This document shows, in pieces, positions 1 to 64,000 of a stretch of 64,000 nt of DNA. Both the position numbers and the translations under genes were made by a program. The stretch covers positions 62,001 to 126,000 of the forward strand of contig BGZK01001021.1 of the NCBI GenBank assembly GCA_005406025.1, in the 5' to 3' direction. The notes below the pieces were generated by a model. That model made no database searches. It was given only the letters and a program-made list of their open reading frames with translations, and was not told the origin of the DNA. The stretch comes from Eumeta japonica. Taxonomy: Eukaryota; Arthropoda; Insecta; Lepidoptera; Psychidae. Each line of letters begins with the position of its first letter. Position 1 is the first letter of the stretch.

Positions 1-1021
1 AATAAATTTTTGTCTTGTGTGGAAAGCGAACCTCATAGCATTAGATATGGTCACTAGCAATTATGCCAATCAGACAGTCAAAATCATTATAATGTGCAAC
101 ACATTTATGACGAGAGGTGCATCGTATGGCCACATTTGAAATATGGAACGAAAAGAATTGCATTGTTGGTAGCAATTTCTTTTCATATACTAAAATCTAA
201 TTGATTACATAAGAACTACTTTATGATGAATTCGACTTAGTATGCTTTGTATTAAACAATTTATATTGCAAAATTTCAAAATACACTGAAAGCGAATTTT
301 ATTGTTTTCTCTTTATTAGAATCATATTATGCTCCTCCAGCATTTAATATTGTAAGATAATCTTATATTATTACTTTCGTGATATTAAAGCGGCAGCCTG
401 TGATACAAAAGACGAGATTGAACTCTGCTAGTTTCCACCACTAAATATTCATATATGTAGAGGTGCAGACAGCTTCTTGGTTCTTGGGAACCTTTGAAGG
501 TTCATAAGAATCTTCAAAAGATATGCGATTATCCCAAAAGATCTCTATGGGAAACATTAGCAATGGTTGCAAATATTAACAATACCACAACTAAAAAACT
601 TTCTTCAACAATAAAAAATGTGATATGTCATTGAATACATATATATACAGAAATACTGAAAATAGGGAGTATAATCCAGTTGCAGGAAATCTTTAATATC
701 ACACTATGAGATCTAACACAATTTTTAATTTAAATACACAAGTTTAGTTGTTTGGTTCATATAAAATATGAATGTAGTATGTTTAATCATCAAATCTATC
801 ATCAGTGTAATTTTGAGAAAACAATATAATGTATCACAGAGACTTATGAAATCCTTATATTTTTTTATCACCATCCTAATACACATTTATCATAATACAA
901 AACTTTAATCTCACTTGGCAAACAGTATACTAATAACGAAACGATTTTTTACATCCAGACACAGTAGCAGCGGAAAAACTTTTCAATAAGGTTTTTTATT
1001 GATAAATTTCCCAACGTTCAC
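1..1021. other. Ogdh intron, no gene seen
   Basis: AT-rich sequence between Ogdh exon 14 and its next exon off the window. No coding frame or clear repeat. Confidence 0.6.
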
Positions 1022-1275
1022 CTATGTGAGAAGGTGCCTCTCTCGACATCCTCTCCGGACAGCCGAACGTGTATGCCCTCCTTGAGCAGAGAGCCGAACG
1101 CCATGGCCTCGGCGAGCGCCCAGTCCACCGTGCGGTTCTCCACCATCTCCATTCTGGTCTTCAGAATACGCAACAAACCCTTGTGGATCTCGAACTCAGC
1201 AGCGTTAGGTGGCGGGCTCGAAAAGCGTTTACCGATATGGACCAAGGTTTCTTCTACAACGCCGGAGGGTGGCAT
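1022..1275 (-). CDS. Ogdh: Ogdh coding exon 14 (last in window)
   Basis: 254 bp, acceptor GTTTGCAG, donor ATAG|GTGAAC. Contains [60 protein letters not shown] and [11 protein letters not shown], then a codon split after two bases. The next exon should begin by completing Arg and reading HHVLHDQ-like residues; it is beyond the left edge. Confidence 0.95.
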
Positions 1276-4200
1276 CTGCAAACAGTAAGAGAACGATTTA
1301 TTCTTCTGATTTCAAAAAAATATAATAGTCTACAAAATACCTTCTTTTATTCCAATATGAAAAAAATAAAGAGGAGAAACTTAGGTTTTCCACTTTTCTG
1401 TTTATTTTGATATTCTCAAACTGCATATCATAATATGAATATGTACCATTCACATGGTAATATTTTATAATGGGACATATATAAAATTGATTAATGAAAA
1501 ACAATCTCCACTAGGCAGCTCACTTTGTTTTCAAAAATAATTAAACCAGGAGACTATGTAAATACATATCCTAATAATGAAATACATTCTGGATATGGTA
1601 CCTTCAAGGGGTCCTTGCCCTCGAAGAAGCCAGACCAAGGCGAGTCGAGCCAATCTTTGTATTTGATATGTGTTTCCTGTTTCGCCTGAGTATAAGCATC
1701 CTCACAAATCTTCTCATATTTGTCCTTCACATCTTTTACTTCCGCCGCGGTGACGACGCCTTCGGCGATCAACTGGTCCGCATACTTTTCCAGAACTGAT
1801 GATATAAATAAAAAATATTTACACAATTTTTAATATTTTTTATACAATGTTAATAGTGATGTTTACTTGTTATTTTCCATTTGGACAATTAATCTTGATT
1901 ATATGCAACACAAATTAATCCACAGAGGTGCCTAATGCATTTGACTACTATAAAGCTCTATTTTAATACATATGCAATAATTTTAAATGTAAGCTAGTTT
2001 TTTTTTTTTTTAACATATACAAAAACACACAAAAGTTTATCAAGTTTTGTATATTTTAAATGTTGCTTTATCAAGTGTATATTATTATTCAATCTCCTTT
2101 TAAAAACAATTACCTTTCTTAGAACCTCAAACAAAACAACTGGTAATTTATTAATACATATCAATGACAATGCTCTTAATTGTTTTTTAAATAATAAACT
2201 TTTCGTGTTGGACTTCAAGTTTACCATCAGAGCTAAAATCGGTTTGAAAACTAATTATTATTCAATCTAATCATAAAACGCTGATAGTTCAAAGCTATCA
2301 AGTGGTTTTGAAAATGTTATGAAGTCTACAAAGCAACTATTAAAAAACAACCTAAGTTTTGAAAGTAACTACACAGGTAAAAATTGTGCATTGTTTTTAA
2401 CTCAGATTATTTTTAATTGACCCAATGGTGACGCATTCTCTTCTGCAATTTTTTGTTTCAAATGAATCTATTATCATAGTTTGTATAAATTCCATAATCA
2501 ATACTCTCACAATACTATATAGACTTAATTCCTTTAGTATCCACACAAAAAAACATGCCTAATCCTACAAAAGAGGTAAATCTAGGTCAGACTTTAATGT
2601 CAAAACATATTTATAGTGCTCGATTTTTATCAGCAGAATGGTATGACTTAACAAGTAAGCTAGACATTGAGACAAGTCGCCACAAAATACACATACCCGG
2701 TTTAGTGTTCCTGATCTTGCGGTACATGAGGGGCTGGGTGAACATCGGCTCGTCGACCTCGTTGTGGCCGTTGCGGCGGTACGACACGATGTCGATGACG
2801 ACATCCTTGTGGAAGGTGGCGCGCCACTCGGCCGCCACGTTGCATACGTGCATCACGGCCTCGGGGTTGTCACCATTCACGTGGAATATCGGAGCGTTAA
2901 CCACGCGGGCCACGTCTTAAGAGAATACATGGTCATTATTAGGTGAAGCAAATCCTCTATATGATCATTTTGTGGTATACTTTTAAAAAAGTATTAAGCA
3001 AATAGGCACAAAGTTGAATATAATTATTCATGTTCATGTTCGCATGCAATATGAATGATTCTCTTTGCAAAATTAATAAAATACTTTTTCTATTTTTTAA
3101 TGTGTGCCATGTGTAGATTATTTCAAACATTAATATGTTATCATAGAAAAGACTTTGTGTTGAGTTTATGTTTTATGTAATATAGAGATGAAGATATAAA
3201 CATAAACATAATCTATTATTTTCAGCAGCTACAAAATGAAAAAAACAGTATATTTTTGGTAACTTTTAAAAAATTCATACAAGTTATAAACAAATTCCAT
3301 TATTATTACTAACTAATTTAATAAATTATTTTTTTTACCACAAAATACCACGAAGCTGTATGGTGAAGTAAAAACTGTTTATGTCACCATACATTTTTGA
3401 TTTTAATTGATTTTCATTTTACAAATACATATTAAATGAAATACAATTCAGGAGCCATCACAAAGGTGTGCTTTTCACTGATTATTATGTCATACATTAT
3501 CTCATTATATCCAAACAGCAATTTTATATATAGTTATGTAAAATTGGTTCATATACTATAAAGCAATTGAATACATCTCTAAAATGTTAAAGTGCCAAAA
3601 AAATTGGCAAAGAGCATGTCGGACCATGCTCATTATAGATAGGGTTCCGAAACCGTTATTACAAAAAGTGCACTAAAAATGAAAAAAGTAGGTTGTTAGA
3701 CTTTTTCCGTGTTCCCCCACACAGAATAGTTATAAGCACTTTAGTCGCTTATAACTAGAAAAACAAGTAGGTATGTCTACTATTACTATTAAACTAATGT
3801 AAACTAAAATGCATCAGCAAGTGCGTATCTTCATAGGACTTACGTCCTTTTGTTGAGAAGTACAGTTTTTTTAGCAATAACCCAAAAATAGTATATCTGA
3901 TTGTATTCAAAATAATTTTCATTAAAAGTATTTATTAATGCAAACTTTGTAATTTTTTTCATATTTTTGGACATACGGTTTACAAAACAGGGGGGGACAA
4001 TTTCTGCAAGTTTCGGAGCGATTTTTCCGAACTTATTTATGTAATTAGAAAAATTGATCAAAACCTAAGTGTTTTTGAAAGAACTGTCAAAATATGTGCC
4101 ACTTGTTGATGTTTGCTAAAAAAAATTTCTTTCAGCTCTTGTATGCCGTGCTCCCCCTAGAAATATTTATCTTTATTGTTTAACCACCAAACTAAGTAGC

Positions 4201-7200
4201 AGCTCGTACAAGACGCCTATACTATGAATTTCATCAATATAGGTCTTATAGTTTTTGAATAAAATACCTGTGACACACAGATAAACGGACATGAAGAAAC
4301 TATAAGGGTTCCGTTTTTGCCATTTTGGCACGGAACCCTAAAAAATGCATACAAAAAATCAAAACTTAATTAGAAAAGTACTTTTTAAGAATCAAGGATA
4401 TATTTGCTTCATATTGCATTACCATTTTATAATCATTTTGACAATATACAATTAATTAGTTTATCTCACCTGTGCAATAAGCAGAGGAACGCGAATGCCT
4501 AGGATCAGTAGTGAAACCGATCTGGTTGTTCGCGACAATATGTATAGTGCCGTGCGTTGTGTAAGCTGGTAGGTCTGACAAGTGCATGGTCTCAAATACC
4601 ACTCCTTGGCCGGCGAACGCGGCGTCGCCGTGCAGCAGAATAGACATAACCTAAGAGATACATTAAGATAGTATTTTAATGAAAAATTTATTAACTTGTT
4701 TTAATTTAGATATGTATTTTATATTATTATTTAAGTAGACTATTTGTTGTCTCCAAAATGGTCCCCCTTATAGAAGTATTATTACATCGTACTACAAGAG
4801 CGACTAACATTTTTCTTAACTACTTAATAACTTGTTTATCACGGAATGATTCCAAATCATATATTTTTAGTATTTAAACAATTCAAAAGTTTAAATAACG
4901 AGTGGTCATGTATCAAATTTAATTGTCTAATTTGAAGAAAAATTAATTGTTCACTTTTGTTTTGGGAGATAACAGAAATACTAATTCATTAAAAACAAAT
5001 ACACTATATTGACATATTCAATCACATTAAAATATTAAAATAAATATGACATAATAATTATACAGACTCATATCATGTTCAAATCCGGGACTGAATATTT
5101 AAAAACAGTGAATCTATAAGAAGCATACCTTCTTGCCCTCGTTGTCGCCGCGATAAAACTGTTCAGCCCTGGTCTTGCCCTGTACCACAGGGTCGACGGC
5201 CTCCAAGTGTGACGGGTTGGCGCAAACGGCAAGGCGGATATTTTTGTTCGTAACTCGATTCAGACGCTCAATATACGTTCCCAAGTGGTACTTAACGTCG
5301 CCGGAACCCTATTGCGGAATTTAAATTAATATGCTTGCAATCTGAGAAATTGAAATTGCGACGGTCACGTCAAATACGAGCTTGAAAGACATGTGATTTC
5401 AAGTTTTTAGAAAATTATAAATCATATTTGCTTCGACATATTTAGTGTTAGATAAATCGTTCTCAGTAAGTACATTTTTTTGTGACTATATGAAACTCAC
5501 ATCGTCCTCTGCCTCTAAGCCAGCAAACTGAGTGAAGAGCTGATGCAGTGGTTTGCGACACACATTGGCCAAAACATTGAGGCGACCTGAAAACCACCAT
5601 ACATTGAAATACCATCTTTTTTATGACCAAAATCTATATTTATGTTCAGATGAACCAATAACAATTAAAATTTAAAATATCAATATTTATAAGAATTATA
5701 CATATTGAGTTTCGATTATATAAGATTTGGACATGTGAAACCTTAACTTGAATGTGTACTTATCTTGATACGTATATGTTACTTATGGTTGAGATTATAC
5801 TGGCACTCAATACATACAATCTTAGTTTTAATATAGCATACTAATATGGAACTTTGTACTGTAATTCAATAACCTCTGTGTGGCATTCCCATGATGATGG
5901 ACTCGACACCGAGTCGAGTGGATACATCTATGACTTGCTTCATAGCCGGAATTAAAATCTCGCAGCCTTCAAGACCGAAGCGTTTCTCAGATGACCATTT
6001 CTTGGCTAAGAAGTTTTCAAATCTATGCAAAATAATGGAAAAATAATGCAATTTAAAGGATAGAATTTAATGTCATACATAAAAAATGATGCTTGTAAGC
6101 TCATGAATGTTTATTATTATTATTAAAAACTCATGCCTATTTTTCAAAAGGATAGGCAGAGATTATACAGTTCCATGTGATACGATATTTGCATATCTAT
6201 CTTGCCTCACTGCGAGATACATCAATAATTTCATACAAGCTCTTTGGTTTCGGGGTGTTCAAAATTTGGCCTCTTTTCAATATTCCAACAATTTGGTCTA
6301 TATAGAATTTTTGAGGCGATCCTTGCAAATCTTTCCATCACAAACATTCGCTCTGTAAATTCATTTTGTCAGTCTACTTTTCATTTCATATGAATGTTAT
6401 TTAATTCATTATAGTGGAATCTCAATAACTCGAATGTCAAGGAGAATGCAAAAAAATTCGAGTCAACGAGTTTTCGACTTAACAAGTACTTCGAGATACA
6501 TATGACTGTGTCGACAAGGAACTAACATAACGTTCACAGCTGTGTTACTTAGACAGTTTCATGAATGTATTCATTCATGCATGCGTACAAGACAAAAACA
6601 ATAGATTAGAAGCCCTGAACCCGACATTCATTTTGGAATTTATTGGTATACATTCATTTTGGAATTTATTGGTATTATTTCGTGGAATTCCAAGACGTCA
6701 TTATATTTTACCAACTACAACTTACGAAGTCCTCTTTTTGAAATTCGAGTTATAGAATATAAATATGTATTATCAATACTTCGTAGAGAAATAACATTTT
6801 GTTCTAGTTACGAAGTCTAAATAATTTGACATACCGCATATTTAGGGGTTCTTCAGAAGGGGATGGCAATTTTTTTCAACTTACTGAGGATTTTGACTTA
6901 ACGAGGTTCGAGTTATTGAGATTCCATTGTATTTCTAATTTCATCTTAAATGTGCTGTTGCATCCAATATATAAAAACGGCTGTAGTAAACCCTAAGAGA
7001 TGTTAATGCATACAAATACAACAACAAACTCACTTGTAGTCTCAGATATGGAACAGCTATATTTTTCTGATTAAATATATTACATGCATGTTTCTTAAAA
7101 TGATTGTCTATGGATCTACAAATTAATTAATTAATTTAAATAAATACATACTCAATTTTTCATTTAAAAAATTGCAAAGGATATAGATCCAGTTTTTATG

Positions 7201-10200
7201 ACATACTTTTATTTATAGTTAATGAAATATACTATTTAATGAACATTTTCAAAACCGTAACATTAATTACTAATTTTTACCTGTAACTTCAATCACATGG
7301 AAACAGAACCTTTATTATGATATGTAAATAAGCTAATCTTTTAATAAATATTTTGATAAATCTAGATGCGCAGTGTCATAGGTACTTGTATGTATATATA
7401 AACTTATGTAGTGTAGGAATTTTCTGATATTTTTCGATAGGCCAAACCATAGTTAACAATATTAGAAATATTAAAAAATATAGCAGTTACTCTATTTATC
7501 AATTAATAACTTTTTCCTATGGCCTCGCCCATTTGAATTAAAAATCTTGATCTTCATTGAAACCTCAATTCCAAACCTGATGCACTATACTGATCTTGAT
7601 CTTGTGTTTCAATCTCTCTCCCTTTCCCTCTAGCTCTCGCTCTGTCACTCCATATCATGCCTTATTCTATATCACCTCTAATCCCCTTCTCTCTGTTTCT
7701 CTCACTATGAATCCTTATTTCCCTCCTCGATATAGTGCTTTCTAACAAAGTTAGCAAATAAAAATGGCAAATAAGATAAGTAGTTAATAAGTTATTTGAA
7801 TGTATTTTTTTTATAACTTACTCAACATGTATTGGTGTAATTGACAATATATGCAAATAAATAAATGACTGACAAACGATAAGTAGCCCATGTCATTCTC
7901 TGGGGTTTAAGCTTTCTTCGAACTAAAATACATCTAAATCAGTTCAGCAGTTCAATTGTGAAAATGTAACACATAAAATTATTTTTAGATTTATAATATA
8001 TTTTAAAATACATTTTACGACCTTAATTCAATATAGTACATTAAACATTATTTTAAATAATGCAAAACCTTTCTTTTAACTCATTTCAAACCATCTTTGT
8101 ATCAAACAAAATTGATTCACTGATTTGGCAGTAAAAATGTGAGTTACTTTTGCACTTAGAATACACAAGCATTGACACTAAAACTAATTCATTAATGTAC
8201 AATCCATTCTAATTACCCAGCAGCTCTTGTAAGTCTAGCCAATATAAGCCGTTTCTCGTCAGGATTCATTTTGGTGACACCAGGAGGCTCCATGCGCTGC
8301 CTGATCCAATTACATTGTTCCAGAGAATTTATAAACATAAATTCTATGCCGATATTATTGCAGTATGCTTGCTCGAGACGATTCAGGATCTCCCTAAAAA
8401 ACAAAATCAAACAAATGTAAAATACCATTTGGTTATATATAAAAAAACACCAGATCTATTCAAGTGATTTCATTACAGTCTTACAATACTAATTTTTAAA
8501 TAACTGATTTAGCATTTTTTCATGAATAAACATTGTCGATTAATCGGGCCTGCAATTTGACACATATCAAATTTTTTTAAACCAACTAAATTTTCGTGAG
8601 ATTTTGATGGTACAAAATGTATATCTCGCCTCAAACCATGCTGAAGTTATCCATGAAAACCTAATTTAAAAATTCACCTACGTGCCTGTACTGACAGACA
8701 AAGTTTTTCAAAATAGTCTTATTGTATTGTGTTGCAGTGCCTAAGTCAGCCACAATCAGTTTTTACCACCTATTTTCAATGTACAGACATGACGTTTCTA
8801 TAGTTTTATTATATGTACAAATAAGAAATAACTTAGTGATGATCTCGAAATATTTTACTCAGATATTTTTTTCTAACACTTTTTGTTTTTAACTTTTTTT
8901 ATGTAGCAGGCATTTTTCTTTTCCATACAAAAAAATGGGCTACCTTAAAAACTATTTGACAGCAGACAAATCAAACGTCACTGCCATGTAATAAAACTTT
9001 ATTGTATCTTCTAATTCACACCTTTTTAAACAGAAATAAAAAATATTCATTAACGTAAAAGATTTTATTTCTTAAAGATAACCAAATTTTTATTCAATAT
9101 TTTCAGTAGACATTAACCATCCTATATTATTTATAAAACCATTGATATGGTTAAGAAATTTCATTGCATGTTTTTATTTATTTTCATATTATTTGTTCAT
9201 ATAAATTTATTACAAAAAAATATGTCAATATAGTTTATATTTCTGATCATAGAAAAAAACTATGGCTTACCTAAGTGGTAATGCTTTGTCTTTTTCCCCA
9301 ATAAATGTTGTCGATGGCAGCTTGAACACTCTATCCATGTCCGCTTCATCTAAAAATTATCGAATGTGCTTATAAGAGAGTGCCACTCTTATCAAATCTG
9401 TGAATTTATTGTTTGATAAATAATGTTAATTGTTTATTACTTGCTGTAAAGCTTTTGCAAGTGACTTTTTCAAATGAAATGAAAATCGGTATAGCTAATC
9501 TAAGACAATTACTTAATCTGTTTTTTTTTATAAAATAAAAACCATACCCATTAACCAAGAAATTGAAGCAAAATATAGACATAAATATATGAAAATAGCA
9601 TGTTATGTGGAAAAAAATTATAAATATATATAGAGGAGTAAGCACATACAAAGCATAGATTAGATAGAAAATATTATAGGTACAACTTAATAATCATATC
9701 CCTTTACTAGCAATTCATTATTATGTGCATGATTCGCCAATTTGTAGTATTGTTTTTAAATTAAAATCAATCATTGAAATTTTAAAAATAAACGACAAAC
9801 TATTTTCTTTTATTTTTAATGAAATTGTAAAAGTTTTAAACAATATTTCAATATAACGTAAAATAGTCTAAATCATCATCAAAAACTGTAGAAACTCTTA
9901 ATTATGTTATATCAACCTTACAATAAATGAAGCACACGATTTCAAAGATCGGATAAGTTTCAAACAGATCGTGCAATTTTTTGCCACAACAATAAATATA
10001 TATACACAGTAATTGCAACAAATCCAATAGGGTCAGTCATGCGAGAGATTGAATGAAATGAATGTATACCTTAGTGAGTGCGATAGTGAATGAGGACTCA
10101 ATTGTGAAATGGAAAATAAGTGTTAAAAAAAATGATTGGCGTGCTAGCCGAGGACGAAGTGCTGTAACACCCATCTCAGACAGTTATGGCAATTTTCTGA

Positions 10201-13200
10201 AATCTCACTTGAACAACAAAAATCGGTGCATTAATGAAAGATAAAAAAAAAATACGAAATAAAGACGATCCAAGTTAAACATAGAGAAAAAAGTAAAATT
10301 AATTTGGAAAAATAAATCGAAGGTAAAAGTCACGCTAAAAACTGCATTTAAATTTTCCAATAGATTGACAGCTATTCAATTACTCTTGCAGTTTCTGCGT
10401 GCGATAAACAGACCAATTTCAAATTTTACTACTCAATTAGAAGCCATAACCGTCCGTATTTCATTTTTATACATAATCCATAGAGTATTGGCGGTATACA
10501 GTGAGCGGACGGGCGGCGAGCGGTTCAGAGACTACGTGTTGTGTCCCTTACCAAATCTGTAGCTGTTGTGTATCACCTCCCTCTGATTTTTACCCGCCAA
10601 ATGAGCGTTGGCAATTTCCAGGGGGTCCAATTTCGCTATATGATGTCCCCGGATCTGTTTTTCGGTTATACACTCGTTTAGTATATTTAGCATTCGCCGC
10701 ATTTAAATCGATATTATTGAATTCTTTGGGCACATTAAAATAAATTAGGCTAACAAAATCAAACAACTCAGTATAACAAGCGAAAATAGAAATGTGAAAA
10801 CAATAAATAAATTAGAATGATACTATGCTCGTTTTGTATTATAAATGCCAGTATCAGAAAAATAAAATACATGATGTGTTTTCTTTGTTTAAAATAAATA
10901 TAACAACAATTTTAACCAGTAAAACACGCACAGATACACATTTTTTAAAATAAAAGTTAGTATGTGCCAAACTCTCACAAACATTAGGACGCTCTATAAC
11001 ACATGGTAAAAAATGTTTTAGTATTATGTAAAGGAAGAAAGGAATTAGATCGACACATTAAATTACATTACTTGTGATTTACAGTTATACCTATATAAGA
11101 TCAATTTGTAAACATTACTTAATTGCATTACCTACCCCTATCATCTAAAAAGCTTGTGGATGGATGTTTAGAATAACATAGTGTGTTCAATTTACTACAA
11201 AACTTTCAATTCTAAATATTGCCTATACAATATATGCTACATGTGAACTTTAAATGGATGAATGAGTATCAACAAGCTAAATTACTTTCTCCTCTAGTAA
11301 AGGAATATGATTGATTTTACTTTTAAAATGAAAATTATTACTACAGGAATTAATATCGCTGTTATTTTCGCCCTATTAATAATATAACAATAAATAAACA
11401 TGATATGTGCGTTATTATTTTTTTTTAATAATGGATTAAAACTTTTTAGTTATTAGTTCTATGGTGTTATATTTTTATGTTACAACAGTTAATTACAAAC
11501 ACTGACCGATATTAACAAAAAAGCTAGTCTCAAATATACTCAATAAATATTCAGCTATTCCATATTATTGTTATTCAAAACAAAAATTACCTATTAAGCA
11601 TTATAAGTGACAATCTTATAAGATAAAGTCTTAAGGATAAGTGATACCCAACACCTAGTTTTCTAAACTACACTTTTCTTTTGCACAAAGAATCAATATG
11701 ATACAATACACAACTAATCTAAGATGCGACTAAAACTACTAACTTCCGTCCACCTTCAAAAGCTTCGATTCATTGTAGAAACTACATCTACTACAAGATA
11801 AGAAATTTTCATACTTGACCGAGTGCTGACAAGTTTTACGATACTTCTGAAAATACATCACAAATCTAATCTACCCAAATTACATAAAAGGAGCATTAGA
11901 GTGAGTATACAAGTGATTCCCATTTTTTATCTTCAATCAAAAGAAAACGCAATACCTCTCCAGTTAATTTTACAAGTGGAAATCGCAATGGGTCGTGAAC
12001 TAAATTCATAATAATATTTCAAAATAACAAGAAATTACGTACATCTAAAATTAATGCATCACTGGCAGTAATTTCATTTTAACTTTTGAGGAGGATGTAC
12101 CACACTTTATATTGAATGAAATTTCTATTTTTTATCCTTTTTTATATACAATCTCCATATATAACAACATAATCCATCAGCGACCAAACATATAATATGG
12201 CACATCGGCATGTTGAAAGAGGAAACTGGTCATATGAAACAATCAAAATATTTTACAAATCATAATTTCATAATTTTCAAAAATATGTGTCATATAAATC
12301 TGAACTTATTACAAAACAAGTTTTATCAAAGGTTTATAGATAAAATATTTAAAAAAAACTGTAATTTATAACAAAATACAAAACCGATCAGTTAACGACC
12401 CATCAATTCCCCACCAAATACCCTTTCATACCGAATCTAAAGTTCTGCCTAAAGACGGCCTCGCTAACGAAGCCGCGGACTTGGCCCTCGCCGGCCGCCC
12501 TCACCGCCGTGTTGCCGGAGGTGATGCCGAGCGGGTCGAGCTGCGCGACCAGATGACCACGCGACTATGGTTCGACACATAATGCCAATAGAGTGACGAT
12601 AGGAAATTTTATGATGTAGAATTTCATTGTTAGTACACAAAAGTCGCGGTTTATGCGATACAGGAAGCCTTATGTTATATATTAATATTAAGGATTTAGT
12701 AAACAGTATTGAATTAAGAAAATCACAGTTCAGAAGTATGTAGGTGATGACGTGCATGTTGATCTAAATTCAATACGATAATTGTTCATAGTTGATGATA
12801 GTATTATTTAGATTAAACACATTGACATATAACAGAATTAGATGTGAAACTTGACAAGTGAGCATTAATTTAAAGATAAGGCTGCAAAATCAACAATGTA
12901 ATAATTCATCATCTATACCCTAAATTTGAATAGTGTTATTGTAAATGTAATTCAAACTTTGACTTGCATTTGTACAAGCTACACAATGTACCAATTCTGG
13001 GCACTAGTCTTTTCTAAGAAAAGATAAGTGGGCCTTATGCATGTTAACTCAATTAGTGTTAGAAACGTGGCACTTTATTGAAGATTCTAATGTGCCATTT
13101 TGTCATACAGATTTCGTAATGCCTCCTTCACCATTAAATCAAGAAATAATTAATATTTGGCATTTGCTTGTAGATTGGAAAAACACTCAATGGTGCCCGC

Positions 13201-16200
13201 CATTAAGAATGCAACTTTAGTCTACGTTGCAAAGGTAAGCATTTCGTTTGTCAACTTTTATTTTAATGTCAGACATAATTTTCTGACCATTTAATAACAT
13301 CACAGATAAAATTTATTATAACATTAGACGAAACATTTTACTAACTTTTTAAATTATGGTCTTATAATAGTTCACTTACAAAAATTTCAACTTACAAAAA
13401 CAAAGTAAATTCAAATCACACATTTCAAATAGTATATCTACTAATAACACTATCTGTAGCATTTGAAGCTATATATGAATATAACACGAGAGTTAGCAAT
13501 TAATACCATTATAACCACATTAAAACAATCAATTTCCTGTATAAAAACATACATATTATAATTTAAAAGTATCAATACATATTTTTTAATTAAAACATTC
13601 AAATACATTTTCCATTACCTTACAAAGAATAGAACAAAAACAGCATGCCACATTATTTTTAATTTGCACATATTTAGTTCCAAAATAACATTTCACTACT
13701 TAAATATAATTCATGCATATTCTCACTCCAATGAGACTAGCAATTCTTTTAAATCGGCCCGGTATATTGTTATTAGTTATATTGAAGAAAAATTAATTAG
13801 TTGCTGAAATGGAAAATTAGGACTTCTGTATATAATCTAGTTTCCTAGTGTTATTTCAACTACTGACAATACAAATCCATTGATAGTAAAGAAAATAAAT
13901 GATACAAAATAGTAAGACAAATATTTTACATTTATTACAATGATCTAATATGGAACAGGTTCATGATACTATAATATTTTATTTGAAAAAAGTATTGGCA
14001 GATATTTTTAAACAAAAAAAATAGGCATGTTTCCGTAAACAACAATTAATTTTTTTATGAATATCTATCTACCAATACTAGTATTGAACCTATAAAGCTA
14101 CGAGAATGATTACTTTAAGTACCTGAGAGTAGAATAATAATGTATTAACTTTCTGATTGAGCACTTGTCAAAGACCTTGAATCCGCGGTAGAATAGCGGG
14201 TAAAAAAATTTTAGAGTCGGTATTTCACGAGGATCACACATTACTGTCGTCTATTGTGTAAACCAGGCTATGGCAGGAGATAAATACAAAATTAACAATG
14301 TTCAAGCTCAAACAAGAACATTTGTAACTAGCTACTGAATAAATATCAGTTACTGTTACACCATAATAAATTCTAATTAATCAAAGCGTAAAAGGAACCA
14401 AAACGTTCTTGTTAAAAGCAAATCTCAACGACTACAGAAAATATTTCATATCAACGAAAAGTTAATAAAACATCTATATGCTTATCATTTAATTTGCAAA
14501 AGCGATCATTCTCATCGCGTCCTGACTGTATGTGTGTCGTACCGAATTTGAAATATTTCCTCATGATGCGCTCGGAACGCGTGGCGCGCGTGCCCAGCTC
14601 GGGGAGGTCGGCGGTCGTGATGCCCAGCGGGTCCACGTCCGCCGCGAGGTGGCCGCGAGCCTGTCGCCGCCATATACGTACCATACCATTGCTTAAACTA
14701 TCAACTTGGACATATCTTATCCAGCAATGTCAAACTGTGTATGACCGTTTAATGTCATAAATAACTTTTTCAATATTTTGTTTTTCATTGTGTTAGCTCA
14801 TGTTTGAAAATTGTTGGTGTAATTTTTCGGGTTGAAAATATTCACCTGTTATCTATTTATTTTTAGTACTTCTAATACTCACTTCCATGTCTTAAATTTC
14901 TATAAATGCAAAGTTTTCCCTTGACATCATGAATTTCGTTATAACAAATGATATAAAAACATTTGAATAACAATTAACATAAAAGAATAATAGATATAAA
15001 GCTAAGTATTTTTCCATTTTTTTCACTATCAATATTTAAAATATAGGTACGCATAATCAGCAAGTACTATTACTTAACAAACCTATCATTCTAAATCTTC
15101 ACCTACTATAGAATCCCATCTAAAACATATGAACATCTTTTTAAATACAGAAAAGTGCACACTTAAGTGATTGTAAGATTACATGGAACATTGGAATAAC
15201 AAGGACTATCAAAACTATCACATTGTTTCTACTGTCAGGATAAAAATCAACAGAAAACCAAAATGGATAATTTAAGGGAAGTGCAACCAATAATTAAACA
15301 GTAGTTCTCATGTATCGGACTAAAAACATTTTTCACCTGGTAACTCCTGATGATTGCTTGTACTGCTAGATGATCATCTATGATCTTTTCATTTACTGGT
15401 GATCCTGAAAATTAAAACAATTTATTATCTATTTCAGAATTTGTCAATACACGATATAAACTCAATTTATAATATCATTAACAGAAAATAACGAAATTCT
15501 AAAATGAATACACAAAATTCAACATAATTCAGCTATCATACATTATCAACAATTAAATTTAACTGATAAAAACAAATAATATTTAGCATTTGTTCAGGAA
15601 TACTATTCTGATTATGAAAGTGTCATTTTTACCCGAGTACTTGTAAAGAGTATATGTACGTAGGTACATGTACTTATCTGTTCCCGTGTTGTTTGTAAGC
15701 TACTTATTCATATAAATGACTTGTTAGCTGCGTTTTAGAGTTGTGCTAGTTACAGGGCTTGTGTCGTCATATTAAAACAGACATGGCAGACATAAATTGC
15801 ATAATACCCTAAGCAATAAAATAGAAAAATTTTAGAAGTTTAACGAATTTTACTTAAAATGAAACCTTTTATTTGATACTAAACTCAATTTTAAGACAAG
15901 TCACCTCTAAATTAATTTTACGTTTTGAATTTTTGAAATGCGATATGTATTATTTGATAAATGTTTTTTTATCAAGAATTTGTGCAAGTATATGAGCTAT
16001 TTATTGTCATTGTATCTTATCAGAAAACAACAGTGTTAATGTAAAAGAAACTAGCTAATTTCATTATATATATGCATATAGAAATATTTACACCCTATAA
16101 GCGAAAGTTATGCTATATGCATTTATAGTCCAAGACTATTTGGAGTTATTTCACCTAGACTGGTTGTTTATTATGATTATACTGTGGCTATAGATTGCAA

Positions 16201-19200
16201 TAAACTATAATGACAAAATTATTAAATAAAATGTAAAACATTAAACATAATACACATTTGCAGACCGATTTTTTCAATTACATTAATTTATCAGAACTAT
16301 GAGCAATACCCAGAATTAGAATTGAGAGTGGCAATAGGAGCAAAATCAATAAGCGAACCAGAATCATAATCAAGAGTGAGGCCAGGATCAAAGTTGAAAA
16401 TAGGACTAGGGTCAAAATGAATGTCAGATTGGGATCAGAATCAAAAACATAACCGATATAGGATATAGATGACAATCGAGAACCAGACTAAAATCGAGAA
16501 CAGGATCGAGATCGAGGTTCAAATCAAGTGTGGGACCAGGATGACAATCAAGAGCGTAAATGACATGGGAATTAGTATTGAAAATCAGATTAGGATTAGA
16601 AACAAAAGTGGGACTGGAACTGAAATTGAGAACAGAACCAAGCTCGAAATTGAGCATGGAATCAGAATCAGAACCAAAGAGTGTCTAAACTGGAACAGGG
16701 ATTGACGGCAAAATCAACTAATCTAAAAGACGAATTAACTCATGTCTAAATGGGTAAAGCGCCGGGCTTAAGCTACTGTCACAAAAGCATTTTCATTTTA
16801 TTAAGAATAGATTTCTTTAACTATTCAATAACATTGAGATATAATACTGAACAAGTGTTAATTGTGGGACCAAAAGCACAGCATACTAGTTTGTGAATGC
16901 TGCCTTAATACTTTCGTGAAGTAACCCAAGGTTCAGATGATGGTTTTGGAAATGTAATTGTACAAAATCTTATTGGATTAGAGTAGTGATGGTGTATGAA
17001 CAAAAACATCAACATAAATTAGCTTCCACATGCAAAGATTATGTTCGAGCATTTCAAATTATATTTTATATATGAGATAAAGAAATTATGATATAAAATG
17101 AAATAAAATATAAGTGTACTTATTTGTACAGTAAAAAAACTATTAACAAGAAGGGCGTTCAATAAAAAGTGAAAATGAGTATGTTGCCGGTAACTTATAT
17201 TAAATATTATCTTACAGTAGTTGCCTTTTAGTATAATATGATTGGTATTATAACTTTTTTCTAAGCTCAAAATTTCTTTTTTAAAAAACTCCACCCTAGG
17301 CACTTAAACATTCCTGTACTGCAGCGACTACTCCTCCATGATCTTTGATTCACTGCCTTTTTAGATAATCCAACCTTGGAAATAGAAATCACAAGGTCAA
17401 GATCGAATAAGAAGGTGAATATAGAGGATGCTAAGTACTTTGAAGTAACACCTCGAATGCTGCCATAGTAACAGCAGACTTGTAAGCCGAAGCATTGTTT
17501 TGATGAAACAAAAAAATTTTTGCTATTTTGATTTGTCATTTCTTTGGAATTTCATTATGCATTTTTTATTTGTTCTGCATGCAAAGAGCCCGTAACAGTA
17601 GCTTCAAGGTCGAGATATGCTACCATGACCACCCCTTTACTACCCTGGAAAAGAAAACCCATAATTTTTACAAAACAACTTTTTAAATTTCTTACACTTT
17701 GGAGATGGTCTTTTCTAAGTCATAAACTGTAATTTTGTTTTGGGATCATAATGGTGAAGACATTTTCATCCATGTTTGTAAGACGAGCTAAAAATCTATC
17801 GGAATCTTGTAATAATTTTAAAAAAAGTCGAAAAATGTTCAGCCTTGTTTTAGTGCATGGTAAGCACTCTGGGGACCCATTACGCAGTACTTTTTTCATC
17901 CCCAAACCGTCATGTAAAATGCTATGAACACTTTCAATCGAAACCTTTGTTTCTTTGATTATAAAACGTACCATGACACAAGATCTGTTAAAACAATTTT
18001 GATTCGAATTTTGACTTTTTTTACCATTTCTTCAATCACCACTGTTGTTGGGCGACCTGAACGAAGGTAAGTTTTCGTGGATATTCTTCCACGTTTAAAT
18101 TCAGCGCATCAACAGGCAACTGTAGTATACAATAGAGCATTAACTCCTAAAGTATCTTGTAAGTCTTTATACTGAATACCCCTCCTATAAATATGGTGTA
18201 CATAACTATCATAATTATAATTAAAAACTCATGAAATGTTATCATAAATTGAAAATTAATATTTTTGAATTAAATAAAGATACAAAAAGGAGATTTCTTG
18301 TAATAGAAAAAGAGATTCTAATTTAAAGAAATCAGAACAAATAACAAAGGAAATAAAACTAAAATGCAACATTTTAGTCAGCTCCTAACAATAGCATATC
18401 ATGGCATTCAATGATAAAAGATATACATCATTTACCGTGACGTACGTCAGCGTCTAACTTTAACGCCAAAACTGATACCTTTATCAGGAAAATTTATATT
18501 TTGATGCTGATATGTGCAGATTGCAACATATCAATCCAACATTTCAAGTTCATAAATACGGGAACTATTTTCATATAAACAATGAGTAGACATTTAAGTA
18601 CCATTGAATTCTGACCAGAATTTAGAAAACATTAATGTAAAAATATCACATACAACACTGTATTAGTATTATAAATTTGTTGGATATGGTGTTTTCATTA
18701 ACTTTCATAAAATTATTAAAGTTGTATTTCATCCATTAAGATATACAGAAAAACGTGAACTTAAAGCATAAATATTTTGGTAAATTTGCTAAACTTTATA
18801 ATGTAAAATAACTACAATTAATAGCACATTTTACTCTCAAAAAAAAAGCTATGGTGTAACTATAAAAATTGTCCATTACCTGCAGCTATAGATGGCATGC
18901 CAGCGGGAGATGGCACCAGCGAAGTTAGAGGAACTTCGTTCCGACTGTAGGGCGCCAGGTTCGGAGGAGCCGTATACGCAGTTCCCGGTTGCGCCCCATT
19001 TGTCGCATTGCGGAAGAACGCGTCCCATGACTGTCAATAAAACATATTTTTACAAATACTATGTACACATACCAATGTAACTTCGGGGTTATATAATTCA
19101 GTATTCTATAGGAAAATCAATTTTTTGTTGAAACAAAAATCTGTAAAAACTCTATTAAATAATATAGATCTATTAAATTATAATGAAATTTCCAAGAAGA

Positions 19201-22200
19201 AAGCATAAAACAAAACTGAGATCAATAAAAATTGCGTGATGAATTATATCTTTTAAAGGGTAAAGACTTTAATATAACCCTTAACCGCCTAGCATACGTC
19301 TCAACCCCAAAGAATGTATACTCATAAATATTGTTGAGCCTAAACTCCATATAAACTTGTGCTTTCTTGTGTACCTTTTCCCCACGCGCCTCAATGCCGC
19401 GTAACCACTCATCGTAGTTGGATATATCCGCGTTTATAACTGGTAGGCAAAAAATTGTTACCGGAGGACTGATACCCCTTTTACGTGGTATCAGTTTATG
19501 TGATTCTTTAACATTTGTGTATATTTTTATTATTTCAATTGAAAATGCCTTTTAATGATGAATGCTTCCAGCAGTGGTTGAAAGAAGGTTCAACCTTCAA
19601 AGGAAGACGACAAAAATATACCAAATGACGAATGTAGCAAAGTTGAAGCTGATGAAGGAATAGAGCTGTGTTAGAAGAAATATGTGAGTGAGACTCGGAA
19701 TGCAAAGAGACAATGAAATGGAATTAAATGGTCAGTTTACCTTAACACTATTGTACATATTGCATCGAAAATGACATCGGTTTCTTTCAAAGCAGTAAGG
19801 AAAAACAGGTATTCTCAGTCATCGCCACGCCGCCTAAACGCAGTACACACAACCACGGACAACGAGAATCAAAGAAAGCAAGAAGAGCATATGTATGCTC
19901 TTCTTGCTTTCTTTGATGAGAATCATCATATGAGAATATCAGAGAAGAGTGAGACGTTTCACTCTTCTCTGATATCTGAAGCAAGCGAGACACTACTCCC
20001 ACTCAATGCAACAGTGTTTACCCCCACCACGTTTCGTCACACAAAAAGTTGCATATCAGAATTCCAAAGTCCTCCCATGAAAAGATTCATTTCAAAAATA
20101 TATATTTATTCTAACAATTATCTGATACTCATAGTACAAGCCTCGTTGCTTAATGTGGCACCAGATGGCACAGTGTTTGTGTCAGCTGAGGATATTTATT
20201 ATTATATTGTTATTAATTGCTATACATAGTCCAAGTTGAATTAGTTTAATGAAATCCCATATTGATACTTACATAATTAATAGTTCATTGCAAAAATGCT
20301 TTATTTTATGAAATTGTCATTATTTGTAAAACTGAATTTAACATTTAACTACATATAATTTTTAGACTCTGCCTACACAGACACAATAAATTTCTTTATC
20401 TTTTTATAACCAATCCTATTCTAGCCTTACTCCCTGTCATGCTATTCAACTTAACCTCAATTGTGATCCTAAGCTAACTTCCGATCTGAGTTCTAATTCC
20501 AGCCTGACCCTTAGTTATATAATCTCATTTCAATCTCCACTATTAACTAAATCCAATCAATATAAAAAGTGAAGACATTGATACACATACGAGTGAAGTA
20601 GTATACTGAAGCTAGTTAAAATTTATACATAAATTCCTCTCCAATATTGGATGTCTGATTAATGTGCACACAAGTCACAGACAAAAGCTAGTGATGATGA
20701 ATAAAGACGATACTTCTGAATGATGAATCTTCCAGAGCATACTATGAATGCAAAATTTTCTTAAAATCGATTCAACTGTTTCAGCATGAGAAATCAAATC
20801 AACACACAAACAAACTTTCACTTTTATTTCTTTTCAAAAATATAACAACAAAAATAAAGACTATTATAAAAAACCATATATCAGTATTTGATAAGTTTGA
20901 TTAAATATCGCTTAATAATAATAAAGTCATATATCTGTTATTAACACTGTCAAAATTACACTTGCTATTGAATGCAAGTCGACTGTGTAAGATAAACTTT
21001 ATTTTTTTAAATAATAACTAATCCCGGTAATGGCCTTGAATCCACTTAGTATTCAACAAGATAAACTAGTTTTAGCCAACCAAACTTGGAATAAATGGGG
21101 CGAGTTGATTTATTTTAGTTGTGTACATTATACTTTACTCACACTTTACATAGCAATGATATAACGTAAGAGCCACACCAATTGGAAGAAAAAATAGTGT
21201 TAATAAAAAAATATATAGATACTATAGATATTCACTTTATTGTAATTGCAGAAGATTCATTAATAACAAATAGCAAATGTATAAAATCATATAAGTGGGA
21301 TAGTTATTGTATAAAAATTTGAATGGAAACACTACAGGAAATATTACCAAAGGTATGTTTCCCATGATAAATATGTGCCTCATAAATGACGCATACTAAT
21401 GACGCCGTTGTCTGACGCATGACAGAGTAAAATGATAATAACATGGAACTAAGGACAACTAAAAAGAGCGTTAATAGATAAAGCGCCAGTCAATTTGGTG
21501 AAATTTTACACTTTAACTCGTCTCATCACAAACTAGACTTATGTAATGTGATGATATCATCTCAATTAATGAACTTTGAAGCAACCATTTTTAAAATGAA
21601 AAGTAGCAGTCAATGCAAAATAATATAAACTGTTTACAATGTATTTAGATATTTATATTAAGAAAAAAAAACACAAAAAACAACAAACACGAATAACATA
21701 TCAATTTATCCTTGTCATATAGATTTGCATCAAGAACTTGAATAAATAACCGGTCAGACGATGCATACATCCGTCTAAGTGAAATTAGTTTTATAAAAGG
21801 AATTCCTGTTAAAGTAATAACATTCTTTAATGGTTTAGTAAATAATAATATATAAATAAAAATATAAAAATATAAAAATAATAAAAGAATGTATGTAAAT
21901 GATGTTTTAGTGTTAGGCAATAAAATATTAACTTATACAATGTAATTATGTCATAAACTATACAAAATTACAGCAACATGTAATTATTGTATTAGACACT
22001 AAATATGTATAAAATATTGTATTCAAATTATAAGGCATACAAATTAAATAAACATTTAAAATAGATATTTAATTTAAAATTATTAAATGTAAATATACTA
22101 AAAAAGTAAGATACAATAGGTGCCATTTCAAAATTATAAATCTATGATCATACAATAGCTATGCTTGATATCACTGTCTATTAAATTGGATAGGATTCAT

Positions 22201-25200
22201 CTTGATAGAAAATTATGAATTAATGGACAATGCCAATACGATGTGGCAATCTAATTACAAAATTGGAACCATCTACTTGGCAATGGAGTCAAATTCACAT
22301 TTTTTATTGGATTTATAGATATTATTTAAGGATTGGTGTAGTGATTTATCAAATATATTACTCAATAAATCTTACTAATACTCATATTACTAAAGTTATT
22401 TCATTGTTTTATATAAATTCAACGGTTTTGCTTATGCCATTTTCCGGTCTAAGTACTTAAAAATTCAAGAACTCCACCATCACTAAAGTTGTAGTGTAAG
22501 TAACAACCAAATAAATAGAGATCGGGGTCCTGACATTGGCACAAAGTTGATTCATATGACCATGGACTATGATTTTAAATTTCCTCATACTAAAATAAAA
22601 CGTTTGCCTATCTCACTGGCAAAATCGAAATATGACTACAAACACAGACATTTCTCAATCGTTTTGTGACATTAGAAATATGAGATATGGAACAAGGGCA
22701 TGTATATGGAGACAAATGTTTAAAAAGAATGAAACCGTGCAGAAACACGAGTTGGATATACATATTTAGTTAGCATCATTTGCAATTTGGCATTCATAAA
22801 CGCCGATGCAAACCAGTTTTCATTGTGGCGTCTTCTCGAATTGGCAGTTCACGTAATGTCAATTTCTATACACGAAATTCAACACACGTAATAAATGTAA
22901 TGTGTGTGACATGCATGATGTTTTCCTATTTAGACACATTTATCACTACCATGGCCGACTAGGATGATATTGTATGCATATTTTTCCTAAATAGGTGATA
23001 CAAAAGAAAACTTTTACTTTGAATATAATCAGTTTTAATTTCAATAATAAAATATATTCAGTTAAGAATACTTTTTATTGACAAATAAGTTAATTGAAAT
23101 TTGATAATGAATAAGGAAACTTTTATCTTTTATTTTATTAAAAAAATCATTCCACTTCTAAGTGTTGTATAAAGGTGTCTTGACATATTACAATAATATC
23201 TGCAAAAAAAAAAACACTGTTTGCAAAAATCTGTGTTAAAATAATTTAATTGTTTTCGAAATCGGTATCGCCTAAAGGTATGCCAGAAGCAGACATATCA
23301 CAGCATTCATCATTTGATATCCTTTTGATTCAATAGTTTACATTTTATTTTTAATTTTGTACACTTAGATATCAAGTTTGGTTATCTCTTGTGTATACAT
23401 ATTCAAGGTGAATACTTTGAAAAGACAGATTTTAGTAATAAATATTATAATTTTTGAATATCTATTTTTTTGGCATATTTCTCGTTAAATATCAAAATGA
23501 AAAAAATATTCATAAGCACATAGTGCTTTCTCAGTAGATATATATAATTTTCATAAGCACATTTGTATTGGGAAAGAGATCACTGTATTTATTACATTAT
23601 TGTATTACTGAAGACGACAAGAAACTTACATATATGTTACATACATACATTTCATATACATATATACATATACGTTACATATATACAATTATTATACTTT
23701 TTTTATCTTTTAGAACAAAAACTTACCGCATGCACAGAATTAGGATCCGAAAGCCATGAGTTGTACATAGTTTCCACGTAGGCTGAACTTGAACCATTTA
23801 AAAAGGGTTCCGCCGCCGCTGAACTTTTCGGTCTGCTGGCCGATATTGTCGCGACGACAGTCTATAGAATCAAAAAACACAATTTCTTTTTCACATGAGA
23901 AAATATCAATATACATAATGTGACATACTTATACATAAGCAATTTCCAAAAATGTGTATACCACAAGAGATCTCAGAATTCTGCACATTAATTAAATTTG
24001 CTATTAGACAGTCTGACGGAATTTAAAGGATACTTTTAAGTGAAATTAACAACTAACTTTGTGAAAATAGTGATTATTTTTAGCTGTTTAGGATTGAAAC
24101 ATTGTAGGAAGACATGGGTACAGTGGATATATTAAAGGCTTTTTGTAACAAATTAATTAATAAATTATATATATAATATATTTTCATGTTAATGTATTAA
24201 AAATTACAAATGGAACAGCATGCTTTTTTTTTTCAAAAGATTCTACAGGCTGTGTATTTACAAGTCAATAATGATAAAATAAGACAAAAATATAGAATAA
24301 ATATGATGAACATCGAGGTCTTTATCCCATCACATATCATACCAATTTCCTCAATTTGTAGCTGTAAGAAAATGCCTAAAAATAGCTGATAAAAGAAAAA
24401 GTAGCCTATTATTGTTGATTATTTTCTGATGTGAACATTTCTGCTCCAAATATGTTAGCTCAGTTGTTTATAGGTGTGATGCAAATAGAGCACATCTCAA
24501 GCGACACCTACTCAGAATAATTTACTAAGTGCAAAACAGTAAAAAAGTTTCTCCATCAAAATAACAGATATCAAGTAAAATAACCTGTACTATTGAAACT
24601 GCAAACACAGATTCATGTCTATATAAAATTAAGAATTTTATTCAATAAAATTTTTAATAAATTCATGATACTCTTTTTTAAAAAGCATGATTTAGTTGTT
24701 TCTATATAGAAAATGTTTTCGTATGATGTACTCTTGCATAATACTGAATTAATTATTATATAATAAAAATTCATAAGTTTTATTAAAAATATTATGATAT
24801 AAAAATTCCAAAGTAACACTTTAAAGGCATTTAATTTTATACCATGAAATATTTAATAGTTAAAAATATAAGTACTATCTGACACAAATTTGTTAAGTAC
24901 TTTTACAACAGAGCTGATAATTTTTTACACATATTTACCAGTTCTATATAACTCTTTTGTGATTTTGATAGTTGAGAATGCAAGTCATTCATCATCATAT
25001 TTTTTGCATCACTATAATGGCAGATAACATTTTATTTTAGTTTAAAGTTTAAGTAGGTTTTTTATGGTTTTATAATTTCCCTCAAACATTATAAGGTTAT
25101 CATATATAGTTATGTTGATATAAGGTACAATGCTAATAAGTTCTTTATACCTTAGAAAATATTTTGTGCATCTAGAATACATACACAAATATATAATGAA

Positions 25201-28200
25201 CTAGATGGAATTTAGTGATTTATAATTTAAATCACCAAAATAGTTTAGATTCACCTGGTTTTATATAATTAAATATTATACATAATTTGAACTGGTGCAT
25301 GTTATTTGAAACAATGACTATCTTCATTTTATTTTATGCATACAGAAACTTGGAAGTTATCAATTTATGAAATATACGTATTAAGAATATGTGTAAGGTA
25401 TAAACTATCATTATTTTGCATATATATATATATATTATTTGCATGTAATAATAATTTCAAGTTCTTCCTAGTATTAAATTAATAAACTTTAACATATACT
25501 AAAACATTATAATTTGTTTTAACATTGCAGAAGATAATAAGGAAAATCAAACCTTAGAGAAGGTCCGGCTGAATTTTAAGGACATGCAATGTTCAGCATG
25601 CATTAACTTAGAGGTTATGACCTTAATCATTATTGTTGAGGAGATTCCATCAGTGGGAGATTATATGAATTATAAATATTAAAAATATCTGATTACCACC
25701 ATGCCATGTAAAAAAGTAGAAACAAAGGAGCACATGCATGATAAGGATGAATACCAAAATCTATATATATATATATATATATATATATAACAATAGTACT
25801 TGGTTGTCTCTGTACATTGACAGTATGTACGAAAAATGGAGAAGGAATGATAAAAGAAAAGTAATATAAGAAAATACAATGATATTTAAATTTTTTTTAT
25901 ATGTCTGCCTGTTCGAATACATCTCTGAAATTACATCTGAGTAGATAGAGCTTAGCTTGAAGCAAAATATATGCTTTACTTATACAAGTTAAATCGGATA
26001 CCAGAAAAAAGTTTTCGCCATTTGCAAATCTAAATGAAGGTAACCTTTCTTAAATAGTATGCTAATAGTTGCCAGTATTAAGGCTTAAAAAGATGTCATT
26101 ATTTGAATGAATAACAACATTCAAGTGAAAAAAAGAACATAAATCTATGCTCAACCTTCTGATCATGACACGCTTGACTTATTGAGGAATATACAAGAGC
26201 AACTATGGAGACAGTGGACCAATGAATAAGAGAAAGGGTTGAGTTGTGATAAAAAATTTATGCAAGGGAGCGAATTCCACGTGTGCAAGCCGAAGGCGAA
26301 AAACTAGTGTATAATAAATAAATATCAAAATGTTACTATGGATTGGATTTACTTAGAATATCGTATGATCAGGCATGAATGGGAAGGAGTATGAACGTGA
26401 TTGAGCCTCCCTCTGACGCCCAGTCGGAGAACATTATTTCAAAAATGATTTGATAAAATTTGAGATTATCATAAGAATATGACATGTTAATCTCATCAAT
26501 ACCAAAAAACAAAATCTTGACCCACATTTATGAATATGGGAAAATCATTAATTTTAAAATCCTAAAAATTTTATTTTTATACTTTTTCCCACATTTCAAT
26601 TCAGTGAAAATTTACTAATAAAAATAAGTTATAATAAATACATATAAATTATTATATAACAGAAAACATGATACTAATTAAGTTATATTTGTAAATTTAA
26701 TTATGAGAAAACATATACGCATTAATACTTTGACCCTAGATTATAATATTATCTCTTGGAATGCGATAGTTCCACTTAAATGTAATTGAACTTCCCTATT
26801 ATAAACATAACCAAGTGATCATAAATTAATATTATAAAATGAAATAATTTGTAAGGTATTTATGTTCAGACATTATGCCGAAGCACAGCTTGTACAAATG
26901 AAATATATTTAAGATGTACTATGCCATAAAAACTTTACTTTTTTTCACAAAAACTTTATAGCAGAGTTGGTAGTCTATAAACAATAATTATATATAACTA
27001 ATATACAAAATGGAACACAAGTATACAACCTTCAGAGCCAGTTAGACAATTAAAAAGCATGTAATCATGTTATATCGAATGGGGCATATTTGCATAAAAA
27101 TAAAGTTACTAAAAACTAGAATTCACAAAGACGACACATGTACCTAGAATGACACCCCCAAAAAAATGATGGAATTTGTTCTCCCTACACTGCCTTCATA
27201 GTGCCAACAACCATGTGTTTTAAAATATTTAATAATATGTTCCAAATTGAAGTTCATAATCAATATATTTTTCATTTCTAGACATAATAAAAATGTATTT
27301 TGTGATTTTTATTTATACAAATTTATTATTCATTTTTCACATCATAAATCACTAAGTTCTCAAAAATCATTTGCAAAGATATATAGTAGAGCATCACACA
27401 TCATATATATGGTTAAAGTGCAAATAATAACACAGATGCTTCAAAGTAGTCACTGATAACAAAGTGGCCCAACAAGGTGAAACAAGATCCGATTACCTGT
27501 GACTGTATAGAAAATAATATATGATCCTCATAGATGGTTTTATTCAATTAACTAACTTGTGCAATTGGTGTTGTCAATATGCCTGCACTAACACTTCTGA
27601 GAAATGATCATTTAAAATATTTTAATACTACATCAAAGGTTTCAATTTCTTTAATCAATTTTCATCAAAATTTCCATATCATTTTACATAAATTATGCAT
27701 TTCTTTGAATCACACAGTATGATATATGACAAGACATATATCAGAATAAGTAGGCATCAATATGAATAAAAGACCAAAAGACACTAATATATTAAAATCC
27801 ATTGTATACTACCAATTTCATTAATACAATATTAAAAATGTAAAACCAATACTATTAAATTATGATTGTGATTGTAAATCGTCTTCCTTACCTGTGGTTT
27901 GTTTAGGAGCCATGATGCAAACCGTTCAGAGCCTACTTTGTTTGACGCTTGCAAAACTATTCTTGCCCGATGCATTCTGTCTGTCTTTGGTGTTTTTTGC
28001 TCCTATCTTAGTGTCAGATCTGTAGAAGGTATAAAATATGAGAGTTATGCATGAATATGCAATTACAATCTGGATTTTATAACCAATTCTTCACAATACA
28101 TTTATTTGTTTATTACAAAAAAAAAAATATTCTCAATCATGTTACATAACATTACTTGATTTAGGTCACATTCAAATTAAAAAAAAACATTATTTGATGT

Positions 28201-31000
28201 CTGTTCCTGATAGGATATAAAAACAGAATTAAAAATTAAATTACATACATTACTATATTTTTAAAGAATTGGTGAAGGAGCTCCACATACATTACATAAA
28301 TAATACTCAATTTTTATTTTAAATTCGTAGATTTGTCTATATACCTAGCTAATATGCACTAGCAGTAATACAATGTTTTTATATTAAATTATTAAAATAA
28401 TGATATATGGAATGGTTTTTTTAATATAATCCAAAACACTTGTCACTCGATAATCTAAAATAATGTGCAGCATTAATATAACAGCATTTTAAATCTCAGG
28501 GAAATTGTTAGATATTTTCATATATATCACAATCTTAAAAAAACAATTTGCACTAGCATTATGTAGAATAACCCTGAGATTCAGAACATTCTTTTATCTA
28601 ATAATCAAACATTAATTAACCATGACACGACTGTCTCAATTGTACCACAGCAGACACGGTTGAATAGCTGCACAATTAGGCCAAGTGCATATAAACATTT
28701 AAGACACCTAAAGCGAAAAATATAATAGAGAATAGAAAGAAAACTAATGTTGTATAAGATAAATTTTTAGAACACCATATCTCACTGAAAATGTAAAAAT
28801 CTGGAAATCACTATAATAATTTGATTAACATACTAGCTGTCGTCAGCGAGTTCGACTGAAGGCAAAAATAGAAGCTATTCTGTCGTTTGTCATATTGATC
28901 GATCTCTATGTCGCCATGATTCTGGTCCGATTTCCCATTTAAATGTCAGTGTAGCCACAAATTCTAATTCCGGTTCCCTATACCACTCCAAAAATATTTT
29001 TATAACAATGTCAGTTCTACTATAAATTTTAATCCCCATGTTGCTTTCAATTACAGCTCTTGAGTATCGGTTATGTTAAACATATTTGTTTTTATATATA
29101 TCGAGACTTTAAAATACAGGAATAAAATGTTACTGTTTTCTATGACTGCCCATGTGGACATAGAATAAATTTCTTCATATTTTAGATTGATTGATGTCTT
29201 TTTCAATATTTTAAGGCCAATACATATTGTTATTATAATCTGTCTGTATATGGACCCTAAAATAGTAAAATAACCTAACTGCAAATCTAACTAAACTCTC
29301 ATACACTTTCATGCTTCATTTCTTCATTTTAGGACTTGAATCACAAAAAACATCCAAACACATATTTCTCTATTAGCAATAAAAACCTGAAATACCTAAT
29401 TTTATGATCCTAATATACAAAAAGAAAACAGCACTCCTATAACACACTCATTTTATCTCCTTTAAAACTGAATTTATAAAAAACCTCAGACAAATTTATT
29501 TATTAAAAAAAAATGCATCTAATACCAATCTTTCTGATTCAACTTCAAAAGTAATGGCATTTTTAACTTTTTTCCCCCTTTACCCTTTTAGGGATGGGAC
29601 TTCCAAAAACCATTTCTTAGTGCTTACCTACATTATAAAAGTAAGTTTTTTGCAAAACTTCGAGTTTCTAGAACCGGTAGTTTTAATATATATATACACA
29701 TATAATGCACAATATAAATTACATGAAATATGTAAGTGTATACATATTTTGGTTTTGATATTTTTACCTACACAAAAATTCTGGTTAAACTGCTTTTATA
29801 AAGGCAATATTAGAAGTTGGCAATATTTCAAGATTTTTGTGTACGAGACCAGCTTTACTGCATCGAACGCTCTCAATTTTATTTATACACCTAGGTCATG
29901 GGCATGAAAATAATCAGAGTAACCATATGTACCTATATTGTTATAGGTAAAGTATTAAAAACTACTGGCAGATCCAAATTAATAAATTATAATACATGAA
30001 ACATTATGAAGCTAATTTTTCATGAATAAATGTAAAAATTACATGCAGGTTTTAGTCCTTTCTTAATATTTTCTTGTATTTAAAAATCACATGAATCCAT
30101 AAATTGCATATCTAAGATAAAGCAATTAGGAACTGAAATAAAAAATAGAGCTCTGTTATTAAAATAATTGATTAAGAAAATCAGAATAAAATAATAAAGA
30201 CTAATTGAATTTGCTTGTGATTTGCTAGATGTACATGATTTAAACTTCTTGATTAAAATACTGGATATGAATGTGTTTAGTAAAATTTGGATATTTATGG
30301 CAGGGTTTAAGAATATAGATAGTTGGAATCATATAATAAGAGAATGGTCATAAATAGAAAGTACTCAATTTGTGTTTCGTAAAAAGTACAAAAAAATAAA
30401 AAATTAAAAATTAATCAATATTTAAACTTAAAGAAGTTAAAGATTTTTAGCTTTATTACAAAATATTTAATTATTACCTAGGTATGTCAAGGTTACTTTC
30501 TAAGAAGAGTAAGAGGTCAGAGACCAGTTCTATTACAGACTGTTGCACTGATTACAAATAAAATTACACATTAAAAATCCGAACAAAACCTAACAAAACG
30601 CACAACTGTGTAAGCCTGTTTAGAAAACAACTTTTAAGTTCTATTTTGAACCTTGAAGCAATGAATTTAAATTGATAGTAGAATAGAGATAAAAGATAAC
30701 GCTTCTCACAATCGAGATTTCACAGCTGATGAATTTACGTACCTGATAAAGACCGTTGATTTTATAACAAATAAAACGATTTCCTAGAAGAATACGATGA
30801 TCAATACTCTGGTCCCGTGATTCAAGGTTATATAACTCACTTATTACTAGCTTATAGAATGTTCAGACACATTAGTGAAATAAAAATCTAATGAATATAA
30901 ATCGGGGTTTCAAATATGAAAAAAAGATTTTACAAGTTATATTTACCTCTGACACTTTTCGATTATCGTCTTTCACAAGCGTACGCAATTTTGATAATTT
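1022..31000 (-). CDS. Ogdh: 2-oxoglutarate dehydrogenase E1 subunit (partial, 3' end off window)
   Basis: Thiamine-diphosphate-dependent E1 component of the 2-oxoglutarate dehydrogenase complex, which decarboxylates 2-oxoglutarate in the TCA cycle in the mitochondrial matrix. Fourteen coding exon positions join with matching phases from the start codon at 27975 to a split codon at 1022, giving about 686, 691 or 696 residues depending on the alternative exon used; the family is about 1000 residues, so roughly two thirds are here. Family blocks seen in order: AEPFLNG near the processed N-terminus, [37 protein letters not shown]-type block, [32 protein letters not shown] with NNQIGFTT (ThDP/Mg region), [32 protein letters not shown] and [11 protein letters not shown]. 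The first 28 residues are basic and free of acids except one Glu, as in a matrix targeting peptide. Very close to animal OGDH throughout, so the identification is secure. An OGDHL-type paralogue cannot be separated, but insects usually have one main gene. Confidence 0.97.
1602..1795 (-). CDS. Ogdh: Ogdh coding exon 13
   Basis: 194 bp, acceptor TATATCATCAG, donor AAG|GTACCA. Codes the helical linker [19 protein letters not shown] and [20 protein letters not shown], corresponding to the ...HIKHWLDSPWPGFF region. Confidence 0.94.
1796..2696. other. Ogdh intron, nothing recognised
   Basis: AT-rich intron with a T-run near 2000 and no convincing exon or element. The introns 1276-1601, 4651-5128 and 8394-9270 are equally featureless. 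Confidence 0.55.
2697..2915 (-). CDS. Ogdh: Ogdh coding exon 12
   Basis: 219 bp, acceptor TTCTCTTAAG, donor CCGG|GTATGT. Contains [40 protein letters not shown] and RKIRNTKP, all strongly conserved in OGDH. Confidence 0.95.
3605..4340 (+). repeat. Dispersed GGGTTCCG family, copy 1
   Basis: Lies in an Ogdh intron. It starts near GGCAAAGAGCATGTCGGACC, with AGGGTTCCG soon after, and ends in a hairpin-like AGGGTTCCGT...ACGGAACCCT pair. Shared internal phrases with the other three copies include a run with TCGCTTATAACTAG, CATGGCACTTACGTCC-like wording, and AACTATAAGGGTTCCGTTTT near the end. No coding capacity. Probably a non-autonomous element of unknown class. Confidence 0.7.
4470..4650 (-). CDS. 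Ogdh: Ogdh coding exon 11, ThDP/Mg-binding core
   Basis: 181 bp, acceptor TATCTCTTAG, donor ACAG|GTGAGA. Starts [20 protein letters not shown] and continues to [10 protein letters not shown]. The GD(A)...NN spacing is the thiamine-diphosphate/magnesium motif of the family, and the catalytic residues seem intact. Confidence 0.96.
5129..5308 (-). CDS. Ogdh: Ogdh coding exon 10
   Basis: 180 bp, phase 0 at both ends, acceptor CCGCAATAG, donor AAG|GTATGC. Contains [32 protein letters not shown] and RGDNEGKK, matching the active-site region of animal OGDH. Confidence 0.95.
5501..5586 (-). CDS. Ogdh: Ogdh coding exon 9
   Basis: 86 bp, acceptor GTTTTCAG, donor GAT|GTGAGT. Codes [20 protein letters not shown] and GLEAEDD, completing the [10 protein letters not shown] block. 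Confidence 0.94.
5874..6022 (-). CDS. Ogdh: Ogdh coding exon 8
   Basis: 149 bp, acceptor TTTTGCATAG, donor AGAG|GTTATT. Reads [20 protein letters not shown] and ends GMPHRG with the next exon, the highly conserved start of the ThDP domain. Confidence 0.95.
6412..6929. mobile_element. Non-autonomous pogo/Tigger-like element
   Basis: About 518 bp in an Ogdh intron bounded by inverted ends: left TAGTGGAATCTCAATAACTC, right (reverse complement) CAATGGAATCTCAATAACTC, flanked by TA on both sides (6410-6411 and 6930-6931). The TA target and the ...AATCTCAATAACTCGA ends are typical of pogo/Tigger Tc1-mariner relatives. No transposase frame remains. Confidence 0.75.
7590..7740 (+). repeat. Pyrimidine-rich degenerate repeat
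   Basis: CT-rich stretch with reiterated TCTCTC, CCCTTTCC and GATCTTGATCTTG units in an Ogdh intron. It resembles the degenerate ATTCC/GATCC-type stretches at 20400-20570, 28870-29040, 57040-57180 and 61080-61200. Confidence 0.45.
8217..8393 (-). CDS. Ogdh: Ogdh coding exon 7
   Basis: 177 bp, acceptor TTTTTTAG, donor CTGG|GTAATT. Contains [38 protein letters not shown] and [13 protein letters not shown], a conserved region of the E1 fold before the ThDP-binding domain. Confidence 0.95.
9271..9349 (-). CDS. Ogdh: Ogdh coding exon 6
   Basis: 79 bp, acceptor AATTTTTAG, donor TTAG|GTAAGC. The first codon is completed by the G left by whichever exon 5 is used, giving Asp. Reads [20 protein letters not shown] then KALPL, matching ...ESDLDKVFHLPTTTFIGG of animal OGDH. 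Confidence 0.94.
9350..10551. other. Ogdh intron between exon 6 and alternative exon 5C
   Basis: AT-rich intron without a recognisable gene or element. Confidence 0.5.
10552..10654 (-). CDS. Ogdh: Ogdh alternative exon 5C
   Basis: 103 bp (1 mod 3), acceptor CGAAAAACAG, donor TTTG|GTAAGG (close to consensus). Begins [20 protein letters not shown] and ends HNSYRF plus one base; phases equal 5A and 5B. Its RGHH start is the closest to vertebrate OGDH, but the usual Gly after DPL is Glu and the segment is shorter. The open frame, splice sites and homology to 5A and 5B make it a convincing third alternative. Confidence 0.87.
10655..12431. other. Ogdh intron between alternative exons 5C and 5B
   Basis: AT-rich, nothing coding seen; no fourth exon-5 homologue found by eye. 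Confidence 0.5.
12432..12564 (-). CDS. Ogdh: Ogdh alternative exon 5B
   Basis: 133 bp (1 mod 3), acceptor GAACCATAG without a pyrimidine tract, donor TTCG|GTATGA. Begins [20 protein letters not shown] and ends FRQNFRF plus one base, so phases equal those of 5A. The longest version, with five extra codons and a Gly/Ala/Arg-rich middle in place of the acids of 5A. GC-rich island, no stop in the used frame. Confidence 0.9.
12565..14542. other. Ogdh intron between alternative exons 5B and 5A
   Basis: AT-rich with no recognised exon. GC-richer patches at 13180-13250 and 14170-14280 show no homology to exon 5. Confidence 0.5.
14543..14660 (-). CDS. Ogdh: Ogdh alternative exon 5A
   Basis: 118 bp (1 mod 3), acceptor GGCGACAG with almost no pyrimidine tract, donor TTCG|GTACGA. 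Begins [20 protein letters not shown] and ends RKYFKF plus one base. GC-rich against an AT-rich intron. It fills the segment that in vertebrate OGDH reads [12 protein letters not shown] followed by an acidic stretch. This is the most acidic of the three versions in that stretch (D-V-D-P-L-G...A-D-L-P-E). Mutually exclusive with 5B and 5C because two or no copies would shift the frame. Confidence 0.92.
15337..15404 (-). CDS. Ogdh: Ogdh coding exon 4 (22 residues)
   Basis: Short 68-bp exon, acceptor AATTTTCAG, donor CAG|GTGAAA. It reads [20 protein letters not shown] then YQ, the conserved helix just before the RGH...LDPLG segment. It ends in phase 0, the phase at which all three alternative exons downstream begin. 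Confidence 0.93.
16300..16700 (+). repeat. Degenerate purine-rich minisatellite
   Basis: About 400 bp in an Ogdh intron built of variant copies of short units such as AATCGAGAACCAGA, GATCGAGATCGAGG and AATCAGAACC, strongly A/G biased on the plus strand with few runs of T. The period wanders between about 6 and 18 bases. It opens long frames on both strands that are repetitive and not genes. Confidence 0.65.
17150..18200 (-). mobile_element. Decayed mariner transposon (Ogdh intron)
   Basis: Minus-strand fragments in several frames match mariner transposase: [30 protein letters not shown] text, MDENVFT near the first catalytic Asp, and [12 protein letters not shown]. The low-coordinate end carries AAGGGCGTTCAATAA, typical of a mariner terminus. 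Stops and frameshifts are numerous, so it is inactive. The other terminus was not located. Confidence 0.8.
18880..19030 (-). CDS. Ogdh: Ogdh coding exon 3 (50 residues)
   Basis: Exon of 151 bp, acceptor TATTGACAG, donor GCAG|GTAATG, phase 0 in and 1 out. It begins [19 protein letters not shown], the continuation of the ...SVHKSWDIFFRN block of animal OGDH, followed by a Pro/Ser-rich linker that varies between species. Confidence 0.93.
19280..19760 (+). mobile_element. Possible piggyBac-like fragment
   Basis: In an Ogdh intron. A TTAA is followed by CCGCCTAGCATACG, and at 19544 a short frame begins [17 protein letters not shown], reminiscent of acidic N-termini of piggyBac-like transposases, then stops. 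No catalytic core was found. Weak call; it could be any decayed element. Confidence 0.25.
19868..19975. repeat. Two adjacent perfect hairpins
   Basis: First: 24-bp arms 19868-19891 and 19894-19917 with a 2-nt loop. Second: 17-bp arms 19936-19952 and 19959-19975 with a 6-nt loop. Both arm pairs match without error. They share AGAAGAG/CTCTTCT-type wording and sit in an Ogdh intron. Confidence 0.9.
20400..20570 (+). repeat. Degenerate ATTCTAGCC/GATCC-type repeat
   Basis: Short imperfect units (CCTATTCTAGCCTTACTCC, TTCCGATCTGAGTTC, AATTCCAGCCTGACCC) in an Ogdh intron, like those near 29000, 57100 and 61100. Not coding. Confidence 0.45.
23625..23695 (+). repeat. TACATA-type microsatellite
   Basis: Imperfect run of ACATAC/ATATAC units (e.g. 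TTACATACATACATTTCA) in the intron just 3' of Ogdh coding exon 2. Confidence 0.6.
23727..23861 (-). CDS. Ogdh: Ogdh coding exon 2 (45 residues)
   Basis: Exon of 135 bp, phase 0 at both ends, acceptor TTCTATAG and donor GCG|GTAAGT. It encodes the rest of the presequence and the start of the mature protein, with [19 protein letters not shown] and [12 protein letters not shown], matching the AEPFLSGTSSNYVEEMY block of animal OGDH, which binds the rest of the complex. Confidence 0.93.
23862..27891. other. Ogdh intron 1, no gene seen
   Basis: Four kilobases of AT-rich intron. Apart from TA microsatellites near 25421-25435 and 25763-25788, and a possible fragment of the ACTAG/TTCGCC dispersed family near 26265-26310 in reverse, nothing is recognised. 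Confidence 0.5.
25763..25788. repeat. (TA)n microsatellite
   Basis: Uninterrupted TA dinucleotides in Ogdh intron 1. Confidence 0.9.
27892..28019 (-). CDS. Ogdh: Ogdh start exon (5'UTR plus residues 1-28)
   Basis: The acceptor CTTCTACAG precedes 28019 and the start ATG is at 27975-27973 with A at -3. It codes 28 residues beginning [15 protein letters not shown] and ending NKPQ, then donor CAG|GTAAGG. The peptide is rich in Arg, Lys, Ser and Ala, as expected for a mitochondrial presequence. Start chosen because no in-frame ATG lies upstream in the exon and the phase to the next exon is 0. Confidence 0.88.
28831..29060 (+). repeat. Dispersed ACTAGC family copy (5'UTR intron of Ogdh)
   Basis: Begins ATACTAGCTGTCGTCAGCG and continues with GATTCTGGTCCGATTTCCC and TAATTCCGGTTCCC, the same order of motifs as the copies at 55742 and 56967. 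Non-coding. Confidence 0.5.
29550..29760 (+). repeat. Fragment of a moth/butterfly dispersed repeat
   Basis: TTTTAGGGATGGGACTTCC, AAACCATTTCTTAGTGCTTA, CCTACATTATAAAAGTAAG and AAAACTTCGAGTTTC resemble a widespread lepidopteran repeat that I recall from other genomes. Class unknown. Confidence 0.4.
30947..31000 (-). other. Ogdh: Probable 5'UTR exon of Ogdh
   Basis: On the minus strand a donor AGAG|GTAAATAT sits at 30946/30947, and the next acceptor (TTCTACAG at 28020-28025) opens the start exon, so an untranslated first exon ending at 30947 fits. The upper limit is not visible; 31000 is a guess. There is no clear TATA box. Confidence 0.45.
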
Positions 31001-31779
31001 TTGAAAGAAGGAACGAATGATCTTGATTGTTTATGGGTAAGAATAGTGACCAATGTTCACATTACTCTATGAAAGTGACTAAAGACTGATTTGTACGTCT
31101 AAAGTACCTTTTGCTTTTAGCAAACATATCGCGAAGAACATTATTCTAGAAAAAACCTTTGACCATCACGGGACGTCCAACATATGTGAAATAATGAAGT
31201 TAATATTATAATTGATAAATACTACCCATAATGAAAATATGTAGTAAATTAATAAAAAAAAAAATTTAATAAAATTAATTAACAAATTGTTTCTATTATT
31301 TTACGTACAATTATATTTAGTAAATATTTAGATTTATTAAAACGTGACTGATTCAAATTCTTGTAAGAATTCTGTCAATTAATTAGTAATAAAAATAAAT
31401 AAGATAATTCTATTAATTATGAGAATATGAAATTACAATAAGATAACGTCGCAGTAATTAAAAAAACAATAATAAAAAATATTTTAAATTATATGTCAAA
31501 TAAATCAATGACATTAAATAAAGAATTATTTTCAAGTTTTATTTTAGGAACAACAAATTCAAAGTACCATTGTAACACAAAATAATATCAATTCTATTAA
31601 AACATTTGCATTTTTTTTTGAATGATTATATTTCGTTCAAACAATTAATGAAAATAATAAATAACAAAAAGTCAATTTTCTAATTTAAAAATTAACTGAA
31701 TTTAATGTAAAATAAAGTGAAGTCAGAATAAAAGTGTACAATATTAGCACGCGCATAAACAAAAGTATTCTTACCAATT

Positions 31780-32005
31780 CACCAAACTTAATTGCCGGAC
31801 AGACTAGCCAGTTTGGCGAGACATTTGGATAGAAAGCCGTATACCCTACTTTACTGAGAATTTTGTGTCTAAGTATTATTGTTCGACTTTTAACATTTCG
31901 CTCGTTTGCGAAATGAATAAAACCGAATAAGCCGGACACCATTTGTTTTGGCCGGACACGCCTTCAAAAGCCTATGTCCGGCTTTATCCGGAGGCCTGGC
32001 AACCC
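31780..32005 (-). repeat. Transposon-like fragment with GGTTGCCAGG end
   Basis: In minus orientation it starts GGGTTGCCAGGCCTCCGGA and contains three CCGGAC/GTCCGG motifs. The GGGTTGCCAG opening resembles hAT-type ends, but no second end was found. Confidence 0.35.
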
Positions 32006-33012
32006 TACTCAAAAGAGTTGAGATCGGCGACGTAGTGGAGGCATCAGACGCGCCAATAAATGTTTCACGTCAAAAACTCATATAAATCGAGATCAATTAC
32101 TTGAACCCATCTAACTATGACAACTATTTCCTTTAATAGTATTCTGAGTATTATAAAATTATTGCAGTAATAGATGTCTCATATCTGTGATGTTGTATGT
32201 ACGTACTACTCATTACTAAATTGTATATTTTCAAAATTTCAACGATTTGAAGACTACAGGTTCATAAAATTTAATTTGCGCACTGATTGATGCTCAATAA
32301 TTGAAACATTGGTAGAAACAATTTTATTAAACCTTCCTTTCAAACAATTAACGAAATTTATAGCAACAAATGATGCTTACTACATTAAATTTGAGAATCA
32401 TCGATAATGATTATTATTCTATCTTATAATTAGAGCAAATATTTGTATTGTACGCTTTATACTAATTACATTACAGTCAGTGTGAGCTAATGAATGACAA
32501 AAATTACAAATATTGTATAAAAATCAAGTGGTTAGCATTATAGACTTATTTGCACGGTACTCTGTGTAAAGTGACAGAAAAAAATCTATGCCAGAGTACA
32601 CAGAAATTGAATTACAGTGCAGAGAAATTGCTCGGAAAAGAAAGGAATGTAATAACATGTAGTAATAATGAACATTTATTATAATTAAATTTTAAAAAAA
32701 CTAAATAAAAACGTTCATGTTGTGCCCAATTTTGCCAACCTTACATTGCTAAGCCATTTTAAGACCTATAATGCTGAAATTAAAATATATTGAAATCCAA
32801 AGTCCAAAAGAAATAAAATAACATCCTATTAGTCAAAAATTATCCCTAAAATCTTTTGGACAAAGTTAGGTAGCCTTTTTATATTTTCTTCATATTGATA
32901 CATGAGAAGGGTTATCAAAATACAAATAATTTTGAAAAATATTTATTTTCTTAAAGGAAGCACAGCGTTCCCAATATTAGCGACTATTATCATTACTATT
33001 ATAATAGCTAAA

Positions 33013-33261
33013 TGGTACTTATACTTGCCTATAACAGCGAAACAATTTTGAAAATTCAAAACAAATGCGCATCATCAAACAAAAAATTCTACGTGCACAT
33101 ATACAGCAAAAACATTCAAAAAATAAAAAATATATAGAATTAGAATCATCGAAGAAAACAAGTTCCTCGTGAAGTTCGTTAGCTTGCATTAAATCTATTT
33201 TTTTAACTATGTAATCGTCAGGTACATCGTCTTGATCAGGTCGCTTTGGTTTTACAAATTG
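33013..33261 (-). other. Unexplained open frame upstream of Ogdh
   Basis: About 82 open codons after a TAA on the minus strand, including FVKPKRPDQDDVPDDYIVKK and DLMQANELHEELVFFDDSNS, ending RCYRQV then TAA. No family recognised. The first half has coding-like composition; the second half is Phe/Cys-rich and looks random. It could be an exon, a transposon scrap or chance. Confidence 0.25.
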
Positions 33262-34439
33262 TTACGGACAGCCGCGCACCTAATGTTAATTTGGATATTG
33301 TATTTTTGTCTTATACGGGCTTGTTAAGGATTATTTTGTAATTAGTGTTTATATTTGTGTACGATTTAATTATTGATGTATATTTTATTAAAGAGTTTTG
33401 TTTGTCTAGTTTTTATTATTATTGGTATTAGGTATCTTTATAAAGGCTCAGTTTGCCAGAACAGTCTAGTTTTCTACTTAAAAGAGAAAACAGTAATATT
33501 TGAAAGAGGCATTTAGTTAGTAGCGTTTCAAGTTAATTTCGCTGTTTGGGCAAAATTCGGCAGCATTGGCAAAGTTATAAGATTTGATGGTAATAAAAAA
33601 AATGAAGTGACAACTTTATACCTTTCCAGTTGTAAGTTGAAAATTATAACAGAGATCAAAATGGATAGCAGTAAAAATATAAATACCAGTATAATAAGAT
33701 TACATGCTGAGTGTAGTAATAAGACCAAAGAAAGTTACATGTTTCATGAAAAAAGGTTTTATTATATTAATTTTTTGTTGAATTTATAAAATCCATTGAA
33801 GAATAAAATAATATTTTTAATTGTGTTTATACAGTGGATCATTTAGATGTTATTTGAAACCATTCGGTGTCCTATGCAGTAAGTTTTTTATTGGTGGCAA
33901 AATATAGGCATAAATGAAATTACGGTTAAATTCTACACCTAAATATGCTACACATTTTTTTGCAATCACTGATATTACATAATTTAAAGAATGAAGGGTG
34001 AATATTTAAATTTACTTAATTACGATACACAATAATAAAATATATTTAACCTCCTCTTGTAATTACTAAATTATTACCACTTCACTTCACTTCTTTAATA
34101 ATGGCATCATATAGAGGACTATATATTTGTGTCAGCTTCACGTACATACGAAATAAAAGTAATTTCTCGTTAGGAAGTAAAAAAAAAAGAAACTAAGAGT
34201 TCTGAGCTGTTAAAATATAAAATGATACAAAGAAGAAAAGTAAATAAAGATAGTGGAAATAGAAAAAAAAAAAGGAAAAAAGGATAGAAAAGGCAGTGTA
34301 TATACCTATGAAAATAGACGACATATAAAGTAAATAATACACACACGTAGAGTAAATATTATATATGTGATTCTATTTACAATTTTATGTTATTATGTCT
34401 AATGAATGAGATAAAAGAGGATAGGATTGACTTAGAGGC

Positions 34440-35570
34440 ATAGGATAGGAGAGAAAGAATGCAAGTTGGGAGAGGGACGCCAGGGTCTAGGAGAGGTTTA
34501 GAAGATGGTGGCAATCATACAAAGGACAGGAAAGAAAGATGTGGTTTAAGTCCCCTTCGTCTAGACCTCATTCGCATATATATGAGTCTTTCATGCGAAG
34601 TTTAGCTAGGTGCACTGAGGTGGAACAGTGACCAAGTTTCACCCTACAGATGGTTAATGTGGCTCGTTTACTAAATTTGAATTTAAAAAACCAGGGCTTA
34701 GGAGGGATGGAGGGTTGAATATGGGAATAATGGACCCGTTTAGACCTTTTGGAAATCGATCAGCGATGTATCCACGAAGACATTTTTTTAGGTTTTTCTA
34801 TTATAGGATGAAGAATTAGAAAGTTGCGACTTCTGAGAAAGGGAAAAGGCAGCAGCGTTTGCATATGATTTACCAGCAAAGGTATGTTTTTTGAAGCCTC
34901 AGAATAGGAAATAGAATCTTCAGCCATAGTAATCTTGATACGCTTCTGTTTATCCAATTCTACGCAGAGTTTGCTAACAGCGGTATGTCGGCCTAAAAAG
35001 TAAAGAGGGGGCACTTCGTCCTTCCTCACAGTGCAGGACTCGCCTATGTGCGCATTACCGCACTTAAAACATTTGGGCTGAAATCTACATTAGGCTTTAG
35101 TACGCCCATATCGACAGCAGTTGTAGTACTGGATCGTCAGTTATGTATATATCTCGACCAATAAACCATTGTAACAGAGAAACACCCTCTGCGGCAACAT
35201 ATGCCCATCAAAGTTAAAGGACAACAATTTGGAGCGGTTTCCAGGCAGATGAGTCACCCACCATTGTCTTATAGTTAAGGCGCCAAATCTTTAACACCTG
35301 ACCACGTACCTCCCAAACCATAATGCAACCGAGAATTTCTTCTAGTGACCAATCGGAAGAGACACCTCGCACTAGACTAAGACGAGTAACATTAAGTGAT
35401 GGGATAAAAGCCCTTAGACTTTTGAGTTCGAGGAGAGTGTTACAAAGGAAAGCATTAGCGGCTATGGGATTCAGAAAAGAGAAGGCAATGCAATTCTTCC
35501 CGATCTTCTCCGTGTATGTGTGTGTGTATGTAAAAATATTTAACAAGTGTTTTTTATAACATTTTTTCAA
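34440..35570 (-). mobile_element. Internally deleted non-LTR retrotransposon remnant (I/Jockey-like)
   Basis: In minus orientation the upstream part reads like an ORF1 gag-like protein: AANAFLCNTLLELKSLRAFI, then zinc-knuckle text CFKCGNAHIGESC and TMAEDSISYSEASK. At about 34745 this runs straight into text typical of the ORF2 C-terminus: SIPPKPWFFKFKFSKRAT, GHCSTSVHLAKLRMKDS and GLDEGDLNHIFLSCPLY (the last after an in-frame stop). The reverse transcriptase is absent, so an internal deletion joined the two ends. Not functional. Confidence 0.75.
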
Positions 35571-36949
35571 ACTACTTTTCCTATAAATTCCAAAATCTTA
35601 CTACCTGAAACAATGTCGATTGTCGCAAAGTGCATAAAAATCGATGGATTCGTTGGAAATATCTCTCCAACCGAAAATTGTAAATCTAAAATTTTCAAAA
35701 AAGGGTTTTTGTCAAAATTTTTGATGGATTGACTTTTAATATTCTAGTCATTTTTGTCTGTTTAAAGAACTGCGTCGAATGCCATAAATATTTATTTAAA
35801 AATACTTATTTGTACCAATTATCAAATTTCATTTGAATGTTTTGCACGGAAGTAGTTTCGGATCCATATTTTATATTTATTACACAGAGAGAATTTTACA
35901 ACTTTCTTTTCTGTTTCATTAAGAGTTAGGTTATTTGCAGTCAACCGGCTGTTTTTCTATTTGCGAAATAGCAATATTCACAATTTAATAAGCGAAATGT
36001 TGCCTTTTATATTTGAATAACGAAAAGGTAGCATCAAGGATGAATCCATCTTTTGAGTCAGGTGGGGGTTACACATACAAGGTTCAGTCAGGACTGGGTC
36101 TAATTCAATTTCAATAGTTAATATAAAGAATAACAGTAAAAAGGGGGGCCATGACCTCTTTGTATCCGTCACTAGGTATCATATGCAAACAATACTATTT
36201 CATTAAAATCATCAATTTGAATATATAAATCAGTTATGTAAACTAAAATCTTCTTCCATCATCTCTTTTTAAATTAATTATTTAATAAAAAGTCACTTTA
36301 AAAACAATTTTTGAGTTCCATGTCCTCTTTTTAAAAGTTGAAGACGTGAAACGCAAAATCGATTTTAAATCTGACTTTTTGTTAAAAGTGACTTTAAAGG
36401 GAGATAGTGTAAGAAACTCTAAAACTGGAAACGGGCCAAAGATTTATCCATATAATAGATCCGTGTGAACCACAAATGATGTAGACGATCTCAAAGTATC
36501 ATCATCAACCATCTGAACTCTATTACGCAAATATGATTTCAGGCCGAGACGCTGGCTTGCTACTCTATAATGACAGTTTCCTTATCATATTTTCATAATC
36601 AACACGATGAAGTTCTATGGAGAATTCACAGAATACTTTAACTGCATCTCGCAAATACTCCCAGCTCCAAAAATATCCAGAGCAAAAATTCCACGCCGAC
36701 CAACAACCTCAAATAAAATAGAAAAATTTTATACATTCAATGTTAATATGAAAACGGTAGTAGAAGTAACAGCAGATGTGTATTGAAAATAACAATTAAT
36801 TTAAGATCAGTTATCTGAATTTTTTTTAACATAACTTATCTACGTATTATATTAAAGACTTTAATGTTATATGGGTTTGACATTTTCCGCCCTTACGTAA
36901 TAAAAATAATTCTTTTCGGTGATTTTAATTGTAAAAACCCCTGATGCGA

Positions 36950-38660
36950 TTATCCCGTTGTCAACTATAGTGGAAACGAACTTGAACCACTCGAGGACAA
37001 ACTAGATTTCGAAATTATCACTTCCTCCACGTCGACTTACTACCTGACGAACCTCCAACAGACCCTTCACACTGGACATCACCGTAATTAAAGGAGTCGC
37101 GCTTAACGTAAACTGTATCGAAAAATTTCACTGTCTCAATTCGGCCACCTTCCGGTCTTATTGAGAACGGGCCCTCCCACTGATTGGAACAGAGTGTCGT
37201 CGACGCTTGAGGAAATCGATACTCCTTCCCTAAAAAACAAAACGCAATTTTGTGCCGTGAGAGCGAATATTGTACTGCAGAATATAGATCCAGCGAATAT
37301 AGAATATGAGGGCTCAGATTCAGAAAATCTGAAATAAAAACTGGAGCGATCTCATGGAGGAAATTATGCACACGCACCAAGTGTTTTGGAAGGTCACTAT
37401 AACACTCACATCAGAGGGGTACATCCCTGTACTTCCTTTCAAAAGATTTAACAATTCTATTGTCTTAGACAACACGCAAGATAGCAGTGCAGTTAATATA
37501 GAATCTCAATGCTATCATGCTTCCCCTCCACATGACATCGCTCACATTCATCGCATCGAGGAAGTGGTCTGGCTCAAAGCCTTCCTCGAACCCAAAGATG
37601 ATCTGTCTCCCGTCTCTCTTAGCAAAATTCAAACGCTGATCAAATCTCTCAATACCAGAAAAGCACCGAGCCTCGATGATATCAGCAATAAAGCTAGCAA
37701 ATGTTTTTCCCTGCCTCTATTGGGCTTACTGGTAGTTATATTTAACGCGTACCTCAAAATTGCTATTACCCTCCCATCTGGAAAGAGGCGGGGGTAATAT
37801 GTATTCATAAACCAGGATAACCTCGTGACCTCCCTGCCAGTTACAGACCAATTGGTCTCCTAAGCGGTGTAGGTGAACTCTTCGAAAAAGTTCTCAAAAC
37901 TCGTTTAAGCGAACACCTTCTCGGGAAAGGCCTTATCATAGATGAAAAGTTCGGTTTTCGTCCCATTTATTCTTGTCACCAGAAAGCCCTCCGCCTAGTC
38001 GAATACGAAAATTCATTAACATTATACACACTTACTTCAGTAATAGGTATTTTGTTTTAGACGCGAGTACATACACTCGACTAGACGACTAATCATAGGA
38101 AGAATTCCTCAAGGCTTTACCCTCTCTCTCTCCTCCTGTACTCCGCATGTACATTCCGCGTATAAATGCGCGTATATTCATACATAATGCATATCGCGTC
38201 CGACGTCAGGCGTCCAACTCACATTATTCGTGGTCGATACCACGTAGTATTTTTGCTAGGCACCTAAAACCAACTCTCCTCTACCTCCAGAGGCCAATTG
38301 GTGAGTTGGGTCGATGATTCCCTACCTGGATGATCAAGGTTAACCCTGATAAGTCAGCCACTATACAATACAAATATAACTAGCGTATGAATCGATAAGT
38401 TGTCGACTTAGACACGCTCCACCTCCGAATGTTGAATGCGAATATTCCTTGGCAATTCAATTTCAAATACCTAGGAGTCACGCTCAATAGAAATCTTCAT
38501 TTTAAAAATCATATTGAGCGCGTCAGAAAGATTGTAATTTTTTACCGAGGGTACCTCGACGCCATGCTTGGTAGAAAAAACAAATTATCTACTTGTAATG
38601 AAAAATCTACTTGTAATGTTATAAACGCAACGCAACGCAATCAAAAATTTTGATTACCTA
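36950..38660 (+). mobile_element. Decayed Jockey-like LINE, endonuclease and reverse transcriptase parts
   Basis: In several plus frames: GNELEPLEDKLDFEIIT (end of an APE-type endonuclease), SPPHDIAHIHRIEE, SLNTRKAPSLDDIS with DG changed to DD, then RPIGLLSGVGELFEKVLK-like text, FGFRPIYSCHQKALRLVEY, and MLNANIPWQFNFKYLGVTLN. Order and spacing match ORF2 of Jockey-clade elements; stops, frameshifts and a lost FADD region show it is dead. Confidence 0.82.
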
Positions 38661-39124
38661 TTCTGAATTCGGGTATTAAATTTAAAACTTCTTACTAAGT
38701 TCGGAATATTTTCATACATTACATGAATTCATAAAGTCAGAGATAAATGTTGGTTGCTTAATTTACTAGAAATAGTGATGCTATCTATTACTGAAAGAAT
38801 TTTAAAAATTGGTTTAACGATTTGGTTTAGCAAATACGCTAATAGCAATAGTACAAATACGCGCATAAAACCGGAGACAAATACAATTTTTTTTTCAGAA
38901 GCCATTTCGAGCATGCGTACAACATATCACCAAAGTCTCATCGTTACTGGATTAACGGTTTAAGTGTATGCATATTCCATATCCCATGCATAGCGAATAC
39001 ACATGCAAACATTCATTTTTATATTACAAATTTTCCGGGAAACTTTACTGTTTTTTTTCCTATAACCTTATTCAAGCTATTACGGATATTAAGAAAAAAA
39101 TCAACCAAATTTCCATCCAACCGA

Positions 39125-39330
39125 TTTTTAACTCATTACAAGAAGTTTCGTACTCAGCGAATTACATCGAATGCCGCCAAGAGCTTACAAATCAAAATAA
39201 TTGTTCAAGAGATACATCAGTTTCAATAGTTTTTTTAAGATAACTCGAAGTTTCCATCCAATCGAATTTTAACCTATGACAAGAATTGTCGTACTCGAAA
39301 AATCGCGTCAAATGTTGCCAAATAAATGAA
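39125..39330 (+). repeat. Two imperfect copies of a ~125-bp unit
   Basis: CAAGAAGTTTCGTACTCAGC followed by ACATCGAATGCCGCCAA near 39140-39180 recurs as CAAGAATTGTCGTACTCGAA with GCGTCAAATGTTGCCAA near 39280-39325. Intergenic, origin unknown. Confidence 0.45.
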
Positions 39331-39420
39331 AATCTTTTGATGCATTCTAGAGATATTGCAATTCGAAAATTTTCGAGCTAATAGAAATAACTAAATAATC
39401 AAGCTATAAATCAATCCCAG

Positions 39421-40017
39421 CAGTGATTCCAACCCTACAGTTTTAACTGTAGATCTACAGTTTTTTGGAAATTCACTCAGTCTTTACTTTAGGCCTCGAA
39501 ATCTACAGTTTTTTATTAAGATGCTGGAGTCATCTCTTTTATTTGCTACGTAGTCCGTACACTAAGTCAGGTCCAGTTAAATCTACTACTGTCGGACCGG
39601 AAGTAATTGTCAATAAATTTAATAAACGGTGTTAGTGGTGGATGACATATTAAATAAATCATTCGGTCGATGTCTGTTTAATAATAATAATAAAAAAATT
39701 AACACTTGCTTAGGTGTTCTTCTAATCCTCTCGAATCAATATTCAATTCTTTGGATAGAGATTCGTAGTGGAGAGGCAGATTCAAAGGTCAGCGGTGGGT
39801 TGCATGCTACATGTTAATGCATGTTGCAGACAAGCGTCTACTATGGATTTCCACGAATTAACACTTCACACAATACAATATCACATTACTATCATTAAAT
39901 ACTACAAAATAACAAAAAGATGTCGATTTACTGTTTTTTTATTTGATATTTACAGCTTTCTACAGTTTTTTTCAAGCATATCTACAGTTTTACTCTATGA
40001 AGGAGTTGGCAACACTG
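39421..40017. mobile_element. Non-autonomous hAT element upstream of MICU1
   Basis: 597 bp with imperfect inverted ends: left CAGTGATTCCAACCC, right (reverse complement) CAGTGTTGCCAACTCC, flanked by an exact 8-bp duplication AATCCCAG (39413-39420 and 40018-40025). CTACAGTTTT repeats cluster just inside both ends, as subterminal repeats do in hAT elements. No transposase. Its right end is about 200 bp from the MICU1 start codon. Confidence 0.88.
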
Positions 40018-40215
40018 AATCCCAGTGACAATTGTAATCATAGTTAATACACTATATGGTAGTTAATTGTAATGTCAATAACGACTGCTTCTGATTGACA
40101 CTATCATACCTCGAACATTACAAAAAAACTTGAATTTGACAGAGAATTTATATTATTAATTTTTCAACATAACTTTTCTTCAGTTGTATTTGCATCGTGG
40201 AGTATTGTTATCAAA

Positions 40216-40448
40216 ATGTACTCAATGCCTAGTCTTCTCTTAAGGTTATCTCCAAGTAGACAATCGTCTATATTAAAAAAGACTTCTAAGATTTTAATTC
40301 CTACGTATCAAATACCACTAGTCAACCGATATTATCATTTTCAAATAAATGATAAATGGGAAAACGAGTATTCCCGCAATTATTCTCTTAAATGCTTATG
40401 GTATTCTGCTTTTATTGGAGCGACAGCGTATACTTCTTATAGAATCTG
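40216..40448 (+). CDS. MICU1: MICU1 coding exon 1
   Basis: 77 codons plus two bases, donor TG|GTAAGG. Begins [20 protein letters not shown], an Arg/Ser-rich presequence, and ends with a hydrophobic segment and YRI. The split Trp codon is completed by exon 2. Confidence 0.88.
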
Positions 40449-43400
40449 GTAAGGTCTAGTTTTAATGCGTGCAGTCCGTAGCGTGTAGTATTAAATAACT
40501 ATATATACAAAACTTGTTGAGATATCAAGATTATAACATTGATCTTTTAGGCTCCGTTACCAAGTTTTCCCACACATAACAGCTGCGGAAGAACTTACAG
40601 AATCAGAGTCTGATAGTGATGTTGATACAAAGAAGAAAAGGTATAGAAAGGAAAAGATTGGATTCCGAGATCGGAAGGTATGTTTTAATCATACTGTAGA
40701 TATATTTAGTACATTGTTAGCTCATGTTCACCAAATATTTTTACTTTCATTTTTGTTTGCAATGTGATTAGATTATAGAATATGAAAATCGTATGAGGTC
40801 ATTTTCCACCCCTGACAAGATATTTAGATATTTTGCCACTGTTAAAATTACATATGGAGAAAGTACTGAAGTTTATATGACTCCTGATGACTTCCTAAGA
40901 GCTATAACGCCTGGGATGAAACAGCCTGATGGTAATCTGTATTTGATTTTTTTTTCATTTTTATGATTTAAGTGCTTATTGATTTTAAACTGACTAACCT
41001 TGATTTAATTTTTTTTTGATAACATTTATATTAAATATATATGTGTATCCTTCTTTCTAATAAAAGATTCTTCATAAAAGAAATTATTAGTTCATAAACC
41101 CTAAAAATAATGTAATATTTTGTTTTTCATTAACATGGTTTTGGAATGCTATATTGCCTTTATTCGGAAATTTATTTCAAAGCTAAATATTGTTATCTAA
41201 TATAAGTTTTTTTTTTTTTTTGTATGACTATTATTTCATCTGTAATTGAGGATAGTCCATTTAGATTGGAAATACTTAAACTAAATAAAGGGCAATGCAA
41301 AGACAAATACAAATGCATTAAAAAAACTGCCAAGAGCATGTTGAACCATGCTCAGTGTAGATTTCCACACCTTACTACAAAGAAATGTGCTACAGGTGAA
41401 AAAAACTAAGTTGTTACATTTTTTTTCATGTTTCCTGCACAAAATAAGTATAAACACTAGTCGCCTACATACTAGAGAGACGAGTAGATATATCAACTAT
41501 TACTCTTAAACTAATGTAAACCGTAGTGCTTCAGCAAAAGACTATATTTTCATGGCACTTATGTCCTTTTATTCAGAACTGCAGTTTTTCGCCAATAACT
41601 CAAAAACAGTATAACTGCTTATGTTCAAAATAATTGTCATTGAAAGTATTTATGAAGTATTACCTTGGTTTTTTTTTTATTTTCCATGTTTTAAAAAATT
41701 ATGGAGGGGTGACAATTTATGCTACTTTCAGAGTGATTAATTTCTAAAAATATTCACTTAATCAAGAAAATTGTTTCGAAGCCTTAGTGTGCAAAAAACC
41801 TTTTCTTTTCTGCTGTTGAAGCAGTAGTTCACATGTGAGAAAACGTTGTTCGATGTCTCTTGGCTTCAATTCATACAGTACCCAATGTCCTTGCTTCTGG
41901 ATCATTCCTAAAACTTTTAAACGTTTTGAAACAGTTGAGTCATCTACTTGTAATGTTTTTCCAAATTCTATTAGCGTCTGACATCGGTTTTGATCAAGTA
42001 ATTCCTCCAACTTATTGTCTTCAAATTTTTTTGGTGCGCCAGAACGTTTCTTATCCTCAAGTTCAAAATCATTATTTTTATAGTGTCAAAACCAGTCTCT
42101 GCATGTTGTATCCGACAAAGCATTGTAACCATAAGTCTCAGCAAGAATTCTATGTGCTTCATGTGCAGATTTCTTTTGAATAAAATAGTGCAATAAAATT
42201 CCCCACAAATACACTTTATTTGGCACAAAAGTAGACATTTTCAGAACTAAGAAAAAATTACTTTGTTTTCACTAAAATGAATTACCATACACTGAAATTT
42301 AAGGTTAGATACACTTCTGCCGTGCATGTGTGTTACTATTTGAATTTCAACGAAGGGGGGTACTGCTACTGCCTTCTTTGAAGAAACAATGAGAACTTAT
42401 CCTCCTAGGTCCTGATATGTGGAATATGGAAGTAGCGGCTTATACGAGACACCTATACTTCAAATTTCATCATTATACTCCTGTAGTTTTTGAGTAAAAT
42501 GACTATGACATATGAATTGATGGACATACAGATATGACTAAACTATAAGGGTTCCGTTTTCCCATTTTATCTTGGAAAACCCTAATGAAAAACATATAGA
42601 ACCCTGAGCTGTTCATTATAAAAAATAAAATTTAATTGAGTTTATATGTTTAAGGTCTCTTAGTTATCTGATCTGAATTAAGAAATACAAATGAGGTACC
42701 CAAAAATCAGGGCTTTTGTGATAACATCATAGATCATGTAACATTTCAGGTAGAGATAGAGAAGTCACATTTTAATAAATTGCTGACTTTTCCACATTGG
42801 TAATTTTAGACAAGCATTAGCTCTTTGTGTTCTTATAAATGGTATGTTTAGTATATAACATACATATCCTATATAGTAAATGTGTATTTTCGTAAAGTAC
42901 CTGAATATTAACTTGTCTTAAAATATCATTGTTCCTGCATAAATTAATTATATTACTGAGAAATTGATATGTTCTTTTTATCTATATTCCTACTATATTG
43001 TGTTTGTAACCCTTTATGAGTCTATGATAATAAGGATATGTGTTCCTAATTCACACCAGGAATTATGTTTAATTTTATAACGAATATCTTATAACATTAG
43101 TAATATATTTGGGGAATAAATAGATAATTGAGTACGAGAATCGCATGCGTCAGTACTCCACTCCTGACAAGGTGTTCCGCTACTTTGCAACTTTGCAAGC
43201 ACAGCACCATGACCAGCATGAAGTCTTCATGACACCTGATGACTTCCTGCGTTCAATGACTCCAGGAGTCAAGCAGCCCGATGGTAAATTGTTTGAAAGT
43301 CATTTACATGTAATTTAGTTAATGTCATTTACATGTAATTTTTTTTACTAGTGTCGGAGTTTATTTTCTGTTGAGCTTCAAGTCTTCTATAATTTATTTT

Positions 43401-46400
43401 TATTATGTTGAAGCTGGTCCTGGTTCGGTACTTTGTTTACTTCCACTGCTTCCATATCTGTTATGTTTTTAGTTGATCTTCATAGTTGTCTAGTTCAAAG
43501 AGTAAATATTAATTTGTTCTCTTATTAATTTTCACAAATTCTTTTTGTGAACTTCTTAACAAATATACTTCTCACCAGCTTATACACTAATTTAAAATCT
43601 ATGTATATTTTATTTTTGATAGAGCTGTAATTTAACTCTAAATTAACTTTAGGGAATTTTGTATGCAATTAACAATTTCAAATTTTCTAACAATTATTTG
43701 TGTTTATTACTAACTTAACACAACAATAACAACATATGGCAAAATGTGATCATGCATTTTTTCTCAAATAGTCATTATCTCCTCCTTTTTTAGATTGGTT
43801 AATACAATATTAAAAATAAATGAGAATAAAGAGAAATAGTGCTATTACACTAACAACTGTATCCGTGGATTTGACTCACAAGCAAACATTGTTGTCATTT
43901 ACAACATGGCAGGCATGATAGTCTGGAAAATAAACTTTTATTACCTGTATACTTTGCGAGAGTTCTGTATACAGTTTTGTAGATAATTAACATAATGTCC
44001 ATGTACTTTTATGTATGATGTTTTAATACAAGCAGAAGATTTTTTTAAATTTTGAATCTAAACAACTGTTCACATGAATTATGTAATCAAATCAAAGATC
44101 AATAATCCAAGTAATTACTTATTTGTTTGATTTCTTTAGTTCTCATGGACGAAAACTAAAATGTATATTAATTATTATCAATAATATATTATTAATTCAC
44201 CTCTATAGTTTTATCTCTTACTGACATGAATGTTCGAATTGATCACCATATGATTGACCATATGATTTAAGGTATAAAATCATGTATTGCCAATTCATTA
44301 ATACTGTTGAACCTCGATAACTCAAACCTCGGTAACTTAAAAACCTCTATAACTTCAAAAAATAATATGTTCCCTTCCCATCAGAGCCCAAAACCTCAAT
44401 AACATAAAATACGCAACCTCTATAACTTAAATAAGTAATCTCTGTATTGGCCCTCAGTAACTTAAAGAAATGTTTCCATAACCTCTATAACATAAAATTG
44501 TTTGTCAATGAGTCATTTTGAAAGAGTGTGGAAAACAAAAGGTTTCGATATTTATTGCTTGCACGTGTTTACTAGTTAAACTTTAACGTAAACAATACAT
44601 ATGTCACCTATTGTTTGCTTCTTTCTTTAAAGCTTTGGGCGGTTAGCCTTAAGACATAAGTAAACCTTGGATCATAAGTTTTGATCATTGTCCTGGAAAC
44701 ATCGCTTTACTACTGTGTGATAAAACTGGCTTAAAATGAGTTCAAAAGAAAACTAACAACACTCACATGCAGCTGATAGGGTGGAACAAGGGTACATACA
44801 TGCATATGTACATACCTACTTCTATATTAACCTATCCCTAACATAGACCCTTGATAACTTAAAACCTCTATAACTTAAAATATTTTGTGTTTCCCTTGGA
44901 CTTTAATTTATCGAGGTTCAACTGTAATAATGAGAAAACTTTAAGTTATAGTCCTATCCATCTAGCTTATTATTGGAGTATGCAGATCTTGCGTTATGAC
45001 TACCTTCATTGTGTACCTCATTCAACGAATCAGTATCAGTTGTTATTGATAACATTTGTTAGAAATGTACTTAATTGATTACAAAAAGTATTTTCAATGC
45101 CATACTTTTCAAAAGTACTGGTTCATTAACCATACTTTCTTTGTTGAAGTTAGTCTATAAAGATGTTTTATTTGCGAAAAGATGCAAAATCATATTTATA
45201 CTCTATAATTTACATTGAAATGGAAAAATACTACTCTTTACAGAAATGAGTATGTTTTTTAGTTTTTATAAAATTAGTTTTCACCTCAATATTTTTTGAT
45301 TTACATACCTCTTATTTCTATGCAACATTAATGAATTAGCTGCTAATTAAAGTAAAATTATCTCTATAGTAAAAATATTATAAATGTATAATCATAAATT
45401 GATGTTAAAGTTAAGTAATATTTAAAATTTGCAGGTCTGGGCTTGGATCAATACAGAAGATATGACCCTAAGGTAAGTAAAAACAAAAAAATATGTATTG
45501 ACAATGTGTGGTTTCTTAAACTATAAAGTTGTGCACTTACTTAATATATATTGTGCTCAATATTGTAATTTGTTAGTAACTTCATTGAACTAATGCATAA
45601 AATATTGTTGTAAAATTGTTTGACTGTGAAATGCAAGGCTACAACGCTTTATGTGCAATATTTATGTTATTCCTACTATCTACTTTACTAAGATTTATAA
45701 TATAAAACTACATTTAATTGGGAAACTACTATCCAATATAAAAAATAATACAATTTATTTAATAGTAAACATTGCCTATTTCCTTATGTTTACTATACAT
45801 AGTAAAAATGATGTAACAACATATATGAATGACATAGTGTAATTTTAGTTTCCATCATTTTTTAAGTTTACAATCACAAGACATGCAATGTTATATCATT
45901 TACAATACAATATTTTAAACTGGAGTGGAGTAATAGCATATGAAACAAAACTTATTGTAATTATTGTACAAAGAATATAGGCATGGGCATATAAACACAT
46001 TGGTACTGATAATTTTATACTTTCAGTGTGACATGACTAATATACATTGTATTTCGAGCATTTATTGCACAGTTTGACAAACTGCAGAACTAGCACTGTA
46101 GATCTTGGTAACCACAAATACTTCATCCCTTCTAAATAAAATACTACAATTTTTCCGGCACAGGCTATTTTCACTACTCACACAGATTTCTTATCTTTTC
46201 AGAACATGGATGAGGTACTGTCCCTCGAACTCTCCTTAATTTTCATCTGCTATAAAACTTGTAATGTTATATTTATTTTAGCACATCCGATTTTCACCCC
46301 ACCTGTCCGAAGCACAAAATTCTCTATGGCCACTAAATGGTTTCGCTGCTCCTACCATGGCCCGAATTTTTTCTTTTATAACACCTATACATGCTGTCCC

Positions 46401-49400
46401 AAAAATCAATGTTGAGCGGTTCCAGTTTACGATCACCTAGAAAAAAAAATTAAAAATGTATTAATAAAGGACTGCACTGATATAAACATTTTATATTAAA
46501 CATGTATGTGGTAAATAAAAATCTCAGAGCATCTTGATTGAAGCATTAAAAAACAATATTATAATAATCAGAATATATTTTATGTGGAGAAATCAGTAGA
46601 GAAATAAACGTGATAAAGAACCATCCAGCAGGATAATCTAGGAGGTTTTTGATTTGAGGAAATAAATAGGCAAGAAGTAAATAGGCAAGAAGAACAATGC
46701 AAGCTCATATTCAATCTAAATACATTTTGTTTGATAAGTTTGAGTATATACTGAAACAGGCAAGCTCTCCTGTGTATGCAAAACTAGAAGGTGTGTACAC
46801 TTGTTGGTGGAGAGTAAATGAAGCAAACATCATACAATTGTCTGTCTGTCAATTTGAAAGTCTTTCAGTCTAGTTTTTCGGTACCTACATGTGATGGTTC
46901 TGAGACAATTTACATATTTGTTATTAGATTTTTGACAAGAAGAGGCATAGCTTAACAGTATCATTTTAATTACAATCAAAATGAGGCTAAAATTAGTGTT
47001 AAAATTAAAAATAAATCCAGTACAATATTTTAAAGAAATATAACTATGAATAAAATTTATTCTAATTTCTGTTTTGGTAATTTTAAAAGAACCATGCTCT
47101 CTAATAAAAGCAGAACTGCTACAGTGTAAACAAACAAAAAAGGTTTCAATTTTTATGGGAATTGTTTAAAAAAAATCAATATAAGCTAACTTTGACATTT
47201 TTGCTAGAATAAAAATGTATTATTATTCAAATGTATTTCTGATTCATGTAGTATGAGTTAGACAGACACCTTTTATTAGATTTTCGACATTTTTTAATAA
47301 AATACGTTATCAGAAAAAATAAATGGATTTTTTTTCTGGGTAATCTGTCCTCCGATTGATGTTTGATTTGTGGGATTCTGATATAAAATTATTTAATAGT
47401 TCAATGGTTTTATGAAATGAACCCCCTTTTTTAAGTTATTAATTTTAAATAGATCATTTTAACACTTTTCATTACCAATATTTATGTATTTATTAAAAAA
47501 AATTATAGAAGTACTAACTATTGAACTATATTTTCATAATCTGTACCTTTGATAGAGCTTAAGTACTATTTGTGTAGAGAAAGTGTGTATAAGGTTTTCC
47601 TTACTATCTTAGTGGGTAATGAATGCTTTTCGTATGTTGATTTAGAATATTGTTTCTTGTCTGTTTATTTTCATATAGATAGTTGTTCAGTAGTACAATA
47701 TATCTTTATTTGTCGCTTTTTAAATTTTACACACTGTTTTGAATTGTTTAGAGTATAGTATTACTATGTCGATTTAGTATTTGAATAAAGTTAAATACAC
47801 ACGGAAGTAGTTCTGTGATGTGCATGATATTTTTCAATGTTTCGCTTTTGTATGTTTATATGTACAAAACAAAGCTTTTACTGGTTTTTTTTCTTTTTGG
47901 CAAAAACTTCCTATAGCAACGCCATATATAGAAAATTAATATAGGGTCACTGGCAAATACAATAAAGAATGTAGTCATGTAATAGTTTAACACGGCATTT
48001 TATTCCTTAGAAGTTATATGTATTCTTTTGTACAGAGCATCAATTCACGCCTTAACTTGGATTTGGACGAAGATTCTATTTTCTACAAACTGGGATCATC
48101 TGGCTTGATCACCTTCAGCGATTATATTTTCCTCTTGACCGTATTATCTAGTGAGTATTTATTTTATTACTTTACACTAAATAATGATATTAGCTGTCAG
48201 CTAACACATAAACTGAAGAAAATCGATATATCTGTTATCGGTAGAAGGAAGAAAGGGCATGTCATTCGCTTTTCAAATTTTCCAAAACTTAAACAAGTTT
48301 AGTTTCTAATCGGTTTGCATAGTCATCCACTGATACGCTCGCACCACTTTGATGCGCTATGACAATTTAAATTTATACTACATATTATGTCGCAGACATT
48401 TGTGTAGTTTTATTTGAACACAATACAGGATTATGTTATTTTTTTCAAAAATCATGAAGAGCGATATGCCTTGCTTCATTAACATTAATTCATTAATTCC
48501 ACCACAAAAAAAACGTAAAACAATAGGCATGTTTTTCTAATTCTAATAAAATGTACTAAACGTTAGTTATTTTTGATCTAATAAATTTTATTAGACCTTA
48601 ATTGATCCGTCAATGTAATATTATAAGAACGTCTCGCAGTTACATCGACGGTCATACCAACACAATGATTCCTTTTTTATATTTTGACTGAATCTTCATT
48701 TATGCGCCTAACTTAGCGTGGAGAGTCTAACGTCCAAGACCCTCAATATAAAGCAAAAAGATCAATGAATGTGAGAATCAATCAGTCGAGGGATGATAAA
48801 AAAATATTGTATTAAGAGCCTATCACGATACCCTAGTCTTTTCTAATATTTCGAAATATGTACTGTTACGTTCATAGCAATAAGAGAGAATATAAAAATG
48901 CGTCTAGTAAATAAAACCAATTTTAACATTTCCAAATGAATACTTTTATTTTCTTACATACTGCCTGTACAACGTCGAATTATATCCGAACATCTCGAAG
49001 TCTATGCCGTATATAAGAAGCAGATCGTCCAACATCTCCCTGTCTAGCTGGCTGAAGTAATACTTTAGCAGGGCCGTCGTATTCTTGCCGTCCCGCGATC
49101 TATTCATGACCGTGCGCAGACGAGTCCTGCGATCTCTCACTCTACGGCCGAGGACGTGTTCCAAACCTAGTTCGTGTATCACGTAAGCCGAGTCCCTAGC
49201 CAGGGTCTCCACTTTCGCTATCACGGTGAAATTCACCGAGCAAGGCGTGCAGAATTCTGTGTAAGGCGCCCAATGCTCGTCGTACGCGTTCCTTCCATCC
49301 TTGTGGCTCTTTATCAGATGGGCCACGAACTCGTAGAACGTCGGCCCGTAACTCCTCACGTTACCGAATATCTTCTTGGCCCTCTCCCTGTGCTCGGCGA

Positions 49401-52400
49401 CTATGGCGCGAGCCAATCGCCGATAGTAAGGTGGGCCGATGTTCTCCAGCTTGTCTCTAAAGGCGGATAACAGTCTGACGAAGGGTTCTCTCACGACCAG
49501 TAACGTCACGACTCCCGGCGTGTTGACGGCGTCTTCGAGTTCCTCCTCGCTCGGCCTGGGGAACTTCTTTCTCGCTAGTGTTAGGGGTGAATGGCGTGTC
49601 CTTGCCAGGAATTTTTTTTCGTAGCCACCTTTGGAAACGCAAACGTACAATTAGTTTTTGGTGTTGTTTGAAAAAAGTTTATTTTTTTTTTGGAATTCCG
49701 TACCTGTCTTAAATAACTTTAAATTTGGGGTATTTAGAATTTTGAAAAGATGCGTAGATATATATATATATCTACAGTTCGTAATTATAAAACATCTTTT
49801 ACTTTTTAAGTTAGGGTGAGCTAGTTCCCTCAAAAAAAGTTTTAGATTACCTAATATTCTGTGACTATGTTTTTAAAGATCTGCTTATAAAAATCTCAAA
49901 AAATATTATGGTAAATTTTTGTTCCGGTTCAACAAATATTAGTCAATAGCTGAAACGGCAAAAAAAAATTTTTTTTTAAGTTTCAACGTTAAAATTTAGA
50001 TTTTAACACAACTTGCATGTTTTCCGGCAATGTAACACTTTTGGAATTTTTTTTTAAAGAAGGTCACTTACACAACGTTTTTATTCTAATGTAAGGTTAT
50101 CTAATCAAATATATTACCGGAAGTATGTAATACAGATTAATGTTTCGTATCAATCATACAAATAATTTACTTGATAGCACGAACTAATGCAATTGTAACA
50201 GGGATATTTGAATAAATTTTAAATATTTTCAAAACGAAAATTGATCTGTATGTTGAAGTAACGGTACGGAACCCTAATTACGCGAGTGAGACTCACCTAA
50301 TATATTAAACTTGTATAGCCAGGACGAACTGGCTGCTTTGAATATATTGCACCAAACTAGATTGTGCGCGTGATCTACGAAAAATTCCCGGCTGTTGATT
50401 GGTCGACCGTTGAGCGAGCGCGCGCGGCACACTCTGCGCACGCGGCCCACGCGCTGTTCGAGCTCGGCGACGGTCAAATTGTCGGGCTCGCTCCAACCGT
50501 TTTCTATCTCAGGAACGTCGTTCCCGATCACCGGTCCCTGTAACTTTTACAACGTAAAATATTTTAAAATACCATCTCGGCAACTGAGGTTCGGTCTCGG
50601 ATCTGATGCTATTAGATGCATTCTCGACCACGGCCGAATTAGCCGATGAGTTTTTAACCTAAGCCGAATAAAATCGCTCGCTCTGAGCCTCGAAGAACAG
50701 ATTAAGCCGTCGGTCCCGGATGTTGCCATCACATCGACGACAACTGTCGTTAGCGTACCCCATCCGCGCCGCGCCGGCGTCCTGGCCTTCGAGATCCAAG
50801 CGCCTCAGCTTGCAATAAATAGGCTGTGGAACAGTATTGCGACGACAGTATGGATGAAACCCGACATGAAAAGCATTTTTTCGATTCTCTAGATTTAAGA
50901 ACGATACATGTGTGAGATCGATATTAGCTTATGAAATGTCACGTTAAGATGAAAAGCGAATAGATTAAATTTTGTGATACAAATATCGGACACGTTAAAA
51001 CGTTGGCACGTTAGCGTTTGTACAAATACTAACTACATGTCGCAAATTAGTAAAATTTAGTACTGTATGGTTTTAAATCCCTCGTAAATGCATCAATCAA
51101 CGTCAATAGCTGATGTTTATAAAAACGAATGTTTTCGAATTTCAAAATAATATTTCATATGGCCGAGGACTCGAAAGTGTAATCCAAAGCAACGTTTCCC
51201 GACCAAAAAACCATGTCCCACCTTAACAATTCTAAAATTTTTATGCCTCCCCCCCCACACATAATTTTTTATTTTTAAATGAATCGTCAAATGGAATTAT
51301 ACCTAATAATTATTTACATTTTACAGCATTTTTTTTAAGAACTTGCCTTTTTTGGTAAATTTGTCACCGATATCTAGCATTGCATTTAAATAACCCAAAG
51401 CGAAAGGGTTAAAGTCGTGTCGAGTCCATTTTTTAATTACCCCCCTTAACTATCAAATTGCCCCCTTGTGGGGCGTGGGCCCTACGTTGAGAAACACTGA
51501 TCTAAAGAATCATTGTATTCAATAAAAGTTTGGATTTCAATTAGAAACAATACGTGTATATTTAGGTACTTTTAAAATGTCACTAGAACCCCTGTTATTC
51601 TCAAATAACTAACGCAACTACAGAAATAGATCTGCCAATTGCGAGTAATAACGGTATACAATAATGTATGTTGATGAAAATAAACTTTAAAGAATTTTAT
51701 ACAACTATTAACAATTGATGCAATTATAATAGAAATTAAAATTGTATCGAAAGCTCACTGTATGGCATAACCAACGATGTCAAACTATAGAGCAAAGAAA
51801 GTTTGCAAAATTAATTTCACAACTTGTAGCAAAAACAATTTCTATAGACTAAAAGTTTATTTACAATATTACCCAGCCGCAGTGAGTTCGTGCTATAGCC
51901 AAATCCAATCACCAATTTTTTAAACTAATCACTTTTTTTCGAATGTTTCACTCCAAATGTTTGAGATAGAATGTTAAAATAGTGTCACGCATAATTATTT
52001 AATATTTTGAATGCAGTTGCAATTTTACTATATACCTCTTAGATAGGAATTAAAAATTTACCAGCCACTTTGTGTAGTTATCAGGTACGGCTGACCAGTC
52101 CTCCGTTTTCGTTTTGACGTGACTTTTGAATATCGTCAACCTCATCACTAAAAGGTACAGCGTCGCCCAAAACAAGAACGTCCCTGTTTTCGCACTGCAC
52201 TTGATGCATTGTAATGCCTTTTGTCTGCTTCCTAAATGTATGCGCTTCATTGTATACATTACTCCGTGACATGAGTGCCGCGTGACGTCACTCTTCTATC
52301 TCGAACCGTGGTCCACGCAGCATCCAAACAGATGAACTAGAACCGCGCATGTGCGAAACTAACGATTTTCTTATATTGCTTTTTTGAAGTGTACACTTCA

Positions 52401-55400
52401 AGCGGATACATATTTAGCTTCGGGTTACATTTTAATTTGTACTGATTATATGCTTTTGAACATAGAACGAACTTTCTTCATCTCGTATATAAATTGAAAT
52501 TAATAAAATATACACAATATCAAAGAGGTGTGGAATAAAATGTTCGATATATCGCGTTAGATGCTTATAAACGTCATTAATGTGTTCCACACATTTTATT
52601 TTTACTTTCTACATTACAAGTTTTCAAAAAACTTAAAAACCAATTTAAAAATCTTTTTTTTTTCTAAACGTACCTGCATTTGAATTATTATTATAGCCTT
52701 TATTGTTGAAACTAAACTAAACATTATTTATCTAACTTATATATATACATTAACACATCGGTTATCCTAAATTTATCAGCGTGTCTTGTGACACATAGGC
52801 CTCTTCCAGCCTTTTCCACTCCTCTCTGTCTCTAGCTTTCCTTGACCAGGTAGCCTCTCCAATTTTTCTTATATCATCCATCCATCTTTTTGCCTGCCTG
52901 CCTCTTTTCCTTGTGCCATCACGTGGTTGCCACTCCGTTAAGATTTTGGTCCATTTTATTCTGCTATCTCTTGTCATGTGTCCTGTCCATCTCCATTTCA
53001 ACTGTCGTATTTTCTTAATTATATCTTCAACCTTGGTTATGGAGCGTATATCTTCTGATCTTATGCGATCTCTTTTTGTAACGCCTATCATGCTTCTTTC
53101 CATGCCCCTCTGACATGTTCTCAGTTTTAGAAGATGTTTTTGGCTCAGTGCCCCAGTTTGGCAACCATATGTCAGGCATGGCAGGACACATGAGTTGAAC
53201 ACTTTTCTCTTCGCTGCTATGGGAAAGTGTTAGCTTTTGAGGATCTCTTTAAGTGACCAATATCTATTCCATGCATTAGCTACTCTTCTTTCGATTTCTA
53301 TGTTTGTTTGGTCTCTGAATGCAATTATTTGTCCTAGGTATGTATAGGTTCTCACATATTCGATATTTGAATCATGCACTGTTATAGCTATTTCTTCCCT
53401 GTTTGTCATAACCTCTGTTTTAGATTCATTCATAGTGAGATCCATTCACCTGCATTTGAATAACGATACTTTAATTTGCTTCACATATGAATAATTTTTA
53501 CAAACACATCAGCAGAGATTTAAGTAATGTACCTATACAGATGTCTATATTTATAAGAAAAAAACCTAACCAAATAAGACAATGCGCTCCACACTTTACA
53601 TGGTCAACTTGGCTGCAGCACGAAAATGCACCACCTCAAACACTGATATACCACATTCCCACAAAATACAGACGTGAAATAGCAGTTTTCGCTGTTGGAT
53701 TTCGTTCAGTGAGTAAGAGTTCCAGTGACCCGCTCCCCCTCCGTCATATGCGGCAGCGGTTTTAAAGAAAGACTATCCCAAAAGGGTACCTGTAACTCAG
53801 GAGAATCCTTCCCTAAGCGTTTTTCCCCGTCGCTTGTCCACCGCTGTGATCAACAAAAACATCGATGCTGTGCGCCGTATGACCGCAAAAGGCAGGCATA
53901 TGACCTACCATGAGATTCGGGCATACTCGGCATAGCCATGTGTTAAATGCAATCAATCCTACACAAACATTGGGGTATGAAAAAGCTGTGGTTGCGGTGG
54001 ATCCCACACAATTGACTGAGGCTTAAAAAGCGGACCGCGTCATTTGGTGCAATGCCACGCTTACCAGATTCAAGAAAGGGAAGTCAAATTCAGTGTGGAA
54101 CATAATAACAGGTAACGAAATATGGATTTATCGCTACGACCCTAAAACAAAGCGGTAATCGACCGTATGGGTCTATTGAGATAAAGCGAAACCAACCAAA
54201 ATGACGCGCGAGCGAAGTGCCTCTAAATGGATTGCTTCTTTTTTAATAAAACTGGACACGTGACTACTATTACTTTGGAGAATTATCGCACCGTGATTAG
54301 TGACTGGTACACGACCATTTATTTGCCGGAAGTTATTGACGAACTATGTAACCGTAAACGTCATATTATCTCGAAGTACGACTACGCCAGTGCTCATGCG
54401 GCCGATAAATGTTTGAATGAGAAAATTTTAGAACTTATGAGCAATTCTGTATACAGTCCCGACCTGGCACCTTGTGACTTTTTTTGTTCGCAAAAATCAA
54501 GAATCAATACGCGGTCAACGATTTTCATCACCAGAAGAGGATGTCGAATTGTATGAAAAACATGTTTCCGAGGTCATCGGGAAGGAGTGGCATAAATGTT
54601 TTCAAAATTGATTTATTCATATAAAAAAAGCGCATTTATGCTAACGGAGAATATTTTGAGAAACGATAAATTCATTTTTGACTATTCGTAGTAATTTTTT
54701 CTTATTCAATCTAGAAATTTTCAATGCGCTCCACCTTCTAGCACTTGCTCAAACATATTTGATAAAACGAAACAAATGTAGTTTATTTTTTACTCGAAAA
54801 GTAGCGTACACACTTGAAACGTCAAGTGGACCTCTTGGACTTGTTTAGTATTCGGTTAAATTAAAAAGTTTATATTGTATTAGGTCATAGTTTGGGTTGC
54901 TTGTTATATTTAATTTAGTTGCAAGTGAAAATATCTATAAGACATATTATTGAGGATTTTCAAAGTAAACCACAGTTGTTTCTCTGAAAATATAAAGTAG
55001 TTTTATTTAACACGCCTTTCCAATAATACAACAATTATCGTTTAACTATGACAATTACACATAAATCTCACCTGAGAATACAAAAAACATTTAAAGTTCA
55101 CTAATATCGCCTCCTCAATTATATCCTTTAATTTATCACCCTACAAGTTTTTTATAACAATCCGCCATTGAATCGCGCGTCACTCCGATGCGCCCTGTAC
55201 CAAATTCGAATTAATGAAACGTCATTTTATTACATATTTATGGTCATCAAGAGTATTTTCTGTGTGGTGGCGGTTATGGTTTTCGTCAATTGCTCGTGTT
55301 TCCCACGGCGTTTACAATATATAGTAAACTATCGGGTCCTCAAGAATATCAAGGTGTTATGTTTCGTTTTAGGGTGCAACTCTCATTCATGTCGATACAA

Positions 55401-58400
55401 AATGTAAGCGATTACGTAAGTTACGGAAATATAAAAATGTCTTTAAGAATACAAGAGTAACTTTTTTTTGTGTCTGCACAGTCGGTAATTATTACGTGTA
55501 CTATTAACATGTTCTCAATAGTACACGTAATAATTACTTTTTAAAATTACAATTACGTGAGGGCAGTTCAATGAGGAACAGCCCTCATATCATTTTTATG
55601 AAAAAAAAAAAAAACGATGAATCCGATATTTCTCACAAAAATATTATTTTCTTTTAGCTTGTCAAGAAAGGCTTTAATGATGTTCAATTATTATCGATAT
55701 CGAAAATTTTAAGTTATTTTCATAAGCAATTTTATTTTGTACTAGCCGTTCAATCCACCGACTACGCTGCGCATAAACTACAATTCAGTAATGATTGTTC
55801 CTAATCATGATCCCGCTTTCTATTTCGAATGCAGCCTTACTTTCTATTGCAATGGCGGTTCCAACGCCGATCTTGAGCCTTTCTTGGGCAGCACCGTTAT
55901 GGTTCTAATCCTATACACTTTTTTTTGTGTATAAGTCTCCTGTTTCGTACTCCGACAGACAATTTACTTCTCTGCAAAGGATATCGCTAAGTTTCAGCAA
56001 CGAAGATAAATATGTTTAGCTTATTTCGTATGTTTAAAATTTAAATGACACTTCTGTTACAGCGCTACTATTATACTGAAAACAGATTAAGTCTAGCTCT
56101 AAAATAGCTGAAGTTATTGAGTCGGCATTTGATATAACCTGTAAATAAAAATGGCCGTGTCAACAAAGTGCAAATAAGAAACAAATATTGTTGGTTTTAT
56201 CATCATCAGTATTTTTATATCCATTTTTATTGTCTTAGTGCAATACATTTATCATATTAATTATCCTTAATTGCATTCTTGAAATGCTGGTAGATAAATA
56301 TTAAGTGAATAGTGAGCGATTTGGTATGAAGGTGACAAAATGTAATATTTCTGACTAAGAACTCCTAATAACTTATCCCTTTTTGATTCATTACGAACGT
56401 CATAAGAAAAGTCTAAGTAGAAGAGAGGTTGTCGCTATTCTATAGCTCTCTCTGTGCTATCTTTACTCAGCGATATGAATTTGATAAATGTTTGACAGTT
56501 GGAAAGGATCACAACCGTGGCGCTTCCTAGTGTAATAAAAAAGCGCAAAAAAAAAAACTCCATTATTTAAAAAGTGCATGATTATTACAATACAGCACAT
56601 ATGAAATTACTGTCTATTTGTAAGAAATGAATTTTCCTTTTACAATGGCATAAACAGTTTACGTATTCGTGCAGCATCACGACGACATTTCGAGATAGCG
56701 TTCCGCATGTTCGATCTGAACGGCGACGGAGACGTGGACTGCGAGGAGTTCGAGAAGGTGGCGGCCCTCATCAGGCAACAGAGCAGCATCGGTTCTCGCC
56801 ATCGCGACCACGCCAATACTGGCAATACTTTTAAGGTAACTGTATGACGTAATGCTTATTAAAATTATGAAGTATGGCCTATAATTTTCTAATGCATAAT
56901 ATTTTAATTTATGAATTGATAGTAAACATCTATTTAGAAATTCATGAACTAAAATATATTAATACTAGCGGTCACCCGCCCGCTTCGCTTAGTGTAAATG
57001 CAATTTAGCTATTTTTTTTTTATTATTCCAATCTGATCCCGGTTTTACTCCCATTGACATAAAATTAACTCCTTCATTTTCTATATCGGCGATTTTTCTG
57101 TCACTTTTAATCGTGATCATGGTTCTGTTCTCGATATCGATTCCGGTTAAACTGCCGGATTCGGTCCCGTCCCGTTTACGATTTCACTACACAACTCTTA
57201 ACTATCTTCAAATGACTTTGCGTTAAACGGTTAAAGTCCCAAATGCAATCCGTCCAGTCATCAGCGTATAGCAAACATCCAAACAAACATACTTTTACAT
57301 CTTTGTATTATCAATAACCTAAAACGACTACAAACGATTCCGCGTCGAATTGTCAAACCCCAATAAAAAATCTGTCCAGCCATTAGCTTATGACAAACAT
57401 CCGTACAGACATACTTTTACATTTTTTTTTTTGTGTTATGAATAGCCTATAACCATCTACAGGCGATTCTGTATTGAACAGCCATGGTCCCATGCCAATC
57501 AATTAAGTAGTTTTTGCGTGATGCGCGGCCGAAGAAAACCATTTTCATTCTATGTATAGGCTCATCCACGCTGTGGGTTGGAAGTTGCGAAAATAACCAT
57601 TGTCACCAATGCAATAAGCACGTCCGGGGCCGATGGCTTAACATGCTGTCCTATACACGGAACTAATGTTTTTAGAGTTCCGAACCAAAATGATAAAAAC
57701 GGAACCCTTATAGTTTCGTCATGTCCGTCCGTATGTCACAGGCATTTCATTTAAAAACTGAAAGATGTATATTGATCAAATTCGTAGTATAAGTGTCTTA
57801 TACATGCCACTACTTATTTTCGTAGTTAAATAACAAAAATAAATATTTCTAGGGGCCACTTCATACATATAGAGGCACTCCTTACATCAAACAGTAGATC
57901 ATTTATTATACAATAATGTTTGCAGAAAAAAAATTTTTCAGCAAACAAACGAGTGGCACATATTTAGAGAGTTCTCTTAAAAGCACTTTAAGGTTTCTTA
58001 GCAATTTTTTTGATTAATTGAATAATTTCGTAAATAATCGCTCCGAAAGTAGCAGAAATTGGGTCCCCCTCCCTCTATTTTCTAAACCGTATATCCAAAA
58101 ATTATGAATAAAATACAAAGGTAACGCTTAATAAATACTTTCGACGAAAATTGGTTAATAATTAATAAATAATTTCAACGAACATGATCGGATATACTGT
58201 TGTTGAGTTATTGCCGAAAAATTGCGCAAGGATGTAAGTGCTATAAACATACGCTCTTTTGCTAGTGCACTTTAACTTACACTAGTTTAATAGTAATAAT
58301 CTACATACTTACTAGTTATAGGCGGATTAAAGTGCTTATAACTATTTTGTGCGAGAAACATGAAAAAAGTGTAACAACGTACTTTTTTCATCTGTAGTGC

Positions 58401-61400
58401 ATTTCTTTACAATAATGGCTTCGGAATCCTTTAATGAGCATGATTCGAGATGCTCTTAGCCAGTTTTTTTTTTGTATTTATTTTAAGTTAGAAAGTCATT
58501 AATCAGTTCAACCGTGTTCATAACTGGTAACTTATAATCGTAGTTCAAATGTGACAATCTTTATTACTGAATCACAACTCTTCTATTCTCGTTTAATTAT
58601 TTACAATTTATTTAATTTAAAATGATAATACAATTCTTTAAAAACCATATTTAGAATAGAAACCATAAAATATTAAGATTTTAGAGATACAGTTATAATT
58701 TGTAAATGATGTACCTCAACACGAGTAATATAGAAACAAACAGTATTATAATACAAATAAATATATTATTGGCAAATAAAAATTTATCACAAATAAGAAT
58801 ATTTCTAGAAAATACAGATGGAAATACCATACTTTCACAGAATACGGATATAAGTAGCAGCTTCCGCTGTTGTATTTTATCCAGTGAATGAGAGTTCCAC
58901 CACCCACTTCTCCCTCTCCCCCTTCCATTGGCCCAATCGCCTTACGTTAGATATCCTATTCCCTCCTAAGAGGCCGGCAATGCACTGGTGTCTCCTCTGG
59001 AGTTGCGAGTGCCCATGGGCGGCGGTGACCATCTACTTTGATGAATCCCTTGCTCATGTACCCCTCGAATATGCTTTAAATATACAGATTTATTTAAAAA
59101 TTTGTTTCATGCTCTTAAACTGTTGTTTCAGGGTATAAACTCAGCACTTACAACTTACTTCTTTGGTCCTAAGCTCAACGAGAAGTTGACTATAGAGAAG
59201 TTTCTAGACTTTCAGCATCAGCTACAACGCGAGATTCTATCACTTGAGTTCCAAAGGAAACTGCCAGGTAACAGGTCAATTTTCATGTACTGTGACTAGA
59301 AACCAAGCAATTTCTACAGTGCAAAACAATTGACCCGTAAGTGCTTTTAATTCAGACTATTACGCTCAAGGAGATTTTAATGTGTTCTGATCGGTGTGAC
59401 TTGAGACAGTCCTCTCAGCGCAAGTGAATTGAGGCGGATACATTATATTATAGATAGCTTTGTTCCCACTTACGAATTATCGACTTTTGATAGATTATTG
59501 AACGGTTAAAGTATCTTAGGTATTGATCTATTAATATAATATTTAATATTGTTGCTCCTTCTAAACTCTACAAACATCCTTAATAAAGTTTCAAGATTCT
59601 TTACATGTGGTTAGACTAATACGTATTCAATCAATATTCAATGTACACTGCATTCTGAGCTAATGAGACTTCGTACAAATTAGAAAAAAAAATAATTTGT
59701 AATTAGTTCCTGTGCTATTGCAAGTCTCAAAATCTTTATATAGTTAGTTCATAACTCGCCATGCATAAACATATGAAAATTTGGGTTTTTATTATTTGCT
59801 TTATTTGCTGAATTTATTTTTAATTAAATAGCGTACATATTCGTTGCCGTATAATGCGGTGCGTCTCTGCAGCGAAATTACTATATTGGTTGCGCTTCAC
59901 GTATGTTAACATTAGCCACATTTCTATTAGACTAACTTTAGCACAAATACGTGAACCAAACTTCTCACACTTATTCCAATTATTGCATTAATATAGCTTT
60001 ATTTATTGTTTTTTTTAACGCCTATAACTTTTGATGTCATAGTTTGCAATACAACGTAATAGTTGCCCATTTTCAGAAAATTTTATAGAATTGGTCAGTG
60101 ATTTAGTAATATAAATATAACACAGATAATTGGATACACTTCCTATTCTTTTTCCCACAGTTCCGCACTCTTGAACAGGTTTATATCAGTAGTAGCTATA
60201 GCGTCGCGGCTCCTACGATCCCACCCATACCATCTGTAATGCGCCTCCGGACACATTCTCGCTCCTGATTTATTTCAGTCTAGTTTCGCTCTTAAATAAA
60301 GTGAACAATACCGATTCTTAATAACTCCCCCAGAGTTCCAAACGACCAACTAAATTCATAAGAGAAAAAACTGAAAATATCAGCGAAATCGTTCGAATTA
60401 TAATATTTTTTAATAATTGTCATTGACCTCTAACCCATTAAACTACAAAAATAATGTAGACTACCTCCTTTTCCTTCTCCTTGGCAAACGTTATTGAAAT
60501 CGGTCAAATTGTAAGGGTGCTTATTAATCTCACAGAACACAAACACGCAACCCTAAATACTCATTATGTATTAATAAGAGAAACTTGTGCATATTTAAAA
60601 AAATTGGTCAAATTAGAAGGATTTTTAGTAATTTGCATGGAAATCTAAAATATCTATTCTGTATATTGCACTGGCTTTCAGCTATTTCCATATTATATTT
60701 TATTGAAAGTAGTTAAACTAAGAGAATTCTCCGTGATTCACACAGAACTCAAAAAAATGTATCATATGTACTTTTATTGGCTTTCCACTATTTCATACTT
60801 AATTTTTATTGAAATCGGTTTTAATATTTTTTTTTATTAAATATATTAACTTCTTATTTATTTTCACGGAACTCTAATATATGTATTGTGTATCCTTCCA
60901 TTGGCTTTCAACTATCTTTGTACTAAATTGTATTTAAATAATTTTAACAGCAAGGGTCCTTAGTAATTTCTAAAACCCCTTAAAAGGAATCAAACCCTTC
61001 ATATTTAATTGTGGAAAACTTTCGTTAATGGTTTTGGCACCGACATAAAATGAATTACTGCATCATTTATATTGACTGATGACGTTGTGCCCATCATGGT
61101 CCCGCTCGATTTTATCTCAATCTACATCCTGATTTTGATTCTGCTTCCAATATCGATCCGAGTCCATTTTTGATTCAATTCCGATAAATTATCTCATTTC
61201 AAAGAGTTTTTCAGTTTTCGGACAAATTCTAAATATTTCCTCGAAAAAAGTACCTTAAATATAGCCCCGTAAGCATCGTGATCGGTTCAGCTGTTCCAAA
61301 GATACTCCTGACAAACAAACACACTGACAGAAACAAAAGGATTTTTTTTTTTCATCCAAGCCTTTCCCTGATAATTACGAACAATAAAAGACTGACCAAG

Positions 61401-63601
61401 AGAATGTCGGATTATGCTTAGGGTAGGGTTCCGAAGCCATTACTACAAATAAATGCAATTCAAGATATGTCGACTATCACCTCTTAAACTAGTGAAAATT
61501 AAAGTGCACCAGCAAAAGAGCGTATCTTCATGGCACCTACGTCATTTTTTTGAAAAGCGCAGTTTTTAGCAATAACTCAATAACGACATATCTGATCATG
61601 TTCAAAAAAAAATCCGTTGAATCTTTTGAAATTTCCTTTGAAAAGAAATTTCCAAATGTTTTGATGTCTCACAGACAATGTGATAGAAATGTGACATTGC
61701 AGAACATATTCTACAATAAAAGAAACAATTGTTTCAGACTATTTCGCTTAAGTTAAGTTACCTTTTTGATGTAGTGTGACATTTCTGTCACACATCCTTT
61801 AATTCTTTTTTTTCTACATAAATAAGATAAATTAAGATTTTTCCAGAAGCATATAGTGTATTTTTATTTCTTTCAATTAACATTTTACGCTGCTTATTTT
61901 ATTTTATTTTTGTCTCGCGCTACAGAGCGTTAAATTAGATTCCGTACTACATCCGCCAACATTTTTTTTTAAATTTACTCTCATAACCCACATCGCTCAG
62001 CGAAGTGAACGATTGATGGATAGTTTACATGCTGTCCATTTTGCTATAACTCGCTACTGGCCCGTAGCCCGTAAACTTTTACACTGTTTAACCGTTCGTC
62101 GAGAAAATCGGTATATTAGATATTTCAATATTCTTATAATACGCTCTTTGTTTTTTTAACTTTAACGTACGTGTCGATGACGGGCATTCGACTTTGAAAT
62201 ATAAAGAAATTCATTCTGTTTCCACCTAGATGTACAAACTTTACATACACTCCAATTGTTCGAAAGGGTTGAACAACATCTGAACAACTGAAAGGGCCAA
62301 CAAGTAGTTTTATACAATATTTACATAAGCTTTTTATATGAAAGGTATATAATAATATTGTATGCGTAATATGATTATATAGTACAAATATATTGATTGT
62401 GACATATTTTACAAAATAACATTGATTTTTTTTATTGTCTTAGATGAAAACGGGCGTATAACTGAGGCTGATTTTGCTGAGTTACTTTTAGCATACGCTG
62501 GCTATCCTGCCAAGAAGAAATCACGAATGTTGAAGCGTGTTAAGAAAGCGTATGTAAATTTTTCTATTTCAGCAAAGGAATTTAATATAATCTTAGACAT
62601 AAGATTTCCGTATTTTCATTATAAAATTAAGAAAGAAAGCTTAAATGTAGGAAAGGCGTGTCTTGCCGGTTTTTTTTCTTGTTTTACAGAACAGGTGGTG
62701 AATGGATGAATTTGCTAGTACTAGTGTAAAATTGCACCTTGGACACAAGTATATTATAATGAACTTCCCTAATTAATATACACATACAGTAAAAAGATTA
62801 TATCCATCCATATATTTATTAGTAGGGACAGGGCAGTCAAATATACCAATATGGCACCACCCATCCTTCAGTGCTGATATGCTGAAATACTCCATTCAAA
62901 TGCAATTTTTTAGTCGTTTTTGTAGTTTACTATTTCACATGACGTCAGATTTTTCAATATTCAAATAAGGGGTGGAAATGGATCACAGAGTATATCTTGT
63001 TATTTTTTTTTAGTTTTCTTCAAAACTTTATAGACATTGTCATCACAATGTCTATAAAGTAATTTATCCAATCTTGTGTCATCATAAATTACTCTTTCTT
63101 ACAAACTCAGGTGGTGCCGTTTAGCTGATTCAATGAAATCATATTCTGACTTTGTATTTATATAATAGTTGAAATAATTTGTAAGACAAAACTTGGGCTT
63201 GCATAAAACGATTAATGGATGTCTGTGGACTCTCTCGTATCATAGGCGAAGATCGTCGTACCATTTGGAAATCTGTGTTCTCTGTTTACCCTTTTGAGAA
63301 ATAGTTTATAGTACTAATAGTAAAGGAGTAATAACACTATAATAATAATAATAAATAAATGAAATTTGAAATACAATGTTTAGTTTCCGCGACCACGGCG
63401 TAGGCATCACGAAAGACGACTACCTGAAGTTCTTCCATCTGTTGAACAACATCAACGACGTGGACACCGCGCTGACCTTCTACCACATAGCGGGCGCCTC
63501 CATCGACCAGGCGACCCTGAGGCACGTGGCGCGCACCGTCGCGCACGTCGACCTGGATCCGCACGTCATTAATGTCGTCTTCACGATTTTCGACGAGAAC
63601 A
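40216..63601 (+). CDS. MICU1: MICU1, mitochondrial calcium uptake protein 1 (partial, 3' end off window)
   Basis: EF-hand regulator of the mitochondrial calcium uniporter, in the intermembrane space at the inner membrane; with MICU2-type partners it keeps MCU shut at low calcium and opens it when calcium rises. Nine coding exon positions join without phase error to 431 complete codons; human MICU1 is 476 residues, so only a C-terminal part is missing. In order: basic presequence, hydrophobic stretch [15 protein letters not shown], acidic ESESDSDVD, polybasic KKKRYRKEK with GFRDRK, the duplicated exon 3, [19 protein letters not shown], canonical EF-hand [51 protein letters not shown], and the start of the last EF-hand (IFDEN) cut by the final intron. 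The start ATG has A at -3. Close match to animal MICU1 rather than MICU2/3 (KKK...GFRDRK, DVDTAL, YFFG). Confidence 0.96.
40551..40677 (+). CDS. MICU1: MICU1 coding exon 2 (acidic and polybasic)
   Basis: 127 bp, acceptor GATCTTTTAG, donor AAG|GTATGT. Codes [26 protein letters not shown] and [16 protein letters not shown]. The lysine/arginine run corresponds to the KKKKR stretch of human MICU1 that binds cardiolipin and MCU. Confidence 0.94.
40772..40931 (+). CDS. MICU1: MICU1 alternative exon 3a
   Basis: 160 bp, acceptor GTGATTAG, donor ATG|GTAATC, phase 0 in and 1 out. Begins [20 protein letters not shown] and ends [15 protein letters not shown] plus one base. It keeps the Arg and Lys residues (NRMR, PDK, FRY) equivalent to human R119, K126 and R129, which contact the MCU Asp ring. 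The variable part reads VKITYGEST. Exclusive with 3b by frame. Confidence 0.93.
41327..42583 (+). repeat. Dispersed GGGTTCCG family, copy 2, with nested mariner (MICU1 intron 3a-3b)
   Basis: Same motif order as the 3605-4340 copy (CAAGAGCATGTTGAACCATG at the start, AACTATAAGGGTTCCGTTTT near the end) but interrupted by about 570 bp of mariner sequence. It lies between the two alternative MICU1 exons. Confidence 0.7.
41790..42360 (-). pseudogene. Mariner transposase fragment inside copy 2
   Basis: From ATG at 42238 the minus strand reads [20 protein letters not shown] and CRDWF, then an in-frame TGA at 42088-42086, then on in the same frame [39 protein letters not shown] and [12 protein letters not shown]. 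This is the N-terminal HTH half of a mariner transposase; the DD34D catalytic domain is missing, so it is dead. Confidence 0.88.
43124..43283 (+). CDS. MICU1: MICU1 alternative exon 3b
   Basis: 160 bp, acceptor AATAAATAG with a poor pyrimidine tract, donor ATG|GTAAAT, same phases as 3a. Begins [20 protein letters not shown] and ends [15 protein letters not shown] plus one base; 37 of 53 residues equal 3a. The variable part is LQAQHHDQH with three His. GC-rich and synonymous-site diverged, so an old duplication kept under selection. Confidence 0.93.
44304..44924. mobile_element. Non-autonomous pogo/Tigger-like element (MICU1 intron 3)
   Basis: About 621 bp with ends CTGTTGAACCTCGATAACTC (left) and, as reverse complement, CAGTTGAACCTCGATAAATT (right), flanked by TA on both sides. 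Internally CCTCTATAACTTAAAA-like units recur. No transposase frame. Confidence 0.75.
45435..45472 (+). CDS. MICU1: MICU1 coding exon 4 (38 bp)
   Basis: Acceptor AATTTGCAG, donor AAG|GTAAGT. With the carried G it codes [13 protein letters not shown], matching HLGLDQY...K of vertebrate MICU1. Phase 0 at its end. Confidence 0.93.
46203..46214 (+). CDS. MICU1: Candidate MICU1 12-nt microexon (Asn-Met-Asp-Glu)
   Basis: A strong acceptor TTCTTATCTTTTCAG is followed by exactly 12 bases AACATGGATGAG and a donor GTACTG. Phase 0 on both sides, so inclusion adds NMDE between YDPK and SINSRLN without changing frame. Family knowledge: the vertebrate MICU1.1 isoform inserts a 12-nt exon (EFWQ) at this same junction, after ...DGK. 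Sequence alone cannot prove use; the donor is only fair and such signals arise by chance. Confidence 0.5.
46215..48035. other. MICU1 intron, nothing recognised
   Basis: AT-rich intron between the candidate microexon and exon 5 with no clear element. Confidence 0.5.
48036..48150 (+). CDS. MICU1: MICU1 coding exon 5
   Basis: 115 bp, acceptor TTTTGTACAG, donor TCTA|GTGAGT. Codes [38 protein letters not shown], matching [20 protein letters not shown] of human MICU1. Confidence 0.95.
48946..49628 (-). CDS. Sulfotransferase exon 3, catalytic domain
   Basis: 683 bp, acceptor TTTCCAAAG, starts [20 protein letters not shown] and ends RQYVRK then TAA; an AATAAA overlaps the stop codon on this strand. 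Carries the 3'-phosphate-binding motif and the rest of the Sulfotransfer_2-type fold. Confidence 0.93.
48946..52259 (-). CDS. Carbohydrate sulfotransferase (CHST8-14 / HNK-1 type), nested in MICU1 intron
   Basis: Golgi type II membrane enzyme that moves sulfate from PAPS to a sugar of a glycan. Three exons: 52062-52259, 50297-50537 and 48946-49628, joining to 373 residues plus stop with correct phases. Residues ~27-45 ([17 protein letters not shown]) form the signal anchor. The 5'-phosphosulfate loop is [20 protein letters not shown] and the 3'-phosphate motif is [32 protein letters not shown] follows, as in CHST10/11-like enzymes, and the C-terminus is [18 protein letters not shown]. Length fits the family (about 350-430). 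It lies antisense in MICU1 intron 5 (48151-56674). Acceptor sugar cannot be told. The final exon is much more GC-rich than its surroundings. Confidence 0.92.
50297..50537 (-). CDS. Sulfotransferase exon 2, PAPS 5'-loop
   Basis: 241 bp, acceptor AAAGTTACAG, donor TTAG|GTGAGT. Starts [20 protein letters not shown] (stem) and ends with the [15 protein letters not shown] loop. The preceding stem is Arg-rich. Confidence 0.9.
50640..50818 (-). other. GC-rich open stretch between sulfotransferase exons 1 and 2
   Basis: On the minus strand an acceptor-like TGTTCCACAG is followed by about 56 open codons ([20 protein letters not shown] ... [14 protein letters not shown]) ending in TAG directly before GTTAAA. 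Composition is like coding DNA, but I recognise no protein. It could be an alternative or poison exon of the sulfotransferase, or an old insertion. Confidence 0.3.
52062..52259 (-). CDS. Sulfotransferase exon 1, signal anchor
   Basis: 66 codons from ATG (52259), beginning [20 protein letters not shown] with the membrane segment near residues 27-45, donor CTG|GTAAAT. A second in-frame Met at codon 4 could serve instead. Phase 0 out. Confidence 0.8.
52672..53461 (-). mobile_element. 5'-truncated RTE-like LINE with 14-bp target duplication
   Basis: Minus-strand text from the ORF2 C-terminus: [84 protein letters not shown] and [20 protein letters not shown]. One frameshift near 53220 splits it. 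Exact ACCTGCATTTGAAT repeats at 52672-52685 and 53448-53461 flank the insert. Confidence 0.88.
53500..53770 (+). repeat. SINE-like fragment
   Basis: Contains TACAGACGTGAAATAGCAG, TTTTCGCTGTTGGATTTCG and AGTGAGTAAGAGTTCCAGTG, shared in order with the copy at 58850-59060. Confidence 0.45.
53780..54700 (+). mobile_element. Decayed mariner transposon (MICU1 intron 5)
   Basis: Plus-strand frames give [82 protein letters not shown] and [11 protein letters not shown], the order of a mariner transposase. The first catalytic Asp is Asn (TGNEIW) and several stops and frameshifts are present, so it is inactive. Confidence 0.85.
55485..55537. repeat. Perfect 21-bp hairpin
   Basis: Arms 55485-55505 and 55517-55537 are exact inverted copies (GTAATTATTACGTGTACTAT...) around an 11-nt loop. 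A smaller stem GAGGGC/GCCCTC follows at 55560-55585. Intronic. Confidence 0.9.
55742..55910 (+). repeat. Dispersed ACTAGC family copy
   Basis: TACTAGCCGTTCAATCCACC, then GACTACGCTGCGCATAAAC and AATCATGATCCCGCTTTC. Same layout as the copies near 28831 and 56967. Confidence 0.45.
56675..56835 (+). CDS. MICU1: MICU1 coding exon 6, first canonical EF-hand
   Basis: 161 bp, acceptor TTCGTGCAG, donor AAG|GTAACT. Contains [20 protein letters not shown]: loop positions 1, 3, 5, 9 and 12 are D, N, D, D, E, so calcium binding should be intact. Ends [14 protein letters not shown]. Confidence 0.96.
56965..57640 (+). repeat. Dispersed ACTAGC family copy, longest
   Basis: Starts ACTAGCGGTCACCCGCCCGC, continues with degenerate GATCCCGGTT/ATTCCGGTT units, then carries two copies of a CCGTCCAGTCATCAGC / AACATCC...ACATACTTTTACAT segment about 115 bp apart (57250-57300 and 57370-57420). 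No coding capacity; probably a retroelement 3' region. Confidence 0.55.
57671..58465 (-). repeat. Dispersed GGGTTCCG family, copy 3 (inverted)
   Basis: Reverse orientation of the family at 3605-4340: AAAAACGGAACCCTTATAGT at its low end and GAGCATGATTCGAGATGCTC at its high end, with the intervening blocks in matching reverse order. Confidence 0.7.
58850..59060 (+). repeat. SINE-like tail (Lepidoptera type)
   Basis: GCAGCTTCCGCTGTTG, GCCGGCAATGCACTGGTGTC, TCCTCTGGAGTTGCGAGTGC and CCATGGGCGGCGGTGACCAT match the tail of a SINE family I recall from Lepidoptera genomes. It abuts MICU1 exon 7. Confidence 0.6.
59132..59267 (+). CDS. MICU1: MICU1 coding exon 7
   Basis: 136 bp, acceptor TTGTTTCAG, donor CCAG|GTAACA. 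Codes [40 protein letters not shown] and QRKLP, matching SALTTYFFG...KNFLEFQRKLQ of the family. Confidence 0.95.
61076..61330 (+). repeat. Degenerate ACTAGC-family tail
   Basis: Degenerate CCCGCTCGATTTTATCTC / GATCCGAGTCC units then GATCGGTTCAGCTGTTCC and CTGACAAACAAACACACTGAC, the same tail style as in the 56965-57640 copy. Confidence 0.4.
61396..61615 (+). repeat. Dispersed GGGTTCCG family, copy 4 (5' part only)
   Basis: AGAGAATGTCGGATTATGC, GGGTAGGGTTCCGAAGCCAT and CAGCAAAAGAGCGTATCTTC match the start of copies 1 and 2; the distal half is missing. Confidence 0.6.
62444..62549 (+). CDS. MICU1: MICU1 coding exon 8
   Basis: 106 bp, acceptor TATTGTCTTAG, donor AAAGC|GTATGT. Codes (D)[18 protein letters not shown] and [11 protein letters not shown]. 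The donor at 62549 rather than the GTAAAT four bases later is chosen because only it gives the KKAFRDHG join to exon 9. Confidence 0.93.
63025..63060. repeat. Perfect 16-bp hairpin
   Basis: ACTTTATAGACATTGT and its exact inverse around CATC, in the MICU1 intron before exon 9. Looks like an RNA stem or a footprint; no element recognised. Confidence 0.9.
63384..63601 (+). CDS. MICU1: MICU1 coding exon 9 (last in window)
   Basis: 218 bp, acceptor ACAATGTTTAG, donor AACA|GTGAGT. Codes [39 protein letters not shown] and [20 protein letters not shown], ending FDEN with the second canonical EF-hand split by the intron. GC-rich third positions compared with the other exons. Confidence 0.95.
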
Positions 63602-64000
63602 GTGAGTCTTACTGAAATCTATGTTGTTTTTCTAAAAAAATTTATGTAATTGTCTAAATGGATCAGAAAAGCCTAAATAGTGGCACTCCATTTGCTTCTT
63701 ATAACAACTATGTATTTTATTGCAATACTTTTTGAAAAGTTACTCCACAATGTATATAAATTATCAACATAAAATCTTGATTAAATACGAATTACTCAGT
63801 AATTTTTAAGTTAAGTTAAACATTAACCTGCTTACTCCGTCCCTAGACGACAATGTCGAATTGTTGGTTTCAGACATATCGACATACATCCCTGGGATGT
63901 AATGATTAAACCTATTAAAATTTTACTCGCTATATTTTGTTTTCAAACTGTGTTCTTTTATTATCCTACCGATCGTCAAACTTTGGACTCCCACAAAGAA

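What the first reader, a model, noticed from the sequence alone, without database searches (positions are those of the whole stretch)
10552..14660. Three mutually exclusive Ogdh exons for one segment
Seen: 5A (118 bp), 5B (133 bp) and 5C (103 bp) each start after a phase-0 acceptor, end with one base of a codon, and encode variants of RGH..(A)..DPL. Each length is 1 mod 3, so a reading frame survives only with exactly one. All three have weak acceptors without pyrimidine tracts. Mammalian OGDH is known to be alternatively spliced in this segment with effects on calcium response; a three-way choice in an insect is, as far as I know, not well described.
Basis: partly seen in the sequence, partly recalled or inferred. 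Interest (0 to 1): 0.85.

Follow-up and report, generated by a model that had tools for sequence, protein, structure and literature searches.

The report
Three alternative exons in moth Ogdh
A moth or butterfly gene for a key energy-metabolism enzyme carries three interchangeable versions of one exon, very probably spliced in one at a time, and none of the three keeps the calcium-binding motif that the matching exon has in vertebrates.

Summary
On the minus strand lies a complete, lepidopteran-like Ogdh (E1o) gene. Its exon-5 slot holds three homologous exons, 5A (118 bp), 5B (133 bp) and 5C (103 bp). Of eight possible inclusion patterns only the three single ones keep the frame. Orthologues of each type sit alone in this slot in NCBI isoforms of Manduca sexta and Choristoneura fumiferana, and unfiltered models chain them in the same order. 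A mutually exclusive cluster is very probable. It is old within Lepidoptera and already in public gene models; my literature searches found no description of it. The vertebrate 4a/4b pair occupies the same protein segment.

The calcium reading is not supported here. Among parsed C-type proteins, ADLD is kept in 84 of 84 outside the lepidopteran set and in 0 of 28 inside it; DADLD occurs in none of 229. The window's 5C reads ANAHLA. A three-way choice persists although its vertebrate-like calcium motif is gone.

5B is an outlier: 55-59% identical to seven other B segments that share at least 86% with each other. It may be changing fast or decaying.

No RNA data were examined. Exclusivity, tissue use and enzymatic effect are inferred.

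The parts
14543..14660 (-). exon 5A (118 bp), ARGHLAADVDPLGITTADLPELGTRATRSERIMRKYFKF + 1 base
   Evidence: groups with lepidopteran A-type at 96/75; 33 of 39 residues identical to Manduca isoform X3 P0144
12432..12564 (-). exon 5B (133 bp), SRGHLVAQLDPLGITSGNTAVRAAGEGQVRGFVSEAVFRQNFRF + 1 base
   Evidence: groups with lepidopteran B-type at 99/87; 25 of 44 identical to Manduca isoform X1 P0130; divergence outlier
10552..10654 (-). exon 5C (103 bp), IRGHHIAKLDPLEIANAHLAGKNQREVIHNSYRF + 1 base
   Evidence: lies among lepidopteran C-type (87/0, and 91/81 without P0034); 30 of 34 identical to Manduca isoform X6 P0014; one match in the genome at E<=0.001
15337..15404 (-). exon 4, constant exon before the cluster (ends ...IIRSYQ)
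9271..9349 (-). exon 6, constant exon after the cluster (DEADMDRVFKLPSTTF...)
27892..27975 (-). exon 1, coding part, MHRARIVLQASNKVGSERFASWLLNKPQ
23727..23861 (-). exon 2
18880..19030 (-). exon 3
1022..8393 (-). exons 7-14 (8217-8393, 5874-6022, 5501-5586, 5129-5308, 4470-4650, 2697-2915, 1602-1795, 1022-1275); the rest of the gene lies below window position 1
12629..12635 (-). TACTAAC, branch-point-like, before 5B, inside a 102-nt AG-free stretch (longest of 15 acceptors)
   Evidence: lead only
9692..9710 (.). arm of an inverted repeat in the intron after 5C; pairs with 11294-11312 in the intron before 5C (95% over 19 nt); would loop out 5C
   Evidence: 1 of 100 shuffles as good, six intron pairs tested, so a lead only
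11294..11312 (.). partner arm of the inverted repeat at 9692-9710

Best explanation
This is a cluster of three tandem, homologous, mutually exclusive exons in a lepidopteran Ogdh gene. Each transcript takes 5A, 5B or 5C between exons 4 and 6; skipping or double inclusion shifts the frame and should be removed by nonsense-mediated decay (shown: frame; inferred: decay). All three keep RGH.....DPL.I and exchange the 20-30 residues after it, in the segment that vertebrate OGDH swaps by exons 4a/4b. The sites are ordinary GT-AG with T-poor acceptors, so exon choice probably depends on regulators or intron structure rather than strong sites (inferred). The likely output is tissue- or stage-specific E1o isoforms that differ in kinetics or contacts (inferred). 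A vertebrate-type Ca2+ switch is unlikely, because no window exon has DADLD and 5C lacks the ADLD motif seen in other insects.
For: Frame: 3 of 8 patterns open. Three NCBI isoforms of one gene with different single types: Manduca X1=B (P0130), X3=A (P0144), X6=C (P0014); Choristoneura X4=B (P0131), X2=A (P0141), X3=C (P0017). 220 of 238 fetched proteins parse to exactly one type (112 C, 101 A, 7 B). Full-length ORFs whose longest contig is 3.6-4.9 kb carry C (P0008) or A (P0161, P0168, P0199) cleanly between exons 4 and 6; the gene spans about 33 kb here, so I take these contigs for transcripts. Same 5A-5B-5C order in chained models P0006, P0009 and P0115. RGH.....DPL.I invariant over 33 aligned isoforms of types A, B and C. 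Motif counts.
Against: No RNA from this species was examined. P0007, an NCBI isoform of Pararge (X4), joins a truncated B to C in frame, so exclusivity may not be absolute; nine of 229 parsed proteins hold more than one type, and unparsed P0115 and P0128 also chain types. Isoform models are predictions. The B type rests on seven single-type proteins, none of them on a short transcript-size contig. 5B is unusually divergent here.
Confidence: 0.87

Rival explanations
1. Only 5A and 5C are working alternatives in this species; 5B is a decaying or nearly unused exon.
For: Window 5B is 55-59% identical to seven lepidopteran B segments that share at least 86% with each other, while 5A and 5C fall within the range of their types. 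The 5B donor scores low (0.4, with approximate recalled weights), but so do those of 5A and of constant exons 8 and 13 (0.2). Achroia grisella rows list A as isoform X1 and C as X2 with no B seen, though only part of the hits was listed.
Against: 5B keeps an open frame of the exact type length (44 residues), AG and GT sites and RGH.....DPL.I; a TACTAAC lies upstream. NCBI isoforms of type B exist in Manduca, Choristoneura, Bicyclus and Bombyx.
Confidence: 0.2
2. The exons are alternative but not strictly exclusive; combinations with in-frame internal splice sites (such as truncated B plus C) make longer loops.
For: Pararge isoform X4 (P0007) is such a model; P0006, P0115 and P0128 show a similar B-to-C joint.
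Against: 220 of 238 proteins carry one type only. Full exons in pairs always break the frame here. The other models with more than one type are unnamed, hypothetical, putative or UniRef-only records.
Confidence: 0.1
3. The choice sets calcium sensitivity of E1o, as in vertebrates, with 5A as the calcium-responsive form.
For: Same protein segment as vertebrate 4a/4b (PMC7969005). 5A here reads TTADLP, keeping ADL.
Against: DADLD is absent from all 229 parsed segments; a D>A change at its first position is reported to abolish Ca2+ sensitivity (PMC7969005, section 34). In 31 of 46 lepidopteran-type A segments the place reads TTANLP. 5B and 5C keep no such motif here.
Confidence: 0.06

Closest known systems
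Vertebrate OGDH exons 4a/4b (PMC7969005: abstract, part 1 of section 3, sections 24 and 34, and search passages seen)
   Same: Tandem exon copies in E1o, used one at a time, in the RGHH..LDPLG segment; the human structure sequence aligns across the slot and both flanks, without gaps with 5A and with one 5-residue gap with 5C.
   Different: Three exons instead of two; no DADLD in any; AG-free stretch before the acceptor 29, 102 and 16 nt here against a canonical length of about 280 nt given for the vertebrate intron; introns of 1978 and 1777 bases inside the cluster.
Ogdh of other Lepidoptera (NCBI isoforms of Manduca, Choristoneura, Bombyx, Danaus and others)
   Same: Orthologous A, B and C types, in the same order where models chain them, plus an optional exon near the C-terminus.
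   Different: The window's 5B is much more divergent than the others are from each other.
Ogdh (Nc73EF-type) of other insects
   Same: A-type (ARGHL) and C-type (IRGHH) segments in Hymenoptera, Coleoptera, Hemiptera, Orthoptera and others.
   Different: Their C type keeps ADLD in 84 of 84 parsed rows, caddisfly P0037 included. The lepidopteran B type branches with lepidopteran A, but SRGHL-type starts also occur in two fly records (P0004, P0070), not in the tree, so a B-like exon may be older; third types of other orders were not sampled.

Membership tests
Mutually exclusive exon cluster | tandem homologous exons of similar length between two constant exons, same start and end phase, same splice-site class | tested here: met
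   118/133/103 bp, phase 0 in and one base out, all AG/GT; pairwise alignments
Mutually exclusive exon cluster | frame open only with exactly one exon | tested here: met
   3 of 8 patterns open
Mutually exclusive exon cluster | transcripts observed with exactly one exon and not with two or none | not testable with these tools
   no RNA-seq; indirect: 220 of 238 proteins single-type, P0007 against
Vertebrate OGDH 4a/4b-type switch | same protein slot of E1o | tested here: met
   (alignment to 8i0k and 7wgr chains); vertebrate exon assignment from PMC7969005
Vertebrate OGDH 4a/4b-type switch | one exon encodes DADLD (calcium site) | tested here: not met
   none of the window exons and none of 229 parsed segments
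Vertebrate OGDH 4a/4b-type switch | long AG-free zone with distant branch points before the downstream exon | tested here: not met
   AG-free 29 (5A), 102 (5B), 16 (5C) nt; 5B has a TACTAAC 65-71 nt upstream; branch points themselves not mapped
Competing RNA structure (docking/selector) control, Dscam-like | conserved intron pairing that is mutually exclusive between exons | tested here: inconclusive
   one pair around 5C, 1 of 100 shuffles, six pairs tested; no relatives' genomic DNA for covariation

The most novel reading that the evidence does not exclude
In the line to Lepidoptera the only exon type with the ADLD metal-site-like motif lost it, while a three-way exon choice was built (B arising from A) and kept. 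The ancestral calcium-type choice of E1o would have been rebuilt into a calcium-independent three-state tuning of the TCA cycle, for instance between flight muscle, fat body and other tissues.
Probability: 0.3. Interest if true: 0.72.

Novelty: new variant of a known kind. Interest (0 to 1): 0.5.

Why it matters
The same segment of a rate-setting TCA-cycle enzyme is swapped by alternative exons in vertebrates and in insects, but in Lepidoptera with three exons and without the calcium motif. That separates two ideas which the vertebrate system confounds: that the swap exists for calcium control, and that the segment is a general tuning site. It can be tested directly with moth and butterfly RNA-seq and with purified isoforms.

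Tried and rejected
Rejected: chance open frames (homology to isoforms); a fourth copy in the cluster or elsewhere in the window by the motif scan (none found); U12-type incompatibility (all AG/GT; U12 motifs not scored); steric exclusion by a short intron (1978 and 1777 bases between exons); Rfam families in 8800-16000 (none at gathering threshold).

Led nowhere: whole-intron duplex energies. There the intron before 5A against the intron after 5C was lower than all 24 shuffles, the introns after 5A and after 5B were beaten by 1 of 6, and the other four pairs were unremarkable; pairings over whole introns cannot be read as sites, so I did not use them. A search for a second Ogdh gene in the assembly never got an answer.

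Literature: ten searches; no listing showed a description of three Ogdh exons in an insect. Find-in-text in PMC3228551, PMC3303723, PMC7954323, PMC3923563 and PMC5740500 gave no OGDH or Nc73EF mention (OGDH itself was a term only, oxoglutarate in all five). The passages seen of PMC11089389 on Drosophila Ogdh1 do not speak of splice forms. PMC10003691 and PMC9871338 were seen as passages only. PMC3349724, listed, was not opened. Subscription papers and supplements were not searched; one on the mutually exclusive exome of Drosophila that I recall was not seen.
Full report
What is there. [quoted passage not shown] Thirteen constant exons were placed in the window, from the ATG exon at 27892-27975 (exon 1) down to 1022-1275 (exon 14). 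The rest lies on the same contig below the window, with an optional exon near the C-terminus and an intact end; the whole spans about 33 kb. Among the 238 proteins fetched, the best matches over exons 6-14 are lepidopteran (up to 97%), so the source is very probably a moth or butterfly (inference; the assembly has 702 Mb).

The cluster. All begin in phase 0, end with one base of a codon, and use AG and GT. Of eight possible inclusion patterns, the three with one exon have no stop; the pattern with none has 18 stops, the pairs 27-28 and the triple 23. A motif scan of the whole window on both strands found no fourth copy. T counts at -20..-5 are the three lowest of 15 acceptors compared, though the total pyrimidine count of 5B is ordinary. 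The donor scores in that call use approximate weights that I recalled; 5A and 5B score low (0.2, 0.4), as do constant exons 8 and 13 (0.2), while 5C is ordinary (3.9).

Relatives. Two protein searches were aimed at this slot: 605 proteins passed, 120 listed; 197 passed, 120 listed; one search gave 5. Of the 238 distinct proteins fetched, 229 were parsed and typed by script: 112 carry a C-type segment alone, 101 an A type alone, 7 a B type alone, and 9 carry more than one. The nine unparsed are P0002-P0005, P0093 (by eye a single C), P0115, P0128, P0136 and P0148; of these P0115 and P0128 chain types. Manduca sexta and Choristoneura fumiferana each have NCBI isoforms with A, with B and with C. 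Unfiltered models of Operophtera, Danaus and Choristoneura chain A, B and C in the window's order. Full-length ORFs whose longest contig is 3.6-4.9 kb carry C (P0008) or A (P0161, P0168, P0199) with clean joints; since the gene spans about 33 kb here, I take these for transcripts. One NCBI isoform model, Pararge X4 (P0007), joins a shortened B to C in frame and speaks against strict exclusivity.

History. In a tree of 112 segments (39 of 52 columns kept, bootstrap not settled), 5C lies among lepidopteran C types (87/0; 91/81 without P0034), 5A with lepidopteran-type A (96/75), and 5B with the seven B types (99/87). The B and lepidopteran A types together form a starred branch (99/96) inside the A side. 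This suggests an old A/C split shared by insects and a later A-to-B copy. It rests on few columns. Two fly records, P0004 and P0070, also begin this slot with SRGHL and were not in the tree, so a B-like exon may be older than Lepidoptera.

The calcium question. In vertebrates the exon at this slot decides Ca2+ sensitivity through DADLD; exon 4a is insensitive (PMC7969005, part 1 of section 3). That paper says several Insecta have SADLD, of unknown affinity (section 34). Among the 112 single C-type rows, I class 28 as lepidopteran (27 by name, P0008 by similarity) and 84 as other; of the 84, 78 bear names of other insects and 6 have none. ADLD is present in 84 of 84 others, including the caddisfly P0037, and in 0 of 28 lepidopteran rows; DADLD is in none of 229. 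The loss is not equally complete: P0017 (Choristoneura) keeps ADL, and the chained model P0006 (Operophtera, not in the count) reads ADMD. Rows are not independent species. The window's exons read TTADLP (5A), TSGNTA (5B) and ANAHLA (5C). The listed proteins are the best 120 of 605, so lower-ranked insects may differ; I recall that Drosophila has lost the motif too, but no call shows it. A vertebrate-style calcium switch is therefore unlikely in this gene. What the choice changes is not known; RGH.....DPL.I is invariant across 33 aligned isoforms of all three types, so the swap spares that core and alters the stretch after it.

How the choice is made. The introns inside the cluster (1978 and 1777 bases) are too long for simple steric exclusion. 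Frame-dependent decay would remove wrong products (inference). 5B has the longest AG-free stretch of 15 acceptors (102 nt) and a TACTAAC upstream; 5C has TACTAAA at -29. One inverted repeat, 11294-11312 with 9692-9710, would loop out 5C; 1 of 100 shuffles did as well, but six intron pairs were tested. These are leads.

5B. Seven lepidopteran B segments share at least 86% with each other, yet the window's 5B shares only 55-59% with them, at the same length of 44. 5A (77-87% to 26 same-length segments of 27) and 5C (76-91% to 18 of 22) lie within the range of their types. 5B is open and has splice sites, so I count it as an exon, but decay or fast change in this lineage is a real possibility.

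Verdict. A three-way mutually exclusive cluster is very probable, already present in public models and not described in the papers my searches listed. The point of interest is that the exon choice persists in Lepidoptera after the calcium-type motif was lost.

Noticed in passing
L082 and L083 joined below the window, joined positions about 15.68-15.79 kb (contig C1015, about 57.7-57.8 kb): An optional exon near the C-terminus (AKSHGSGGSWLSQLLG...EVPRTI) is present; relatives have isoforms with and without such a segment, so 3 x 2 = 6 isoforms are possible.
   Followed up: partly
window 48946-49650 (-): Open frame with Pfam Sulfotransfer_2 (E 2.5e-35). The Choristoneura model P0148 fuses a sulfotransferase domain with Ogdh, so the two are probably neighbours there too.
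   Followed up: partly
window 52762-53229 (-): 155-codon open frame that looks like the tail of a retrotransposon reverse transcriptase (recalled resemblance; no Pfam match).
   Followed up: no
P0001: A protein filed under 'bacterium LRH843' is an insect-like Ogdh fragment with an A-type segment, so that record probably holds insect DNA.
   Followed up: no
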